Source: Luteibacter sp. UNC138MFCol5.1
GTDB taxonomy: Bacteria; Pseudomonadota; Gammaproteobacteria; Xanthomonadales; Rhodanobacteraceae
Direction: 5' to 3'
NCBI RefSeq assembly: GCF_900110505.1
Contig: NZ_FODZ01000001.1
Span: 196,488-260,487, forward strand
Length of the DNA stretch: 64,000 bases
Shown: positions 1-64,000 of the stretch, piece after piece
Layout of the letters: the number at the start of each line of letters is the position of its first letter
How positions within the stretch are numbered: the first letter of the stretch is position 1
The notes under the pieces: generated by a model
Seen by the model: the letters and a program-made list of their open reading frames with translations, nothing else
Database searches by the model: none
Told to the model about the DNA's origin: nothing
Made by a program: the position numbers and the translations under genes

Positions 1-7
1 ACGCGCT

Positions 8-111
8 GTGGGAGCGGACCCGGCCGCGACGGCTTCTCGACCCGGTCCCCAACCTGGCGCGCCAGCTTCACCATTGACGCGAACAGCTGTCGCGGCCAGG
101 GCCGCTCCTAC
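8..111. repeat. REP-like long inverted repeat, copy 1
   Basis: Two arms of about 20-25 bases face each other (left arm about 8-30, right arm about 85-111) with GGAGCGGACCCGGCCGCGAC matched by GTCGCGGCCAGGGCCGCTCC, two mismatches apart from perfect. The right arm ends in GCTCCTAC like the other copies at 8.7, 46.8, 61.4, 61.5 and 63.0 kb. It lies just past the stop of the leftward cupin gene and could form a terminating hairpin. Confidence 0.75.
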
Positions 112-560
112 GGCGGTGTGGCGAACTCGGGTTTGTCTTCGGCGAGCGGCACCGAGAGCGGTGTGTCCTTCGTGCCCGCGTACATGACGACGAGCACGAC
201 CTCCTCGTCGTCGGTCACGCCTCGGTGCACGACGCCTACCGATTCGGGCAAGGCCTCTCCCGCTCGGATCACCTTCTTCCTGCCCGTGGCCTTCTCCTCC
301 ACGGTCAGGTGGCCCGAGATCACATAGGCCGCGTTCGGCACCACATGCGTGTGCCAGGGCAACGCGGAGTTCGCCGGGATGACGATCCGCAGCACGGTCA
401 GCTCGGGCCGGCCCTTCGGATACGCGGTGTATGGCGCACCGGTCCAGCTGCTTTCGCTCTTCAGCACCGTCTCCGCTTTCGGCTTCGCGTCGGCTGCCGC
501 CGCCAGGGACGGAAGCCATGTGGCGAGCATGACGGCGTGGATCAACCTGACCGACTTCAT
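108..560 (-). CDS. secreted cupin-domain protein
   Basis: This is a small protein of about 150 residues with an N-terminal signal peptide (hydrophobic run ending in SLAAAADA) followed by a single cupin beta-barrel. The cupin metal motif is visible as PWHTHVVPNAAYVISG and a second half around GVVHRG, so a metal-binding pocket is likely. Similar proteins are described only as cupin-domain proteins and the substrate is unknown. I chose the ATG at 560 because GAAGG lies six bases upstream; an in-frame TTG at 566 is also open. The gene stands alone on the minus strand and diverges from the TonB receptor operon across a 670-base gap. Confidence 0.85.
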   Translation of the reverse strand: MKSVRLIHAVMLATWLPSLAAAADAKPKAETVLKSESSWTGAPYTAYPKGRPELTVLRIVIPANSALPWHTHVVPNAAYVISGHLTVEEKATGRKKVIRAGEALPESVGVVHRGVTDDEEVVLVVMYAGTKDTPLSVPLAEDKPEFATPP

Positions 561-761
561 GGGCAACCTTCGTTTTTTCGCGCGCGGGGACGACGGAACC
601 TACCCCGCATCCGCCTCGACCTCTTGATCCAAAGCCGCGATCGATGCGCGTTTTGTGACGGCCATCGCGCAAAGTTCCACGCCGCTGATCGATCGGCCCG
701 GAAAGTTTTTGCAGCGCAGCGTGACAGCCTGCGACTTCGAGGTCTTAATTCGCACCGGGGA

Positions 762-777
762 CTTAGATCGATCCAAG
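762..777. promoter_or_regulatory. operator-like palindrome, copy A
   Basis: CTTAGATCGATCCAAG is a near-perfect palindrome with a central CG, one pair off from perfect symmetry. It shares its core with the perfect palindrome at 1107-1120. Palindromes of this size with a central CG are typical of LacI-family operators. Assignment to that family is inference, because no LacI gene lies in the window. Confidence 0.5.
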
Positions 778-1106
778 TCAAAGTGAATCAGGTCACGTCG
801 CGGAAGCGCCGGATCTGCGAGATTTAAATCGGGGTGAGCCAGAGCCGTCAGGGCAGGCGCGTGGAGCGTCGGCCGAAGGCTGCCTGCTTTCCGCCGGATT
901 CGCGAGGGGTATGGGAAGCGGGACATGCAGACACATCGTGCCGACCATTTCATGAAACGAGCCACGGGTGCCCGAGCGATGCCGGCGCCGACGAAGGCCG
1001 TTGCCCGCCACCTCGACGATGCCCTCCCGCGCGAGGAGCGCGACCACCCGACATTCCGTTGAAAGCACCGTGCCGATGGAAACGGGGTCCGTCGGCACCC
1101 GTCATT

Positions 1107-1120
1107 TTGGATCGATCCAA
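1107..1120. promoter_or_regulatory. operator-like palindrome, copy B
   Basis: TTGGATCGATCCAA is a perfect 14-base palindrome 113 bases before the receptor start codon. Its core repeats that of the site at 762. The pair could bind one LacI-type repressor with a DNA loop of about 345 bases. Loss of sugar-responsive control on deletion would confirm it. Confidence 0.6.
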
Positions 1121-1232
1121 TTGAGGTCAGGAGGGTTTGTGGAGCCATAGAACGGGCATCTGCAGCTGTGATGTAGCGGGGGACCAACGCGCCGGAAACA
1201 CCAGGGCGCTTCTTCGAGGGAAATAAAAAGAA

Positions 1233-4200
1233 ATGACGTACCAACACATGCTCAAGCGCAAGCCGCTGTCTGCCGCGCTCGCCGCGGCTACCCTGTCGCT
1301 TGTCGGTTACATGGGAGTGCCCGCGTCCGCGTTCGCGCAGACCGCCGCGCCCGCCACGGCCGCCGCCGTCGCACCCGCGCAGGCCCAGGCGCCCGCCGGT
1401 GCCGCCACGCCGCAGGACGAGAAGGACAAGGAGGCCGACAAGAAGAAGGTCGGTCCGACGAACCTCGACACCGTCGTGGTCACCAGCTATCGCCAGTCGG
1501 TCGAACAGAGCGTCATCGAGAAGCGTGACGCGAATTCCATCGTCGAAGTGATCAACGCGCAGAACATCGCGCAGTTCCCGGCGAAGAACATCGCGGACGC
1601 GCTGGCGCACGTCCCGGGCGTGGTCATCAGCCGCGAATCCGGCGAAGGCAAGACCGTCAGCATCCGCGGCCTCGCGCCGGAACTCACGTACACCCAGTTG
1701 AACGGCAACTACGTCGCCTCGGCCGACACCTCGGCCGGCCTGACGCGTTCGTTCAACTACACGCTGTTCCCCGCCAACATGTTCTCGGACATCAAGCTCT
1801 ACAAGAGCCTCGAGGCGCGTCTGGACGAGGGCGGCATCGGCGGCAACGTCGACCTGCGCACGCGTCGTCCGCTCGAGATGGGCGTCAACGAGGGCTTCGT
1901 GACCGGCACGGCCGCGAGCTCCGATACCAGCGCCAAGACGGAACCGCAGGGCTCCGCGCTGTGGTCGTGGAAGAACAAGGACGAGACGTTCGGCGTCCTC
2001 GTCGCCGGCGCGTACCAGAAGCGCCAGGCCACCACGTACTCCGCGGACGCGACCAGCTGGCACTGGTGGTCCGACGATTGCCGTGACCACACGACCTGCA
2101 CGCAGCCGCCGGTGAACGTGCACGGCAAGCCGTATGGCGCCGCGGTCGACAACAACATCGACCTCTGGGGCAACGGCGTCGTCGACCAGGCCGGCAACAT
2201 CTCCAACGGCTTCTGGATGCCGCAGCAGTTCGCCACCAGCCGCAACGACCTGAACCTCAAGACCAAGGGTGCTCAGGCGACGATGCAGTTCAAGCCGAGC
2301 GACCACCTGCTGTTGACCGGTAACTACTTCCGCTTCGAGCGCACCCAGAAGCAGATCACCAACACGCTCGAGATTCCCGAGTGGGGCCTGCCGAACAACA
2401 CGAACTTCGCCGACCAGAACGGCCGCCTGCTCGCTCCGAACGGCCTGACGTTCGACAAGTCCGGCACCATCGTCACCGGCGCGAACTACGTGCTGCCGCC
2501 GGCCGGCGTGGGCTGTAATTCGACGGTGAACCCGGTCACGGGTGCCACCCGCCAGGCCGTCGACGTCTGCAACACGGAAATTCCGTGGCTCAACGGCAAC
2601 TACTCGATCGAGAAGGCCAAGTCGCAGACCGTCAACATCGAAGGCGAATGGGACACCGGCGGCGCCCTGAGCGGCAGCTTCAACGTCGGCCGCACCTGGG
2701 CCAGCGGTGGTCCGTCGGTCGAGCTGGGCATGGCCGCCAAGCCGCGTAACTTCGTCAACGGCGCGTGGGTGAACGGCAGCAACGGCGCCTCGTGGGACCT
2801 CAGCGGCAAGCCGGGCATCAGCGCCGCACCGGACGTGCTGCAGAACATGCTCGCCGGCGCGGGCCAGGTCGACCTCGGTTCGACCGGTTCGAACATGGTG
2901 AACACCACGAACTCGCAGAACTTCGCGCAGGCCGACTTCACCTGGTCGCTCGACTCCAGCTGGCTGCAGTCGATCCAGTTCGGCGGCAAGTACACCGACG
3001 CCAACGCCGAGCAGCAGAGCAACGAAGTGCGCTGGTACTGCAAGGGCACCACGCTGCAGTTCCAGACCTGCGATCCAAACGCCGGCCAGCTGCCCCCGGG
3101 CTTCCTGCTGCCGAACTACCTCGACGGCGTGAACCACGCGTACGGCGACGACATCTTCCCGGCGATCAACTTCCCGGCCTACTACAACCACCTCAATTCG
3201 ACCTACGACCGCGTCATCTACAACAAGCCGCAGAACAAGTCGTCGATCGGCGAGAAGGTGGCCGCGGCTTACGTGCAGGCCAACTTCGACACCGGCACCA
3301 TCCGCGGTAACGTCGGCGTGCGCTTCGTCACCACGAAGCAGGACCTCACGGTCGCCAACCAGGTCACCACCAACAACGCGACGTACTACCACGACGCCGG
3401 CGGCAACATCCTGATCTGCCCGGCTTCGGGCGTGAACGCGGGTGGCGGTCCTTGCGCTCCGGGCGACTTCCAGTACCTGCCGCGCGAAATCGCGGTGGTG
3501 GAAGGCTTCACCAACTCGACGACGAACAAGCGCTACAACAAGTTCCTGCCGAGCTTCAACATCGCCTGGACCATCGCCGACGACTTCGTGCTGCGTGCGG
3601 CCGGTTCGCAGGCCCTCGCCCGCGCGAACTACACCGATCTCGCGCAGCTGGGTCAGCTGACCAACAACACGCAGGAGTACTACAACGACCGCAAGCAGTT
3701 CGGCGCTCCGCTGCCGGGCTGGTACGGCTCGGGTGCCAACGCCGACCTGAAGCCGTTCACGGCGACGCAGTTCGACCTGGCCGGTGAGTGGTACTACGCG
3801 ACGCACGGCGTGGTCGGTATCGACCTGTTCCAGAAGAAGGTGAAGAACTTCGTCGTCCCGGTCACCGTCAACAACATCGATGTCGATGTCGGCGGTACGG
3901 CGACGAACTTCCGCCAGTACAGCACGAACGCCAACGGCCGCTCCGGCACGTCGAAGGGCATCGAGGTGTACGCGCAGCACACCTGGGACAACGGCTTCGG
4001 CTACATCGCCAACTACACGCTGAACCACACCAACGAAACCGCCGTCTCGCTCGGCGACACGCAGGTGGGCAAGGCGGAGCTGATCGGTAGCGCGAAGTAC
4101 GCCGCGAACGTGTCGCTGTTCTACGAAAAGAACGGCCTGCTGCTCCGCGCCAGCGACAACTGGACGGGCCGCCGCATGAACGGCCTCGCGGCCGGTCTGC

Positions 4201-4418
4201 CGATCTACTCGCAGCCGTACCACCAGATCGACCTCAACGGCGACTATGAATTCAACAAGCACTTCATGGTCACGGCGTCGATCATCAACTTCAACAAGGG
4301 CACGCCGCACACCTACCTGGGTGGCGATACCCGCGCCCGTCTGGTGAACCTGCTGTATCCGGGACGCCAGTACTACGTGGGTGTGACCTACAAGTTCGGT
4401 GGTGAGAGCGACAAGTGA
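1233..4418 (+). CDS. TonB-dependent receptor, carbohydrate type
   Basis: This 1061-residue outer-membrane protein imports a ligand using energy passed on by TonB/ExbB/ExbD, which are encoded at 47-49 kb. It has a signal peptide ending near ASAFAQ (residues 30-36), an Ala/Pro and charged linker, a TonB box at about 79-84 (DTVVVT), a plug domain at about 90-225, then a long beta-barrel ending in aromatic-rich YYVGVTYKF. Its size and the plug sequence (FPAKNIADALAHVPGV) fit the TonB-Xanthomonas/Caulobacter receptor group that often sits in sugar-use loci. The downstream GH92 and GH2 enzymes suggest mannose-containing glycan fragments as ligand. The start is preceded by GAGGG; Met6 is a possible alternative. 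Confidence 0.93.
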   Translation: MTYQHMLKRKPLSAALAAATLSLVGYMGVPASAFAQTAAPATAAAVAPAQAQAPAGAATPQDEKDKEADKKKVGPTNLDTVVVTSYRQSVEQSVIEKRDANSIVEVINAQNIAQFPAKNIADALAHVPGVVISRESGEGKTVSIRGLAPELTYTQLNGNYVASADTSAGLTRSFNYTLFPANMFSDIKLYKSLEARLDEGGIGGNVDLRTRRPLEMGVNEGFVTGTAASSDTSAKTEPQGSALWSWKNKDETFGVLVAGAYQKRQATTYSADATSWHWWSDDCRDHTTCTQPPVNVHGKPYGAAVDNNIDLWGNGVVDQAGNISNGFWMPQQFATSRNDLNLKTKGAQATMQFKPSDHLLLTGNYFRFERTQKQITNTLEIPEWGLPNNTNFADQNGRLLAPNGLTFDKSGTIVTGANYVLPPAGVGCNSTVNPVTGATRQAVDVCNTEIPWLNGNYSIEKAKSQTVNIEGEWDTGGALSGSFNVGRTWASGGPSVELGMAAKPRNFVNGAWVNGSNGASWDLSGKPGISAAPDVLQNMLAGAGQVDLGSTGSNMVNTTNSQNFAQADFTWSLDSSWLQSIQFGGKYTDANAEQQSNEVRWYCKGTTLQFQTCDPNAGQLPPGFLLPNYLDGVNHAYGDDIFPAINFPAYYNHLNSTYDRVIYNKPQNKSSIGEKVAAAYVQANFDTGTIRGNVGVRFVTTKQDLTVANQVTTNNATYYHDAGGNILICPASGVNAGGGPCAPGDFQYLPREIAVVEGFTNSTTNKRYNKFLPSFNIAWTIADDFVLRAAGSQALARANYTDLAQLGQLTNNTQEYYNDRKQFGAPLPGWYGSGANADLKPFTATQFDLAGEWYYATHGVVGIDLFQKKVKNFVVPVTVNNIDVDVGGTATNFRQYSTNANGRSGTSKGIEVYAQHTWDNGFGYIANYTLNHTNETAVSLGDTQVGKAELIGSAKYAANVSLFYEKNGLLLRASDNWTGRRMNGLAAGLPIYSQPYHQIDLNGDYEFNKHFMVTASIINFNKGTPHTYLGGDTRARLVNLLYPGRQYYVGVTYKFGGESDK

Positions 4419-4426
4419 CAAAACGA

Positions 4427-4464
4427 GCGGGGCCGGGCGATGAGCCCGGCCCCGCTTCCTTTTT
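4427..4464 (+). terminator. intrinsic terminator or attenuator after the receptor gene
   Basis: A perfect 12-base stem, GCGGGGCCGGGC with GCCCGGCCCCGC, closes a five-base loop and is followed by TTCCTTTTT. It sits nine bases past the receptor stop codon and just before the GH92 ribosome-binding site. It probably lowers, without abolishing, transcription into the two enzyme genes, so receptor would be made in excess over enzymes. Confidence 0.8.
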
Positions 4465-4480
4465 GAGCGAAGGAAACCCG

Positions 4481-6862
4481 ATGACACCATTCGCGCGTCT
4501 TCCCCACCGCGCGCCGCTCGCCTTGGCACTGGCGATCATTGCGCTGGGCACCATCGATACCGGGCACGCGGCCGCCAGCAAGGCCGCCCCGACCTCCACC
4601 GCCAACGTGGACCTCGCCAACCCGCTCGTCGGCACGGCGCCGCTGGACCGCCAGGACCTCATCGGCAACGCGCCACCCGAGGGCGAGCCGCTGTACACCG
4701 GCATGACGACACCCGGCGCCAGCCTGCCGGAGAGCGCGACCGAGGCCGCGCCCGTCAACATCAACGCCGATCTCGGCTTCGCGACCGGCGTGCCGGTCGC
4801 CTACGATTACCGTCGACCCGCCATGATCGGTTTCACCGGCGGCGGTTCGACCTACGGCGCGCGCGGCGCGCCCATGGTCATGCCCGTGGTCGGCGACTGG
4901 ACGGTGCCACCCGATTACATGACGTCGACGTACGACAAGGCGACCGAGAAGGCGTCGCCGGGCTACTACGCCGTCGATCTCGCGACGTTCCATACGAAGG
5001 TGGAGCTGACCGCGACGCAGTGGACCAGCCTGATGCGGTTCACCTTCCCCGAGAGCCATCGCTCGCATGTCGTTCTCAACCTGCGTCGCTCGGGCGGCGA
5101 CGTCGAAGTCGTCGGCGACCGCGTCATCCGTGGCACGGCGACGGCAGGCCGTCGCGACCGCGATTCGGATGGTCCGTACTTCGTGGCCGAGTTCTCGCGA
5201 CCCTTCCGGCAGTTCGGCACGTTCACCGCCGACGTGACCAACAAGGGCGAAGGCCTCGGCCGCACCGACGTGCAGACCGATCGCCGCGCGGCGTCCGGCG
5301 GCTATGCCGGCGCCTATGTGACCTTCGATACGAAGGCCGGCGACCAGGTGGTCGTGCGCATCGCGCACGGGCATAGCGCGGCGGAGGCCGAGCAGCGGCT
5401 TCGCGCCCAGGACAGCGATGCCGACTTCGACCGCGTGCATGCGAAGGCGCGTGCACGCTGGGCCGAGCTGTTCGATCGCGTGCAGGTGAGCGGCGGCACG
5501 CCGAAGCAACGCATGCTGTTCTATTCCACGCTCTATCACTCGTTCGCCAGCCCGCGCATGATCGCGCGCAAGGGCGAGGGCTACATCGACGCCGACGGCA
5601 AGGACCGCATCGCCGACTACGACCATTACGGCCCCGTGCCGTTCTGGGATACGGGCCGCAACCAGATCGCCCTGCTCATGCTGCTGCAGCCCACGGTGGT
5701 GCAGGACATCATGCGCTCCGAGCTCGACCGCGCGCGCGAGCGTGGCTACATGAACACCTCGTTCCACGGCGACCACGCCGTGTTCCTCTACAACGGCGCG
5801 TGGACTCGCGGCATCGACTTCGACTATGCCGCGGCCTACGAGTACCTGCGCAAGAACGCCACCGATCCCAAGGGCCCGCGTGGCTACCTCGCCGAGTACG
5901 ACAAGAACGGCTGGATCTCCGATATCGTGCCGCCGAACAATCCGAGCCCGCCGTACGCGGGTGGCAAGGCGGGCGCGGCCACCACGCTCGAATACGCGTG
6001 GGACGACCACGCGCTCGCCGACTTCGCCCGACGCCTCGGCAAGAACGACGACGCCGAGATGTTCGAGCGCCGCGCGGGGAACTGGCGCAACGTGTTCGAT
6101 CCGTCGGTCGGCTTCGTTCGCGGCCGCACGGAAGACGGCAAATGGATCTCGCCGTTCGATCCGGGCGAGCCGTACTACAACTTCATGATGAAGGAGGCCT
6201 CGGGCTGGTCCACGCTCTGGCTGGTGCCTCACGACGTGCAGGGCCTCATGAATGCGCTCGGCGGGCGCGACGCCTTCAACGCGAAGCTCGATCAGTTCTT
6301 CACCACGCCGTACACCGCCAAGGGCATCTGCCGCGATTGCACCGGTCTGATCGGCCAGTTCGTGCAGGGCAACCAGCCGGACCAGCAGGCGCCGTACCTC
6401 TACGCGTGGAGCGGCCAGCCGTGGAAGACCGCGGCACTGACGCGCCGCGTGCTCGCGGACATGTATGGCAGCGACGCGACCGGCTACGGCTATCCGGGCA
6501 TGGACGACCAGGGTTCCACCTCGTCGTGGTACGTGCTCTCCGCGATGGGCTTCTACCCGGTGGATCCCGCCACGCCCGACTACATCATCGGCAGCCCGAT
6601 CTTCGACCACGTACGCCTGCGCCTCGGCAACGGCAAGGTGTTCGAGATCGTCGCGCGCAACAACTCCGCGAAGAACATGTACGTCCAGTCCGCGACGCTC
6701 AACGGCAAGCCGTGGACGAAACCGTGGTTCAGCCACGCCGACATCGTGAACGGCGCGACGCTTGAACTGACGATGGGCCCCACGCCGGGCAAGACCTGGG
6801 GCACCGACCCGAACGACGCGCCGCCCTCCATGTCGGCCGCCGGCAACGTGAAGAAGGACTGA
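4481..6862 (+). CDS. GH92 family alpha-mannosidase, exported
   Basis: This 793-residue enzyme should cleave terminal alpha-linked mannose from glycans in the periplasm or outside the cell. It starts with a signal peptide (hydrophobic run at about 12-25, then HAAASKA). Family GH92 hallmarks are visible: an N-terminal beta-sandwich, then the catalytic part with FWDTGR, the metal- and substrate-region sequence GYGYPGMDDQGSTSSWYV and MGFYPVDP. GH92 enzymes are calcium-dependent inverting exo-mannosidases. The start at 4481 has AAGGA upstream at good spacing and begins the signal peptide; the open frame itself reaches further up into the terminator. It lies two bases ahead of the GH2 gene, so the two are surely co-transcribed. 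The exact linkage specificity cannot be read from the sequence. Confidence 0.93.
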   Translation: MTPFARLPHRAPLALALAIIALGTIDTGHAAASKAAPTSTANVDLANPLVGTAPLDRQDLIGNAPPEGEPLYTGMTTPGASLPESATEAAPVNINADLGFATGVPVAYDYRRPAMIGFTGGGSTYGARGAPMVMPVVGDWTVPPDYMTSTYDKATEKASPGYYAVDLATFHTKVELTATQWTSLMRFTFPESHRSHVVLNLRRSGGDVEVVGDRVIRGTATAGRRDRDSDGPYFVAEFSRPFRQFGTFTADVTNKGEGLGRTDVQTDRRAASGGYAGAYVTFDTKAGDQVVVRIAHGHSAAEAEQRLRAQDSDADFDRVHAKARARWAELFDRVQVSGGTPKQRMLFYSTLYHSFASPRMIARKGEGYIDADGKDRIADYDHYGPVPFWDTGRNQIALLMLLQPTVVQDIMRSELDRARERGYMNTSFHGDHAVFLYNGAWTRGIDFDYAAAYEYLRKNATDPKGPRGYLAEYDKNGWISDIVPPNNPSPPYAGGKAGAATTLEYAWDDHALADFARRLGKNDDAEMFERRAGNWRNVFDPSVGFVRGRTEDGKWISPFDPGEPYYNFMMKEASGWSTLWLVPHDVQGLMNALGGRDAFNAKLDQFFTTPYTAKGICRDCTGLIGQFVQGNQPDQQAPYLYAWSGQPWKTAALTRRVLADMYGSDATGYGYPGMDDQGSTSSWYVLSAMGFYPVDPATPDYIIGSPIFDHVRLRLGNGKVFEIVARNNSAKNMYVQSATLNGKPWTKPWFSHADIVNGATLELTMGPTPGKTWGTDPNDAPPSMSAAGNVKKD

Positions 6863-6864
6863 GG

Positions 6865-8721
6865 ATGACGAGCAAGATCAAGGCAAGTGGCCTCGGCGCG
6901 TGCATCGCGCTCGCGCTGGGCTTCGCACCCATGGCCATGGCGGACCAGGCGTCGACGTCGTGGAGCGGCAAGACGCCGCCCCTGGCGACGCCGTGGACGG
7001 CGCAGGTTTCTCCCACCAACGCCCTGCCCGAGTACCCGCGCCCGCAGCTCGCGCGTCCGTCACTCGAGTCACCGCGCTGGATGAGCCTGAACGGTCTGTG
7101 GGAGTTCGCCGCCACGACGAGCTCTGCGAAGCCGGCCTTCGGCCAGACGCTCAAGGACAAGGTGCTCGTGCCCTACCCGATCGAGTCGGTGCTGTCGGGT
7201 GTGCAGAAGCATTCCGACGACATGGTCTACCGCCGCCTCGTCGACGTGCCCGCGGACTTCACTTCGAAGGGCCAGCACGTGCGCCTGAACTTCGGCGCCG
7301 TCGCGCAGGACGCCACGGTGTACGTCAACGGCAAGGAGGTCGTGCGCCACACCGGCGGCTACACCTCGTTCGGCGCGGACATCACGAGCGCGCTGCGTCC
7401 CGGCGGTCAGCAGGAAATCGTGGTCGCGGTGCATGCGCCGGTCGACGGCGTGGACGTCATGGTCGGCAAGCAGCGCCTGAAGCCGGAAGGCATCTTCTAC
7501 ACGGCCGCCTCGGGCATCTGGCAATCGGTGTGGATCGAGCCGGTGCCGGCCGTCAGCCTCGCGAAGCTGCGCTTCACCCCGGCGAAGACGCTCGATGCGT
7601 TCATGGTCGACGCGACCGTGCAGGGCGCCGGCAAGGATGCGCCGTTGCACGTCACCGCGTATGCCGACGGCAAGGCCGTGGGCGAGGCGACCGGCCCCGC
7701 CGGGAAACCGCTGCGCATCGCGATCGCGAATCCGCGCACCTGGAGCCCGGACGACCCGTTCCTCTACACGTTCAAGGCCACGCTCGGCCAGGGCGAGCAG
7801 CGCGACGAGGTCACCAGCTACGCCGGCCTGCGCACCATCGCCATCGAGAAGGTGGACGGGCGTAACCGCATCGTCCTCAACGGCAAGCCCACGTTCCTGC
7901 TCGCCACGCTCGACCAGGGCTACTGGCCGGACGGCCTGCACACCGCCCCGACCGACGCCGCGCTGAAGTTCGACGTGCAGAAGACGAAGGACTTCGGCTT
8001 CAACACGATCCGCAAGCACATCAAGGTGGAACCGGCACGCTGGTACTACTGGACCGATCGCATTGGCCTGATGGTGTGGCAGGACATGCCTTCCCTGCCG
8101 AACGGCCACAACGAGAAACTTTCCGAGGCCGCGAAGGCTGGCTTCCGCAAGGACGTGACCAGCATCGTCGAGCAGCTCAAGGGCGAGACATCGATCATCG
8201 GCTGGATCCCGTTCAACGAAGGCTGGGGTCAGTGGAGCATCGGCGCCGCGGGCGAACTGGCGGCGCAGATCAAGAAGCTGGATCCCACCCGCATCGTCAA
8301 CGCGCGCAGCGGCTACAACTGCTGCGACACGAAGGGCGACGTGCACGCCGGCGACATTATCGACGTCCACGACTACCAGGGCCCGGGCCTGCCGGAGCCG
8401 GATGCCACCCGCGCCTCCATGGATGGCGAGCACGGCGGTCTCACGCTCAACGTCGACGGCCATCTGTGGCCGAACACCGCCATCAACCCCTATGGCGCGG
8501 TGAAGGACGTCGCGGCCCTCAACGACGGCTACGTCGCCAACACCGCGGTGCTCCGCGACAAGGGTCCCGGCGTCGGGATGTCCGGCTCGGTGTACACGCA
8601 GATCACCGACGTGGAAGGCGAGCACAACGGCCTCTACACGTATGACCGAAAGGTCGAGAAGGTGGACGAGAAGCGCGTGAAGGCGATCAACGAAGCCACG
8701 ATCAAGGCGTTCGCGAGGTAA
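6865..8721 (+). CDS. GH2 family beta-glycosidase, exported
   Basis: This 618-residue protein carries a signal peptide (residues 1-26, ending AMAMADQA), a sugar-binding jelly-roll domain, an immunoglobulin-like domain and a TIM barrel. The GH2 acid/base glutamate is visible in FNEGWGQW and a likely nucleophile in SMDGEHGG. GH2 retaining enzymes include beta-galactosidases, beta-mannosidases and beta-glucuronidases. Next to a GH92 alpha-mannosidase, beta-mannosidase or a related N-glycan or mannan activity is plausible, but specificity is not provable here. Its ATG follows the GH92 stop by two bases and its ribosome-binding site lies inside that gene, so translation is probably coupled. Confidence 0.9.
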   Translation: MTSKIKASGLGACIALALGFAPMAMADQASTSWSGKTPPLATPWTAQVSPTNALPEYPRPQLARPSLESPRWMSLNGLWEFAATTSSAKPAFGQTLKDKVLVPYPIESVLSGVQKHSDDMVYRRLVDVPADFTSKGQHVRLNFGAVAQDATVYVNGKEVVRHTGGYTSFGADITSALRPGGQQEIVVAVHAPVDGVDVMVGKQRLKPEGIFYTAASGIWQSVWIEPVPAVSLAKLRFTPAKTLDAFMVDATVQGAGKDAPLHVTAYADGKAVGEATGPAGKPLRIAIANPRTWSPDDPFLYTFKATLGQGEQRDEVTSYAGLRTIAIEKVDGRNRIVLNGKPTFLLATLDQGYWPDGLHTAPTDAALKFDVQKTKDFGFNTIRKHIKVEPARWYYWTDRIGLMVWQDMPSLPNGHNEKLSEAAKAGFRKDVTSIVEQLKGETSIIGWIPFNEGWGQWSIGAAGELAAQIKKLDPTRIVNARSGYNCCDTKGDVHAGDIIDVHDYQGPGLPEPDATRASMDGEHGGLTLNVDGHLWPNTAINPYGAVKDVAALNDGYVANTAVLRDKGPGVGMSGSVYTQITDVEGEHNGLYTYDRKVEKVDEKRVKAINEATIKAFAR

Positions 8722-8731
8722 CCGTAGCCCC

Positions 8732-8825
8732 GTTGGAGCGGACCTGGCCGCGACAGCTCTTCGCGTCAGGGCAGCAGGACCTGATGCTCCTCGCGAAAAG
8801 CTGTCGCGGCCAGGTCCGCTCCAAC
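8732..8825. repeat. REP-like long inverted repeat, copy 2
   Basis: The arms at 8732-8758 and 8799-8825 are a perfect 27-base inverted repeat beginning GTTGGAGCGGACCTGGCCGC, with a spacer of about 40 bases. It stands 10 bases past the GH2 stop codon, so it may also stop transcription of the sugar operon. It is of the same subtype as copy 6 near 63.0 kb. Confidence 0.9.
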
Positions 8826-8878
8826 GGAGCAAAACGACGCAAATACACGTGTTTTCGTCACGCGCGCCAGCCGGGATC

Positions 8879-8900
8879 GAACGTACGATAACGAGCGTTC
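8879..8900. promoter_or_regulatory. imperfect palindrome before the aldo/keto reductase gene
   Basis: GAACGTACGATAACGAGCGT followed by TC forms an imperfect 22-base palindrome with GAACG and CGTTC ends. It is 28 bases before the reductase start, where a repressor would overlap the promoter. TetR-family operators often look like this, but no regulator gene is adjacent. Confidence 0.35.
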
Positions 8901-8927
8901 TTACCCAAACACGGCTGGAGACACGAC

Positions 8928-9788
8928 ATGACACAGGCAAACGCCTCTGCGAGTGGCACGTTCCGGATCGGCGGCGACCTCGAGGTCAACCGCCTCGGCT
9001 TCGGCGCCATGCGCATCACCGGCAAGGGCATCTGGGGCGACCCGGAAGATCCCGCGAAAGCGAAGGCGGTGCTCAAGGCCCTGCCGGAGACCGGCATCAA
9101 CTTCATCGATACCGCGGACAGCTACGGTCCGTACGTCAGCGAAGACCTGATTCGCGAAGTGCTGCACCCGTACAAGGGCCTGGTCATCGCCACCAAGGGC
9201 GGCCTGACCCGCCACGGTCCGGACAAGTGGGCGCCGGTGGGCCGTCCCGAGTACCTGCGCCAGTGCGTGCTGATGAGCCTGCGCCGCCTCGGCGTCGAGC
9301 GTATCGACCTGTGGCAGCTCCACCGCGTCGACGAGAAGGTTCCGGCCGACGAACAGTTCGACGTCATCAAGCAGATGCAGAAGGAAGGCCTCATCCGCCA
9401 CGCCGGCCTGTCCGAGGTTTCGGTCGAGCAGATCGAAGCCGCGCAGAAGTACTTCAAGGTCGTCACCGTCCAGAACCTCTACAACCTCGGCAATCGCCAG
9501 AGCGAGTCGGTCCTGGATTACTGCGAGGCGCACGATATCGGCTTCATCCCCTGGTTCCCGCTCGCCGCGGGCGAGCTCGCCAGGGAGGGATCGGTGCTTT
9601 CCACGATCGCGAAGCAGCACGGCGCCAGCAACGGCCAGGTCGCACTCGCGTGGCTGCTGCAGCGGTCGAAGGTGATGCTGCCCATTCCGGGTACCGGCGA
9701 TGCCGAGCATCTCCGCGAGAACGTGAAGGGTGCGAGCCTGCACCTGTCGAAGGAAGACTACGAAGCGCTCGAGCACGCGGTTCGTTGA
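8928..9788 (+). CDS. aldo/keto reductase
   Basis: This 286-residue cytoplasmic enzyme reduces aldehydes or ketones with NADPH. The AKR catalytic tetrad is complete: Asp61 and Tyr66 in FIDTADSYG, Lys90 in ATKGG and His132 in QLHR. The C-terminal part has the nucleotide-binding stretch [13 protein letters not shown]. The length is normal for the short AKR class. The start has GGAGA upstream. The gene is monocistronic, between a REP-like element and a convergent gene, so the physiological substrate cannot be inferred from neighbours. Confidence 0.93.
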
Positions 9789-9797
9789 AGAATCGCC

Positions 9798-9822
9798 CCC
9801 GCCCCGCGCATCGCGGGGCGGG
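9798..9822. terminator. GC-rich hairpin between convergent genes
   Basis: CCCGCCCCGC and GCGGGGCGGG form a perfect 10-base stem with a five-base loop, 10 bases past the aldo/keto reductase stop and 9 bases from the end of the convergent gene. There is no T-tract on either strand, so it may be a weak or Rho-assisted terminator. Confidence 0.5.
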
Positions 9823-9830
9823 ACGCGGTA

Positions 9831-10322
9831 TCAGCGAGCGCGGGTGAAGTAATTCGCCCGCATCGCGCGATCCCTGTCGTTACCGGGATAGACCACGGTC
9901 TCGACGAGGTTCCTGCCATCCGGCGTGACCGCATAGGTGCGCGTGGACACAAGCACGCCGTCCTTCTGCAGCGCCATGACGAGGACGTTCGGCGTGGGCT
10001 TCCGCAGCGCCACGTGATCGGCCTCGGGACTGTTCTCGATCACGACGTACGTGCCGTCGAGCGGCGTGGTCGAGGTGGAGTGGACCTCCTGCCCCGGTGC
10101 GTAGACGATGTCGACCTGCGTCGTGAGTCTGTCGACGCCCGCCTCGGCGAACCGGAACGTCACGCTCTTCGGGCGCTGGTCGGGAGGCATGGGTAATCGC
10201 GACGTATCGAGCGACCAGGTGCCGATGAGCGGCGCGGATGCCGGATGCGTGTCCGCGCTTCGGGCGTAGGGCGCCGGCACGGCGAGGCATGCCACGACGA
10301 AGGCTGTGCGAAGAGGCTTCAT
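9831..10322 (-). CDS. hypothetical exported protein
   Basis: The product has 163 residues with a clear signal peptide (MKPLRTAFVVACL, cleavage near YARSA). The mature part reads GTWSLDTSRLPMPPDQRPKS and continues with beta-strand-rich sequence, so it may be a small lipocalin-like or copper-tolerance-like barrel. I do not recognise a named family. The open frame extends upstream, but the ATG at 10322 is preceded by AGGA at six bases and starts the signal peptide. It ends towards the aldo/keto reductase. Confidence 0.75.
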   Translation of the reverse strand: MKPLRTAFVVACLAVPAPYARSADTHPASAPLIGTWSLDTSRLPMPPDQRPKSVTFRFAEAGVDRLTTQVDIVYAPGQEVHSTSTTPLDGTYVVIENSPEADHVALRKPTPNVLVMALQKDGVLVSTRTYAVTPDGRNLVETVVYPGNDRDRAMRANYFTRAR

Positions 10323-10404
10323 GTCCGATCCTGTCCGGGGAGGGGGAGGCGCAGCGTCACCGAGTATGGACGGCCCGGTCCGCGTCCGCACCTCCCCTCG
10401 CCGG

Positions 10405-11265
10405 TCAGGCGGACCGCTCTACCAACCCGGCGATCACCTCGTCGATTCGGGTCGTGCCCTTCAGCGCCGTCGCGCCGAAGTCGATCCATCCTTCGTTGAA
10501 GCCGTCGATCATGCGCATGCGCGGTTCGGGATTCGTCATGCCTTCCGCGACGAACCGCGCCTCCCAGGTATCCCGCGGCACCACGTTCGCCTTCACCGGT
10601 TTGCCCAGCGAGCGGGACAGGGCATCCGCGAGGTCGTTCGGGCTGACGCGCTCCGGGCCTTCCAGTTCGACGACACGCACGCCCTTGCCCGGCTCCATCA
10701 GCAGCTTCGCGGCGAGACCGCCGATGTCCTTCGTCGCGACCATCGCGATCTTCCGGTCGAGAGGCGCGAGGTAGCTGTCGATGCTGCCGCGCTCGCGGGC
10801 GGACGCGAGGTCCCACTGCACGTTTTCGATGAACCAGCCGGCGCGCAGGAAGGTGACCGGCATCGGAAGCGTGGCGAGCACCCGCTCCATCCGCCCCAGC
10901 CGGGAGAGCAGGTTCGCCTCGGCCGCGTCCGCGCCGATGGTCGACAGCGCCACCACCCGATCGGGGCGCGCGGCGAGGATGGCCTCGTGGATCGACGCGA
11001 TGACGGGGTCGGGCGCGGTCAGGAAGTCCGGCGCCGGATCGAATTCGGGCGGCAGGAGGATGAAGACGGCTTCGGCGCCGGCGAAGGCGCGGGCGAGCGA
11101 CGCCGCGTCGTCGATGGCCGCCGTGGCAACCTCGGCGCCTCGCGCGGCGAGAGCTTCCGCGCGACCGCGGTCGCGCACGACGGCCCGGACGGGCTTGCCC
11201 GCTGCGAACAGCGCGTCGGCAAGCGCGCCGCCGACCTGACCGGTGATACCTGTGATGGCGTACAT
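10405..11265 (-). CDS. NmrA-like NAD(P)-binding protein
   Basis: This 286-residue protein is an atypical short-chain dehydrogenase with an N-terminal Rossmann motif, GITGQVGGALA, right at the start. The NmrA/quinone-oxidoreductase-2 type is suggested by that motif, by AVVRDRGRA and by the lack of a YxxxK active site. Such proteins sense NAD(P) redox state or reduce quinones. The ATG at 11265 has AGGAAA upstream; the frame is open for 18 more codons. It is divergent from a LysR gene with only 135 bases between, the usual layout of a LysR-controlled target. Confidence 0.85.
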   Translation of the reverse strand: MYAITGITGQVGGALADALFAAGKPVRAVVRDRGRAEALAARGAEVATAAIDDAASLARAFAGAEAVFILLPPEFDPAPDFLTAPDPVIASIHEAILAARPDRVVALSTIGADAAEANLLSRLGRMERVLATLPMPVTFLRAGWFIENVQWDLASARERGSIDSYLAPLDRKIAMVATKDIGGLAAKLLMEPGKGVRVVELEGPERVSPNDLADALSRSLGKPVKANVVPRDTWEARFVAEGMTNPEPRMRMIDGFNEGWIDFGATALKGTTRIDEVIAGLVERSA

Positions 11266-11354
11266 GGGATTTCCTCGTTTTCGTGGGGACGAGGAAGAAG
11301 ATAGGATGGCGCCAGCCATGACTGAATAGGCGGTCGATCAGTTCTTTGGTGACT

Positions 11355-11371
11355 TCCGATCACTAATCGGA
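11355..11371. promoter_or_regulatory. LysR-box-like palindrome
   Basis: TCCGATCACTAATCGGA is a perfect 6-base inverted repeat with a five-base centre and follows the T-N11-A pattern of LysR operators. It lies in the 135-base gap between the NmrA-like gene and the LysR gene, 30 bases before the LysR start. This is the best candidate site for autoregulation and for control of the divergent gene. Confidence 0.6.
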
Positions 11372-11400
11372 CCGGACGCACCCGGAGCCAGGAGTAACGC

Positions 11401-12300
11401 ATGCCCACCGACGGTCGCTTGCTGGGGAATCTTTCCGTGCTGGTGTCCGTGGTGGAGACCGGCAACTTCGCGCGTGCGGCCGAGGCGCTCGGTCTGTCGC
11501 CGTCCGGTGTGAGTCGCGCCGTGTCGAGGCTCGAGACGCGGCTCGGGGTTCGCCTCCTGCATCGGACGACGCGCTCGGTGACCCTGACGGACGAGGGCGA
11601 GCGGCTGTATGCGAAGGTCGGCCCGCTGTTGTCCGGCCTGGAGGATGCCGCCTTGTCGGCGGCTGGCGACGCGCACGCCGTGCGGGGGCGTCTTCGCGTG
11701 AGTCTCGATCCGATGTTTTCGTGGCAGGTCGTCGCGCCACGTCTGGACGACTTCCTGCGTCGCTACCCGGAACTGGAGATCGAGATCGTCGCCCGCGACG
11801 AGCTCGGCGACCTCATCAGCGAAGGCATCGACGTATCCGTGCGCTTCGGCGAGCCGCCAACGTCGTCGCTGGTGGCGCGCAAGCTGCTCGATACCCGCGT
11901 GATCACCGTCGCCACACCCGCCTATCTCGTGGCGCACGGCACGCCGAAGACGCCGACGGACCTCGCCCGACATCGCTGCCTGCAGTTTCGCGACCCGGTG
12001 ACGCGCCGGCCCTTCGAGTGGGAGTTCCACCGACGCGGCAAGGTGGTGACGGTGGAGACCGACGGGCCGTTGCTCGTCAACGATTCCGGCACGATGACCG
12101 CGGTATGCCTCGCTGGCGTCGGCATCGCGCAGCTGCTCGCCGTCAGCGTGCGCGATGCCGTCGCGGATGGACGTCTGGTCGAATTGTTTCCCGACTGGCC
12201 CGACGAGACGTTTCCGCTCTACGCGTTCTATCCCTCGCGCCGGAACGCGCCGCCAAAGGTGCGCGCGTTCGTCGACTTCTGCGTGGAGCTGGCCGGCTGA
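11401..12300 (+). CDS. LysR family transcriptional regulator
   Basis: This 299-residue regulator has an N-terminal winged helix-turn-helix at about residues 8-65 (NFARAAEALGLSPSGVSRAV, then RLLHRTTRSVTLT) and a periplasmic-binding-like effector domain to the end. It belongs to the large CrgA/AaeR-like branch common in soil gammaproteobacteria. It is divergent from the NmrA-like oxidoreductase gene and probably activates it in response to an electrophile or quinone, which is inferred from position only. Confidence 0.93.
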   Translation: MPTDGRLLGNLSVLVSVVETGNFARAAEALGLSPSGVSRAVSRLETRLGVRLLHRTTRSVTLTDEGERLYAKVGPLLSGLEDAALSAAGDAHAVRGRLRVSLDPMFSWQVVAPRLDDFLRRYPELEIEIVARDELGDLISEGIDVSVRFGEPPTSSLVARKLLDTRVITVATPAYLVAHGTPKTPTDLARHRCLQFRDPVTRRPFEWEFHRRGKVVTVETDGPLLVNDSGTMTAVCLAGVGIAQLLAVSVRDAVADGRLVELFPDWPDETFPLYAFYPSRRNAPPKVRAFVDFCVELAG

Positions 12301-12321
12301 GGACGCGGCGGTCGGGTGAGC

Positions 12322-13266
12322 CTACGGTGCCGCGCCAGCCCCATTCGCCGCGCGCAGGTGATCGATGAACACCCTCAGCTTCCCGGGCATCTGCCTCGTG
12401 CTCGGGTAATAGAGGTGGAACATGCCGCGGGGCTGGCTGTGCTTTTCCAGTAGCACCTCCAGCGCACCCGAGGCGATGTCGTCTTCGACGAACTGCCGGA
12501 AGACGTAGGCGATGCCGATCCCGTCGAGCGCGGCCCTCGCCGCGAGGCGCATCTCATCCACGATCATCTGCCCGTCGACGTCGATGGTGACGGGCTTACC
12601 GCCGACCTGGAATGTCCACTCGAAGAAGCGGGTCTGGCTGGCGAAGCGCTGGCGGATGCAGCGGTGGCCGAGCAGATCGTGCGGGTGCGCCGGGCGGCCG
12701 TGCGTGGCGAGATAACCGGGTGACGCGACCGCGACCAGCGACTGGGTCGGCCCCAGGCGTACCGCAACCATGTCCCGCTGCACGGCGTGGCCCAGCCGGA
12801 CGCCTGCGTCGAACCCGCTCTCGACGATGTCGACCATCGTGCTGTCCAGCGAGACCTCGAAGCGGATCCCGGGATGGGCGGCGAGGAAGCTGGCCAGGTG
12901 CGGCTCGATCAGCGTGGCATAGGGGACGAACGAGGTATTGATGCGCAGAAGGCCCGCAGGTCGCTCTGTATCGCTCGTTGCCGATTCGAGCGAGTACTTC
13001 AGCTGCCGCAGGGCCGGTTCGAGGTGGGTGGCGAGCTTCTGGCCCGCCTCGGTCAGCGCGGTGCTGCGCGTGTTCCGGTTGAACAGGCGCACGCCCATCT
13101 GTTCTTCGAGTTGCTTGATCGCCTTCGAAACCGCGGTCGGCGTGACCATGAGCTCGTCCGCCGCGCGGGCGAAGTTGAGGTGGTGCGCCACGCTCTGGAA
13201 CACGAGCAGGCCAGGCAGCCGCGCCTGCAATTCCCGCAAGGTCATGTCGCTGAATTCGCCCGCCAT
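12322..13266 (-). CDS. LysR family transcriptional regulator
   Basis: The product has 314 residues with the LysR helix-turn-helix near residues 22-75 (NFARAADELMVTPTAVSKAI) and a full effector domain ending in RVFIDHLRAANG. It faces away from the VOC and SDR genes starting at 13393, with a palindrome between, so those two are the likely targets. Two starts are possible, at 13266 and seven codons later; neither has a strong ribosome-binding site. It is convergent with the preceding LysR gene, only 21 bases apart. Confidence 0.92.
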   Translation of the reverse strand: MAGEFSDMTLRELQARLPGLLVFQSVAHHLNFARAADELMVTPTAVSKAIKQLEEQMGVRLFNRNTRSTALTEAGQKLATHLEPALRQLKYSLESATSDTERPAGLLRINTSFVPYATLIEPHLASFLAAHPGIRFEVSLDSTMVDIVESGFDAGVRLGHAVQRDMVAVRLGPTQSLVAVASPGYLATHGRPAHPHDLLGHRCIRQRFASQTRFFEWTFQVGGKPVTIDVDGQMIVDEMRLAARAALDGIGIAYVFRQFVEDDIASGALEVLLEKHSQPRGMFHLYYPSTRQMPGKLRVFIDHLRAANGAGAAP

Positions 13267-13287
13267 GTTCGCCCGTTATCCACAAGC

Positions 13288-13312
13288 CACTATGAGCTAC
13301 AGGTTCATAGTG
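13288..13312. promoter_or_regulatory. LysR-box-like palindrome
   Basis: CACTATGA and TCATAGTG form a perfect 8-base inverted repeat with a nine-base centre. It sits 22 bases before the leftward LysR start and 80 bases before the rightward VOC gene, a textbook position for a LysR site controlling both. Confidence 0.65.
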
Positions 13313-13392
13313 TAAGGAAGATTCCGCAGATTCTCTCCACAGCGGTGCGGGCGTAGCTTGGATTCACCCCAACGAATCCGAGGTCCAGCGCC

Positions 13393-13854
13393 ATGTCCGT
13401 CGTCACCTTTCCCGCGAAAAACACCACCAGCAAGCTCGCCTCGATGGCGGGTAACCACGTCGCCGTCCGGGTGCCGGATTTCGAACAGGCAGTGGCGTGG
13501 TACGTCGAGAAGCTCGACTTCCGCGTCGTGCACCGCTGGCCGTACGCCGACCAGCAGCTCGCCTATGTCGCCCCCGCGACCGACGACGGCTTCACCGTGG
13601 AACTCCTGGCCGGCGGCGAGCCCAAACCTATTCCGAAGCCCGTCTACTCGGACCTCGGCGACAGCCTGCGCCTGGCCGGCTACCACCACTTCTGCCTCAC
13701 CGTGCAGGACATGGAAGCGGTGGTCGAGGAACTGCGCAGCCGGGGCGTGACGATCGTCACCGAGCCGTTCTACCTCGATGCGATCAACCGGAAGCTCGCC
13801 TTTATCGCCGACCCGTTCGGCAACCTGATCGAACTCGCCGAATCCGTGGCCTGA
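13393..13854 (+). CDS. VOC family (glyoxalase/dioxygenase-fold) protein
   Basis: This 153-residue protein contains two beta-alpha-beta-beta-beta modules of the vicinal-oxygen-chelate fold. Putative metal ligands are His22 in NHVAVRV, Glu in FTVELLAGG, His in YHHFCLTV and Glu in GNLIELAE. The family includes glyoxalases, extradiol dioxygenases and antibiotic-binding proteins; the reaction here is not known. It is 18 bases ahead of an SDR gene and divergent from a LysR gene, suggesting a small inducible detoxification operon. Confidence 0.88.
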   Translation: MSVVTFPAKNTTSKLASMAGNHVAVRVPDFEQAVAWYVEKLDFRVVHRWPYADQQLAYVAPATDDGFTVELLAGGEPKPIPKPVYSDLGDSLRLAGYHHFCLTVQDMEAVVEELRSRGVTIVTEPFYLDAINRKLAFIADPFGNLIELAESVA

Positions 13855-13872
13855 GCGAACCGAGGAATCCGC

Positions 13873-14550
13873 ATGAAGACCTACATGTGCATAGGCGCAG
13901 GTCCCGGGATCGGTGTCGCCACGGCGCGCCGCTTCGGCCGGGAAGGTTACCGGGTCGTGCTCGTCTCCCGCAGCGCGCGCGACAACGAACACCTCGCGGC
14001 GCGTTTCGCCGACGAAGGTATCGACGTCGTCTTCGAGACAGCCGATGCGTCGAATCCCGCGGAGATCGCATCGCTCATGGATCGTTATGCGGGCCGGCCA
14101 CCCGACGTCGTGCATTACAACGCCGCCGCGATGCGCTTCGACGGCACCGGTGCGCTCGTGATGCAAGGCATCGAAAGCCAGTCGACCGATGAACTCACTA
14201 CCGACATCACCGTGAACGTGTCGAGTGCGCTCGTCGCGCTGGCGAAGGTCATCCCGGCAATGACGAAGCGGGGTGAGGGCACGATCCTGCTCACCGGTGG
14301 TGGCCTCGGCGTCGAGCCATCGGCGGACCTGCTGACCCTGAGCATTGGCAAGGCGGCCACGCGCAGCATCGCGCAGGCGTTGTTCGAGCCCCTCAAAGCG
14401 CACGGAGTCCACGTGGCCACCGTGCGGGTGTCGACGCTCGTGGCGTCCGATCCGGAACACCCGGGCAGGATCGCCGAGGCGTTCTGGTCGCTGCACGCGC
14501 AGCCCACCGGAGCGTGGACATGGGAAACGCTCTATCCGGTGGCGGACTGA
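13873..14550 (+). CDS. atypical SDR-fold protein lacking the catalytic tyrosine
   Basis: This 225-residue protein has an N-terminal Rossmann motif, IGAGPGIG (7-14), and the overall short-chain dehydrogenase length. At the active site the usual YxxxK reads LSIGK: Lys160 is kept but Leu156 stands where Tyr is expected, and the NAG motif reads YNAAA. It may therefore bind NAD(P) without normal dehydrogenase activity, or use another residue. It is the second gene of the VOC operon and ends facing the SDR pair at 14.6-16.2 kb. Confidence 0.85.
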   Translation: MKTYMCIGAGPGIGVATARRFGREGYRVVLVSRSARDNEHLAARFADEGIDVVFETADASNPAEIASLMDRYAGRPPDVVHYNAAAMRFDGTGALVMQGIESQSTDELTTDITVNVSSALVALAKVIPAMTKRGEGTILLTGGGLGVEPSADLLTLSIGKAATRSIAQALFEPLKAHGVHVATVRVSTLVASDPEHPGRIAEAFWSLHAQPTGAWTWETLYPVAD

Positions 14551-14580
14551 CGGCCAGGGCCATCCGTGGCCCCGGCCCCG

Positions 14581-15477
14581 TCATGGCACCCGCGGATGCT
14601 TCAGTCCCGCGAACCCGATGCGATGCAGGAACTCCGAGCGCACCCGATCGATCACCGCGTACGACACGGCGGCGCCGTCGCTGGCGGGATCGACCACCAC
14701 GCGGAACGGGCGCTTGCCGAAGGGCGCGTTCACGACGTTTACGACGGCATCCGCGACCGACGCCGGATCGGCGTCGTCGGGCACCGTCTTCGCCAGCGCC
14801 GCGAGCATGTCGTCGGCGAAGCCGGCAGGCAGCGCGGCGTCGTACTCCGCCGCGCGCGCCTTGTCCGATGGCGAGCCCGCGTGGGCGAAGTGATTCGTGC
14901 CCTTGGTGAACGCGCCCGGCACGACGATGGACGTCTCGATACCCCATGGCGCGAGTTCGCGCGCATAGCAGACGGCCAGGGCATCCATGCCGGCCTTCGC
15001 GGCGAAGTAAGGCCCGAGCATCGGCGGGACGCCGCCCGCGGCGCTGCTGCTGCCGATCCATACGACGAGGCCCTTGCCCTCTTTTCGCATCGACGGCAGC
15101 GCCGCGCGGTTGACGCGTTGCGCGCCGAGGACGTTGACGTCATAGAGGTGGGCGAGGTCGTCGGGCGAGAACGCTTCGCTCGGACCCCACACCATATGCC
15201 CGGCGTTGTGGATCAACACATCGAGCCTGCCGTGTTCGGCGACGATGGCGTCGATCGCCGACTGCGCCGAGGCCTCGGACTGGACGTCGAGCTCGATGGT
15301 TCGTAGATCGACCTCATGCGCTTTTGCGTAGACGGCCACTTCCGCGATCTGGCTCGCGTTCTTGCCGCCGAGGTCGCGCATCGAGGCGTACACCGTGTGT
15401 CCCGATGCGGCGAGGGCGTTGGCCATCAGGCGGCCGAAGCCACTCGATGCGCCGGTGACGAGAATGGTCTGCTTCAT
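14581..15477 (-). CDS. SDR family oxidoreductase
   Basis: This is a 298-residue classical-type short-chain dehydrogenase. TGASSGFG (8-15) binds the cofactor, NAGH (91-94) is structural, and the catalytic set is Ser143-145, Tyr157 and Lys161 (YFAAK). The C-terminal extension ends GFAGLKHP. The ATG at 15477 has AGGAGG seven bases upstream; an earlier GTG is too close to it. It follows the SDR gene at 15490 by 12 bases and is paralogous to the gene at 32563-33465, which has the same partner. Confidence 0.93.
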   Translation of the reverse strand: MKQTILVTGASSGFGRLMANALAASGHTVYASMRDLGGKNASQIAEVAVYAKAHEVDLRTIELDVQSEASAQSAIDAIVAEHGRLDVLIHNAGHMVWGPSEAFSPDDLAHLYDVNVLGAQRVNRAALPSMRKEGKGLVVWIGSSSAAGGVPPMLGPYFAAKAGMDALAVCYARELAPWGIETSIVVPGAFTKGTNHFAHAGSPSDKARAAEYDAALPAGFADDMLAALAKTVPDDADPASVADAVVNVVNAPFGKRPFRVVVDPASDGAAVSYAVIDRVRSEFLHRIGFAGLKHPRVP

Positions 15478-15489
15478 GCGCACGCCTCC

Positions 15490-16230
15490 TCAGACGACGC
15501 CGCCGTTGACGCGGAGCACCTGGCCGTTGATCCAGCCGCCGTCGGGGCCGACGAGCATGGACACGACGCGCGCGATGTCGTCGACCTCGCCGAGTCGACC
15601 GAGCGGGATCATCTGGCGGATGCGATCGAGCGTCGCCTGGTCCTTGCCCTCCAGGAACAGGTCGGTGGCGACGGGGCCCGGCGCGACGGCATTCACGGTG
15701 ATCTTCCGCGCGCCGAGTTCCTTCGCCACGATGTGCGTCAGCGCCTCCACCGCCGCCTTCGTCGCGGCGTAGACGCCATACGTCGGCTGGTAGAGTCCGA
15801 CCACGCTGGTCGAGAAGTTGACGATCCGGCCGCCTTCGCGAAGACGCCGGGACGCTTCGCGCACGCCGTTGAACGTACCCTTGAGGTTGATCGCGATGGT
15901 TTCGTCGAACGTCGCATCATCGGTCTGGGCGACCGGCGCCAGCTTCATGATGCCGGCGTTGTTCACCAACACGTCGACACCGCCGTAGCGCGTCTCCGCC
16001 GCGTCGAACATGCGCTTGACGGCCTGCGGGTCGCCGACGTCCGCCTGGCAGGAAATCGCGCGGCCGCCCGCCTTCTCGATCGTTTCGACCAGCTCGGCGG
16101 CCGGCTTCGCGTTGTTCGCGTAGTTCACGACGACGGTGAAGCCGTCGCGCGCCAGACGCGCGGCGATGGCGGCGCCGATGCCACGCGATGCGCCGGTGAC
16201 GATCGCGACCTTGTCGTTCGAAGTAGTCAT
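15490..16230 (-). CDS. SDR family oxidoreductase (3-oxoacyl-ACP reductase type)
   Basis: This is a 246-residue classical SDR with TGASRGIG (12-19), NNAG (90-93) and the active-site Tyr154 and Lys158 in YGVYAATK. The ending PDGGWINGQVLRVNGGVV is typical of the FabG-like family. The start at 16230 is preceded by AGGAG. It lies between a tautomerase gene and the second SDR gene in an operon read leftward, and it is a paralogue of the SDR at 31759-32499. Confidence 0.93.
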   Translation of the reverse strand: MTTSNDKVAIVTGASRGIGAAIAARLARDGFTVVVNYANNAKPAAELVETIEKAGGRAISCQADVGDPQAVKRMFDAAETRYGGVDVLVNNAGIMKLAPVAQTDDATFDETIAINLKGTFNGVREASRRLREGGRIVNFSTSVVGLYQPTYGVYAATKAAVEALTHIVAKELGARKITVNAVAPGPVATDLFLEGKDQATLDRIRQMIPLGRLGEVDDIARVVSMLVGPDGGWINGQVLRVNGGVV

Positions 16231-16262
16231 GTCGATGCTCCTATAAGGATGGAAAGGGCGGA

Positions 16263-16475
16263 TCAGTCCTTCACGCGATAGGCGTCGGGGATGGTGAAGA
16301 CCTCGTCGGCACGGGCATAGCCGCCGTCCTTGATCTCTTCGATCAGGACCATCGTGTGCGGCCGGGCGGCCTCTGAGAAATAGTCCACGAGCATCGCGGT
16401 GGTGCGATGGACGAGCTCTTCCTTCTGGGCGCGGGTGAGGGCGGCCTCGGGGAGCTTGAAGTTGGCAAAAGGCAT
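16263..16475 (-). CDS. 4-oxalocrotonate tautomerase family protein
   Basis: The product is only 70 residues, with Pro2 following the start Met, which becomes the catalytic N-terminal proline. The sequence PFANFKLPEAALTRAQKEEL and the pattern of a short beta-alpha-beta unit match the tautomerase superfamily, whose members act as oligomers on keto-enol acids or aromatic breakdown products. GGAGAC precedes the ATG. It is the first gene of a leftward operon with two SDR genes and is divergent from a LysR gene. Confidence 0.9.
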   Translation of the reverse strand: MPFANFKLPEAALTRAQKEELVHRTTAMLVDYFSEAARPHTMVLIEEIKDGGYARADEVFTIPDAYRVKD

Positions 16476-16633
16476 GGTCGTGTCTCCGGATTCGCTGTGT
16501 CAGAGGGATGTGGCGGGCCTCGTCCCTTAGGGAGACGCCCGGCACCCACTAAGTTAGGCGTTATCGAAAATGGCGCTAGAATGCCGATCCAAACATCACT
16601 GTTTCACCAGACCTAACAATCGGGGCACGGATC

Positions 16634-17527
16634 GTGGATCGAATCGAGGTCATGCGGCTGTTCGTGAGGATCGTGGAGCGCGGGAGCTTCGCGCAGGCGG
16701 CCCGGGATCTCGTGATACCTCGCCCCACGGCTACACATGCCATCCAGCACCTCGAAGCCGACCTCGGCGTCCGCCTCCTGGAGCGCACCACGCGCAGCGT
16801 CCGGCCGACACTCGACGGCGCGCTCTACCACGAGCGCTGCGTCCGCCTGCTGGCCGACCTCGACGAGATGGAAAGCGTGTTTCGTAATCCGGAGCCGAAG
16901 GGGCCCTTGCGCGTCGACATGCAGGGCACGATCGCGCGTTTCTTCATCCTTCCCGCCTTGCCGGGATTCATGGCGCGCTATCCGGGGATCGCGCTCAACC
17001 TGAGCGAGTCCGACCGCATGGTCGATCTCATCACCGAAGGCTTCGACTGCGTCGTGCGTGCGGGCGACCTGCCCGATTCCTCGCTCATGGGGCGGCGCGT
17101 CACCGTCTTCGAGCAGGTGACACTGGCGAGCCCCGACTATCTCGCGCGGTACGGCACGCCCGCGACACCGGACGACCTCGACGGCCATCGCATGGTCGCG
17201 TACAGCACGTCCGCCACCGGCAAGCCTTATCCGATGGACTTCACGGTGAACGGGCAGCTGCGCGAGATTCCCCTGCCCTTCGATGTCGTCGTGCGTGGCG
17301 CGGAAATCTACACGGCGGCGGGCGTGGCGGGTCTGGGGCTGATCCAGGTACCGCGGTATCGCGTGGCCGAACAGATCGCGACGGGGAAACTCGTGCCGAT
17401 CCTCGAGGACTTCCCGCCGGAGCGGATGCCCGTGTCGGTGCTCTATCCACAGAACAGGCATCTGTCCCCGCGCGTGCGGGTGTTCATCGACTGGCTCGCG
17501 GGGGTCTTCGAGGCCGCCGACCCGTAA
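16634..17527 (+). CDS. LysR family transcriptional regulator
   Basis: This is a 297-residue LysR protein with helix-turn-helix at about 5-62 (SFAQAARDLVIPRPTATHAI) and an effector domain ending in RVRVFIDWLAGVF. The start shown is a GTG that gives the usual MDRIEVMRLFVRIVE N-terminus; an ATG six codons later is possible. It diverges from the tautomerase-SDR-SDR operon and is its likely regulator. The 158-base gap contains GTTAGG at 16553 and CCTAAC at 16612 facing each other. Confidence 0.92.
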   Translation: MDRIEVMRLFVRIVERGSFAQAARDLVIPRPTATHAIQHLEADLGVRLLERTTRSVRPTLDGALYHERCVRLLADLDEMESVFRNPEPKGPLRVDMQGTIARFFILPALPGFMARYPGIALNLSESDRMVDLITEGFDCVVRAGDLPDSSLMGRRVTVFEQVTLASPDYLARYGTPATPDDLDGHRMVAYSTSATGKPYPMDFTVNGQLREIPLPFDVVVRGAEIYTAAGVAGLGLIQVPRYRVAEQIATGKLVPILEDFPPERMPVSVLYPQNRHLSPRVRVFIDWLAGVFEAADP

Positions 17528-17623
17528 GGCCTCCCGGAATCACCCCCGCGCTGCCATTGTTCCGCCCTGCCTGCCCTGCACGCTTGGGCTTCGACCATCG
17601 CGTCATACCTGCAGGGGGTTGGA

Positions 17624-18610
17624 ATGAACTGGCTACGCGCACTCGCCGTGCTCGTCATCGCTCTGATGTCATCCGTGGCTTTGGCGACCACAGGATCCGA
17701 GCCGCTACGGGATCGCCAGCAGCGCCCGTGGCAACCGCAGGCACCCGCTGAGTCCGTCACGCTTTGGCCGAAGGGCCATGCGATCGCTCCGCCGGCAACG
17801 CCGGGCGACGAGGTGTACGGGCTGGGCCCGAAGGACATCGCCGGAAAGCCGGTGACGTTCGTCCAGCACGTGTCGACGCCGACGATGAGCATCTTCCGGC
17901 CAAAGGGATTCAATACGGGCGCGGCGGTCGTCGTGTTTCCGGGCGGAGGCTATCGCGTGCTCGCCATCGATCTGGAAGGCACGGAGGTGTGCGACTGGCT
18001 CACCACCAAAGGGATCACGTGCGTCGTCCTGAAATATCGCGTGCCGGGCTCAGGCCCGTACTGGAACGACGAGTGCAACTGCCGCCGCGATCCGCACGAG
18101 CCGATGGCCCTGCAGGACGCGCAACGAGCGATCAGTCTGCTGCGAACGCGTGCCGCCTCGCTCGGCATCGATCCGCACCGCATCGGCGTGCTCGGCTTTT
18201 CCGCCGGGGGACGGATGGTCGCCGACGTCAGCCATCACGCCATGCGCAGCTACCGCGCCGTGGACGACGCCGACAAGGTGAGCGTGCGTCCCGATTTCGC
18301 CATCGCCCTGTATCCCGGTCACCTGTGGACCGAGCCGGGCCTCACGCTGGATCCCGACGTGACGATCGATCCGCACGCACCACCGACGTTCATCGTGCAG
18401 GCGGAAGACGATCAGACCGACGACATCCGCGAATCGCTGACGTACTACCTCGCGCTGCAGAAGGTGAAGATCCCGGTGGAGATGCACCTGTACGCGAAGG
18501 GCGGGCATGCGTTCGGGTTGCGGCGCACGGAGGATCCCGTCACGCGCTGGCCGGAACTGGCCGAGGTCTGGATGCGGACCATCGGCGTTCTGCCTGCAGT
18601 CTCACGCTGA
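17624..18610 (+). CDS. exported alpha/beta-hydrolase (esterase)
   Basis: This 328-residue protein has a signal peptide (about 1-22, ending SSVALAT) and an alpha/beta-hydrolase domain. The oxyanion loop is PGGGY (106-110), the nucleophile is Ser193 in GFSAGG, the acid probably lies in AEDDQTDD and the histidine in KGGHAFG. This arrangement matches xylan-acetylesterase or BD-FAE-like hydrolases acting on acylated sugars in the periplasm. AGGGGG precedes the start. It is monocistronic, so its substrate is not shown by context. Confidence 0.9.
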   Translation: MNWLRALAVLVIALMSSVALATTGSEPLRDRQQRPWQPQAPAESVTLWPKGHAIAPPATPGDEVYGLGPKDIAGKPVTFVQHVSTPTMSIFRPKGFNTGAAVVVFPGGGYRVLAIDLEGTEVCDWLTTKGITCVVLKYRVPGSGPYWNDECNCRRDPHEPMALQDAQRAISLLRTRAASLGIDPHRIGVLGFSAGGRMVADVSHHAMRSYRAVDDADKVSVRPDFAIALYPGHLWTEPGLTLDPDVTIDPHAPPTFIVQAEDDQTDDIRESLTYYLALQKVKIPVEMHLYAKGGHAFGLRRTEDPVTRWPELAEVWMRTIGVLPAVSR

Positions 18611-18768
18611 CGAACTTGCGCCAGGATCGAGCCGACTACCCAGCCTTTCTTCACGCCCGATGAGCGCACGCAGGTGCAGGTTAGCGGGGCCTTCCGATTG
18701 AAAGATGGACGACTGATGAAACTACGCGAAGACCACGACGAAACGACGCGAACCACGAGACCCGGCGC

Positions 18769-19749
18769 ATGAAAGCCATCGACTTCGCGGAGTTCGGCGA
18801 GCCCGATGTGCTCAGGCTGGTGGATGTTCCGGAGCCGGTGGTTCGCGCCAGCGACCTGTTGGTGCGCGTTCGCGCGGCTGGCGTGAACCGTGCGGACCTG
18901 CTCCTGCGAACGGGACATTACGGCCGGCCCGACTTCGGCGATTCGCACCTGATCGGCCTGGAGATTGCCGGCGAGGTCGTTGCCAAGGGACCCGACGTGG
19001 TGGGCTACGAGGTGGGTGATCGCGTGATGGGTATCACCGGCGGCGGTGCCTATGCCGAACTCGCCCGCCTTGACTATCGCATGGCGATGCCGGTGCCGGA
19101 CGGCATCGACGACGTGCATGCGGCGGCGATTCCCGAGGTATTCGTGACGGCGAACGAAGCGCTGTTCCATCTGGGGAAGCTGCGGCCTTCCGAGGCGGTG
19201 CTCGTGCACGCCGCGGCGGGTGGCGTCGGATCCGCCGCCGTGCAGCTCGCCCATGCCGCCGGAGCACGCGTGTTCGCCACCACGCAGGCGGCGAAGCGCG
19301 ACCGCGTGCTGGCACTGGGTGCGGACATCGTCATCGACTTCAAATCGGACGATTTCGTCGCGGCGGTGGAAAGCGAAAGCGGTGGTGACGGTGTCGACGT
19401 GGTCGTCGACTTCATAGGCGCGCCGTACCTGGATCGGAACCTTCGCTCGCTGCGTCACGGCGGCCGCCTCGTGCAGGTGGGCCTCTTGGGTGGCGGCGCG
19501 GGCGCGACGCTCGACATGGAGCGCCTGCTCTACCGTCATCTGCAGATCCTCGGCACGGTGATGAAAACGCGGCCTCAGGCTGTCAAACAGGCGATGGTGG
19601 CGCGCTTTCGCGAAGCGTGGCTTGCACGCTTCGCGGACGGCACGCTGTCGCCGCTGATCGATCGGGTCTATCCGATCGCCGAGGCCGCGGCAGCGCACCG
19701 CCGCATGGAGACGAACGAGAGCATCGGAAAGATCATCCTGCGCATGTGA
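18769..19749 (+). CDS. NAD(P)H quinone oxidoreductase, PIG3-like
   Basis: This 326-residue cytoplasmic enzyme belongs to the zinc-free medium-chain dehydrogenase family. It starts directly with MKAIDFAEFGEPDVL, has the GroES-like fold, the cofactor site VHAAAGGVGSAAVQLA at about 144-160, and ends SIGKIILRM. Such enzymes reduce quinones or enones with NADPH and help with oxidative stress. The 158 bases before it hold no gene. It is convergent with the isochorismatase-fold gene. Confidence 0.9.
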   Translation: MKAIDFAEFGEPDVLRLVDVPEPVVRASDLLVRVRAAGVNRADLLLRTGHYGRPDFGDSHLIGLEIAGEVVAKGPDVVGYEVGDRVMGITGGGAYAELARLDYRMAMPVPDGIDDVHAAAIPEVFVTANEALFHLGKLRPSEAVLVHAAAGGVGSAAVQLAHAAGARVFATTQAAKRDRVLALGADIVIDFKSDDFVAAVESESGGDGVDVVVDFIGAPYLDRNLRSLRHGGRLVQVGLLGGGAGATLDMERLLYRHLQILGTVMKTRPQAVKQAMVARFREAWLARFADGTLSPLIDRVYPIAEAAAAHRRMETNESIGKIILRM

Positions 19750-19810
19750 CGGTAGCGTGCTCGGTGGAGAGGCCGACGGTCCGTCTCCACCGAGCCGGTC
19801 TTAGCTTCGC

Positions 19811-20461
19811 TCAGCCTGCGGAGCCGGGAGGCGTGTTCAGCAGTTGCTGCTCCCACTGGTATGCGATGCCGCTTCCGCCGAGATGGGCGATGAAGATCTC
19901 GGTGAGTTCCTGCACGTGTTCCGTACGGGCCCAGTCGCGCTGCCAGTCCCCGGCGAGCGCCATCCACGTCATGACGTTGGCGCCAGCGGCGATCATTCGC
20001 TGGATGGCCACTTCGTGCGATTCCTTCGAGATACCGCCCGAGGCGTCGGTGATGACGGAGACATCCCAACCGTCGCCCAGCGCATGAATGACGGGCATCG
20101 CGACGCACACCTCCGTCCACAGCCCGGCGATGATCAACTGTTTGCGGCCCGTGGCCTTGACCGCGTCGACGACGTTCTTGTCTTCCCACGTGTTCACCCA
20201 TGTGCGGTCGATCACTTCCTCATCGGGGAACACGTCCGTGATGCTCTTGAAGAGATAACCACCGCGGGCGGCAAGCACGCTCGTCAGGATCGTCGGCACC
20301 CTGAAGGCCTTCGCCAGCTTGGCCAACGCCGTCACGTTGTTGACGATGGCTTGCGGGTCGTGGCTACCGACACCTGCGAGCTGGTAGGCCTGGTGGTCGA
20401 TGAGCACGAGAACCGAGTCCTCCGGTCGGAGAAGCGAATCGAGTCCGTTGCGGAATGCCAT
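19811..20461 (-). CDS. isochorismatase-fold cysteine hydrolase (YcaC-like)
   Basis: This 216-residue protein has the fold of isochorismatase, nicotinamidase and YcaC. The likely triad is Asp22 in LIDHQ, Lys95 in TWEDKN and Cys119 in GLWTEVCVAMP. Most members with this ending are hydrolases of unknown substrate. AGAGGAC precedes the ATG. It diverges from a LysR gene at 20605 and is probably its target. Confidence 0.9.
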   Translation of the reverse strand: MAFRNGLDSLLRPEDSVLVLIDHQAYQLAGVGSHDPQAIVNNVTALAKLAKAFRVPTILTSVLAARGGYLFKSITDVFPDEEVIDRTWVNTWEDKNVVDAVKATGRKQLIIAGLWTEVCVAMPVIHALGDGWDVSVITDASGGISKESHEVAIQRMIAAGANVMTWMALAGDWQRDWARTEHVQELTEIFIAHLGGSGIAYQWEQQLLNTPPGSAG

Positions 20462-20573
20462 GGTAGTCCTCTGGTGTCGTTAGATGAGATGCTCTGCGAA
20501 GGTTGGCCATCGCCGTGGCGAACCCCTCGTAGACAGTGCCATCGTCATCCCAGGCGAGGTAGCACCGCAGAAC

Positions 20574-20588
20574 GCGACGTGACGTCGC
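20574..20588. promoter_or_regulatory. palindrome between hydrolase and LysR genes
   Basis: GCGACGTGACGTCGC is a perfect 7-base inverted repeat around a single central base. It lies 17 bases before the LysR start, so a protein bound here would block or tune that promoter. It lacks the usual T-N11-A form, so LysR binding is uncertain. Confidence 0.4.
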
Positions 20589-20604
20589 CTAATGGGGAAC
20601 ACCT

Positions 20605-21492
20605 ATGGAAACCGATGATCTGAGAACGTTCGTTGAGGTGACGGAAGCGGGTGGAGTGTCGGCGGCGGCGAGGCGGCTCGGCGTCACCAAGTCCGTCGTC
20701 AGCCGACAGATCGTCCGGCTCGAAACCGAGCTGGGTGTTCAACTGCTTTCACGCAGCACGCGTGGCGCGGTTGTTACCGCGGCCGGAGCGACCTTCCGCG
20801 AATACGCGGCGAGGATCTGCCGCGAAATCGACACGGCGCTGGAGAGCATCGCACCCGAAGGCGAGTTGCGAGGCCGACTTCGCATCGCGGCGCCACTGAC
20901 GTTCGGGCTCACGCATCTGGCACCCGTGCTGGCGGGCATGGCGACACGCCATCCGCGGCTGCACATCCATACGTCCTACAGCGACAGATTCGTCGATCTT
21001 CTCTCCGAAGGCTTCGACTGCGCCATCCGGTTCGGTTACATGCCCGACTCGAATCTGGTCGCGCGAAGGGTCGGACCCATCTTCGGAAAGCTCGTGGCGA
21101 GTCCGGCCTATATCCGCGCCCACGGCGCGCCGGAAACGCCCGACGACATCGTCGAGCACGAGGCGTTGATGCAGGGAACGGAAAGCTGGACCTTCATGGA
21201 CGGCGACCGCGCGATCACCGTGAGGCCGCGAGGCAAGTTCAAGAGCGACAACGGCACCGCACTCGTCGCCGCGGCGCTGGCCGGTCTCGGCATCGCCTAT
21301 CTGCCCGACGGCATCACCAATGCCCACGTGGCGTCGGGCGACCTCGTACCGATCATGACGCGATTCCCGCTACCCGTCGCCGGCGTGTTCGTCGTTCGCC
21401 CGCCCGGACCTCAGGCACCTCGCACGGTACGCGCGCTGACGGACATGCTCATCGAGTGTTTCGATGCGCATGAGGATGGCGACGCCTTGTAG
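20605..21492 (+). CDS. LysR family transcriptional regulator
   Basis: This is a 295-residue LysR regulator: helix-turn-helix at about 4-62 (GVSAAARRLGVTKSVVSRQI) and effector-binding domain to ADMLIECFDAH-like end. GGGGA lies upstream of the start. It diverges from the isochorismatase-fold hydrolase gene across 143 bases and is probably its regulator. Confidence 0.92.
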   Translation: METDDLRTFVEVTEAGGVSAAARRLGVTKSVVSRQIVRLETELGVQLLSRSTRGAVVTAAGATFREYAARICREIDTALESIAPEGELRGRLRIAAPLTFGLTHLAPVLAGMATRHPRLHIHTSYSDRFVDLLSEGFDCAIRFGYMPDSNLVARRVGPIFGKLVASPAYIRAHGAPETPDDIVEHEALMQGTESWTFMDGDRAITVRPRGKFKSDNGTALVAAALAGLGIAYLPDGITNAHVASGDLVPIMTRFPLPVAGVFVVRPPGPQAPRTVRALTDMLIECFDAHEDGDAL

Positions 21493-21535
21493 TCGTGCGT
21501 GGGCATGTGCGCGGGTTCCTGCGTCTGCCGCTAGC

Positions 21536-22141
21536 TCACCGATCTTCAAACAGCTGTAGTAGGTCATGGAGCTTGTCGCCGCCTTGCCTCCTTATGCCAT
21601 AGCCTGGCGGAAACACGCGGGAGCGCGGACCGTCCGTGACCAACGTACAGGAGCCATCCGCGATGTCGCTTATCTCTTCGATGGGTAGCGACATCACATC
21701 ATCGAGTAACGATTTCAGCTTCATCTGCTTCAAGTCATTTATTACCCGATGTTCGGGTCGCTCGTCGTCAACCACAGTAACGACGTCCACTTTGTCAGGC
21801 GACGCGATTAGCAAGCCGTAGAACGAGCTTCCTCCGCTCTCCGAGACGGTCCAGACCTGCGTCGTGAGCGCTCCTGATAGTGAGCGTCCAAGAGCGGTGA
21901 GTTGTGGCGAGGACGCGGCTTCCTGCACATCGCGAAGGTGAAGCTCGAACGCCTCCTTGCAATACTTCGGGTTGAAGCTTGGGTTCGCACGCTGGCCCTT
22001 CCAGGCTTCGTTCAGAGCCGAAGACATAGGCGTCTGCGCAACGGAGCTTGCTACGGGAGACAGTATCGTCAACGCGATCGCGATAGGAAGCGACCGCTTG
22101 ATTCCGGATGACCGTTTCCGCATCGGATGGCGCCGTGCCAT
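21536..22141 (-). CDS. hypothetical exported protein
   Basis: I do not recognise this protein. It has about 201 residues with a long basic N-terminus and a signal sequence (SLPIAIALTILSPVASSVAQ). The mature part has two cysteines (in PKYCKEAF and DGSCTLV) that might form one disulfide. The start at 22141 has AAGGA seven bases upstream, while the open frame runs 23 codons further. It lies just downstream of the TetR gene on the same strand, 78 bases away, and has lower GC than the flanking genes. Confidence 0.6.
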   Translation of the reverse strand: MARRHPMRKRSSGIKRSLPIAIALTILSPVASSVAQTPMSSALNEAWKGQRANPSFNPKYCKEAFELHLRDVQEAASSPQLTALGRSLSGALTTQVWTVSESGGSSFYGLLIASPDKVDVVTVVDDERPEHRVINDLKQMKLKSLLDDVMSLPIEEISDIADGSCTLVTDGPRSRVFPPGYGIRRQGGDKLHDLLQLFEDR

Positions 22142-22219
22142 CTGCATATCCTTCGCCGCATCCACGCGACGGTCCGTCAGACTTGCAGCAGCGGCTTGAG
22201 ACGTCTTCACGCGGGAGTT

Positions 22220-22783
22220 CTAGCCTGGGAACAGTCCCGCCTGCTGATAGCTTGCGATCAAACCATCGAACAAATCCAGGTCGGATCGACTGCGGGCAAG
22301 CAACTGCGCGCCTGCAATCGCGGCGAAGATGGCTTTGGCACGCGCCTGACTGATGGTCTGGTCGACGATGCCGGCGTCCGTCAGTGTCTTGGCGAGCCAA
22401 GTCACATTGACGTCCGCGAACGCCTGAACTTCGGTCTTCACCGCGTCGGGCAGATCGTCGTACTCGGCAGACATGAAGCTTCCCAAGCACAGGCGATTGT
22501 CGTTGACGAGCGAGCGCCGGAACATCTGCGGATAGTTTCGCAGTCGGTCCAGCGGGTCGGGGTACTCCGCGTCGATCGCCTCGAGATTGACGGCGGCGTC
22601 TTCCCAGTAACGGCGAGCGACAGCCGCCCCCAATTCTGCTTTGCTGGCGAAATGGTGATAGATACTTGCCGCCTTGATTCCCACTTCCGCCGCGAGGTCG
22701 CGGTAAGAGAGTCCGCTGTAGCCGTGAGCCTGCACGGTATTGCGTGCGGTCTGCAGGATGGCCTCTTTGGAATTCGTGCTCAT
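22220..22783 (-). CDS. TetR family transcriptional regulator
   Basis: This 187-residue repressor has the TetR helix-turn-helix at about 22-50 (YRDLAAEVGIKAASIYHHFA) and a helical ligand-binding part. It follows the amidase gene on the same strand and is probably controlled from its own promoter, because a perfect inverted repeat of CCTACC half-sites lies at 22851. The same half-site occurs several times upstream of the amidase gene, so it likely represses both. Confidence 0.93.
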   Translation of the reverse strand: MSTNSKEAILQTARNTVQAHGYSGLSYRDLAAEVGIKAASIYHHFASKAELGAAVARRYWEDAAVNLEAIDAEYPDPLDRLRNYPQMFRRSLVNDNRLCLGSFMSAEYDDLPDAVKTEVQAFADVNVTWLAKTLTDAGIVDQTISQARAKAIFAAIAGAQLLARSRSDLDLFDGLIASYQQAGLFPG

Positions 22784-22850
22784 GCAAACACTCCAGCGAT
22801 GCGAACGGTCAGGCCCAGGCCATGAGGGCCCAGGCCTTGACCCGCATGTT

Positions 22851-22874
22851 AACCTACCGGGCGACAGGTAGGTT
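22851..22874. promoter_or_regulatory. probable TetR operator at its own promoter
   Basis: AACCTACC and GGTAGGTT form a perfect 8-base inverted repeat with an eight-base centre. It sits 68 bases before the tetR start and 2 bases past the amidase stop. The half-site recurs upstream of the amidase gene at 24415-24506. Confidence 0.65.
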
Positions 22875-22876
22875 TT

Positions 22877-24286
22877 TCAGAGAGACGCGTGCAGGTCACG
22901 GACTGTGCTGACGCTTTCGAGGAGGCCAGCCACATGCAGGATCGTCGACTCGGCCAGCCAGCTACCCACGAGTTGCACATTGATCGGCAGGCCTTCCGAG
23001 CTCGTACCAAAGCGCATCGCAATGCCCGGCAGACCCGTGACGTTGAGCGGCACCGTGGCGCCCTGCAGGTACGTGGCATCGACGGTTTGGCCGTTGATGA
23101 CGAATTCCTCGACACCGTGCTTGTGGGCAGGGATGGGCAGGACGTGAGTCAGGAGCACGTCGTACTTCGCAAAGTATTCCGCGAACCCGTCGCGCAGTCG
23201 CTCGGCAGCCTGTTCGGCGTCGATGTAGTCCTCCATCGAGGTATCCGGCAAGCCGAGCATGGTCCTGGCCATCTTGTAGATCTCGTCCGGACGACGGCCC
23301 GCCGTAGCCTCAGCGAACGCCGGCTTCATCTCCATGACATGCAGCCGATTGAATACGTCCAGCGCGAAATCACGCTCCAGGGCTGGAATTCGGACCGGCT
23401 CGACGACCATGCCCAGGCCTGCGAGCGCATTGGCTGCGGACTTCACCACCGCGGAAACTTCCGGATCCACCGGGCCGAAGCCAGGCTCGACCAACCAGCC
23501 CACGCGCAGCGGTCGCACCGGTGCCGAGCCGACGCCGGCATCGAACGGGCCGGTTATCGTCGAGAACGCGTCCTGCCCATCGGGACCATAGAGCTGCTCG
23601 AAGGCGAGTTTCAGGTCGCGGATGCTGCGAGCCATGGGACCCACATGCCAGAATCGGCGCGGAGCGCGTGGCCAGATGCCCGTCATCGGAATGCGCCCAT
23701 GCGTGGCCTTCAAGGACACGATGCCCGTCTGTGCCGCGGGACCGCGTACCGAGATGGCCAGGTCGGTGCCGAGGCCAAGGGGCGACATGCCCGCCGCGAT
23801 GGCAGCTGACTCGCCGCCACTGGAGCCGCCTGGCGTACGGGTCAGGTCCCAAGGGTTGTTCGAGCGACCGGTCAGCAGGTTGTCGCTCTCAATCCAGTAG
23901 GAGAACTCGGGGAGGTTGGTCTTGGCCAGGAGGATGCCGCCGGCCTTCTTCATACGAGCAACGCTGGTCGCGTCCTGGTCGGGCACCCGACCCCTGAAGA
24001 TCGGCGAACCGCGCTGGGTCAGCACCCCGGCCGTATCGATCGAGTCCTTCACTGTGAACGGCACGCCGTGCAGGGGGCCGAGTTCCTTACCCGCCAGCAC
24101 GTCCGCCTCGGCGACCTTGGCGGCGGCCATCGCGCCCTCGGCGACCGTCACGAGCGCATTCACTCGCGGCTCCACGGCAGCGATCCGATCGAGGTGGGCC
24201 TGCATCACCTCGACCGGCGACACCTCCCGGGTGCGGATGAGTTCGGCGAGGCCGGTGGCATCTTTGAAAATCAGTTCGTTGCTCAT
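22877..24286 (-). CDS. amidase, amidase-signature family
   Basis: This 469-residue enzyme hydrolyses an amide bond. The catalytic Ser-cisSer-Lys set is visible as Lys80 in FTVKDS, cis-Ser155/156 in GGSSGGES and nucleophile Ser179 in TDLAISVRGP. The usual GGSIR around the nucleophile reads AISVR here, an uncommon variant. No export signal is seen. The start at 24286 has only a weak GAGAAG upstream. It is followed by tetR, and its upstream region holds a cluster of operator-like half-sites, so it is probably induced by its own substrate. Confidence 0.9.
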   Translation of the reverse strand: MSNELIFKDATGLAELIRTREVSPVEVMQAHLDRIAAVEPRVNALVTVAEGAMAAAKVAEADVLAGKELGPLHGVPFTVKDSIDTAGVLTQRGSPIFRGRVPDQDATSVARMKKAGGILLAKTNLPEFSYWIESDNLLTGRSNNPWDLTRTPGGSSGGESAAIAAGMSPLGLGTDLAISVRGPAAQTGIVSLKATHGRIPMTGIWPRAPRRFWHVGPMARSIRDLKLAFEQLYGPDGQDAFSTITGPFDAGVGSAPVRPLRVGWLVEPGFGPVDPEVSAVVKSAANALAGLGMVVEPVRIPALERDFALDVFNRLHVMEMKPAFAEATAGRRPDEIYKMARTMLGLPDTSMEDYIDAEQAAERLRDGFAEYFAKYDVLLTHVLPIPAHKHGVEEFVINGQTVDATYLQGATVPLNVTGLPGIAMRFGTSSEGLPINVQLVGSWLAESTILHVAGLLESVSTVRDLHASL

Positions 24287-25008
24287 GGTCTTCTCGATTT
24301 GCTGGGTGATGGTGCAGGCACGGGGCGGACACCCCTGGGACGCACTTCAGGAACGCCATGGCGGCCGTGCTGGGCTTGAGCTACTCGACTCGGCGTCGAG
24401 CCTCACTCCCAAGTAACCTAACTGTCGTTAGGTTGGTTCAGGCTACGGCTGATACGGATGGGTGTCAACCCCTACCTAACGATCGCTAGGTCGCCTAGGG
24501 TAGGTTTGGCTATCCCACCGCGCGCTGCATGCGCACGCCTGAAGCAAGGGAACCCCGGCCTGGCATCACGGCGACCGACGGCACGGCGGCCTGCTCAGCA
24601 GACGGGCAGCCTGTCGATCATCTGACCAGAGCGCATGCATGCGACGTTGCAGTTCGATGCGCGTCGCCCAGGAATACCTCGGCAGACTCTTCGCTAATGC
24701 CACCGGATTCGCCCGTCCGGCGGCATCGCGAAGTGAGGAGCTAATGCATAAGCCGCGCGAAGCACGAGGCGGCGCAGTAGCGCGATTCAAGGGAGGCGAG
24801 GTTGGCGTGGTCGAACGTACCGGTACGCCTGCGATGAAGACCACCGCGAGACGAGTGAGCGCTGGTCGCTGTGCCGGCACAAGCAACGTGGTCGATTGAG
24901 ACAACCTGGTAGACGGTCGTGAGCGGCTCGGGCTTCTACGAGTAGCCATCCGAACGCTTCTATCTTCCAACGTGCAGCTTCACTGCCGGGACGTCATGCC
25001 CGAGCTAT
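24287..25008. other. gene-poor region between amidase and the 3' gene fragment
   Basis: These 720 bases contain the amidase promoter with its CCTA-type half-site cluster (24415-24506). From about 24510 to 25008 the short open frames on both strands have no recognisable family, codon pattern or good ribosome-binding site. This part may be decayed sequence at the edge of the segment that begins at 25009. Confidence 0.5.
24415..24506. promoter_or_regulatory. cluster of TetR-operator-like half-sites before the amidase gene
   Basis: AACCTAAC and GTTAGGTT form a perfect inverted repeat at 24415-24434. ACCTAAC-GATC-GCTAGGT at 24474-24491 is a near-perfect second one, and GGTAGGTT recurs at 24499-24506. 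The half-site matches the one at 22851 before tetR. The cluster is 130-220 bases upstream of the amidase start. Confidence 0.6.
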
Positions 25009-25188
25009 AACAACTCACCCTGCGGCGAAAACACCCGCGGTGCCACGAACCTCGACGTATCCAGCACCGTATCCCACGCCCGATGCAGCCCGGCCTTGCG
25101 CGCCGCGACCTGCACGCGCTTGCGGATGATGTCCGCGAAGACGCCCTGCCCGCGCATACGCGTGGCGACGTTGCTGCGCTAGTCCTTG
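25009..25188 (-). pseudogene. detached 3' fragment of the radical SAM gene
   Basis: This 180-base stretch aligns without gaps to 33637-33816, the last 60 or so codons of the intact radical SAM gene on the same strand, with about ten mismatches counted by eye. It has neither start nor the original stop codon, so it cannot make the enzyme. The two copies are direct repeats bounding an 8.6-kb segment. It may be a leftover from insertion or duplication and is probably not expressed. Confidence 0.85.
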
Positions 25189-25220
25189 ATCGACGGTATC
25201 GATAGCCAAGACCGCGTCGT

Positions 25221-26273
25221 TCAGCGTGTCTTGCCAGCCCATAAGTCCACCGGGCCGAAGCGATCGGCGCCCTGCGTCTCCAGCATCCAGCCCGGGTACT
25301 CGCGGGGAAGCTCACTTGCTTCGGAAAGCGAGGCTAGTTCCGCCTCGGTCAGCTCGATGTCGACGGCTGAGAGGTTGTCCTCGAGCTGGCTGAGCCGCTT
25401 CGCTCCAACGATCACCGAGGTCACAACGTTGCGGGAGAGCAGCCAGGCCAGGGCGATCCGCGCGATGCTGCAGCCTCGGGATCGGGCGATAGGCTCCATG
25501 GCTTCAATCACATCCCACGCCCGATCCTTGTCGACGATAGGGAAGTCGAAGGCGGATCGACGAGACCCCTCTGGATTCTGGTTCGTGCGGCTGAACTTTC
25601 CGGACAACAATCCACCGGCCAGCGGACTCCAGACCAGCAGGCCGAGCTTCTGATATTCCATCAGAGGGACGAGTTCCCGCTCGAGGTCGCGGCCCGCAAT
25701 GGAGTAATAAGCCTGCACTGTTTCGAATCGCGCATAGTCTTTCGTTGTCGCGATGCCGTTGGCCACTGCGATACGCCAGGCAGCCCAGTTCGACACCCCG
25801 ATATAGCGCACCTTGCCCTGTGTGACCATGTCATCAAGCGCACGCATGGTTTCCTCGATCGGCGTCAGGACATCGGTCGCGTGGATCTGATACAGGTCGA
25901 TGTGATCGGTCTGCAGACGCTTCAGACTGGCTTCGACAGCATCCATGAGATGACCGCGGGACGCGCCTACGTCGTTTCGACCCTGGCCCATGCGGCTGTA
26001 GCCCTTGCTTGCAAGGACGACCTCGGTGCGGGGTACGCCAAGATTCTTGAAGGCCTGACCGAGGCTTTTCTCGCTCTCGCCGGCGGAATACACGTCAGCC
26101 GTATCGAAGAAGTTGATCCCGCCGTCGATACATGCCCTTACCAGCTCATCGGCGCCGGCCTGGTCGACATTGCCGATATGCTCGTAAACACCACCCGCGC
26201 CACCGAATGTCATGGTGCCGAAGCACAGCCGCGAGACCAATAGTCCAGTGTTTCCGAGCTGTTTGTATTTCAT
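25221..26273 (-). CDS. aldo/keto reductase
   Basis: This is a 350-residue reductase of the longer Kv-beta/YajO-like group. The tetrad is Asp57 and Tyr62 (FFDTADVY), Lys90 (ASKGY) and His131 (YQIHATD). The cofactor-binding end VIVGAKRLSQLEDNL is present. The ATG at 26273 is used because AGGGTG lies upstream; a GTG three codons earlier is open. It follows the response-regulator gene by 15 bases in what looks like a four-gene leftward unit with a kinase, so a redox signal may control it. Confidence 0.93.
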   Translation of the reverse strand: MKYKQLGNTGLLVSRLCFGTMTFGGAGGVYEHIGNVDQAGADELVRACIDGGINFFDTADVYSAGESEKSLGQAFKNLGVPRTEVVLASKGYSRMGQGRNDVGASRGHLMDAVEASLKRLQTDHIDLYQIHATDVLTPIEETMRALDDMVTQGKVRYIGVSNWAAWRIAVANGIATTKDYARFETVQAYYSIAGRDLERELVPLMEYQKLGLLVWSPLAGGLLSGKFSRTNQNPEGSRRSAFDFPIVDKDRAWDVIEAMEPIARSRGCSIARIALAWLLSRNVVTSVIVGAKRLSQLEDNLSAVDIELTEAELASLSEASELPREYPGWMLETQGADRFGPVDLWAGKTR

Positions 26274-26288
26274 GATTTTCACCCTACT

Positions 26289-26966
26289 TCAGTCAGTGGT
26301 CCGCGCGCGTCCATAGCGGCTTTGGTTTTCGCGCGCTCCAAGCTTCTCGGCCATGCGGACAAGATCGGCGAGTGAGTCCGCCTTCATTTTTCGCATGGCA
26401 TTACCGCGATGAATCTTGACGGTGATCTCGCTAATGGCGAGTTGCCCCGCGATCTGCTTGTTCATCAGACCAGCGGCAACCAGGCCAAGGACGTCGCGCT
26501 CGCGCGGCGTCAGCGTGGCAAAGCGGTCGCGAAGTTCAGCATGAGCGCCTTCCTCCCTTCGCCGACGTTCGCCGATGGCAATCGCTTCTCGGACCGCCGC
26601 AAGGAGGTCCTCTTCACGAAATGGCTTAGGCAGGAACGTGATCGCACCGGCACGCATCCCACGCACCGTCATGGGGACGTCGCCATGGCCGCTCATCAGC
26701 ACAATGGGGATTGAAAGCTGGTCCTGCAGGAGCTCCTCCTGGAAATCGAGCCCATTCGCGCCCTTGAGCCTCACGTCCAGGACCAGACACGCCACTGCTC
26801 CGTAGCCACCGCGGTCTCTGAACTCTGCGGGACCACTGAATATCTCGACCGTGTGGCCGCACGAGCGCAGCAGGTTGGCGATCGACGACCGTACGTCTTC
26901 GTCATCATCGATAACGCATACCGGCAAGTCGATTTCGTCGTTCGCGGAGTTCGTCATGCTGTGCAC
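26289..26966 (-). CDS. FixJ-type response regulator
   Basis: The 225-residue protein has a receiver domain with phosphorylatable Asp64 (VLDVRL), acidic pocket IDDDED and Lys in FLPKPF, then a LuxR-type helix-turn-helix (LTPRERDVLGLVAAGL, NKQIAGQLAISEITVKIH). This is the FixJ/NodW/StyR architecture. The start shown is a GTG; an ATG three codons later is possible. It lies directly after a receiver-only gene and the kinase gene and is very likely the DNA-binding output. Confidence 0.93.
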   Translation of the reverse strand: MHSMTNSANDEIDLPVCVIDDDEDVRSSIANLLRSCGHTVEIFSGPAEFRDRGGYGAVACLVLDVRLKGANGLDFQEELLQDQLSIPIVLMSGHGDVPMTVRGMRAGAITFLPKPFREEDLLAAVREAIAIGERRRREEGAHAELRDRFATLTPRERDVLGLVAAGLMNKQIAGQLAISEITVKIHRGNAMRKMKADSLADLVRMAEKLGARENQSRYGRARTTD

Positions 26967-26975
26967 GTCTTTTCG

Positions 26976-27359
26976 CTATCGGCTCGCCGTGTCACCGGTC
27001 AACACGGTGCGTATGAGAACCAGAAGGTTTTCCGGATCGACCGGCTTACACAGGAATGCGTGAACGCCAAGCTGTGTCGCCTGCGCACGAGCTTCCGCCG
27101 TGCCGAACGCGGTCATGAGCACCACCGGGAGGTCCGGCCGCCGTGTCCGTACTTCGTGCAGGAGGCCCAAACCACTCATGCCCCGCATATGGAGGTCGCT
27201 GACGATGAAATCCGCCATGGGCAACCACTGCGACGCCAGCAGGTCTTCGGCGGCGCGGAAGGTCGCCACTGACATGCCGACGGAATCGAAGAAGGAGGCG
27301 ATGCTCTCCCGGACCTCGTCGTCGTCGTCCACAATGCACACGCGTGCCTGTGTAATCAC
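26976..27359 (-). CDS. single-domain response regulator
   Basis: This 127-residue protein is a bare receiver domain: acidic residues IVDDDDE, phosphorylatable Asp55 in VSDLHM, Thr in LMTAFG and Lys in FLCKP. There is no output domain. Stand-alone receivers act as phosphate sinks, relay intermediates or allosteric partners. The start is a GTG with GAGAGG upstream. It sits between the kinase gene (108-base gap) and the FixJ-type gene (nine-base gap). Confidence 0.93.
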   Translation of the reverse strand: MITQARVCIVDDDDEVRESIASFFDSVGMSVATFRAAEDLLASQWLPMADFIVSDLHMRGMSGLGLLHEVRTRRPDLPVVLMTAFGTAEARAQATQLGVHAFLCKPVDPENLLVLIRTVLTGDTASR

Positions 27360-27467
27360 AACCGTGTACCTCTCACGCCTTCCGCAACATGGTCTCCATC
27401 ATGGCGATTCCAGCTGTGAGGCCAATAACATCTAGATATGAGTAGCCGGGAGACCAGGAAGGACGGT

Positions 27468-29402
27468 TCAGGCTGGCAAGCTGAACGCCACGGTTGCCCC
27501 GGCGCCTTCATTGTTCTGGGCCCAGATGGTCCCGCCGCCGGCCTCGATAATGGTTCGGCAGATGGACAGTCCCATCCCCATCCCATCCGACTTCGTGGTA
27601 AAGAACGGTTCGAAGATCGTCGTTCCCTGCCCGTCCGGAAAGCCCGTCCCGCAGTCGCGCACGTGAACCGCCACGTCGCCAGCGGGAAGCACCTTCACGT
27701 AGACGCAAAGCTCTCGTGTCGATCCAGTCGAACTCACCATTGCCTGAATGCCGTTGATGATGAGGTTCACGAGCACCTGCTGAATTTGGACCCGGTCCGC
27801 CCTGACCTTCGGCACCGGGGCGACAGGACGATTCCAGACAATCTGGACCGCTTGAGCTGCCGCCTCACGCCGGGTAATTGAAAGTGCGCCGTCGATCAGG
27901 TCAAGAAGGTCCACGTCCTCGGCCTGCGGCTCGGCTTTTCGGGCCAGAGACCGGACCCGGCCGATGACTTCCGCCGCACGCGTTCCGTTTGAAACGATAC
28001 TCGCGAGGCACTTTTCCACTTCATCCAGGCGAGGCTCATCCCGATCGACCCACCGGCTAGCCGACTTCGCGTAGTTGATGATGGCGGTCAGTGGCTGGTT
28101 GACCTCATGCGCAATCGACGCGGCGAGTTGTCCAAGCATCGACACGCGCCCGGCATGTGCGAGTTCCGCCGAGGCTTGTTCAAAGCGCGCCCGAGCGTGA
28201 TTTCGCTCGGTAACGTCGAACGCCATCACCAGGACATGCGACCAGTCCCGGCTCTCTGGAAGGAGCGTTACCCTGAGGACGATGTCGGCAACCCTGCCGT
28301 GGAACGTTTTCAGGCGGGTCTCGGCTTCGACCGAGGTCTCACCGTCTGCGAGGGCAGCCAGGATGGTCGAGAACGCCCCCACACCGGACTCGAGATACCG
28401 TCCGCATAGATTCGCGCCAGCCAGCTCCTCCCGGTGTCGAACACCGAAGAGATCCGCGGCTGCCTGATTCGCATGGCGAATAACCCCGGCCTGTATTGCA
28501 GGCCCAACGATCTCAGGGTGGGACGCGAGCCAAGGGCGTAGGTCACCCGGCGGGGCTGCATGAAGCACCGCACCAACCGTTTGCGACCAGTCCGACTCCC
28601 ACATGGCAAAGCCGGCGGAGTCGAAGATCGCCCGGTACCGCCGCTCGGACGCAAGACGTTCGGTGTCCGAGCGAAGACGTGCGGTGAGGTCGGAACTCGA
28701 TTCGATGATGCCGACGGGGCGGCCTTCGGGGTCGCGACGAAGCAGCCACCGGCTTGCCAGTACCAGACGGGTACCGTCCCGGCGGTTGCGGACGACCTCG
28801 CCCGACCAGTGGCCGTCCGTTCGCAGGCATTCGTCCACGTCGGGATCATCGTATTCGCAACGCAGAAGCTCGCTGCTTTTCTTCCCCAGCGCTTCGTGTC
28901 GTGCCCAGCCGTAGAGAAGCTCGGCGCCCTCGTTCCAATAGAGGATAACGTCCTCGTTACTCCGGATGATGACCGTATCGTGCGAAAGCTCGAGAATACG
29001 CGCCTGCTCGCCGAGGGTGGTGCGCGAAGACCGGTCACGAAGCGACAGTAGCGTTGTGATTCCGATCGCCACCAGACTGACCACGAAGCGCGAATAGGCG
29101 CCGTTGGTCGGATGCGAAAGGTGCCCGGTCAGGAAGGCGGCGGTCGTCAGTACTCCGGCCGTGATGCCGCTGGCGATGACATAACGACCGCCGAGCGGCG
29201 CGACCACGAGCACTACCGCAATGTAGAGAACAGCTACCGCGCCGTCGAGCGACTGCCGCAAATCCAGCGCGAGGATACAAATCGCAAGCACGGTCGCCGC
29301 GAGCAATAGCGCAGGCCGGCGTGCAGCCGGAGAACGATTTCTGACGAGTGCAACCGTATTGTCCGCCAACATCGACCTGGCCATCAGCGAGCGTCGATGC
29401 AT
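27468..29402 (-). CDS. PAS-domain sensor histidine kinase
   Basis: This 644-residue kinase starts with four or so membrane segments in the first 120 residues (LLLAATVLAICILALDL and AVLYIAVVLVVAPLGG among them), followed by two PAS domains (about 130-250 and 255-400). The HisKA motif SIAHEVNQPLTAIINY carries the phosphorylated His, and the ATPase domain has NLIINGIQAM (N box), DCGTGFPDG and GMGMGLSICR. It resembles the FixL/TodS-like PAS kinases that pair with FixJ-type regulators. No receiver domain is attached. The exact start is unclear; Met7 and Met11 are alternatives. The signal is unknown. Confidence 0.92.
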   Translation of the reverse strand: MHRRSLMARSMLADNTVALVRNRSPAARRPALLLAATVLAICILALDLRQSLDGAVAVLYIAVVLVVAPLGGRYVIASGITAGVLTTAAFLTGHLSHPTNGAYSRFVVSLVAIGITTLLSLRDRSSRTTLGEQARILELSHDTVIIRSNEDVILYWNEGAELLYGWARHEALGKKSSELLRCEYDDPDVDECLRTDGHWSGEVVRNRRDGTRLVLASRWLLRRDPEGRPVGIIESSSDLTARLRSDTERLASERRYRAIFDSAGFAMWESDWSQTVGAVLHAAPPGDLRPWLASHPEIVGPAIQAGVIRHANQAAADLFGVRHREELAGANLCGRYLESGVGAFSTILAALADGETSVEAETRLKTFHGRVADIVLRVTLLPESRDWSHVLVMAFDVTERNHARARFEQASAELAHAGRVSMLGQLAASIAHEVNQPLTAIINYAKSASRWVDRDEPRLDEVEKCLASIVSNGTRAAEVIGRVRSLARKAEPQAEDVDLLDLIDGALSITRREAAAQAVQIVWNRPVAPVPKVRADRVQIQQVLVNLIINGIQAMVSSTGSTRELCVYVKVLPAGDVAVHVRDCGTGFPDGQGTTIFEPFFTTKSDGMGMGLSICRTIIEAGGGTIWAQNNEGAGATVAFSLPA

Positions 29403-29465
29403 TTTCGGCAGCCGGGTTTGCGGTGTCGCTCGCGAAATTGCGCCGAACTGTCGCCGGATTGCGGG

Positions 29466-30347
29466 TCAGCGGGACTTTCGCGAGCGAAACGCCTGCGGCG
29501 AGACACCGTAGGCCCGACGGAAGGCCACTGCGAAATGCCCGGGGTTCCCATACCCGCAATCCAACGCAACATCGGTGACGCTACGTGCTCGGTCGTCCAA
29601 CAGGACCCGGGCCCGCTCCATGCGGAGCCGTGTCAACCGCTGAAACGGTGTTTCGCCGAAGGTGTCCTTAAAGACCCTCAGGAAGTGGAACTTGCTCAAT
29701 CCGACTTCGGCGGCCAGTGCATCCAGGCTCAGATCAAACGAGAGGGAGGAGCGCATCAACCCATCGATTATCGCCATGCGCCCCGGATCGCGGCCAAGCG
29801 ATCCCATGGGACGAATCCGAGCGTGAAACTGAAGGAGATGGCTGGCCAGAAAATGTACGGCGGAGTCGGCGTAGAGGCTGGGCATTTTCAACTCGACCGC
29901 GCGGCGCAGACTCTGGAGTACGGATTCCACGACCGGGTCGGGAAAGGTCAGCTGGTGCGGCAGACGGATCTCCTCCGTCCACGAGGGATCGAGCTTCGCG
30001 ACGTCCGCAAGCGTCGAAGCAGGAATGTGCAGTTGCAAAGTCTCCTGGTCTCGCGCACCCCACCACCGAAGACTGACCTCCTCGCCGGGCGCAGTCATTC
30101 CGATGTCACCCTTGGCATAACGGGCGCGCTGCCACTTGCCGGCGTACAGGCCCTCGATCTCACAGCCTCCTCGTGTGACGAGCACGATGAGGTGGTCGTT
30201 AGTCGGTGCGGTGACAAGGCTCTCTACTTCGGTGGGTTCTTCGTAGCTGCGGAGCAGGAGGTCCCTCCATCCGAGCTCCCAGCTGCACAGCGACATACGT
30301 CCCTGAAGTGTCTGACTAGCGGCCACGCTCTGCGGTGAAATTGCCAT
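29466..30347 (-). CDS. AraC family transcriptional regulator
   Basis: This is a 293-residue regulator with an N-terminal cupin-like sensor domain and two C-terminal helix-turn-helix motifs (about 190-290): LDALAAEVGLSKFHFLRVFK and VTDVALDCGYGNPGHFAVAF. GGGGA precedes the ATG. It lies 63 bases from the kinase gene on the same strand and diverges from the esterase and SDR genes, which are its most likely targets. Confidence 0.92.
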   Translation of the reverse strand: MAISPQSVAASQTLQGRMSLCSWELGWRDLLLRSYEEPTEVESLVTAPTNDHLIVLVTRGGCEIEGLYAGKWQRARYAKGDIGMTAPGEEVSLRWWGARDQETLQLHIPASTLADVAKLDPSWTEEIRLPHQLTFPDPVVESVLQSLRRAVELKMPSLYADSAVHFLASHLLQFHARIRPMGSLGRDPGRMAIIDGLMRSSLSFDLSLDALAAEVGLSKFHFLRVFKDTFGETPFQRLTRLRMERARVLLDDRARSVTDVALDCGYGNPGHFAVAFRRAYGVSPQAFRSRKSR

Positions 30348-30594
30348 GTCGATGTCCCCGTGCCAACGCGCAGGGAGCGATCCCCTACCTAGATATTAGA
30401 TCCAACGGCGGATCGGCCCATCTTGTTCATTTCACGCCTGAATTCAGGTGTCTATGGACGCTTCGCGAGTGTCCCCCGGGCGTGTAACACCTAGGCATGA
30501 ATTGTCGGCAAGCGATTGCCTGAGCCTCAATGTTCTCGCCGACATTGGCACCAGCGGCCCTTGGCCCACGTGAACACTTCCCAGGAAAACCGCC

Positions 30595-31626
30595 ATGAAC
30601 CGCCTCACTAAAATCGCGTCCCTTCTCATTGGAGCAACTGTCATGACCCAGCCCGTTCTTGCCCAGGACATCGCAAACGACTCCCACCTCGACCCGCAGG
30701 TGAAGCAGTTCCTGGAAAAGATCAACAAGGACCCAAGCCCATTCTGGGAGCTTCCGCAGCCGAAGCCGCAAGACATTCTGACCGGCATCCAGGAGCAGAC
30801 CAAGGTCGACATGTCCGGCGTGACAACTTCCGAACGCACCATCACCCAGAACGGGCAGACAGTGAAGATCTACATCATGAAGCCCGATCACACCGCCCCT
30901 AAGCCGGGCGTCCTCCTCTTCATCCACGGCGGTGTCTGGATCGTAGGTAATTTTCAGAACCACCAGCGCATCCTGCGCGACCTCGTCGTCGGGTCCGGCC
31001 AGGTCGGTGTGTTCGTCGAATACACCCCGCTACCCCAGGCGAAGTTCCCGACTCAGCTCGAGCAGTCTTATGCCGTGCTGGAATGGATCGCCGCGAACGG
31101 CAAGGAACTCGGCGCCGATGGTAGCCGCATCACGGTCGCGGGCAACTCCGTCGGCGGCAACATGACTGCCGCGCTGACCCTCATGACCAAGGATCGTAAA
31201 GGCCCGAAGATCGACTACCAGGTCCTTCTCATCCCCGCTACCGACGCCAGCGTCGATACCGACTCGTATCACCAGTTTGCCACCGGTCACTTCCTCGCCC
31301 GTGACTTCATGAAGTACGGCTGGGACCTGTACGCACCGGACGCGAAAACCCGCGACAACCCGTACGTCTCGCCTCTGCGCGCTTCGAAGGAAGAGCTGAC
31401 TGGCCTGCCGCCGGCACTCGTCATCACCGCGGAGAACGACCCTCTTCGTGACGAAGGCGAAGCCTACGCCCGCAAGCTGAAGGAAGCAGGCAACACGGTC
31501 ACGGCCGTTCGCTATAACGGCACCATCCACGACTTCGTCTTCCTGAACGCGCTGCGCGAAGTCCCGTCGACGAAGGCTGCTCTTCAACAGATCAGCGACG
31601 GCATCCGAGAGCACAACGCGAAGTGA
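30595..31626 (+). CDS. exported alpha/beta-hydrolase, HSL-type esterase
   Basis: This 343-residue protein starts with a signal peptide (MNRLTKIASLLIGATVM, cut near VLAQD). The fold is that of hormone-sensitive-lipase-like esterases: HGG (111-113), nucleophile Ser185 in GNSVGGN, Asp282 in ENDPL and His312 in TIHDF. These cleave short-chain esters. It has AGGAAA before the start. It heads a rightward group with two SDR genes and is divergent from AraC, whose control is inferred from position. Confidence 0.92.
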   Translation: MNRLTKIASLLIGATVMTQPVLAQDIANDSHLDPQVKQFLEKINKDPSPFWELPQPKPQDILTGIQEQTKVDMSGVTTSERTITQNGQTVKIYIMKPDHTAPKPGVLLFIHGGVWIVGNFQNHQRILRDLVVGSGQVGVFVEYTPLPQAKFPTQLEQSYAVLEWIAANGKELGADGSRITVAGNSVGGNMTAALTLMTKDRKGPKIDYQVLLIPATDASVDTDSYHQFATGHFLARDFMKYGWDLYAPDAKTRDNPYVSPLRASKEELTGLPPALVITAENDPLRDEGEAYARKLKEAGNTVTAVRYNGTIHDFVFLNALREVPSTKAALQQISDGIREHNAK

Positions 31627-31758
31627 TGTCCAGGGCGCGCACTCCTGGGTGCGCGCCTCTCCTCTCGCGAAGACCGATGCACGGCGTCTCCGCGTCACAA
31701 GATCTTCGGTCCGATATCCGGAGATCGTCCTCTATCATCCTCCGAAGGAGCCAAGAGC

Positions 31759-32499
31759 ATGAGCAGCACCTCGAATAAGGTTGCCATCGTTACCGGTTCG
31801 TCGCGCGGCATCGGCGCGGAACTGGTTGTCCGACTCGCGCGCGACGGGTTCAAAGTCGTACTCAACTACTCCGGCAACGCCGAGGCGGCCAACAAGATTC
31901 TGGCGACGATCAAGGCAGCCGGCGGCGATGGCATCGCCGCACAGGCCGACGTCTCCGATCCGACGGCAGTCAAAGCGATGTTCGACGCCGCGGAATCCAC
32001 TTTCGGTGGCGTCGACGTGGTCATCAACTGCGCGGGCATCCTTACCCTCGCAAAGATCGAAGACTTCGATGACGCCACCTTCGACGAGGCCATGGCCGTC
32101 AACGTCAAGGGCACGTTCAACTCCTGCCGCGAAGCCGCCAGGCGGATTCGTAAGGGTGGCCGGATCATCAATTTCTCCACCAGCGTGATCGGCGTTCGCC
32201 TCCCCACCTACGGCGTTTACGCGGCGACCAAGGGCGCCGTCGAGGCCCTGACGTCGGTACTGGCCCAGGAAATGCGTGGTCGCGAAGTCAGCGTCAACGC
32301 GGTCGCGCCGGGCCCGGTGGCGACCGAACTATTCCTGCACGGCAAGAGCCCTGAACTGATCGACCATATGGCCAGGCTGAATCCCCTGGAGCGCCTCGGG
32401 CAGACGAACGACATCGCCAATGTGGTTTCGTTTCTGGCAGGTCCGGAAGGCGCCTGGATCAATGGTCAGACCATCCGCGCGAACGGCGGCATGTGCTGA
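31759..32499 (+). CDS. SDR family oxidoreductase (3-oxoacyl-ACP reductase type)
   Basis: This 246-residue classical SDR has TGSSRGIG (12-19), CAG (91-93) and Tyr154/Lys158 in YGVYAATK. Its ending, GAWINGQTIRANGGMC, is FabG-like. It matches the SDR at 15490-16230 along its whole length, with the same total size and active-site positions. It is followed by a second SDR gene as in that locus. GGAG precedes the ATG. Confidence 0.93.
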   Translation: MSSTSNKVAIVTGSSRGIGAELVVRLARDGFKVVLNYSGNAEAANKILATIKAAGGDGIAAQADVSDPTAVKAMFDAAESTFGGVDVVINCAGILTLAKIEDFDDATFDEAMAVNVKGTFNSCREAARRIRKGGRIINFSTSVIGVRLPTYGVYAATKGAVEALTSVLAQEMRGREVSVNAVAPGPVATELFLHGKSPELIDHMARLNPLERLGQTNDIANVVSFLAGPEGAWINGQTIRANGGMC

Positions 32500-32562
32500 A
32501 GACGCAACCGTGCGTGTTCAGGCCCGGCCGAGCCGTTGCCACCCCACCAGGGATCTCATCGT

Positions 32563-33465
32563 ATGAACAAGAAAATTATTCTGATTACCGGTGCGTCCAG
32601 CGGCTTCGGTCGCCTCGCCGCAGAAGCTCTGGCAAGGGCGGGACACACCGTCTACGCGTCGATGCGCGACGTAGCCGGCCGCAACGCAAGGAACGTCGCG
32701 GAATTGGCGGAAACGTCTCGCCTCGACGGTATCGATATCCGCGCGATCGAGCTCGACGTCCAGTCGGAGTCATCCATCGAATCCGCGGTGAGCAAGATCA
32801 TCGCCGACAGCGGCAAGATCGACGTGATGGTTCACAATGCCGGCCACATGGTCTTCGGTCCCGCTGAAGCGTTCACACCCGAACAATTCGCGGAGCAATA
32901 TGACGTAAACGTCTTGGGTACGCAGCGGGTTAATCGAGCGGTCCTGCCGCATATGCGCGCCGCGAAACAGGGACTCTTGCTCTGGATCTCAAGCAGCAGT
33001 TCCGCCGGCGGGACGCCACCGTATCTGGCGCCGTACTTCGCCGCCAAGGCGGCGATGGATTCCCTGGCGGTGGTTTACGCCCGTGAACTCGTGCGCTGGG
33101 GCATCGAAACAACCATCGTCGTCCCCGGCGCCTTTACGAAGGGCACGAACCACTTCGCACATTCCGGCCGGCCGGGAGACAAGGCGCGTCTTGCCGAATA
33201 CGAAGCCGGCCCGTACAAGGCTTTCGGCGAACAGGTGATGAAGGCGTTCTCGGAGATCGTCCCCGAAGACGCCGACCCCTCCGGTGTTGCAGCCGAGATG
33301 GTGCGGGTCGTCGACCTACCCTTCGGCAGCCGGCCATTCCGCGTCCATTACGATCCCACCGAAGATGGCGCGAGCATCAGCTTTCCGGTGATCGATCGGC
33401 TGCGTGCAGAGATGCTGCACCGGGTTGGTTTTCCCGATCTGCTCAAGCCGGCCAATCTAGCTTAA
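32563..33465 (+). CDS. SDR family oxidoreductase
   Basis: This 300-residue SDR has TGASSGFG (9-16), HNAGH (91-95) and Tyr158/Lys162 in YFAAK, with the ending RVGFPDLLKPANLA. It is clearly paralogous to the gene at 14581-15477 and keeps the same partner and order. The ATG at 32563 starts the Rossmann strand at the normal place; the open frame begins nine codons earlier with a TTG. It is the last gene before the radical SAM gene. Confidence 0.93.
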   Translation: MNKKIILITGASSGFGRLAAEALARAGHTVYASMRDVAGRNARNVAELAETSRLDGIDIRAIELDVQSESSIESAVSKIIADSGKIDVMVHNAGHMVFGPAEAFTPEQFAEQYDVNVLGTQRVNRAVLPHMRAAKQGLLLWISSSSSAGGTPPYLAPYFAAKAAMDSLAVVYARELVRWGIETTIVVPGAFTKGTNHFAHSGRPGDKARLAEYEAGPYKAFGEQVMKAFSEIVPEDADPSGVAAEMVRVVDLPFGSRPFRVHYDPTEDGASISFPVIDRLRAEMLHRVGFPDLLKPANLA

Positions 33466-33632
33466 GAGGTTCAATAGTCGGCGCCGTCGCGCCGCCGCTC
33501 CCGGGCTCCCCGGAACTAGGCCTGACGTAATACGCGGACCATCTTGAGAGCAGCGCTTTTCTAGCAGGCGTCATGATGGCTGCGGAAAGCCTCATGTCGT
33601 GACAGGAAGAGTGATTGGCGCTCTCCCGACGT

Positions 33633-34715
33633 TCAGAACAACTCCCCCTGCGGCGAAAACACCCGCGGCGCCACGAACCTCGACGTATCCAGCACGGTAT
33701 CCCACGCCCGATGCAGCCCGGCCTTGCGCGCTGCGACCTGCACGCGCTTGCGGATGATGTCCGCGAAGACGCCCTGGCCGCGCATGCGCGTGGCGAAGTT
33801 GCTGTCGTAGTCCTTGCCGCCGTTCATCTGCTGGATGAGGCTCATGATGTGCGTGGCGCGGTCGGGGTAGTGGAGCTCGAGCCATTCGCGGAACAGCTGC
33901 TTGAGTTCGTGTGGCAGGCGGATGCAGGTGTAGCCGATCGATCTGGCGCCGTTGGCTCCGGCTTGCTCGATGATCGCTTCGAGGTCCTTCTCGTTCAGTG
34001 CCGGGATGATGGGTGCGACGAGCACACCGACGGGCACGCCGGCTTGAGCGAGCGTCTCGACCGCTTTCATGCGACGGTGGGGCGCGCTCGCGCGCGGTTC
34101 GAGTTTCGCGGCGAGCCGGTTGTCCAGCGAGTTGATCGAGATGAACACCTGCACGAGGTTGCGCTGGGCCATCGGCACCAGGATGTCGAGGTCGCGTTCG
34201 ACCAGCGCGTTCTTGGTGACGATGGTGCACGGATGGTTGCACTCGTTGAGCAGCGCCAGCGCGGCGCGCGTGAGCCGCCAGGTCTTTTCGATCGGCTGGT
34301 ACGGGTCGGTGTTGCTGCCGATGTTGATCGGCTTGCAGACGTAGCTGCGCTTCGAGAGCTCGTCGCGAAGGATCGACTCGAGGTTCGTCTTGGCGAACAG
34401 CTTCGTTTCGAAGTCGAGGCCGGGCGAGAGGTTGAGGTACGCGTGCGACGGGCGGGCGTAGCAGTAGATGCAGCCGTGCTCGCAGCCGCGGTATGGGTTC
34501 GTCGCGTGGTCGAAGCCGACGTCGGGCGAATCGTTCCGGGTGATGACGCTCCGGGCCAGTTCCTCGCGCACCTCGGTGGCAGGTCGGCGATCATCTTCTT
34601 CGCGGTGCCAGCCGTCGTCCTCGGCCTGATGGCGCGTGGATTCGAAGCGGCCCTCCGGGTTGGAGGCGGCGCCTCGGCCCTTGTGCAGGCGGGTCATAGG
34701 AATCGGCTGGGACAT
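33633..34715 (-). CDS. radical SAM protein, PA0069/SplB-like family
   Basis: This 360-residue protein has the radical SAM cluster motif CEHGCIYCYARP, preceded by HKGRGAASNPEGRFE as in the PA0069 family, which is often annotated near SplB. The three cysteines should hold a 4Fe-4S cluster cleaving S-adenosylmethionine; the substrate is unknown. The start is uncertain: GTG 34763, ATG 34715 and ATG 34697 are all in frame and none has a good ribosome-binding site. The last 180 bases recur as a fragment at 25009-25188, so this gene marks the right edge of an inserted segment. Confidence 0.88.
   Translation of the reverse strand: MSQPIPMTRLHKGRGAASNPEGRFESTRHQAEDDGWHREEDDRRPATEVREELARSVITRNDSPDVGFDHATNPYRGCEHGCIYCYARPSHAYLNLSPGLDFETKLFAKTNLESILRDELSKRSYVCKPINIGSNTDPYQPIEKTWRLTRAALALLNECNHPCTIVTKNALVERDLDILVPMAQRNLVQVFISINSLDNRLAAKLEPRASAPHRRMKAVETLAQAGVPVGVLVAPIIPALNEKDLEAIIEQAGANGARSIGYTCIRLPHELKQLFREWLELHYPDRATHIMSLIQQMNGGKDYDSNFATRMRGQGVFADIIRKRVQVAARKAGLHRAWDTVLDTSRFVAPRVFSPQGELF
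33637..33816. repeat. 180-base direct repeat, right copy
   Basis: This is the intact 3' end of the radical SAM gene and the partner of 25009-25188. The copies have the same orientation and are 8628 bases apart, as expected for a target duplicated on insertion or for flanks of a duplicated segment. Confidence 0.85.
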
Positions 34716-34729
34716 CGTACAAATGTACG
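34716..34729. promoter_or_regulatory. palindrome at the start of the radical SAM gene
   Basis: CGTACAAATGTACG is a perfect 6-base inverted repeat with a two-base centre, adjacent to the ATG of the radical SAM gene and 134 bases before the divergent hydrolase. It could be an operator; which regulator would bind is not known. Confidence 0.35.
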
Positions 34730-34862
34730 TTACCGCCGTCTCAGATTGCGCGATATCCGTCACGGCCGCGGTGGATTCCGCAAGCCGACCGCCAAAACGG
34801 ACAAGGCAGGGATATGGACCGGATGGTCCAATCCGCTACCCCCACCCACAAGGAGACAGACG

Positions 34863-35627
34863 ATGACCCGTTCCCTGCTGCGTGCCGCCATGGTGGCCGC
34901 CCTTGCCGTCAGCCCGGCCGCCTTCGCCGCCGATAAGCCGACCGTCGTGCTCGTGCACGGCGCGCTCGCGGATGCCTCGAGCTGGAGCGGCGTGATCGAA
35001 CAGCTGCACAAGGACGGCTACACCGTGATCGCCGCGGCGAACCCGCTGCGTAGCGTGAAGACCGACGCCGCGTCGATCGCCGACGTGGTCAAGAGCGTCA
35101 AGGGTCCGGTCGTGCTCGTCGGTCATTCGTACGGCGGCTCGGTCATCACCGAGGCGGCCGAAGGCCAGTCCAACGTGAAGTCGCTGGTCTATGTCGCCGC
35201 GTTCTCGCCCGATGTCGGCGAGTCGGCCGCCGGACTCTCCGGCAAGTTCCCGGGCAGCACGCTGGGTTCGGTGCTGACGCCGGTGCCGCTGACGGGTGGT
35301 GGCAAGGATCTCTACGTGATCCAGGACAAGTTCCCGGAGCAGTTCGCTGCCGACGTGCCGAAGAAGCAGGCGACGATCATGGCCGCGGAACAGCGTCCGA
35401 TCACCGAGGAAGCATTGAACGAAGCCGAGACGGCGGCGGCGTGGAAGCACATTCCGTCGTGGCACATCTACGGTTCGAAGGACAAGAACATTCCGCCGGC
35501 GTCGATGAAGTTCATGGCCGAGCGTGCGAAGTCGAAGGAGACCGTGGTGGTCGAGGGCGCCTCGCACGTCGTGATGATCTCGCATCCGGACAAGGTCGCG
35601 AAGATCATCGAAGACGCGGCGAAGTAA
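34863..35627 (+). CDS. exported alpha/beta-hydrolase
   Basis: This 254-residue protein has a signal peptide (cut near AAFAADK) and a compact alpha/beta-hydrolase domain: VHGALADASSW, nucleophile Ser89 in VGHSYGGS, acid in GSKDKNI and His in EGASHVVM. The lid is short. Similar small hydrolases are often called epoxide-hydrolase-like or salicylate-esterase-like, but the substrate is unknown. AAGGAGA is well placed upstream. It diverges from the radical SAM gene and is convergent with the transporter gene. Confidence 0.9.
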   Translation: MTRSLLRAAMVAALAVSPAAFAADKPTVVLVHGALADASSWSGVIEQLHKDGYTVIAAANPLRSVKTDAASIADVVKSVKGPVVLVGHSYGGSVITEAAEGQSNVKSLVYVAAFSPDVGESAAGLSGKFPGSTLGSVLTPVPLTGGGKDLYVIQDKFPEQFAADVPKKQATIMAAEQRPITEEALNEAETAAAWKHIPSWHIYGSKDKNIPPASMKFMAERAKSKETVVVEGASHVVMISHPDKVAKIIEDAAK

Positions 35628-35672
35628 TTCCGCACTTGGTCGCCGAAGCCCCGAGGGCTTCGACGACCGGGG

Positions 35673-35702
35673 CCGTCACCCCGGCGTTCGCCGGGGTGAC
35701 GG
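35673..35702. terminator. hairpin between convergent genes
   Basis: CCGTCACCCCGG and CCGGGGTGACGG pair perfectly over 12 bases with a six-base loop. It lies between two converging genes, so it may end transcription from both sides. The GTCACCCCGGCG sequence is a frequent intergenic hairpin in this lineage as far as I know, so it may also be a repeat. Confidence 0.6.
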
Positions 35703-35712
35703 TGACGTACGA

Positions 35713-37377
35713 TCAGTCCTGGATCGGAATGTCCTTGGTTTCGCGAACGAAGAACAGGCCGACGATGAAGGTCATCAGCGCGACGATGACCGGGTACCAG
35801 AGGCCGTAGTAGATGTCGCCCTTCCATGCCACGAGCATGAAGCCGATCGTCGGGACGAAGCCGCCGAACCAGCCGTTGCCGATGTGGTAAGGGAGGCTCA
35901 TCGACGTGTAGCGAATGCGCGTCGGGAACATCTCCACGAGCCAGGCGGCGATCGGGCCGTAGACCATCGTCACGTAGAGCACGAGGATCGCGAGCAGCAC
36001 GACGAGCATCGGGTAGTTGGACTGCGCCGGATCGGCTTTCTCGGGATAGCCCGCCGCCTTCACCTGCGCAGCGACCTTCGCCGTGAAGTCCTTGTTCGCC
36101 GCGGTGAATGCCGCCTTGTCCAGCTTGCCGCCTTCGAACGACTCGATCACCTCGTCGCCCACCTTCACCGTCGCCAGCGCGCCGGCGGGAGCCGCGGCGT
36201 TGGTGTACGGGATGCCCTTCTTCGCCAGCACGCTCTTGGCGACGTCGCACGAGCTGGTGAAGGTCTTCTTGCCGACCGGATCGAACTGGAAGGAACACGC
36301 ATCCGGATCGGCCGTGACGACGACCGGTGCTGACGCCGCGGCGGCTTCGACCGCCGGATTGCCGAAGTGGGTGAGGCCCTTGAAGATCGGGAACATCGTC
36401 AGCGCGGCGATCAGGCAGCCCGAGAGCACCACCGTCTTGCGGCCGATGCGGTCGGACAGCCAGCCGAAGAACACGAAGAACGGCGTACCGATGAGCAGCG
36501 CGGCGGCGATCAGCAGGTTGGCGGTAGTGCCGTCGATCTTCAGGCTCTGCGTCAGGAAGTACAGCGAGTAGAACTGACCCGTGTACCAGACGACCGCCTG
36601 ACCCGCGGTGGCGCCCAGCAGCGCCAGGATCACGAGCTTGAGGTTCTTCCACTGGCCGAACGCCTCGGTCAGCGGCGCCTTCGACTGCTTGCCTTCGGCC
36701 TTCATCTGCTTGAAGACCGGCGACTCCTGCAGCTGCATGCGGATGTAGACCGACACGCCGACGAGCACGGCGGAGATGAGGAACGGAATGCGCCAGCCCC
36801 ACGCTTCGAAGCTCTCGGTGCCGAGGCCCAGGCGCGTGCCGAGGATGACGAGCAACGACAGGAACAGGCCGAAGGTGGCGGTGATCTGGATGAAGCTGGT
36901 GTAGAGACCGCGCTTGCCCTGCGGCGCATGCTCCGCGACGTAGGTCGCGGCGCCACCGTATTCACCGCCCAGCGCCAGACCCTGCAACAGTCGCAACAGG
37001 ATCAACAGTACTGGCGCCGCCACGCCCATCGTCGAATAACCGGGTAGCACGCCGACGAGGAACGTCGAGGTACCCATGATCACGATGGTGACGAGGAACG
37101 TGTACTTGCGGCCGATCAGATCGCCGACGCGCCCGAACACGATCGCGCCGAACGGTCGCACGGCGAAGCCGGCGGCGAACGCGAGGAGCGCGAAGATGAA
37201 CTGGCTGGTCTCGTTGAGGCCGGTGAAGAACTGCTTGCCGATGATCGCGGCGAGCGAGCCGTACAGATAGAAGTCGTACCACTCGAACACCGTGCCCAGG
37301 CTGGACGCGAAGATCACGCGCTTGTGGCTGGTGCCGATATTACCGTCGGCGCGGAGGCCGTCTACGGTCGTTGCCAT
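35713..37377 (-). CDS. MHS-type major facilitator transporter with periplasmic insert
   Basis: This is a 554-residue 12-segment symporter of the metabolite:H+ branch (FGRVGDLIGRKYTFLVTI loop, RLLQGLALGGEYGGAATYVA). It takes up a carboxylate or related solute. Between the later transmembrane segments is an unusual hydrophilic insert of about 115 residues with two cysteines (DACSFQ and SSCDVAK). It lies 13 bases after a porin-like gene and is divergent from acs, so uptake of acetate or a related acid is a reasonable guess. The ATG at 37377 follows GGAGAG; the frame is open above it. Confidence 0.88.
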   Translation of the reverse strand: MATTVDGLRADGNIGTSHKRVIFASSLGTVFEWYDFYLYGSLAAIIGKQFFTGLNETSQFIFALLAFAAGFAVRPFGAIVFGRVGDLIGRKYTFLVTIVIMGTSTFLVGVLPGYSTMGVAAPVLLILLRLLQGLALGGEYGGAATYVAEHAPQGKRGLYTSFIQITATFGLFLSLLVILGTRLGLGTESFEAWGWRIPFLISAVLVGVSVYIRMQLQESPVFKQMKAEGKQSKAPLTEAFGQWKNLKLVILALLGATAGQAVVWYTGQFYSLYFLTQSLKIDGTTANLLIAAALLIGTPFFVFFGWLSDRIGRKTVVLSGCLIAALTMFPIFKGLTHFGNPAVEAAAASAPVVVTADPDACSFQFDPVGKKTFTSSCDVAKSVLAKKGIPYTNAAAPAGALATVKVGDEVIESFEGGKLDKAAFTAANKDFTAKVAAQVKAAGYPEKADPAQSNYPMLVVLLAILVLYVTMVYGPIAAWLVEMFPTRIRYTSMSLPYHIGNGWFGGFVPTIGFMLVAWKGDIYYGLWYPVIVALMTFIVGLFFVRETKDIPIQD

Positions 37378-37390
37378 GAAAGCTCTCCGA

Positions 37391-38866
37391 TCAGAAACGA
37401 TAGTTGCCGTTGAGCGTGAACTCGTTGGCAGACGTCTTCTCCCTGCCCAGACCGTTGGTCGTGGAGGAGTTGAGGTTCGAGTGGATCCATTCCACGCTGA
37501 AGTCGTAGGCACCGGCGGTGTACTGCAGGCTCAGCGCCTGCTGACGGTTCTTCAGCAGGCCCGCCGTGTTCGGCGCACGCCAGCGAAGGACGTCGCGATC
37601 GTCGGGATTGCTCGCGGCGAAGGTGCCGTAGGCGCTCCAGTTCGGCGTGAACTTGTAGCCCACCTGCAGGTAGCCACCCTTGTCCTTGATGTCGCCGAAC
37701 TGCGAGAGGTCGCCGAACAGCTGGCCGATGGCGTTGCCCGTGTAGACCGCGCTCTTGAAGATGAAGTTGCCCGGCATCCACATGCCGCCGACTTCGTACG
37801 CCGTGCTCTTGATGTTGCTCTTGATCGGCGTGATGGTCGCGCCGTCCACACCGTGCAGGTCCACCTTGCTGTAGTGCGCGACGGCGAACGCCTGCCAGGT
37901 CTTGCCCTTGGCCGTGAGGCGCGCTTCCACCTGTGGCTTGAATCCGGCGTTGCCGGCCGTGAGGTAGTTGGTCGTCAGGCCCGGCCCGTTCCAGCTGCCC
38001 TCGAACGCGCCGAGGTCGAAGCGCCACTTCACGGGGCCGTCGGAACCGTGGTTGAGATCCTGCATCCAGATCACGCCGGGATAGCGCCAGCCGATGACGC
38101 CGGTGCCGTAGCCGAGCGGAAACGCGATGTGCGAGAGCGATTGCGGCAGGTATTCGAGCGGGAAGATGAGGTCCCACATCTGGCCGACGCGGAACGTCGT
38201 GCCGGTCGCGGCGTTGGTCAGGTCCATGTACGCCTGGCGGAGGCGGGGCGTGGGCTGCTGCTGGCTGTACGGCCCCGTGCCGTTGAAGCCGCCGAAGAAG
38301 TCCATCTCGATGCGGCCGCTTCCGGCCCAGGCCTCGGTGAACTTCGCGCCGGTGAAGTCGAGCCAGAAGCGCGTGTTGCGCACGTCGACGCCGCTGAGCG
38401 AATCGTTGACGCGTCCGCCCTGGCCGGGAATCGGGTATTCCGCATTGGCGCCGTTGCCGTACGTGTAACCCTTGCTCTGGGTGAAGGCGTTCGCGTTGAT
38501 GAAACCGTGCAGCGCGACGGACACGCCCGGCGCCGAGGTGAAGGTCGGCTTCGCCGGCACGGCGGCCACGGTCTTCTCGACCCGGGCGACCTTCTCGTCG
38601 GTCTGCTGCACCTGCGTCTGCGCGGCCTGCGCGGTCTCGGTGGCCTGCGTGGTGGCGGCCTTCTGCTCCTGGATCATCGCCTTCAGCTCGGCGAGCTGCT
38701 GCTCGAGCTGGTTGACCCGGGATTCGAGCTCGGCCTCGCGGCTCGAGGATTTCTTCGACTTCGATTGCGCGTGGGCAAGGTCCGGCAACGCCGCCATCGG
38801 CAGCATCAGGGCACAGGCGACACTCAGGGCGATGGCCTTGCGGCCACCGGAACGGATCGTCTTCAT
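37391..38866 (-). CDS. outer-membrane channel protein with coiled-coil N-terminus
   Basis: This 491-residue protein has a signal peptide ending LAHAQS, a coiled-coil stretch (EAELESRVNQLEQQLAELKA, about 45-75) and a beta-barrel part rich in aromatics, ending LNGNYRF with a terminal Phe that fits BamA recognition. Such proteins are often annotated as porins. It is co-transcribed with the MHS transporter, so it probably supplies the outer-membrane passage for the same solute. GGGGAG precedes the tandem ATG at 38866-38869. Ligand unknown. Confidence 0.85.
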   Translation of the reverse strand: MKTIRSGGRKAIALSVACALMLPMAALPDLAHAQSKSKKSSSREAELESRVNQLEQQLAELKAMIQEQKAATTQATETAQAAQTQVQQTDEKVARVEKTVAAVPAKPTFTSAPGVSVALHGFINANAFTQSKGYTYGNGANAEYPIPGQGGRVNDSLSGVDVRNTRFWLDFTGAKFTEAWAGSGRIEMDFFGGFNGTGPYSQQQPTPRLRQAYMDLTNAATGTTFRVGQMWDLIFPLEYLPQSLSHIAFPLGYGTGVIGWRYPGVIWMQDLNHGSDGPVKWRFDLGAFEGSWNGPGLTTNYLTAGNAGFKPQVEARLTAKGKTWQAFAVAHYSKVDLHGVDGATITPIKSNIKSTAYEVGGMWMPGNFIFKSAVYTGNAIGQLFGDLSQFGDIKDKGGYLQVGYKFTPNWSAYGTFAASNPDDRDVLRWRAPNTAGLLKNRQQALSLQYTAGAYDFSVEWIHSNLNSSTTNGLGREKTSANEFTLNGNYRF

Positions 38867-38928
38867 CATGGTCTCCCCAACCATTGGCAAGCCGAGCATG
38901 TGACAGGGGCGTTGGGGCTGCCATTCGC

Positions 38929-38965
38929 CAAAGGTCTAACCTCGACCAAAGTCGTACCACCGGCA
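38929..38965. promoter_or_regulatory. candidate control site of the acs/porin promoter pair
   Basis: The sequence around CGACCAAAGTCG (38943-38954) is a four-base inverted repeat in the 190-base gap between the divergent porin and acs genes. Because a CrbR-like regulator is encoded next to acs, this is where its site is expected. The match to a known motif was not checked. Confidence 0.3.
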
Positions 38966-39056
38966 CAGCCTTATGTTGCGTCGCGACGCTAAACTCCAGC
39001 CGTAGCCAGACGCATTCTTTCGGCCACGCCGAAACACACGCACCGCAGGAGCCAGC

Positions 39057-40997
39057 ATGTCCGATCTACACCCGGTCGATCCCGCCTTCGCCGCCAGGGC
39101 GCGCATTGGCAAGGACGACTACCAGAAGATGTACGCCCGCTCGATCAAGGACCCGGAGGGGTTCTGGAAGGAGATGAGCGAACGGGTGGACTGGATCGAG
39201 CCGCCGACGCGCATCAAGGACGTCTCGTTCGACCCGGAAAACCTGCACATCCGCTGGTACGAGGACGGCAAGCTCAACGTGGCCGCCAACTGCCTCGACC
39301 GTCACCTGGAGAAGCGGGGCGACAAGACCGCGATCATCTTCGAGGGCGACGATCCGGGCGAATCGCGCACGCTGACCTACCGCCAGCTGCACACCGAGGT
39401 CTGCAAGTTCGCCAACACGCTGAAGAACCTCGGCGTGACGAAGGGCGACCGCGTGGTGATCTACCTGCCCATGATCCCCGAGGCCGCCGTCGCGATGCTC
39501 GCCTGCGCGCGCATCGGCGCCATCCATTCCGTCGTGTTCGGCGGGTTCTCGCCGGATTCGCTCGCGAGCCGCATCGGCGACTCGAAAGCCAAGCTCATCG
39601 TCACCGCCGACGAGGGCTGCCGTGGCGGCAAGAAGATCCCGCTCAAGGCCAATGTCGACGAGTCGCTCTCGCGCCCCGGCACGAACAGCGTGGAGACGGT
39701 GATCGTCGTGCGCCGCACCGGCGGCGCCATCCACTTCCAGTCGCCGCGCGACCGCTGGTACCACACGCTGATGGAGGGGCAGTCGGAGGTGTGCGCCGCC
39801 GAGCCGATGAACGCGGAGGATCCGCTGTTCACGCTCTACACCTCGGGCTCCACCGGCCAGCCGAAGGGCGTGCTGCATACCAGCGGCGGTTACCTCGTCT
39901 ATACAGGCCTGACGCACGAACTGACCTTCGACCTGCGCGAGGACGACATCTACTGGTGCACGGCCGATGTGGGCTGGATCACCGGCCACAGCTACGTCGT
40001 GTACGGCCCGCTGGCGAACGGCGCGACGGTCGTCATGTTCGACGGCGTGCCGAACTATCCGGATTTCAGCCGCTTCTGGCAGGTGGTCGACAAGCACAAG
40101 GTCACGCTGTTCTACACGGCGCCCACGGCCATCCGCGCGCTGATGCGCGAGGGCGACGCGCCGGTGAAGAAGACCTCGCGCCAGTCCCTCCGTGTGCTGG
40201 GCACGGTCGGCGAGCCCATCAATCCGGAGGCCTGGAACTGGTACTACCGGGTCGTGGGCGAGGAGCGCTGCCCGATCGTCGACACGTGGTGGCAGACGGA
40301 AACCGGCGGCTTCCTCATCACGCCGTTGCCCGGCGCCACGGACCTCAAGCCCGGTTCCGCGACGCTGCCGTTCTTCGGCATCGTGCCCGCGATCGTGGAC
40401 GCCAACGGCAAGGCGCAGGAAGGCGCGGCGAGCGGCAACCTCGTCATCACCGATTCGTGGCCGGGCCAGATGCGCACGGTCTACGGCGATCACCAGCGTT
40501 TCATCGACACGTACTTCAAGACCTACCCGGGCAATTACTTCACGGGTGACGGCGCGCGCCGCGACGAGGATGGCTACTACTGGATCACCGGCCGCGTCGA
40601 CGACGTCATCAACGTGTCGGGCCACCGCATCGGCACGGCCGAGGTGGAGAGCGCGCTGGTCGCGCATCCGAAGGTCGCCGAGGCGGCGGTGGTCGGCTGC
40701 GCGCACGACATCAAGGGCCAGGGTATCTACGCGTTCGTGACGCTGAACGCGGGGGAGACCGGCAGCGACGAGCTGCGCAAGGAACTCGTCGCCGGCGTGC
40801 GCAAGGAGATCGGCCCGATCGCGGCGCCGGATCACCTGCAATGGGCGCCGGGCCTGCCGAAGACGCGTTCGGGAAAGATCATGCGCCGCATCCTGCGCAA
40901 GATCGCGGAGAACCAGCCGGACCAGCTCGGCGACGTGTCGACGCTGGCGGATCCGGGTGTGGTGAAGAACCTCGTGGAAGAGCGGTTGATCAAATAA
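39057..40997 (+). CDS. acs: acetyl-CoA synthetase
   Basis: This 646-residue enzyme makes acetyl-CoA from acetate, ATP and CoA. The ATP loop [11 protein letters not shown], the signature [30 protein letters not shown] and the C-terminal catalytic Lys607 in [11 protein letters not shown] are all present; that lysine is the acetylation switch in the family. The length matches E. coli Acs (652). Three bases after the stop a response-regulator gene begins, and the porin-transporter pair is divergent. Regulation by CrbS/CrbR is inferred from synteny with Vibrio and Pseudomonas. Confidence 0.97.
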
Positions 40998-41000
40998 GCC

Positions 41001-41669
41001 ATGTCCGACGTCCTGATCGCCGATGACCATCCGCTGTTCCGCGACGCGCTCCAGCGCGCGGTGCTCGCGGCGGTGCCGGGTGCCACCGTGCATACGGCGG
41101 ACAGCGTGCCCGCGCTGTTCGCCCTGATCGAATCGCTGCCCGACGCCGATCTGCTGCTCATGGACCTGCATATGCCGGGCGCGCGGGGCTACTCGGCGCT
41201 CGCGCACATTCGCGGCCAGTATCCCGGGTTGCCGACCATTGTCGTCTCGGGTCACGAGGAAGGGCACGTCGCGCGGCGTGCCCTCGCGCACGGCGCATCG
41301 GCGTACATCCCGAAGTCCGCCGCGGTGGAGCAGATCGTCGAGGCCGTGCGCACGGTGCTCGATGGCGACGTGTGGCTGCCGCACCAGCTGGTCGGCGGAA
41401 GCGTGGAGCTGAAAGAGGACGAGGCGCAGGTCGCGGCGCGCGTCGCGTCGCTCACGCCGCAACAGTTCCGCGTGCTGAACATGATCGCCGAAGGCCTGCT
41501 CAACAAGCAGATCGCCTACGACCTCGGCGTGTCCGAGGCCACGGTGAAAGCGCACATGACCGCCATCATGCGCAAGCTGGGCGTGTCGAATCGCACGCAG
41601 GTGGCGCTTGCGGCGAGCCATCTCGATGTGGAGAAGGAGACGTTTCCCGGGGTGTCGCAGGAAGGTTGA
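41001..41669 (+). CDS. crbR: CrbR-like response regulator
   Basis: This 222-residue protein has a receiver domain (ADDH, phosphorylated Asp55 in LLMDLHMPG, Lys in YIPKSA) and a LuxR/NarL helix-turn-helix (LTPQQFRVLNMIAEGL, NKQIAYDLGVSEATVKAHM). In Vibrio and Pseudomonas the CrbR/ErdR type activates acs when acetate is used. It lies three bases after acs and converges on the CrbS-like kinase, so I assign the name on context and architecture. Confidence 0.88.
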   Translation: MSDVLIADDHPLFRDALQRAVLAAVPGATVHTADSVPALFALIESLPDADLLLMDLHMPGARGYSALAHIRGQYPGLPTIVVSGHEEGHVARRALAHGASAYIPKSAAVEQIVEAVRTVLDGDVWLPHQLVGGSVELKEDEAQVAARVASLTPQQFRVLNMIAEGLLNKQIAYDLGVSEATVKAHMTAIMRKLGVSNRTQVALAASHLDVEKETFPGVSQEG

Positions 41670-41682
41670 GGGTGGGTGCCGC

Positions 41683-44600
41683 TCAGGCGGCATGCGTGCC
41701 GCTGCGCTTGGCGAGCGCCACCAATAGCGCGCGCAGGGCCGCGGGACGCACGGGTTTGTGCAGCAGCGGATAACCCAACGCGCGCGCGCGCTGCTTCAGC
41801 TCCGTGCTGCCGTCGGCCGTGACCATCGCCGCTGGCGGCATCGCGGGAACCTTGTCCGCCAGGTACTGCAGTGCCTCGAGACCGTCGATGCTGTCGCCCA
41901 GGTGATAGTCGGCCAAGATCATGTCCACGTGCGTCGAAGAGAGGATCACCAGTGCCGCCTCGACGTCGATCGCCACGCGGCAGTCGACGCCCCAGCGTCC
42001 GAGCAGCGCGCGCATGCCCTCGAGGATCGTCTCGTCGTTGTCGAGGCAGAGCACGGTCAGCGGCAGCTGCTCGCCGCCCGGGCGGACGACCGCGGGTGCA
42101 CGCTTGCGCGACACGGCCTCGGCACGTGGCACCGTGATGCTGAAACCGCTTCCACGGCCGACCCGCGAACGCAGCGCGAGCGGATGGCCGAGGATGCCGG
42201 CGAGGCGGTCGCAGATCGACAGCCCCAGGCCGAGACCCTTCTCACCCCACGGCGACGGACGCTCCAGCCGCTGGAACTCGCCGAAGATGCGAGCCTGCTG
42301 CTCGTCTGCGATGCCGGGGCCGCTGTCCCACACTTCGATACGCACCTGCGCGCCGTGACGACGCACGCCGAGCACCACGCCACCGGAACGCGTATAGCGC
42401 AATGCGTTGGAGAGGAAGTTCGCGACGATGCGCCGGAGCAGCTGCGCATCCGATCGCACGGACAGCGACGACGGCACGACGTGCAGCGTAAGACCGCGTT
42501 GCTCGGCGACGACGGCGAACTGCTGACGCAGCGAATCGAACAGATCGGCGAGCGCGAACGGTGCGATTTCCGGACGGTAGCTGCCGGCATCGAGGCGGGA
42601 AACGTCGAGCAGGGCGTCGAGCAGGTCTTCCGCCGCGCGGAACGAGGCGTCGATGCGCTCGGCAAGCTGCGCCGCTTCGCTGTCCAGTCCGGGATGCTGT
42701 CGTAGCGCCGACGTGAACAGGCGTGCCGCGTTGAGTGGTTGCAGGAGATCGTGGCTCGCGGCCGCGAGGAAACGCGTCTTCGAGGCGTTCGCCGCCTCGG
42801 CTTCACGACGCGCCGTCGCGGTGGCGTCGAGCGCTTCCGACAGTTCGGCGGTGCGGTCCTCGACGCGCTGTTCGAGCGTTTCGTTCGCGTCGATCAGCGC
42901 TTGCTCGACCGACTTGTACGCGGTGACGTCGGTGAACGTGGTGACGAAGCCGCCACCCGGAAGCGCGCGGCCGCGCATCTCGATCACGGTGCCGTCGGGA
43001 CGCACGCGCTGGAACACGTGCGGGGAGCCGGCGCGCATGTAGCGGATACGCTTGGCGACATGGTCGTCGACTTCGCCCGGACCGCATTCGCCATGCTCGG
43101 CGTTCCAGCGGATGAGATCGGCCACCGGCAGCCCGACGTACACCATGCCTTCGGGGTAATCGAAGAGTTCGAGGTAACGCCGGTTCCACGCGACGAGGCG
43201 CATGTCGCCGTCCACGACGCTGATGCCCTGCGAGACGTTTTCGAGCGTCGTCGACAGCAGCTCGCGGTTGAAGCGAAGCTCCTGCGAGGCTTCGTCCATC
43301 AGCGCCATCGCCTCGGCGATGTCGAGCCCCGTGCCCGATAGCGCGCCCATGAGGATGCGTCGCGCGCTCGCCGCGCCCACGGCACTGGCGAGCAGGCGTT
43401 CGGTGAACTGGATCAGCGGGCGGTCCGCGGCGTCCGTGGGGGAGAGCGTCACGCCGTGGCGCTGTCCGTATTCGTTGAACGCGCGCATCGTCACGCGATC
43501 GCCGACGATGCGACCTGCGATCGTGCCCAGATCACGGACCGTGACGCGCCCGCGCCAGTCGCCGGCGCCGGTGGCGCTGCGCATGAACGGGTCGACGAAC
43601 AGCGCGGCATGCAGGCGCTCCGCGACGCTCGGGCGGAAACGCAGGGAGAGGAACACGAGGCAACCGACGTTGGCCAGCAGCGACCAGAAGGTGCCGTGCG
43701 TCACGGGCTCCCAGCCGGTGAGGTGGAACAACTCCGTGGGTTTCAGCCAACCCAGCCCGAACGGGCCTTCGTCGATCCACCGCGTATGCAGCCATCCGGC
43801 GCGCGTCATCGCGGGAAGCAGGAGCGTGTAGCCCCAGACGAGGAAGCCGGCGAGCAGGCCCACGTACACGCCGACGCGACTCGCGCCTCGCCAGTAGAGC
43901 GCGGACACGATGGCGGGCGCGAACTGCGCGACGGCCGCGAAGGAGAGCAGGCCGGTGGCGGCGAGGTTCTCGGCGTCGGCGATGATCCGGTAGTAGATGT
44001 ACGCGAGGCCGGCGAGCACGACGATGGCGATGCGACGCACGAGCAGCACGATGTTCGACAGGTCGCCGCGACGCTCCAGGTCGAGACCTTTCAGGCGAAG
44101 CAACATCGGCATCACGAGGTCGTTGCTGATCATCGTCGCCAGCGCCACGGCCGCCACGATCACCATGCCGGTGGCCGCCGAGAAGCCCCCGACGAAGGCG
44201 AGCAGGGCGATGCCGTTGTCGCCGAGCGCGACAGGAAGATTGAGCACCCACGCGTCGACGTGCCCGCGCGCGACGGCGGGAATGCCCATCCCCGCGCTCA
44301 CGATGGGCAGGACCGCGAGCGAGATCAGCACCATGTAGACGGGGAAGAACCAGCGCGCGCGACGAAGATCGCGCGGATCCTCGCATTCGACGACGCCGAT
44401 CTGGAACTGACGCGGCAGGCAGAACATCGCGCAGAACGCCAGCAACGTCTGCGCGACGAAGCCGGGCGGCATGCTGCCTTTCTCCACCTGCAGCATCGGC
44501 GCGCGGATCGTCTCCGCGATGCCCGGACCGTGCAGGTAGGCGTACACGCCAATGGCGACGAAGGCGAGCAGCTTCACCAGCGATTCGACGGCGACGGCGA

Positions 44601-45165
44601 GCATCATGCCGTGGTGGTGTTCGGTGGCATCGATCGTGCGCGTGCCGAAGAGGATGGCGAAGACGGCGAGCAGGCCGGCGCACCACAGCGCGGTATCGCC
44701 GAACCACCAGGCCGTGTTGCCCGCGCCCAGCACGTTGAACGACATCGCGACGGCTTTGAACTGCAACGCGATGTACGGAATGATCGCGATCACGGCGATC
44801 AGCGCGACGAGCGCGGCGAGTCCGTGCGACTTGCCGAAACGCGCGGCGATGAAGTCGGCGATCGACGTGATGTTGCGTTCGCGCGCGACGAGTACCAGTC
44901 GCTCGATGAGGCCGAAGCCGAGCACGAAAAGCAGCAGTGGGCCGAGGTAGATCGGCAGGTACGACAGGCCGGACACCGCCGCGGTGCCGACGGCGCCGTA
45001 GAAGGTCCACGAGGAACAGTAGACGGCGAGCGCGAGGCTGTAGACCACGGGCCGGAGCCTGGGCTGGCGAGGGTAGAGCGGGCGGCGGTCGCCGAAGTAC
45101 GCGATCGCGAACAGCATGCCCACGTAGAGCAGCGACACCAGCAGCAAGAGCCAGCCTGCGATCAC
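41683..45165 (-). CDS. crbS: CrbS-like hybrid sensor kinase with SSS transporter domain
   Basis: The product of about 1160 residues has an N-terminal sodium/solute-symporter-like domain (about 1-500, twelve or so membrane spans), a PAS domain near 650-760, a coiled coil, HisKA (ASHDLLQPLNAARLF), an ATPase domain (DSGPGIADE, GLGLGLSICD) and a C-terminal receiver with DMILADYHLGD. This is the CbrA/CrbS architecture. I chose the GTG at 45165, which has GGGGGG upstream and puts the first membrane span at the start; the open frame runs 36 codons higher. It is the presumed partner of CrbR at 41001. Confidence 0.92.
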   Translation of the reverse strand: MIAGWLLLLVSLLYVGMLFAIAYFGDRRPLYPRQPRLRPVVYSLALAVYCSSWTFYGAVGTAAVSGLSYLPIYLGPLLLFVLGFGLIERLVLVARERNITSIADFIAARFGKSHGLAALVALIAVIAIIPYIALQFKAVAMSFNVLGAGNTAWWFGDTALWCAGLLAVFAILFGTRTIDATEHHHGMMLAVAVESLVKLLAFVAIGVYAYLHGPGIAETIRAPMLQVEKGSMPPGFVAQTLLAFCAMFCLPRQFQIGVVECEDPRDLRRARWFFPVYMVLISLAVLPIVSAGMGIPAVARGHVDAWVLNLPVALGDNGIALLAFVGGFSAATGMVIVAAVALATMISNDLVMPMLLRLKGLDLERRGDLSNIVLLVRRIAIVVLAGLAYIYYRIIADAENLAATGLLSFAAVAQFAPAIVSALYWRGASRVGVYVGLLAGFLVWGYTLLLPAMTRAGWLHTRWIDEGPFGLGWLKPTELFHLTGWEPVTHGTFWSLLANVGCLVFLSLRFRPSVAERLHAALFVDPFMRSATGAGDWRGRVTVRDLGTIAGRIVGDRVTMRAFNEYGQRHGVTLSPTDAADRPLIQFTERLLASAVGAASARRILMGALSGTGLDIAEAMALMDEASQELRFNRELLSTTLENVSQGISVVDGDMRLVAWNRRYLELFDYPEGMVYVGLPVADLIRWNAEHGECGPGEVDDHVAKRIRYMRAGSPHVFQRVRPDGTVIEMRGRALPGGGFVTTFTDVTAYKSVEQALIDANETLEQRVEDRTAELSEALDATATARREAEAANASKTRFLAAASHDLLQPLNAARLFTSALRQHPGLDSEAAQLAERIDASFRAAEDLLDALLDVSRLDAGSYRPEIAPFALADLFDSLRQQFAVVAEQRGLTLHVVPSSLSVRSDAQLLRRIVANFLSNALRYTRSGGVVLGVRRHGAQVRIEVWDSGPGIADEQQARIFGEFQRLERPSPWGEKGLGLGLSICDRLAGILGHPLALRSRVGRGSGFSITVPRAEAVSRKRAPAVVRPGGEQLPLTVLCLDNDETILEGMRALLGRWGVDCRVAIDVEAALVILSSTHVDMILADYHLGDSIDGLEALQYLADKVPAMPPAAMVTADGSTELKQRARALGYPLLHKPVRPAALRALLVALAKRSGTHAA

Positions 45166-45320
45166 GAATCGGTTCCCCCCTCGGCCTCGCGTCCATTCTA
45201 CTGACCTACGGACACCCGGCCTACCGAAGGGTGGGAGCCGATCGCATCGGCGATGGTGAGCCCGGTTTTCCACGGAGAAGACGATTGCGCGGCCCCCGGT
45301 TTGGCCTCAGCATCGAGCGG

Positions 45321-45950
45321 ATGGCACATCCGCTCCCGACGATTCCGCCCCTCACCGAGAACGACATCCACGTCTGGCGCACCACCTGGTCCGGCGGCGC
45401 GGGCGAGGCGGCGTTCGCACGGCTTCTGGCCGTGTACGCCGGTGACGGCGCGCCTGCCATCGAGCGCGGGGAGCACGGCAAGCCGCGTTTTCCGGCTCCG
45501 TTCGACACGCTCGGTTTCAACTGGTCCCACAGCGGCGACGTCGCGCTGCTGGCCGTCGGGCGAGGGCCCGCCGGTTGCGAGGTGGGCGTCGACGTCGAGA
45601 CGGTCCGGCCGCGACCCCGCGCCGTGGAACTCGCACGGCGATTCTTCGCCGGCACTGAGGCGGCCGAGCTCGAGGCGTTGCCGGATTCCGCCCGCCTCGC
45701 GAGGTTCCTCACCTTGTGGACGGCCAAGGAGGCTGTGTTGAAGGCGCACGGCGGCGGGCTTTCCTACGGTCTGCATCGCGTTTCGTTCAGCGTGGAGGGG
45801 TCGGAGGTCGCACCGGCCGCGTTCGACGGCGACGTCGCGCCGGCATCCGCGTGGCAGGTCCAGCCACTCCACCTCGGTGACGACCTGGTGTCCGCCGTCG
45901 CATGGCGTGGTGAGCCGCGTCGCGTCCGCGTCTTCACATTTCCGGTTTGA
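45321..45950 (+). CDS. Sfp-type 4'-phosphopantetheinyl transferase
   Basis: This 209-residue enzyme transfers phosphopantetheine from CoA to a carrier-protein serine. The family motifs are FNWSHSGDVALLAVG, GVDVETV and WTAKEAVLKAHGGGL, giving the metal ligands Asp and Glu. Its length fits the compact Sfp/HetI group. It has no synthase cluster beside it, so it may serve fatty-acid, polyketide or siderophore synthesis elsewhere. The ATG at 45321 fits the homologous N-terminus; the frame is open much further up. It diverges from crbS. Confidence 0.9.
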   Translation: MAHPLPTIPPLTENDIHVWRTTWSGGAGEAAFARLLAVYAGDGAPAIERGEHGKPRFPAPFDTLGFNWSHSGDVALLAVGRGPAGCEVGVDVETVRPRPRAVELARRFFAGTEAAELEALPDSARLARFLTLWTAKEAVLKAHGGGLSYGLHRVSFSVEGSEVAPAAFDGDVAPASAWQVQPLHLGDDLVSAVAWRGEPRRVRVFTFPV

Positions 45951-46051
45951 ACCTTTTCGCCGCGCGACGGGTCGAAGTTGGCGTGTGTGGAGTGAGCCGT
46001 GGAGTGCTGCGCCACAGGGACGTGGCGCGTTATGCTGGGACGACAGTCATT

Positions 46052-46083
46052 ACGCACGTCGCGATGGTGGCGTGCGTTTTTTT
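46052..46083 (+). terminator. intrinsic terminator in the pdxJ leader
   Basis: ACGCACG and CGTGCGT form a perfect 7-base stem around a 12-base loop, followed by TTTTTTT. It ends 11 bases before the pdxJ start, and a possible -10 box TATGCT lies at 46031. It might attenuate pdxJ, or simply end a short leader RNA. Confidence 0.6.
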
Positions 46084-46094
46084 ATGGACAGTCG

Positions 46095-46838
46095 ATGACC
46101 CTACTCAGCGTCAACCTCAACAAGATCGCGGTGCTGCGCAACTCGCGCGGCGGTAACGAACCGGATATCGCGACAGCGGCGAATACCTGCATCGACGCCG
46201 GTTGCGGCGGCCTCACCGTGCACCCGCGACCCGACATGCGGCACGTCACGCCGACGGACGTCCGGACGCTCGCCGGCCTGCTGCGCGGGCGCGTCGAATA
46301 CAACATCGAAGGCAATCCGTTCGCACCCGCGCGCGGCGCGTATCCCGGCCTGCTCGAGCTCTGCCGCGAAGTACGTCCGACGCAGGTCACGCTGGTTCCC
46401 GACGGCGACGGACAGATCACCTCCGATCACGGCTTCGACCTCACGAAGGATATCGAGACGCTGAAGCCCGTCGTCGAAGCGTTCCGCGAGATCGGTTGCC
46501 GCGTCAGCGTGTTCGTCGATGCCGGCGGCGAAGGCTTCGAACAAGCGAAGGCCATCGGCGTGCAGCGCATCGAGCTCTACACGGGGCCGTATGCCGAAGC
46601 GTTCCACCGCGGGGATGCGCGCAAGGAACTGGCGTCGTTCGCGGAAACCGCGCAGCGTGCGCAGCAGGCGGGGCTCGCCGTGAACGCGGGGCACGACCTG
46701 AGCCAGGCGAACCTCGGAACGTTCAAGGCGGCGATCCCAGGCCTTGCGGAAGTGTCGATCGGGCACGCGTTGATCGGTGAGGCGCTCTATCAGGGCCTCG
46801 CAAACACGGTACGCGCCTACCTCGACATCCTGAAGTAG
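46095..46838 (+). CDS. pdxJ: pyridoxine 5'-phosphate synthase
   Basis: This 247-residue TIM-barrel enzyme condenses 1-deoxyxylulose 5-phosphate with 3-amino-1-hydroxyacetone 1-phosphate to pyridoxine 5'-phosphate. The family sequences [38 protein letters not shown] and AGHDLSQAN are present. The size matches E. coli PdxJ (243). The ribosome-binding site (GGACAG) is weak. The stop codon TAG lies inside the first bases of a REP-like element. In xanthomonads pdxJ lies next to the tonB cluster, as here. Confidence 0.96.
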
Positions 46839-46932
46839 GAGCGCGCCCTGCGCGCGACAGCTCCTGGCGAGAGCGTGACAGGGCCCGTTCGCCTCTTCGC
46901 GAAAAGCTGTCGCGCGCAGGGCGCGCTCCTAC
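46835..46932. repeat. REP-like long inverted repeat, copy 3
   Basis: The arms at 46835-46862 and 46905-46932 are a perfect 28-base inverted repeat beginning GTAGGAGCGCGCCCTGCGCG, with a 42-base spacer. The left arm contains the pdxJ stop codon. It is of the same subtype as copies 4 and 5. Confidence 0.9.
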
Positions 46933-46953
46933 GGTTGGCGACGACGTATCGCC

Positions 46954-46990
46954 AAAAAAAACCCCGCCGTGAGGCGGGGCTTTTGGTTTT
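46954..46990. terminator. bidirectional intrinsic terminator
   Basis: CCCCGCC and GGCGGGG pair around GTGA, with an A-run on the left and TTTTGGTTTT on the right, so both strands read as hairpin plus U-tract. It separates pdxJ from the leftward tonB cluster and probably serves both. Confidence 0.85.
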
Positions 46991-47007
46991 ACCGGACGAC
47001 CGGGCGA

Positions 47008-47412
47008 TCAGTTGTTGACGAAACCGATCTTGGTCAGGCCCTGGCCCTTCGCGTCGGAAAGCACGCGAGCCACTGCCTCGTACTGAACCGCGTCATCCGC
47101 GTCGATCTGCAGTTCCGGCTGGTTCGACTGCTGGGCGATCACCGCGATCTGAGCCTTGAGGCCCAGTTCGTCGACCGGTGTGTCGTTCCAGTACAGCGAG
47201 CCATCCTGGCGAATCTGCAGGCGGACGGGATCCGGCGGATTTTCCGGGTTGACGATGTTCGGGTTCGGCTGCGGCAGATCGATCTTGATCTTATGCGACA
47301 GCATCGGAGCCGTGATCATGAAGATGATCAGGAGCACCAGCATCACGTCGACGAGCGGCGTGACGTTGATGTCCGACATCGGGCCACCGGAATTGCCTGA
47401 GCTGAATGCCAT
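47008..47412 (-). CDS. exbD2: ExbD-family biopolymer transport protein, ExbD2
   Basis: This 134-residue protein has one transmembrane span in the first third (VDVMLVLLIIFMITAP) with the conserved Asp in VTPLVDVMLV that carries the proton flow, and a periplasmic domain. It forms the energising unit with ExbB and TonB. As second of two exbD genes it matches the exbD1-exbD2 arrangement of Xanthomonas, where ExbD2 has a separate role in plant-surface sensing. Six bases separate it from exbD1. Confidence 0.93.
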   Translation of the reverse strand: MAFSSGNSGGPMSDINVTPLVDVMLVLLIIFMITAPMLSHKIKIDLPQPNPNIVNPENPPDPVRLQIRQDGSLYWNDTPVDELGLKAQIAVIAQQSNQPELQIDADDAVQYEAVARVLSDAKGQGLTKIGFVNN

Positions 47413-47418
47413 GGTTCT

Positions 47419-47832
47419 TTACTCCTTGCCGGTCGACATGAAGCCGACGTGGACCATACCGGCGTCCTTGGCATCGCCAAGGATCTTCTTCACCACGCGA
47501 TATTCGGTGGTGCGATCGGCACGGATCTGGAGTTCCGGCTGCGGCGACTTCGCCGCCGCAACCGCGAACTGAGCCTTCAGTTCAGCCTCGCTGACTTCAC
47601 CGTCATTGAGGAAGTACGTACCGTCCGGCTTGACCGCGAGATCCATCGGTTCGACCGGGGTGTCATCCTTAACGTTCGGATTAGCCTTCGGCAGATCGAT
47701 CTGGACCTTGTGGGACATCAGCGGCGCCGTGATCATGAAGATGATCAGCAGAACCAGCATCACGTCGACGAGCGGCGTGACGTTGATTTCCGACATCGGA
47801 CCACCGGAGTTGCCCCCGCTGCTCATAGCCAT
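47419..47832 (-). CDS. exbD1: ExbD-family biopolymer transport protein, ExbD1
   Basis: This 137-residue protein has the same plan as its neighbour: short cytoplasmic start, a single span with the functional Asp (VTPLVDVMLVLLIIFM), and a periplasmic domain. It works with ExbB to couple the proton motive force to TonB. GAGGAA precedes the start, 13 bases after exbB. Its sequence clearly parallels the following exbD2, so the pair came from duplication. Confidence 0.93.
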   Translation of the reverse strand: MAMSSGGNSGGPMSEINVTPLVDVMLVLLIIFMITAPLMSHKVQIDLPKANPNVKDDTPVEPMDLAVKPDGTYFLNDGEVSEAELKAQFAVAAAKSPQPELQIRADRTTEYRVVKKILGDAKDAGMVHVGFMSTGKE

Positions 47833-47845
47833 GGGTCAGTTCCTC

Positions 47846-48616
47846 TTACTTCTTGACGACGGCGACCGGAGCGGTGCCTTCGACGCGGGCGCCGGTGGCG
47901 AAGAAGTCGTGCAGGTCGTGCGCGAATTCGTCGAACTGGGCGTAGGTCAGGCGGTTCGAGCGCATGAAGAAGTTGTACGCGAGCACGGCCGGGATAGCGG
48001 TGAACAGACCGAACGCGGTCATGATCAGAGCTTCACCGACGGGACCGGCAACCTTGTCCATCGACGCGGAACCCGAGGCGGCGATACCGATAAGTGCGTG
48101 GTAGATACCCCACACCGTACCGAGAAGACCGATGAACGGAGCCGACGAACCGACCGTGGCGAGCAGGGTCAGGCCGCCTTCCAGACGCAGGCTCTCGCGA
48201 GCGACGGCCTGGCGCAGGGCGCGATCGATGAATTCCGAACGCGACAGCGTCTCGGCGAGGCGACCGCCAGCAGCCTGCTGGTGGTGAGCGACGGCCGAAG
48301 CGGCATCGAGAGCGATCTTCGAGAACGGTTCGCCCTTCGGCTGCTCTTCGAGCATGCGAATGGCTTCCTGCGTCGACGAGGTGTTCCAGAAGCCCTGGAT
48401 GACCTTGTCGGCGCGCGAACGCACGAGGCTGTTACGGATGAAGTTGGCGACGATGAAGTACCACGAGAGCACGGACATCGCGACCAGCACCACGAACACA
48501 ATCCAACCGAGGAAGTCGAAGTTGTGGATGAGGTGGTCGAAGCCCATCTGCTTCAGGGCGTCGGCATTCGAGTTCTGACCTGGATTAGCAGGCTGAGCGG
48601 AGGTGTCTTGCAACAT
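47846..48616 (-). CDS. exbB: ExbB/TolQ family proton channel protein
   Basis: This 256-residue inner-membrane protein has an N-terminal span (FLGWIVFVVLVAMSVLSWYF) and two later ones (LLATVGSSAPFIGLLGTVWG, and GEALIMTAFGLFTAIPAVLA) that line the proton path. These are the MotA/TolQ/ExbB hallmarks. AAGGG lies upstream. It follows tonB by 50 bases and precedes the exbD pair. Confidence 0.95.
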   Translation of the reverse strand: MLQDTSAQPANPGQNSNADALKQMGFDHLIHNFDFLGWIVFVVLVAMSVLSWYFIVANFIRNSLVRSRADKVIQGFWNTSSTQEAIRMLEEQPKGEPFSKIALDAASAVAHHQQAAGGRLAETLSRSEFIDRALRQAVARESLRLEGGLTLLATVGSSAPFIGLLGTVWGIYHALIGIAASGSASMDKVAGPVGEALIMTAFGLFTAIPAVLAYNFFMRSNRLTYAQFDEFAHDLHDFFATGARVEGTAPVAVVKK

Positions 48617-48666
48617 AACGCTACCCTTGGGAAGTCAAGCGTGAACAGAGATGTAAGTGAGAGGAC

Positions 48667-49329
48667 TTACAGCTGGTTTAGGTTGAACGTAACGGGGACA
48701 CGTGCATAGCCTTCGACGGCCTGACCGCCTCGCTTGCCCGGGTTGAATCGCCAGTTCCTGGCCGCATCCTGCGCTGCCTTGTCCAGTTCGCGGAAACCGC
48801 TCGACTGGTCGACCTGGATGTCCTTCGGCGAACCGTCGACACCCACGAGGACCAGAAGTACCACCGTACCTTCATGCCGCTGGCGAACCGCCTGCGGCGG
48901 ATACTTTGGCGGATTACGCTGACGGTACGACAGATTCTCGCTGGGCGCGATGTCGGCCGGCGGTGCTGGCGGCGCGGGAGGCGCCGGCGGCGGTGCCGGA
49001 ACGGCATTCGTGCTCGCCTCTTCGACAGCCGGCGGCGGCGGAGCCGGCGGCGGCGGTGTCGGCGGCGGCTTCACCTGCTGAATGATTTTCGGCGGCGGCT
49101 GCTTGGGGGGTTCCGGCGGCGGCGGCGGAGGAGGCGGGGGCGGCGGCGGCGGTTCGATGAAGTCGACCTGCACCACCTTCTCTTTCTGCTTTTCCTGCGT
49201 CTTGGGCGGCGCCATGGGCGCGACCAGCAGCAGGAAGGCGAACGAGTGCAGCGCGATGGCTACTGCCAACGCACTTGTGCGCCCCCAACTGAACGGCGCT
49301 TGGCCGGTTGATTCGTTACTTGAGGCCAT
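48667..49329 (-). CDS. tonB: TonB energy transducer
   Basis: This 220-residue protein has one N-terminal span (TSALAVAIALHSFAFLLLVA), a periplasmic proline-rich stretch (about 55-95, with a run of Pro and Glu-Pro/Lys-Pro), and the C-terminal TonB domain with YPPQAVRQRHEGTVVLLVLV and the ending VTFNL. It energises outer-membrane receptors such as the one at 1.2 kb. It heads the exbB-exbD1-exbD2 operon. Its ribosome-binding site is weak. Confidence 0.95.
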   Translation of the reverse strand: MASSNESTGQAPFSWGRTSALAVAIALHSFAFLLLVAPMAPPKTQEKQKEKVVQVDFIEPPPPPPPPPPPPPEPPKQPPPKIIQQVKPPPTPPPPAPPPPAVEEASTNAVPAPPPAPPAPPAPPADIAPSENLSYRQRNPPKYPPQAVRQRHEGTVVLLVLVGVDGSPKDIQVDQSSGFRELDKAAQDAARNWRFNPGKRGGQAVEGYARVPVTFNLNQL

Positions 49330-49527
49330 CAGTCACTATCAAGAGCTAATCAAGCGGAAGTGAGCCCGCACTGCTCTTCCGGCGCTCGGCGGGTTGACAA
49401 TGCCGAAAACGCAGGTTTCTGCAAGCGGAAAGATAAGCAAGTTACACCAGCATATAGCGTTTGTATAGCACCTGAAGGGAAGATTTATGGCGTCGCACAA
49501 ACCTTACTTTCGGGGCTTTACAAGCGC

Positions 49528-50835
49528 TTACTTGCCGGTACCTGCGGTTTTCAACCAGGCGTTGGCCTTGGCAGACGTTTCCGGATCCTGCGCCGCCTTC
49601 TTCATGGCGTCGATGGCACCCGGCTTGTTCTTCAGACCACGCTCGGCTTCCGCGAGCACCATGTAGGCTTGACCCTTATGTTGCACACCCTTGCTGATGG
49701 CATCCGTCGCGGACTTCTTGGCCGCGGAGTACTGATTTTCCTGTAGCTGCACACGCGCGACCTTCAGCGCCGGCTCGCCGTTCGTGGCGACCGCGGCGGC
49801 CTGCTGGTAGGCGGTGAGCGCGCTGGACATGTTGTCGCCGGTGACGTACGAATCGCCCAGCAGGTTGTAGTTCTCGGCCGACTTCTGCACGACGCCCTTG
49901 TCGAAGCCTTCCTTGAGCACCGCGGCGGCCTTGCCCGCGTTCGCGGCCTGGCGATCGGTGTGCTCCTGGCCGTCGATCAGGTAGACCTTGGCGAGATTGA
50001 CGTACTGCTTCTCGTCCTTGAACGCGCCGGCGCTACGCGCCTTCTCGAGCAGCGCGATCGCTTCCGGATACTTCTGCGCCTGGATCAGCGACGAGGCTGC
50101 GTTGTTCAGCGTGGTCGCGTCGTTCGGGTTCTTGGCGAGCGCTTCGGTCGCGAGCGCCGCGGCCTTGTCGCCCTGGCCCGTCTCCGAGTAGCTGGCGGCG
50201 AGGATCTGGTCCCACGAACCCTGCGGCTTCGCGTCCGGCATCGACTTCGCCTTCTCGATCGCAGCGATCGCTTCCGGGTACTTCTCGAGGCGGTAATCGA
50301 TGTTGCCTTCGAGGCCGTACGAGTCGGCCGTTTCCTTCTTGCCTTCGGCGCGCCATTCCTGCAGCGACTGCAGCGCGGCGGCGTACTGCTCGTCGGCGAC
50401 GAGGAACTGCGTGTACATGTACTTCAGCTGGAAGTAGGTGTCGTTCGGCATCACGCCGATGTCGAGCGCCTTCTTCAGTTCGACGATGGCGCCCTTCACG
50501 TCGCCGTCGTTGTACTTGAGGTTGGCGAGACCCTGCAGCGCGAGGGCCTGAGCGTACTTGCTGCTGGTGCCCGAGCCGTCGGCGAGAGGCGTGAGCAGCT
50601 GCACGGCCTTGTCCTTCTCACCGTTGTTCGCGGCATCCAGACCTTCCTGGATGGCCTTCTGGTCCTTCTCGCTCTTGAGGTCGAGCTTCGGCTCGGAACG
50701 CGTGGCGTTCGGGTACAGCGCTTCCTTCTTGTCCTTATCGGCGGACTTCGTATCGCGTGCGGACGCAACGCCACTGACGAGGGAAAGCGCGATGGCGGTA
50801 GCGAGCGCGAACTTCGAGAAGGAACGCTGTTTCAT
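49528..50835 (-). CDS. exported TPR-repeat protein
   Basis: This 435-residue protein has a signal peptide ending SGVASARD, then helical repeats recognisable as TPR pairs (YAQALALQGLANLKYNDGDV, EKYPEAIAAIEKAKSM, AQKYPEAIALLEKARSA, MSSALTAYQQAAAV). Such proteins scaffold protein contacts in the periplasm. It sits between gyrB and tonB, on the same strand, with about 200 bases to tonB; a link to TonB function is unproven. The ATG at 50835 begins the signal peptide and has GAGGT upstream; the frame extends 11 codons above. Confidence 0.88.
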   Translation of the reverse strand: MKQRSFSKFALATAIALSLVSGVASARDTKSADKDKKEALYPNATRSEPKLDLKSEKDQKAIQEGLDAANNGEKDKAVQLLTPLADGSGTSSKYAQALALQGLANLKYNDGDVKGAIVELKKALDIGVMPNDTYFQLKYMYTQFLVADEQYAAALQSLQEWRAEGKKETADSYGLEGNIDYRLEKYPEAIAAIEKAKSMPDAKPQGSWDQILAASYSETGQGDKAAALATEALAKNPNDATTLNNAASSLIQAQKYPEAIALLEKARSAGAFKDEKQYVNLAKVYLIDGQEHTDRQAANAGKAAAVLKEGFDKGVVQKSAENYNLLGDSYVTGDNMSSALTAYQQAAAVATNGEPALKVARVQLQENQYSAAKKSATDAISKGVQHKGQAYMVLAEAERGLKNKPGAIDAMKKAAQDPETSAKANAWLKTAGTGK

Positions 50836-51053
50836 TGACAGACCTCGGTTGTAGGAGTCGGCACACACAGTGGCTCTCCGGGGGACTACAGAGGTTAACC
50901 CGATTCGATTCCTAAGAACAAGTCGCAGCGCAAGAAAAAAGTACCGTCAAAACAATGACTTGTTAGAAGAATGTTGGCACTGACGGTTTTATGGGCCGAA
51001 GGTTGGCTTGAAAACGCCGTTTTCGTCCACGTGCGCTGTGTGGGTAATCCCCT

Positions 51054-51086
51054 ACAAAAAATGCCCGGTCGTCGCCGACCGGGCAT
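51054..51086 (-). terminator. intrinsic terminator after gyrB
   Basis: ATGCCCGGTCG and CGACCGGGCAT pair over 11 bases with a four-base loop; on the minus strand a run of Ts follows. It stands 32 bases past the gyrB stop codon, so it separates gyrB from the TPR gene. Confidence 0.85.
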
Positions 51087-51117
51087 CGTGTGCAACCACC
51101 ATACGCAGGCGTATCGA

Positions 51118-53628
<2,511 letters not shown>

Positions 53629-54711
53629 TTATAGCAAACCCCTGACCTGACCTTGTTCCACGTGGAACACAGTCACTGGCTGGTCGACAAGGGCGGAAGG
53701 GATCTCCGTGCCCGTCACGAAGACCTGGACGTCGCGGCCAAGAAGTTGCGCGACTACCCACTCTTGATGGGTCCGATCGAGCTCGGATGCAAGGTCGTCC
53801 AGGCAGACCACGGGCCATTCCCCGCGGATTTCGGCATGCAGCGACGCCTGCCCGAGCAGGCAGGCGAGCGCGCATAGCTTTTCCTGTCCGCGGGAGAGGT
53901 GCTCCCTCAGCGGCGCCTGTTCGAAAGCCACAGAGAAGTCCGCCCGGTGCGGGCCGACCGTGGTGTGCCCTCGTCCAATATCGCGCAGCCGCCGGTCGGC
54001 AAGCGTGGTGGCCAGATCGTTGGCCTCGTCCCACCCGGCCTTGTAGCGAATCGAAAACTCGCCGAGCTCCGGCAGGACGTTCCGCATGAAGCCCTGGACA
54101 TGAGGCATGAGACGCTCGAGGTACCCGCGACGAAATGCGGTGATCCCCTCGCCCGCCTGAGCCAGTTCCGCTTCCCAGGGCGCCAGGACCGCCGGGTCGA
54201 CGTTCCCACCTTGCCGTAGGGCGGCGTTACGCTGTTTCAGCGCCCGTTGATACCGGCGCCATTGGTTCACGAAGGCATGTTCCACGTGGAACAAACCCCA
54301 ATCGAGGTACCGGCGGCGCTCGTCCGAAGGGCCGGCGATAAGGTCGTGGGATCCCGGCTCGAAACAGACCACCGCGCATTCCTGCACCAAGGCACCGAGC
54401 GACGCCGCGGAATCGCCATCCACACGCGCCTGCCATCGCCCGCCCTCGCGCCCCAGGCCAAGCCGGCGAATTCGCTCCTCAGCGGTACGGACTTCGGCGA
54501 ACACGGAAAGCGTCGTAGCGCCCCGCTTCAGAAGTACGTCCCGTGATCCCGCGCGGAACGAGCGGCCATGGGAAAGCAGGTAGGCAGCCTCGAGCACGCT
54601 GGTCTTACCGGCGCCGTTGGGCCCGACGAACACGTTGATCCCCGGCGCCGGCGTCAACGACACGCCGTCCAGGCAACGTAATCCGCTTATCCGCAACGAT
54701 TCGAACTTCAT
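53629..54711 (-). CDS. recF: DNA repair and replication protein RecF
   Basis: This 360-residue SMC-like ATPase loads RecA at gaps with RecO and RecR. It has Walker A GPNGAGKTS near residues 29-37, the signature SRGQEKL and Walker B CLDDLASELD. The start at 54711 follows CGGCGGG; the open frame runs 17 codons above it. The gene contains two consensus parS sites, which make the residues FHVEH and FHVEQ in the product. Position between dnaN and gyrB is as in other gammaproteobacteria. Confidence 0.96.
   Translation of the reverse strand: MKFESLRISGLRCLDGVSLTPAPGINVFVGPNGAGKTSVLEAAYLLSHGRSFRAGSRDVLLKRGATTLSVFAEVRTAEERIRRLGLGREGGRWQARVDGDSAASLGALVQECAVVCFEPGSHDLIAGPSDERRRYLDWGLFHVEHAFVNQWRRYQRALKQRNAALRQGGNVDPAVLAPWEAELAQAGEGITAFRRGYLERLMPHVQGFMRNVLPELGEFSIRYKAGWDEANDLATTLADRRLRDIGRGHTTVGPHRADFSVAFEQAPLREHLSRGQEKLCALACLLGQASLHAEIRGEWPVVCLDDLASELDRTHQEWVVAQLLGRDVQVFVTGTEIPSALVDQPVTVFHVEQGQVRGLL
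53655..53670. promoter_or_regulatory. parS: parS centromere site, copy 1
   Basis: TGTTCCACGTGGAACA is a perfect 16-base palindrome and matches the parS type used by Pseudomonas and related bacteria for ParB loading. It lies within the last codons of recF. Confidence 0.85.
54278..54293. promoter_or_regulatory. parS: parS centromere site, copy 2
   Basis: This is the identical palindrome TGTTCCACGTGGAACA in the middle of recF, encoding part of LFHVEHAF. The two copies are 623 bases apart. parS sites cluster near oriC in this group; the par genes are not in the window. Confidence 0.85.
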
Positions 54712-54740
54712 CCCGCCGTTTTTCCCGTTCCCAAACGAAA

Positions 54741-54772
54741 GACGCCGGGGTGTCGAAGACATCCCCGGCGTC
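54741..54772 (-). terminator. hairpin between dnaN and recF
   Basis: GACGCCGGGG and CCCCGGCGTC form a long stem extended by GTC/GAC with a one-base bulge. On the minus strand TTTCGTTT follows. It is a candidate weak terminator after dnaN that limits read-through into recF. Confidence 0.6.
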
Positions 54773-54798
54773 GTGGCCGAACTTTAACGTGCCATGCG

Positions 54799-55899
54799 TC
54801 AGAGGCGAAGCGGCATCACCACGTGGCGGGCCTCGTCGTTGCCCTCTTCCTGCAGGAGACAGCTCGACTGGGCGTCGCGGAGGTTGATACGCACCTTGTC
54901 GCCGCGCAGCGCACCGAGGGCGTCCAGCAGGTAGCCGACGTTGAAACCGACGGCGAGATCGTCGACAACGGTCTCGGCTTCGACTTCTTCCTGGGCTTCT
55001 TCCTGTTCCGGATTGTGGGCGACGATCTTGATGCGGCCCGGGCTCAGTTCGAGCTTAACGCCACGGTACTTCTCGTTCGAGAGAATCGCGGCGCGCTGCA
55101 GGGCGCTGCGCAGGACGTCGCGCTCGATCGTGGCCGACTTGTCGGCGCCGAGCGGAATCACCGCCTCGTAGTCCGGGAAGCGACCGTCGATCAGCTTGGA
55201 CGTGAACACCACGCCCCCTCGGCGAACGCGCAGGTGATTCCGGCCGAACTCCAGTTCCACCGAGCCCTCGCCCGATTCGAACAGGCCGATCAACTCGTTC
55301 ACGCCCTTACGCGGAATGATGATCTGGCGGCGTGCGGAAACGGAGCTTTCGAGCTTGGTTTCCTTCAGCGCCAGGCGATGACCGTCGGTGGCGACGCAGC
55401 GCAGCGTGTGCTCCTGGAGATCGAGGAGCATGCCGTTGAGGTAGTAGCGGACGTCCTGATTGGCCATGGCGAAGGCCGTGCGGTCCATCAGGTCGCGGAG
55501 GACTTCTTCCGGCAGCGTCACGCGCTCCACGAGTTCGATCTCGTCGATCGTCGGGAATTCGCTCGACGGCAGGGTCGCCAGCGTGAAACGGCTGCGGCCG
55601 GCGTTCAGGGCGATGCGTTCGCCATTCAATTTGATGTCGATCTTCGCGCCGTCCGGCAGCGCGCGGACGATGTCGAACAGCTTTCGCGCCGGAATCGTGA
55701 TCTCGCCTTCCTGCACGCCGTCGGCGCCGGTGGTGGCGATCATCTCGACTTCGAGGTCGGTACCGGTGAACGAGACCTCGCTACCGGAGGCGCGAACCAG
55801 CAGGTTGGCCAACACGGGCAGCGTCTGGCGGCGTTCGACGACGCCCACCACTTGCTGCAGAGGTTTGAGCAGTACTTCCCTCTGGATGCTGAATTGCAT
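54799..55899 (-). CDS. dnaN: DNA polymerase III sliding clamp, beta subunit
   Basis: This 366-residue protein forms the ring clamp of the replicative polymerase. It has the start MQFSIQREVLLKPLQQVVGV and the three-fold domain plan, and ends HVVMPLRL, matching E. coli DnaN (366). The start is at the usual place. It lies 213 bases from dnaA across the origin. Confidence 0.97.
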   Translation of the reverse strand: MQFSIQREVLLKPLQQVVGVVERRQTLPVLANLLVRASGSEVSFTGTDLEVEMIATTGADGVQEGEITIPARKLFDIVRALPDGAKIDIKLNGERIALNAGRSRFTLATLPSSEFPTIDEIELVERVTLPEEVLRDLMDRTAFAMANQDVRYYLNGMLLDLQEHTLRCVATDGHRLALKETKLESSVSARRQIIIPRKGVNELIGLFESGEGSVELEFGRNHLRVRRGGVVFTSKLIDGRFPDYEAVIPLGADKSATIERDVLRSALQRAAILSNEKYRGVKLELSPGRIKIVAHNPEQEEAQEEVEAETVVDDLAVGFNVGYLLDALGALRGDKVRINLRDAQSSCLLQEEGNDEARHVVMPLRL

Positions 55900-56052
55900 G
55901 CGTCCCCTACTCCTGCTTTTATGTTTTTAAGATTTATTTAGTGGTTGTTGTTAGGCCGGTGGATATCTTGAAAACTCGTATTTCACTTTGAATTTCAGTG
56001 ATTTACGAATTTATATCTACTGGCTTGAACAGGCGGTTTCGTGTGGGTGCCT

Positions 56053-56061
56053 TGTGGATAA
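56053..56061 (-). promoter_or_regulatory. DnaA box
   Basis: TGTGGATAA is the exact complement of the consensus box TTATCCACA. It lies in the dnaA-dnaN gap. Confidence 0.85.
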
Positions 56062-56098
56062 CTTTCGACCTCGAAACCATCCTCCGGTCATCCACCTA

Positions 56099-56107
56099 TT
56101 ATCCACA
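56099..56107 (+). promoter_or_regulatory. DnaA box
   Basis: TTATCCACA is a perfect consensus box five bases before the dnaA stop codon, facing the previous box. Confidence 0.85.
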
Positions 56108-56112
56108 GCTTC

Positions 56113-57468
56113 TCAGCCCGTCAATATGCGGATGAGCTGCTCCCAGTCCTGGCGCATCCGCACGTCTTTCTCACAGAAACCGCGGATCGTCCGGCACGCG
56201 TGAAGCACGGTCGTGTGGTCCCTGCCCCCGAAGGCCTCTCCGATCTCCGGCAGGCTGTGCTCGGTGAGTTCCTTGGACAGGGCCATGGCCACCTGACGGG
56301 GACGCGCCAGCGAGCGCACACGGCGCTTGGAGAGCAGGTCGGACAGGCGCACCTGGTAGTAGTCGGCCACCGTCTTCTGGATGTTGGGCACCGTGACGGC
56401 CTGCGCATGCGTGTTGAGCAGGTCGCGCAGCGTCTCTTCGGCGAAATCCGTCGTGATCGGCTTGCGGTAGAAGTTGGCACGGGCCGCGAGCGTGTTGAGC
56501 GCGCCCTCGAGGTCGCGCACGTTGGAACGGATGCGCTTGGCCAGCAGCATCGCCACGTCCTCGGACACTTCCATGTCCTTCTCCGCCGCCTTCGACAGGA
56601 GGATCGCCGCGCGTGTCTCGAAATCCGGCGGCTCGATGGCCACGGAAAGACCCCAGCCAAGGCGCGACTTCAGTCGCGGCTCGAGCTTGTCGAGTTCCTT
56701 CGGGTAACGGTCGCAGGTCAGGATGATCTGCTGCTTCGCTTCGAACAGCGCATTGAACGTGTGGAAGAACTCTTCCTGCGTGGTGTCCTTGCCGGCGAAG
56801 AACTGGATGTCGTCGATCAGCAGCGCGTCGACCGAACGGAAGCGCCGCTTGAAGTCGTCCATGTTCTTCTGCTGCAGCGCCTTCACCATGCCGCTGACGA
56901 ACTGCTCCGAGCGCAGGTACAGCACCTTGGCGCCCGGATTGTTCTGCATCAGCATGTTGCCCGCGGCGTGCATGAGATGGGTCTTGCCGAGACCCGTGCC
57001 GCCGTAGAGCAGCAGCGGGTTGTAGGCGCGGCCAGGGTTCATCGCGACCTGCATCGCCGCGGCCTTGCCGAGCTGGTTCGACTTGCCTTCCACGAAGGTC
57101 TCGAACGTGTAGTGCGGATCGAGGTTGTGCACGTGCGGCGGTTCGGGCGCGGCTTCGACCACGCGCGGCGCGGCCTGCGCCGGGCTCGGCGCGGTGGCCG
57201 ACGCCGGGCGTGCGGGGGCCGGACGCGGTCCGGACGAGCCGACTTCGAGACGGACGGGCAGGGCGCGGCCCGTCAGATGCTCGACGATCGACTGGATCTT
57301 GCCCAGGTATTGCTCGCGTACGGTGTCCAGCGAATAGGGGTTCGGCGCGTACAGGAACAGTCCGGTCGCATCCTCCCTGGCCTGCAACGGCATGAGCCAG
57401 GTATGGACGTCTTCGGACGTCAGTTCGCCTTCAAGACGCTCGAGACAGCGCCTCCAGAGATCACTCAT
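56113..57468 (-). CDS. dnaA: chromosomal replication initiator DnaA
   Basis: This 451-residue AAA+ protein opens the origin. Domain I starts [15 protein letters not shown], domain II is a Pro/Ala-rich linker ([18 protein letters not shown]), domain III has Walker [14 protein letters not shown] and [12 protein letters not shown], and domain IV has the box-reading helix [16 protein letters not shown]. The start at 57468 gives the homologous N-terminus, while the frame is open for 80 more codons. No strong ribosome-binding site is seen (AAGAA is nearest). It diverges from rpmH. Confidence 0.97.
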
Positions 57469-57592
57469 CGGGTATTCTTGCCACAGAAGGGGCGCGTGCG
57501 CGCGGGGTGGACGACGAAGTCTACCAGCGTTCCGTCTTCCGCCCTCCGATTCGCCGCCGCCGCGGGCGGCGCTTCCCTCTCTGGCCAAGCGG

Positions 57593-57622
57593 TTGACAGT
57601 TCTCGGGATTGTCACGCATACT
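57593..57622 (+). promoter_or_regulatory. rpmH promoter
   Basis: TTGACA at 57593-57598 and CATACT at 57617-57622 are 18 bases apart and fit a sigma-70 promoter. The start codon of rpmH is 38 bases further down. Confidence 0.7.
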
Positions 57623-57660
57623 TCTGGGCCTTTTTCCATCTTCACCCGGATGTAAGCGCC

Positions 57661-57795
57661 ATGAAGCGTACTTACCAGCCCAGCAAGCTCAAGCGTGCCC
57701 GCACGCACGGCTTCCGTGCCCGCATGGCCACCGCCGACGGTCGCAAGATCCTCAACGCCCGCCGCGCCAAGGGCCGCAAGCGTCTGATCCCGTAA
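57661..57795 (+). CDS. rpmH: 50S ribosomal protein L34
   Basis: The product is 44 residues, highly basic, starting [20 protein letters not shown] and ending [10 protein letters not shown] as L34 does. It is a component of the large ribosomal subunit. It begins the rightward row rpmH-rnpA-yidC-mnmE. Confidence 0.98.
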
Positions 57796-57824
57796 GCGGT
57801 TCGCCGGTCGTGCGTGCCGCAGCC

Positions 57825-58190
57825 ATGCCGCGCGATGCGCGGATACGCCGCGCCGCCGACTTCGCAGCCCTGCGAACAGTCAGCGGTCGCCTCGGCGGCC
57901 GCTGTTTTCTTTTGCGCTTCGGAAACAACGACGGCGGTACCGCCCGGCTCGGCCTGGCGATCTCCAAGCGTTGCTCCAAGCGTGCCGTCGACCGGAACCG
58001 GATCAAGCGACTCGCGCGTGAGGCATTTCGTCGTGCCCGCCCCGCCCTGCCGCCGGTCGACATCCTGGTCATGGCCCGCGACAGCGCGGTGAACGAGACC
58101 GGCGCGACGCTCCTGGCGGAGCTCGACGCCCTTCTGCGCCGCATCCGGCCGTTGAAGCGCGACGGTGCCGACGGCACAATCGCGCGTTGA
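57825..58190 (+). CDS. rnpA: ribonuclease P protein component
   Basis: This 121-residue basic protein assists the RNase P RNA in tRNA 5'-processing. The family RNR motif is seen in [17 protein letters not shown] and the fold start is [12 protein letters not shown] chose the ATG at 57825; a GTG five codons earlier is possible and no strong ribosome-binding site decides it. The usual yidD gene is absent in the short 64-base gap before yidC. Confidence 0.93.
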
Positions 58191-58254
58191 CCTCATCGAC
58201 CTTCCCGCCTTTCCCGGTCCCGCGCCGGGGCGCCATTCGGATCTGGCCTAAGCA

Positions 58255-59949
58255 ATGAATCAAACGCGCACGCTTCTCTTCTTCGCGCTCATGTTCGTGG
58301 CGTACCTGCTGTGGACCGAATGGGAGAAGGATTACGGCCCCCAGCCGGCCGCCCCGACGCCCGCCGCGCAGACCGATGCCGCCAAGCCGAACGCCGATAC
58401 CAGCGTGCCAGGCGCCGCCGCTCCGGCGAGCGTGCCGAACGAAGGCACGGCGCCGGTCGAAGGCAAGGCCGAACTGGTCACGCTGTCGAACGACGTCCTC
58501 CGCCTGACGATCGACACGCGCGGTGGCAGCATCGTCCGCTCGGAGCTCCTCGCCTACCCGGCCGAACCGGCGACCAAGAAAAACCCGACGCCGCCGCCGG
58601 CGCGGCTGCTCGACGACAGCGCGCAGCACTACTTCGCCGCGCAGGATGGCCTCGTCAGCAACACGGGCGCCGCGCCCGACCATCGCGCCCTCTTCCGCGC
58701 CGAGAAGACCGAGGCCGTGCTCGCCGATGGCGAGAAGTCGGTCAGCCTCGACATGGTCTGGACCGACCCCTCGGGCGTGAAGGTGACGAAGCGTTACACG
58801 CTCAAGCGCACCGACTACGTCGTCGATCTCGACCAGCGCGTCGAGAACGGTTCGGGCGTCGCCTGGACGGGCAACGCCTACCAGCAGCTGCAGCGCGTGC
58901 CGGCCGAGAAGGTCAACTGGTTCAAGGCCTATACCGACCCGGCCCAGCACAGCTTCTTCGGCGCCGCGTGGTACAGCCCGGAGAACAAGTTCGAATCGCT
59001 CCCGTTCACGGACTTCGCCAAGAAGCCGGTCAACCGCCAGATCACCGGCGGCTGGGTGAGCATGCAGCAGCATTACTTCTTCGTCGCGTGGATTCCGCCG
59101 GCGGACCAGAGCGTCACGTACAGCAGCACGATCATCGATCCGAATTCCACGACGCCGCGCTACCTCGTGCGCGCGTTCGGTCCGTCGATCTCGGTCGCGC
59201 CCGGCCAGGCCGCCGACAGCGTCGCGCGCCTCTATGTCGGTCCGAAGCTCCAGGGCACGCTCGACGTCATCGCGCCCGGCCTCGAGCTCACGGCCAACTA
59301 CGGCTGGCTCACGATCATCGCGCAGCCGCTGCACTGGTTGCTCTCGCAGCTGCATGCGATCAGCGGCAACTGGGGCGTCGCGATCATCCTGCTCGTGCTG
59401 CTGATCAAGGCCGCGCTGTTCAAGCTCACCGACGCGCAGTTCCGTTCGGGCGCGCGCATGCGCAAGCTTCAGCCTCGCGTCCAGGCGCTCAAGGAGCGCT
59501 ATGGCGACGATCGCATGAAGATGCAGCAGGCCATGATGGAGCTTTACAAGAAGGAGAAGGTGAATCCGATGGCGGGCTGCCTGCCCATCCTGATCACCTT
59601 CCCGATCTTCATCGGACTGCTCCGCGTGCTGTCGGAATCGATCGAACTGCGCCAGGCGCCGTTCTTCGGCTGGATCCACGATCTCTCGGCACCGGATCCG
59701 TTCTACGTGCTGCCGGTGCTCTACTTCCTGGTCACGCTGCTCACGCAGCGCATGATGCCGACCGCCGGCATGGATCCGACCCAGGCCAAGATGATGAAGG
59801 TGATGCCGCTGATCTTCGGTGTCTTCTTCGCCTTCTTCCCGTCCGGCCTGGTGCTCTACTGGACGGTCAACGGTGCCACCAGCCTGCTCCAGCAGTGGTG
59901 GATCAACCGCAGCGTCGATCGGGCCGACATCAAGGCCAAGACGGCTTAA
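58255..59949 (+). CDS. yidC: membrane protein insertase YidC
   Basis: This 564-residue inner-membrane protein helps insert and fold membrane proteins. It begins with a span (TLLFFALMFVAYLLWTEW), then a large periplasmic domain, and five C-terminal spans with the conserved core ALFKLTDAQFRSGARMRKLQ and NPMAGCLPILITFPIFIGL. It ends in VNGATSLLQQWWINRSVDRA. The length is near E. coli (548). Confidence 0.97.
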   Translation: MNQTRTLLFFALMFVAYLLWTEWEKDYGPQPAAPTPAAQTDAAKPNADTSVPGAAAPASVPNEGTAPVEGKAELVTLSNDVLRLTIDTRGGSIVRSELLAYPAEPATKKNPTPPPARLLDDSAQHYFAAQDGLVSNTGAAPDHRALFRAEKTEAVLADGEKSVSLDMVWTDPSGVKVTKRYTLKRTDYVVDLDQRVENGSGVAWTGNAYQQLQRVPAEKVNWFKAYTDPAQHSFFGAAWYSPENKFESLPFTDFAKKPVNRQITGGWVSMQQHYFFVAWIPPADQSVTYSSTIIDPNSTTPRYLVRAFGPSISVAPGQAADSVARLYVGPKLQGTLDVIAPGLELTANYGWLTIIAQPLHWLLSQLHAISGNWGVAIILLVLLIKAALFKLTDAQFRSGARMRKLQPRVQALKERYGDDRMKMQQAMMELYKKEKVNPMAGCLPILITFPIFIGLLRVLSESIELRQAPFFGWIHDLSAPDPFYVLPVLYFLVTLLTQRMMPTAGMDPTQAKMMKVMPLIFGVFFAFFPSGLVLYWTVNGATSLLQQWWINRSVDRADIKAKTA

Positions 59950-59956
59950 ACACCGG

Positions 59957-59980
59957 GCGGCGCGTCGAAAGACGCGCCGC
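59957..59980 (+). terminator. hairpin between yidC and mnmE
   Basis: GCGGCGCGTC and GACGCGCCGC pair perfectly around GAAA, followed by TTCGCTTT. It is a GC-rich, partly U-rich candidate terminator seven bases past the yidC stop codon. Confidence 0.55.
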
Positions 59981-60000
59981 TTCGCTTTGGAACCTCGCCG

Positions 60001-61341
60001 ATGACACACGACGACACCATCGCGGCCATCGCCACCGGCGCCGGCGCGGCCGGTGTCGGGGCCGTGCGCATCTCGGGCCCGAAAGCGGGCGACATCGCGC
60101 GCGCGTTCCTCGGTCGCGACCCGACGCCGCGACATGCGCACTTCGCGGCGTTCCGCGATGGCGACGGCGAACTGATCGACCGCGGCATCCTCCTCTACTT
60201 TCCCGGTCCGCATTCGTACACGGGCGAGCACGTGCTCGAACTGCAGGGGCACGGCAGCGCGGTGCTGCTCGACGCCCTGCTCCGTCGTGCGATCGTCCTC
60301 GGCGCGCGCCTCGCGCGTCCCGGCGAATTCACCGAGCGGGCGTTCCTCAACGGCAAGCTCGATCTCGCCCAGGCCGAGGCCGTGGCCGATGTCGTCGCGG
60401 CGACCTCGGAGGCCGGCGCGCGCGCCGCGTTGCGTTCGATGGAAGGCGTGTTCTCCGCGCGCGTGGACGAGCTGCTCGCCGAGCTCATCGCCCTGCGCGT
60501 GCATATCGAAGCCGCCATCGATTTTCCCGAGGAGGAAATCGACTTCCTCGCCGACCCCGTCATCGGTGCGAACCTCGCCACGCTATGCGCGAACCTCGAC
60601 GCCTTGCTCGTGGAAACCCGTCGCGGAGTTCGCTTGAACGACGGCATCGCCGTCGCCATCGTCGGCCGCCCAAACGCCGGTAAATCGAGCCTGCTCAACG
60701 CGCTCGCGGGTCAGGAGCGCGCGATCGTCACCGACATCGCGGGCACCACGCGCGACGTGCTGCGCGAAACGGTCACGATCGACGGTGCGACGCTCGAACT
60801 CGCGGATACGGCGGGACTGCGCGATTCCGATGATGTGGTCGAACGGGAAGGTATCCGTCGTGCCCGTGCGCAACTCGAACGCTGCGACGTCGCGCTGCTC
60901 GTCACCGACGAAGCGCACGCACGCGACGATCTCGCCTTCTTCGAAGGCACGCCCGCGCAGGCGAACCGCATCGTCGTGATCAACAAGATCGATCTCGCGC
61001 AGGCCACGGCGCATCGCGCGGAGCGCGATGGCCACGACACGTTATGGCTTTCGGCGCGAACGGGCGACGGTCTCGATGCCTTGCGTGCGATCCTGCGCGA
61101 TCTCGCCACGGCGGGTGCGGGCGATGGCGCCTTCAGCGCGCGGCGGCGCCACGTCGTGGCGCTCGAACAGGTGCGCGATCATCTGGAACGCACGGCGGAC
61201 GCGCTGCATGGCAGCCACGCCGGCGAACTCGCCGCCGAGGAGCTGCGGCACGCGCAGCAGGCGCTCGGCGAAGTGACCGGCGCCTACTCGTCGGACGACC
61301 TGCTCGGCGCGATCTTCAGTTCGTTCTGTATCGGTAAATAA
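60001..61341 (+). CDS. mnmE: tRNA uridine-5-carboxymethylaminomethyl GTPase
   Basis: This 446-residue GTPase, with MnmG, modifies the wobble uridine of several tRNAs. It has the N-terminal folate-binding domain (MTHDDTIAAIATGAGAAGVG), helical domain, G domain (GRPNAGKSSLLNALAG, DIAGTTRD, DTAGLRD, NKIDL) and the C-terminal FCIGK motif with Cys443. Its last 20 codons are duplicated downstream, at 61473-61535, but the gene itself is complete. Confidence 0.97.
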   Translation: MTHDDTIAAIATGAGAAGVGAVRISGPKAGDIARAFLGRDPTPRHAHFAAFRDGDGELIDRGILLYFPGPHSYTGEHVLELQGHGSAVLLDALLRRAIVLGARLARPGEFTERAFLNGKLDLAQAEAVADVVAATSEAGARAALRSMEGVFSARVDELLAELIALRVHIEAAIDFPEEEIDFLADPVIGANLATLCANLDALLVETRRGVRLNDGIAVAIVGRPNAGKSSLLNALAGQERAIVTDIAGTTRDVLRETVTIDGATLELADTAGLRDSDDVVEREGIRRARAQLERCDVALLVTDEAHARDDLAFFEGTPAQANRIVVINKIDLAQATAHRAERDGHDTLWLSARTGDGLDALRAILRDLATAGAGDGAFSARRRHVVALEQVRDHLERTADALHGSHAGELAAEELRHAQQALGEVTGAYSSDDLLGAIFSSFCIGK

Positions 61342-61462
61342 CGGACGCGAGTCCGGTAGGAGCGCGCCCTGCGCGCGACATGTTTTGGGACCATGCGCAA
61401 CAGGCCCTGGCGCTCCGCGCGAAAGGCTGTCGCGCGCAGGGCGCGCTCCTACGCATGCCGTG
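61275..61462. repeat. tandem duplication unit, first copy (end of mnmE plus REP-like element)
   Basis: This stretch recurs 193 bases further on with only a handful of mismatches. It covers the last 22 codons of mnmE, the short gap and REP copy 4. Confidence 0.9.
61356..61452. repeat. REP-like long inverted repeat, copy 4
   Basis: The arms at 61356-61380 and 61428-61452 are a perfect 25-base inverted repeat of the GTAGGAGCGCGCCCTGCGCG subtype, 14 bases past the mnmE stop. Confidence 0.9.
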
Positions 61463-61472
61463 TGCCCGACCG

Positions 61473-61535
61473 GTACCTATTCGTCGGACGACCTGCTCGG
61501 CGCGATCTTCAGTTCGTTCTGTATCGGTAAATAAC
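61473..61535 (+). pseudogene. duplicated C-terminal remnant of mnmE
   Basis: The frame TYSSDDLLGAIFSSFCIGK plus stop repeats the final residues of MnmE, including the catalytic cysteine. There is no start codon or ribosome-binding site, so it is a dead copy left by the tandem duplication. Confidence 0.85.
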
Positions 61536-61548
61536 GGACGCGAGTCCG

Positions 61549-61645
61549 GTAGGAGCGCGCCCTGCGCGCGACATGTTTTGGGGCCATGCGCAACAGGCCC
61601 TGGCGCTCCGCGCGAAAAGCTGTCGCGCGCAGGGCGCGCTCCTAC
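61549..61645. repeat. REP-like long inverted repeat, copy 5
   Basis: The arms at 61549-61573 and 61621-61645 repeat copy 4 at an offset of exactly 193 bases. It arose from the tandem duplication and not from a separate insertion. Confidence 0.9.
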
Positions 61646-61670
61646 GTATGCCGCGTTCTGCCGGACCGCG

Positions 61671-62897
61671 TCAGACGCAGGTTTCGGCGACCAGCGCCGG
61701 ACGGCGCCGCTCGGCCGCCATCGACGCGGCCCAGATGACGAGACCGCCGATGGCGAGCAGCGCGCCGACCCAGCCGGGCGACGTCCAGCCGTAACCGTGC
61801 GCGATCGCGAGGCCACCCAGGAAGGGTCCGAGTGCGTTCGCCGTGTTGAACGCGGAATGGTTGAGCGACGCGGCCAGGCCCTGCGCATCGCCGGCCACGT
61901 CCATCAGGCGCGTCTGCAACACCGTGCCGAGCGCACCGCCGATGCCGATGAAGAAGACATCGAGGCCGAGCGTCCAGACGTTGCCCGCGGCGAAGGGAAA
62001 CAGCGCGAGCATCACCATGCTCCAGAGGAGCAGTCCGCCGGCGGTCGGCATGAGCGCGCGATCGGCGAACGCCGGGACGACCATGTTGCCCGCGGTGAGG
62101 CCGACACCGAAGATGCCGATGATCCAGGGCACGGTGTGCAGCGGCATGTGCGTCACGGCGATCAGGATGTCCGCGAGGTACGTGTACACCGCGAACATCC
62201 CGCCGAAGCCGATCGCGCCGATGGCGAGCGTGAGCCAGACTTGCGAACGCTTCAGCGCGCCGAGTTCGCGCAGCGGGCTGGCGTCCTTGTCCGCCGGCAC
62301 TTCCGGCGCGTAGATCGCCACCGCGGTCATCGTGGCGACACCGAGCACGGCCACGAGCGCGAACGCCCAGCGCCAGCCGACGGCCTGGCCCAGCCAGCTC
62401 GCCAGCGGCACGCCGACGACGGTGGCGAACGTGAGTCCCAGGAACATCTGGCCGACCGCGCGCGTGCGCCGGTTCGGCGGCACCAGCGACGACGCCACGA
62501 GCGCCGCGACGCCGAAGTACGCGCCGTGCGGCAGGCCGGCGAGGAAGCGGAACACCAGCATCCAGTGGTAGTTCGGCGACAGGCCGGTCAGGCCGTTGAA
62601 CACGGTGAACATCGCCATCAGGACGATGAGCAGGCGGCGGCGAGGCACGCGCGCTCCGAGCACCGTCATGATCGGCGCGCCGACCACGACGCCGAGGGCA
62701 TAGGCGCTGATCGCATGACCAGCGGTCGGCGCGTCGATGCCGAGGCCCTGCGCGAACAGGGGCAGCATGCTCATGGAGGCGAATTCGGTCGTGCCGATGG
62801 CGAAGCCACCGATGGCCAGGGCCAGGATGACCAGGCCGACATGGGGGGCGCGAACAGGCGGCAGACCCGTGGCGGGCGCGGGGGCGTGTGCTGACAT
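61671..62897 (-). CDS. MFS transporter, AraJ-like efflux type
   Basis: This 408-residue protein has 12 hydrophobic spans of the DHA1 drug-efflux family. Motifs: GVVVGAPIMTVLGARVPRRR (loop 2-3), GLPHGAYFGVAALVASSLVP (span 4-5) and FNTANALGPFLGG (late). AraJ/YdhP-type transporters export sugars or drugs. The ATG at 62897 lacks a strong ribosome-binding site; the frame is open upstream. It faces the LysR gene's 3' end and has no obvious regulator beside it. Confidence 0.9.
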   Translation of the reverse strand: MSAHAPAPATGLPPVRAPHVGLVILALAIGGFAIGTTEFASMSMLPLFAQGLGIDAPTAGHAISAYALGVVVGAPIMTVLGARVPRRRLLIVLMAMFTVFNGLTGLSPNYHWMLVFRFLAGLPHGAYFGVAALVASSLVPPNRRTRAVGQMFLGLTFATVVGVPLASWLGQAVGWRWAFALVAVLGVATMTAVAIYAPEVPADKDASPLRELGALKRSQVWLTLAIGAIGFGGMFAVYTYLADILIAVTHMPLHTVPWIIGIFGVGLTAGNMVVPAFADRALMPTAGGLLLWSMVMLALFPFAAGNVWTLGLDVFFIGIGGALGTVLQTRLMDVAGDAQGLAASLNHSAFNTANALGPFLGGLAIAHGYGWTSPGWVGALLAIGGLVIWAASMAAERRRPALVAETCV

Positions 62898-62983
62898 GGC
62901 GGGACTCGGGAAGGTGGGGCGCGGCCGTGGTGCGGCGCAGCATGGAATCAGGATACGCCCGTCATGGCTTACGTGCCACGTCT

Positions 62984-63050
62984 GTTGGAGCGGACCTGGC
63001 CGCGATGGGGTGCTCGCGGCAACCCCCATCGCGGCCAGGTCCGCTCCTAC
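62984..63050. repeat. REP-like inverted repeat, copy 6
   Basis: The arms at 62984-63010 and 63023-63050 match in the core GGAGCGGACCTGGCCGCGAT with ATCGCGGCCAGGTCCGCTCC, plus GGGG/CCCC next to the short 12-base loop. It is the GTTGGAGCGGACC subtype with a shorter centre than copy 2. It lies six bases from the end of the LysR gene. Confidence 0.88.
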
Positions 63051-63056
63051 GGACGG

Positions 63057-63953
63057 CTACGCCGCGTCTTCGTCGCGCACGAACTCGATGAACGCCCGTA
63101 GCGCCGAGGTGACACGCCTCTGCCTCGGGTAATAGAGGACGAACCCGGGATACGGCGGACACCAGTCCTCGAGCACCCTGACCAGTCGGCCCGCGGCGAC
63201 CAGCTCGGTCACCTGATCTTCCAGCACGAGCGTGTAGCCGATGCCGGCCATGGCCGCGTCGAGCGCCAGGCGCAGGTCGCCGAAGGTGACCCGACCGCGG
63301 ACGTCGAGCTCGAGCTTCTTCGGTCCTTGCTCGAATTCCCATTTGTAGAGCCGCCCGCTGGGAAAGCGGAAGCGGATGCAGTCGTGCTGGAACAGGTCGT
63401 TCGGATGCAGGGGCACGCCGTGCTTCGCGATGTGGTCCGGCGAGGCGACGCACGCACCCTGCTGCTGTCCCCCCATCGGCACTGCGATCATGTCCTCGGG
63501 CACGTGCTCGTGGAAGCGGATGCCCGCGTCGAAGCCGGATGCCACGATGTCGATGAGCCCGTCGTTGTCGACGGCCTCGAAATGGATGTCCGGGTAGCGC
63601 GCGAGGAAGCGCGGTAACAGCGCCGGCATGAGCAGCTGGGCCGCGACGCGGGGCATGTTCACGCGCAGGGTGCCCGCGGGGGTGGCGCGGAAATTGTTCA
63701 TTTCCTCCAGCGCCTCGCCGACGTCGAACAGCGCGGGCTCCAGCCGCTCGAGGAGCCGCTGGCCCGCCTCGGTCAGCGACACGCTCCGCGTCGTGCGATG
63801 AAACAAGACGACGCCGAGCCGTTCTTCCAGACTGCGGATCGCGTAGCTGATCGCCGAGGTGGTGAGCGTCAGCTCCGCGCCAGCCTTGCGAAAGCTCGCG
63901 TGGCGGGCCACGGCAGCGAAGGCGGCGAGATGGGAGAGGTTGTCCGGTCGCAT
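63057..63953 (-). CDS. LysR family transcriptional regulator
   Basis: This regulator of about 298 residues has helix-turn-helix at about 4-62 (SFRKAGAELTLTTSAISYAI) and an effector domain ending TSALRAFIEFVRDEDAA. The ATG at 63953 gives the usual MRPDNLSHLAAFAAV start; a TTG three codons earlier has GAGG five bases before it and may be the true start. Its divergent partner would be past the window edge, so its target is unknown. Confidence 0.9.
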   Translation of the reverse strand: MRPDNLSHLAAFAAVARHASFRKAGAELTLTTSAISYAIRSLEERLGVVLFHRTTRSVSLTEAGQRLLERLEPALFDVGEALEEMNNFRATPAGTLRVNMPRVAAQLLMPALLPRFLARYPDIHFEAVDNDGLIDIVASGFDAGIRFHEHVPEDMIAVPMGGQQQGACVASPDHIAKHGVPLHPNDLFQHDCIRFRFPSGRLYKWEFEQGPKKLELDVRGRVTFGDLRLALDAAMAGIGYTLVLEDQVTELVAAGRLVRVLEDWCPPYPGFVLYYPRQRRVTSALRAFIEFVRDEDAA

Positions 63954-64000
63954 GATTATCAAGGATACCTCAACGATTCATCGCAAAATCCCCGTTGGCG

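Follow-up and report, generated by a model that had tools for sequence, protein, structure and literature searches.

A displaced 3' end of a radical SAM gene in Luteibacter as the probable relic of a GInt-like island

How does the 3' end of a gene come to lie several kilobases away from the gene it belongs to, with no recombinase next to it? We investigated this question for a stretch of 64,000 nucleotides (the window) from the genome of Luteibacter sp. UNC138MFCol5.1 (G000). A first-pass annotation had reported an ungapped direct repeat of 180 bases and about 94% identity, which is confirmed by the alignment of positions 25009-25188 with 33637-33816: 170 of 180 bases are identical (94.4%), both copies have the same orientation and their starts are 8628 bases apart. 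The E-value of the second copy in BLAST (3.9e-76) is far past chance. The repeat represents codons 317-376, i.e., the last 60 codons, of an intact PA0069-family radical SAM gene at 33633-34763 (minus strand; NF033668 with 487.8 bits at a cut-off of 360), and on one side the homology stops at this gene's stop codon. The displaced 3' end (25009-25188, also minus strand) is referred to as the remnant in the following. The intact gene, which is the target of the islands described below, encodes a CxxxCxxC motif at residues 94-101, as read from its translation. It is codons 97-98 within this motif (34470-34475, minus strand) at which the gene is split in relatives, i.e., at the codon of a catalytic cysteine. 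The NCBIfam model of intein-containing Rv2578c radical SAM proteins aligns with the gene product only from about residue 101 onwards, following a long stretch without a match, which suggests that the intein of that family may be located at this same motif. On the 5' side, a transporter gene (35713-37512, minus strand; cluster c2) forms a conserved flank that adjoins the radical SAM gene in most compared genomes.

The segment between remnant and intact gene (25189-33632) encodes eight proteins, whose assignment by Pfam agrees with the earlier gene list. On the minus strand these are an aldo/keto reductase (25221-26282; PF00248, E 2.7e-77), a response regulator with GerE (LuxR-type) domain (26289-26966; PF00072 and PF00196), a single-domain response regulator (26976-27359; PF00072), a PAS histidine kinase (27468-29402; PF02518, PF00512, PF00989) and an AraC-family regulator (29466-30347; PF12833), followed on the plus strand by an alpha/beta hydrolase, i.e., the esterase (30595-31626; PF07859), and two short-chain dehydrogenases (31759-32499, PF13561; 32536-33465, PF00106). 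None of the eight has a match to a recombinase family in Pfam, which supports the earlier remark that no integrase or transposase is visible in the segment. The short-chain dehydrogenase pair is present twice in the window (14581-16545 and 31759-33465) in opposite orientation, and both pairs consist of the same two protein clusters.

To place the locus, we compared it within the genus. The radical SAM gene has a full or near-full match in all 23 Luteibacter genomes, and its 5' side is syntenic in most of them, while its 3' side differs in nearly all, with a few pairs sharing parts. Further 3' pieces of at least 90 bp are found at the same locus in 8/23 genomes (G000, G001, G003, G004, G008, G012, G013, G014); a 71-base piece in G005 and a piece on another contig in G021 are not included in this count. 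Four of these genomes (G003, G008, G012, G013) have a piece of about 837 bp, which in each case begins at codon 98, i.e., inside the CxxxCxxC motif. The recurrence of the pieces and the shared break at codon 98 support the earlier suggestion that the detached end marks an insertion. They do not support the gene's 3' end as the target, since the break is located mid-gene, at codons 97/98, in these less eroded relatives. The 180 bp would be what erosion has left of a longer displaced 3' half.

This also bears on the alternative, raised in the first-pass annotation, of a plain segmental duplication within the genome without any mobile element. Two copies in direct orientation within one genome are what such a duplication would leave. 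In contrast, the same gene end is displaced in 8/23 genomes with different DNA in between, and the break at codon 98 is common to the longer pieces. Furthermore, the two 3' halves of G008 are 98.1% identical over 837 bp, yet the homology stops within a few bases of the stop codon. We thus regard a duplication as very improbable.

A candidate for the responsible element is provided by G012, the genome closest to G000 by rpoB (95.4%; tree support 85/83). Over 26.9 kb, its order is: severed 3' half, complete radical SAM gene, gin-like module and severed 5' half, with the gene split at codons 97/98. The island resembles GInts, for which the sections of the 2017 report used here (PMC5385486) describe a terminal set of three recombinase-type genes and a small fourth gene, cargo that varies, a highly specific target and circular intermediates; likewise, the G012 module encodes three recombinase-type proteins and a small fourth. 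The severed halves are 88.5% and 83.0% identical to the G000 gene, the complete copy 77.2%. The sequence adjoining the break resembles one end of this island in all four genomes with the 837-bp copy. For those remnants that lack gin genes, 34 (G013), 30 (G008) and 22 (G003) of 36 bases match the G012 island end, which is reached by 0 of 5000 shuffles. An island of the G012 kind is the likely machine behind the Luteibacter 3' pieces. The gin module itself is present in 1/23 Luteibacter genomes, namely G012, and the other genomes with 3' pieces contain neither gin genes nor a severed 5' half.

Our first candidate for the integrase was a large serine recombinase (L024 9002-10540) that adjoins the carried copy of G012. 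It has a match in 15/23 Luteibacter genomes, and in none of the other 14 does the match lie at the radical SAM locus (12 with long matches at 42-48% identity; G009 and G022 weak). Given this and the position of the gin module at the island's end, we now treat it as cargo. PADLOC found nothing for five G012 proteins. A further 5' piece of a radical SAM gene inside the island is decayed (residues 22-90, 51%; L121 1345-1482, stitched G012 region 41369-41575) and perhaps derives from an earlier copy or insertion.

The association of gin modules with this gene extends beyond the genus. GinB matches are found in 12/398 genomes of the order, all of which were searched for the radical SAM gene; long stretches were taken for 8 of the 11 genomes outside Luteibacter. 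The gene is split in 8/12 (G012, G031, G050, G286, G288, G393, G396, G398), while it is unsplit despite the GinB match in G390, G290 and G247 (the latter with one stop) and without a match in G089. In all eight the split is located at codons 97/98, with the 5' homology of G288 ending 1-2 bases earlier. TGAACA is found at the end of the 3' half in 8/8 splits and GGTATG at the end of the 5' half in 6/8. A 36-base island end like that of G012 is observed in 6/7 others (17 to 31 of 36 bases; reached by 0 to 27 of 5000 shuffles), while the respective end of G288 shows no resemblance (9 of 36). Island sizes range from 22.9 to 60.7 kb (n=7).

Seven of the eight split genomes, all except G288, possess one complete, stop-free copy of the radical SAM gene. 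It is located between the severed halves in six; in G031, the assembly breaks within the gin module, such that the copy and the adjoining 3' half are on one contig and ginA and the 5' half on a second. A severed target together with a complete homologue inside the island, as known from the recA element RME discussed below, is thus found in 7/8 cases. In G288, the gene is split (L190, L244) and a search of the genome returned no complete copy, such that the gene seems dispensable there.

All eight split genomes feature adjacent genes of four matching kinds (three recombinase-type plus a small fourth), in G031 distributed over the two contigs. GinA passes the Pfam Phage_integrase model in the three genomes tested (G012, G393, G286) and is the only Gin protein to do so; for GinB (G012, G393), no family is matched. 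GinC shows the invariant residues R422, H569, R572, H596 and Y606. The direction of ginD equals that of ginC in G012, G031, G050, G286 and G288 (5/8) and is opposed in G393, G396 and G398. As the assignment rests on gene order, size, GinA family and GinC residues, 'GInt-like' is the safe name for these islands. With regard to wider samples, the GinA profile matches in 211 of 369 genomes of the class, which we take as general Xer-type recombinases and leave out of the case. The GinC profile yields one partial match (G048) in the same sample, which holds few genomes of this order, and matches in 5/233 genomes of the family. Among plasmids, 11 records match GinB, all below 60% identity. A gin-like module is also present in G390 (L188 10528-16398) although the radical SAM gene is unsplit there.

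What are the complete copies within the islands? We placed them together with severed and unsplit genes in a tree of 55 protein rows. Severed halves follow their hosts, i.e., that of G012 groups with G000 (99/94), that of G286 with a Rhodanobacter (91/83) and that of G031 with Frateuria (95/87), which is not the case for several carried copies. Those of G286 and G031 form a pair on a long branch (100/100), and those of G393, G396 and G398 group together (100/99), apart from the severed halves of their own hosts and near the copy of G050 and an unsplit Luteimonas gene (98/88). The carried copy of G012 groups with L. anthropi inside Luteibacter (97/88). Mapping the carried label onto the tree needs three changes, and one origin is thus unsupported. 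The position within the island varies as well: the copy lies beside ginD in G393, G396 and G398, beside the 3' half and reversed in G031 and G286, and internally in G050 and G012. The unsplit gene of Luteimonas sp. RC10 (L052 10001-11134), which groups with carried copies as stated, has no gin match within its locus and may be a carried copy left behind.

With regard to a possible function of the carried copies, CxxxCxxC is kept in 7/7 and both copies checked of the seven (G393, G031) pass the NF033668 cut-off. Within 12 bases on either side of the split, they show 3 to 6 differences to the severed site; since overall DNA identity is just 61-78%, these differences do not demonstrate a purposeful alteration. 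GTT at codon 99 is observed in 5/7 carried copies compared to 2/80 named loci, one of which (L043) is the carried copy of G012. As there is dependence among the seven copies, and AGC or AGT is found at this codon in the hosts G393, G396 and G398, the sequences are only suggestive of an altered recombination site.

We then return to the window. The cargo at 25191-33504 aligns with G012 positions 12354-20641 at 88.8% identity and likewise adjoins a displaced 3' piece there. This divergence is like that of the window's flank at 35713-41650 (87.2% to G012), such that the cargo is probably older than the split of G000 and G012. This agrees with the first-pass view that the event is not recent. The empty counterpart of this older event is given by G018: its single uninterrupted gene lies 173 bp from the left-hand sequence that in G012 adjoins the displaced 3' piece at 65 bp (75.2% between G018 and G012 over 1917 bp). 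A relative with one uninterrupted gene, the check proposed in the first-pass annotation, is thus found for the orthologous older site. In the same way, the intact gene of G000 is the unoccupied counterpart of G012's younger event, given that its flanks match those of the split G012 gene (left 87.5% over 2122 bp, other side 87.2%).

The remnant itself is less simple. In G000 it is less decayed than its G012 counterpart and has changes in common with G000's own gene, from which we infer that it was converted or renewed. Despite the shared cargo, G000 and G012 have different sequences to the left of the remnant, and the G000 left flank is found elsewhere in other genomes, e.g., in G022 about 250 kb from the radical SAM gene. 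Both the differing flanks and the changes shared with the own gene would also be expected if the segment arrived by ordinary homologous recombination with DNA of a relative, using displaced 3' end and intact gene as arms, with an island only in the donor's past. The similar divergence of cargo and flank (88.8% vs. 87.2%) is in contrast what vertical descent predicts. We consider such an arrival improbable as the sole account, and it is a variant of our main reading and compatible with it.

According to this main reading, the window's segment is probably the relic of a GInt-like island that was inserted in the radical SAM gene at codons 97/98. The relic would comprise the displaced 3' end and the old cargo, with the recombination genes lost. 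In the relatives, the complete arrangement is observed: a ginABCD-like module adjoins the severed 5' half, cargo is present, the severed 3' half closes the opposite side, the island end sequences are similar, and 7/8 cases include a complete divergent copy of the radical SAM gene. As there is no island end in the window, the step from island to relic is deduced from these relatives. We propose that a circular form of the island is recombined with the site at codons 97/98 by the Gin proteins. The insertion would cut the native radical SAM gene, whose role would pass to the carried copy. In a later phase, the carried copy could exchange sequence with the native halves by recombination and gene conversion; the gin side would be lost and the carried copy would come to resemble the native gene, such that the displaced 3' end, the cargo and one intact gene stay behind. 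The window would be at this last stage: its remnant would have shrunk by erosion to 180 bp, and gene conversion, or else homologous recombination with a relative, would have renewed it. If such insertions occurred repeatedly, this would account for the variable 3' side of the gene within the genus.

Several observations count against a relic. The remnant ends at codon 317, so that codon 98 is not visible in the window. The window shows no island end within 3 mismatches and no severed 5' half of the gene, and the whole G000 genome has no match to GinB of the G012 island and none to the GinC profile, such that the window is not itself a GInt. Beyond G000, the module occurs in the single Luteibacter genome named above, and G288 has a split gene without a complete copy. 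The remnant being less decayed than that of G012 makes a renewal necessary. Finally, change-point tests did not confirm a switch at codon 98: for G008, the switch is placed 63 columns upstream of codon 98 (compared with three genomes) or 537 downstream (compared with G003), and no clear point results for G000 compared with the native gene of G012.

The missing module and 5' half in all 3'-piece genomes except G012 would fit smaller circles that consist only of cargo and a replacement 3' half and enter at codon 98 with the help of trans-acting recombinases, like tRNA-targeting islands that restore the gene end. In line with this, displaced and intact 3' parts are mutually closest in G000 (94.4%), G003 (91.3%), G008 (98.1%) and G013 (91.9%). 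This closeness is equally expected from gene conversion, though, and both halves are severed in all eight splits with a gin module. Nor do such circles predict that the 5' part of the intact G008 gene is unlike its sister lineages (best 79.4%). We therefore deem them unlikely, if somewhat less so than an arrival by homologous recombination. The radical SAM genes of G006 (L123) and G008 both begin with a part that differs from the sister genomes far more than the rest does; between G006 and G019, identity is 71% and then 88%, as if the gene had been partly replaced.

With regard to known systems, the islands share the gene module and variable cargo with GInts. While the gene is split in its middle here, the GInts described insert at the end or start of a gene or between genes (ABC transporter, ssb, nrdA), and the consulted sections describe no carried replacement copy (PMC5385486). 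The criteria given there are a co-directional four-gene operon, flanking imperfect direct repeats of 10-17 bases and circle excision that needs all four genes; here, ginD is on the opposite strand in G393, G396 and G398. According to their description, SEs are alike in four recombination genes, fixed targets and a 6-bp footprint, and they are set apart from GInts by sequence. The RME of Vibrio cholerae, an island within recA that excises as a circle, also sits inside a conserved gene and carries a complete divergent copy of it; it differs in its target, in having one phage integrase and a XerS-like gene, and in its 9-bp inverted repeats, and the excerpts at hand describe no gin module (PMC4405046). 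Tn552-II of Staphylococcus aureus, with Tn554-like tnpABC, shares multiple recombinases, a fixed site and a target-gene-like gene, for which rescue is proposed by its authors in the portion of the article used; it is a small transposon (9 kb) with other target and genes (PMC12486829). An island carrying its target gene is, going by these partly covered sources, already in print (recA, Tn552-II). A narrow literature search over listings and the beginnings of abstracts returned neither a radical SAM target of such islands nor GInt-like islands carrying their target gene in several genera.

We tentatively suggest that the islands might act as natural insert-and-rescue elements. That is, a valued host gene would be destroyed at an unchangeable codon and the only complete copy supplied by the island, with its site altered such that it can neither be targeted anew nor give rise to self-deletion. 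With the host now dependent on it, the island would not easily be lost; an exit route would be seen in the window and its congeners, i.e., gene conversion to the native sequence, which re-opens the site for the next island. Cleave-and-rescue gene drives would thereby have a bacterial parallel that can be tested. An unexplained repeat becomes a readable scar, part of a likely stage series from island to relic within one genus, which also suggests how a gene neighbourhood can be hypervariable without a nearby recombinase. For gene trees there is a trap, as a single-copy 'native' gene may mix host and island copies.
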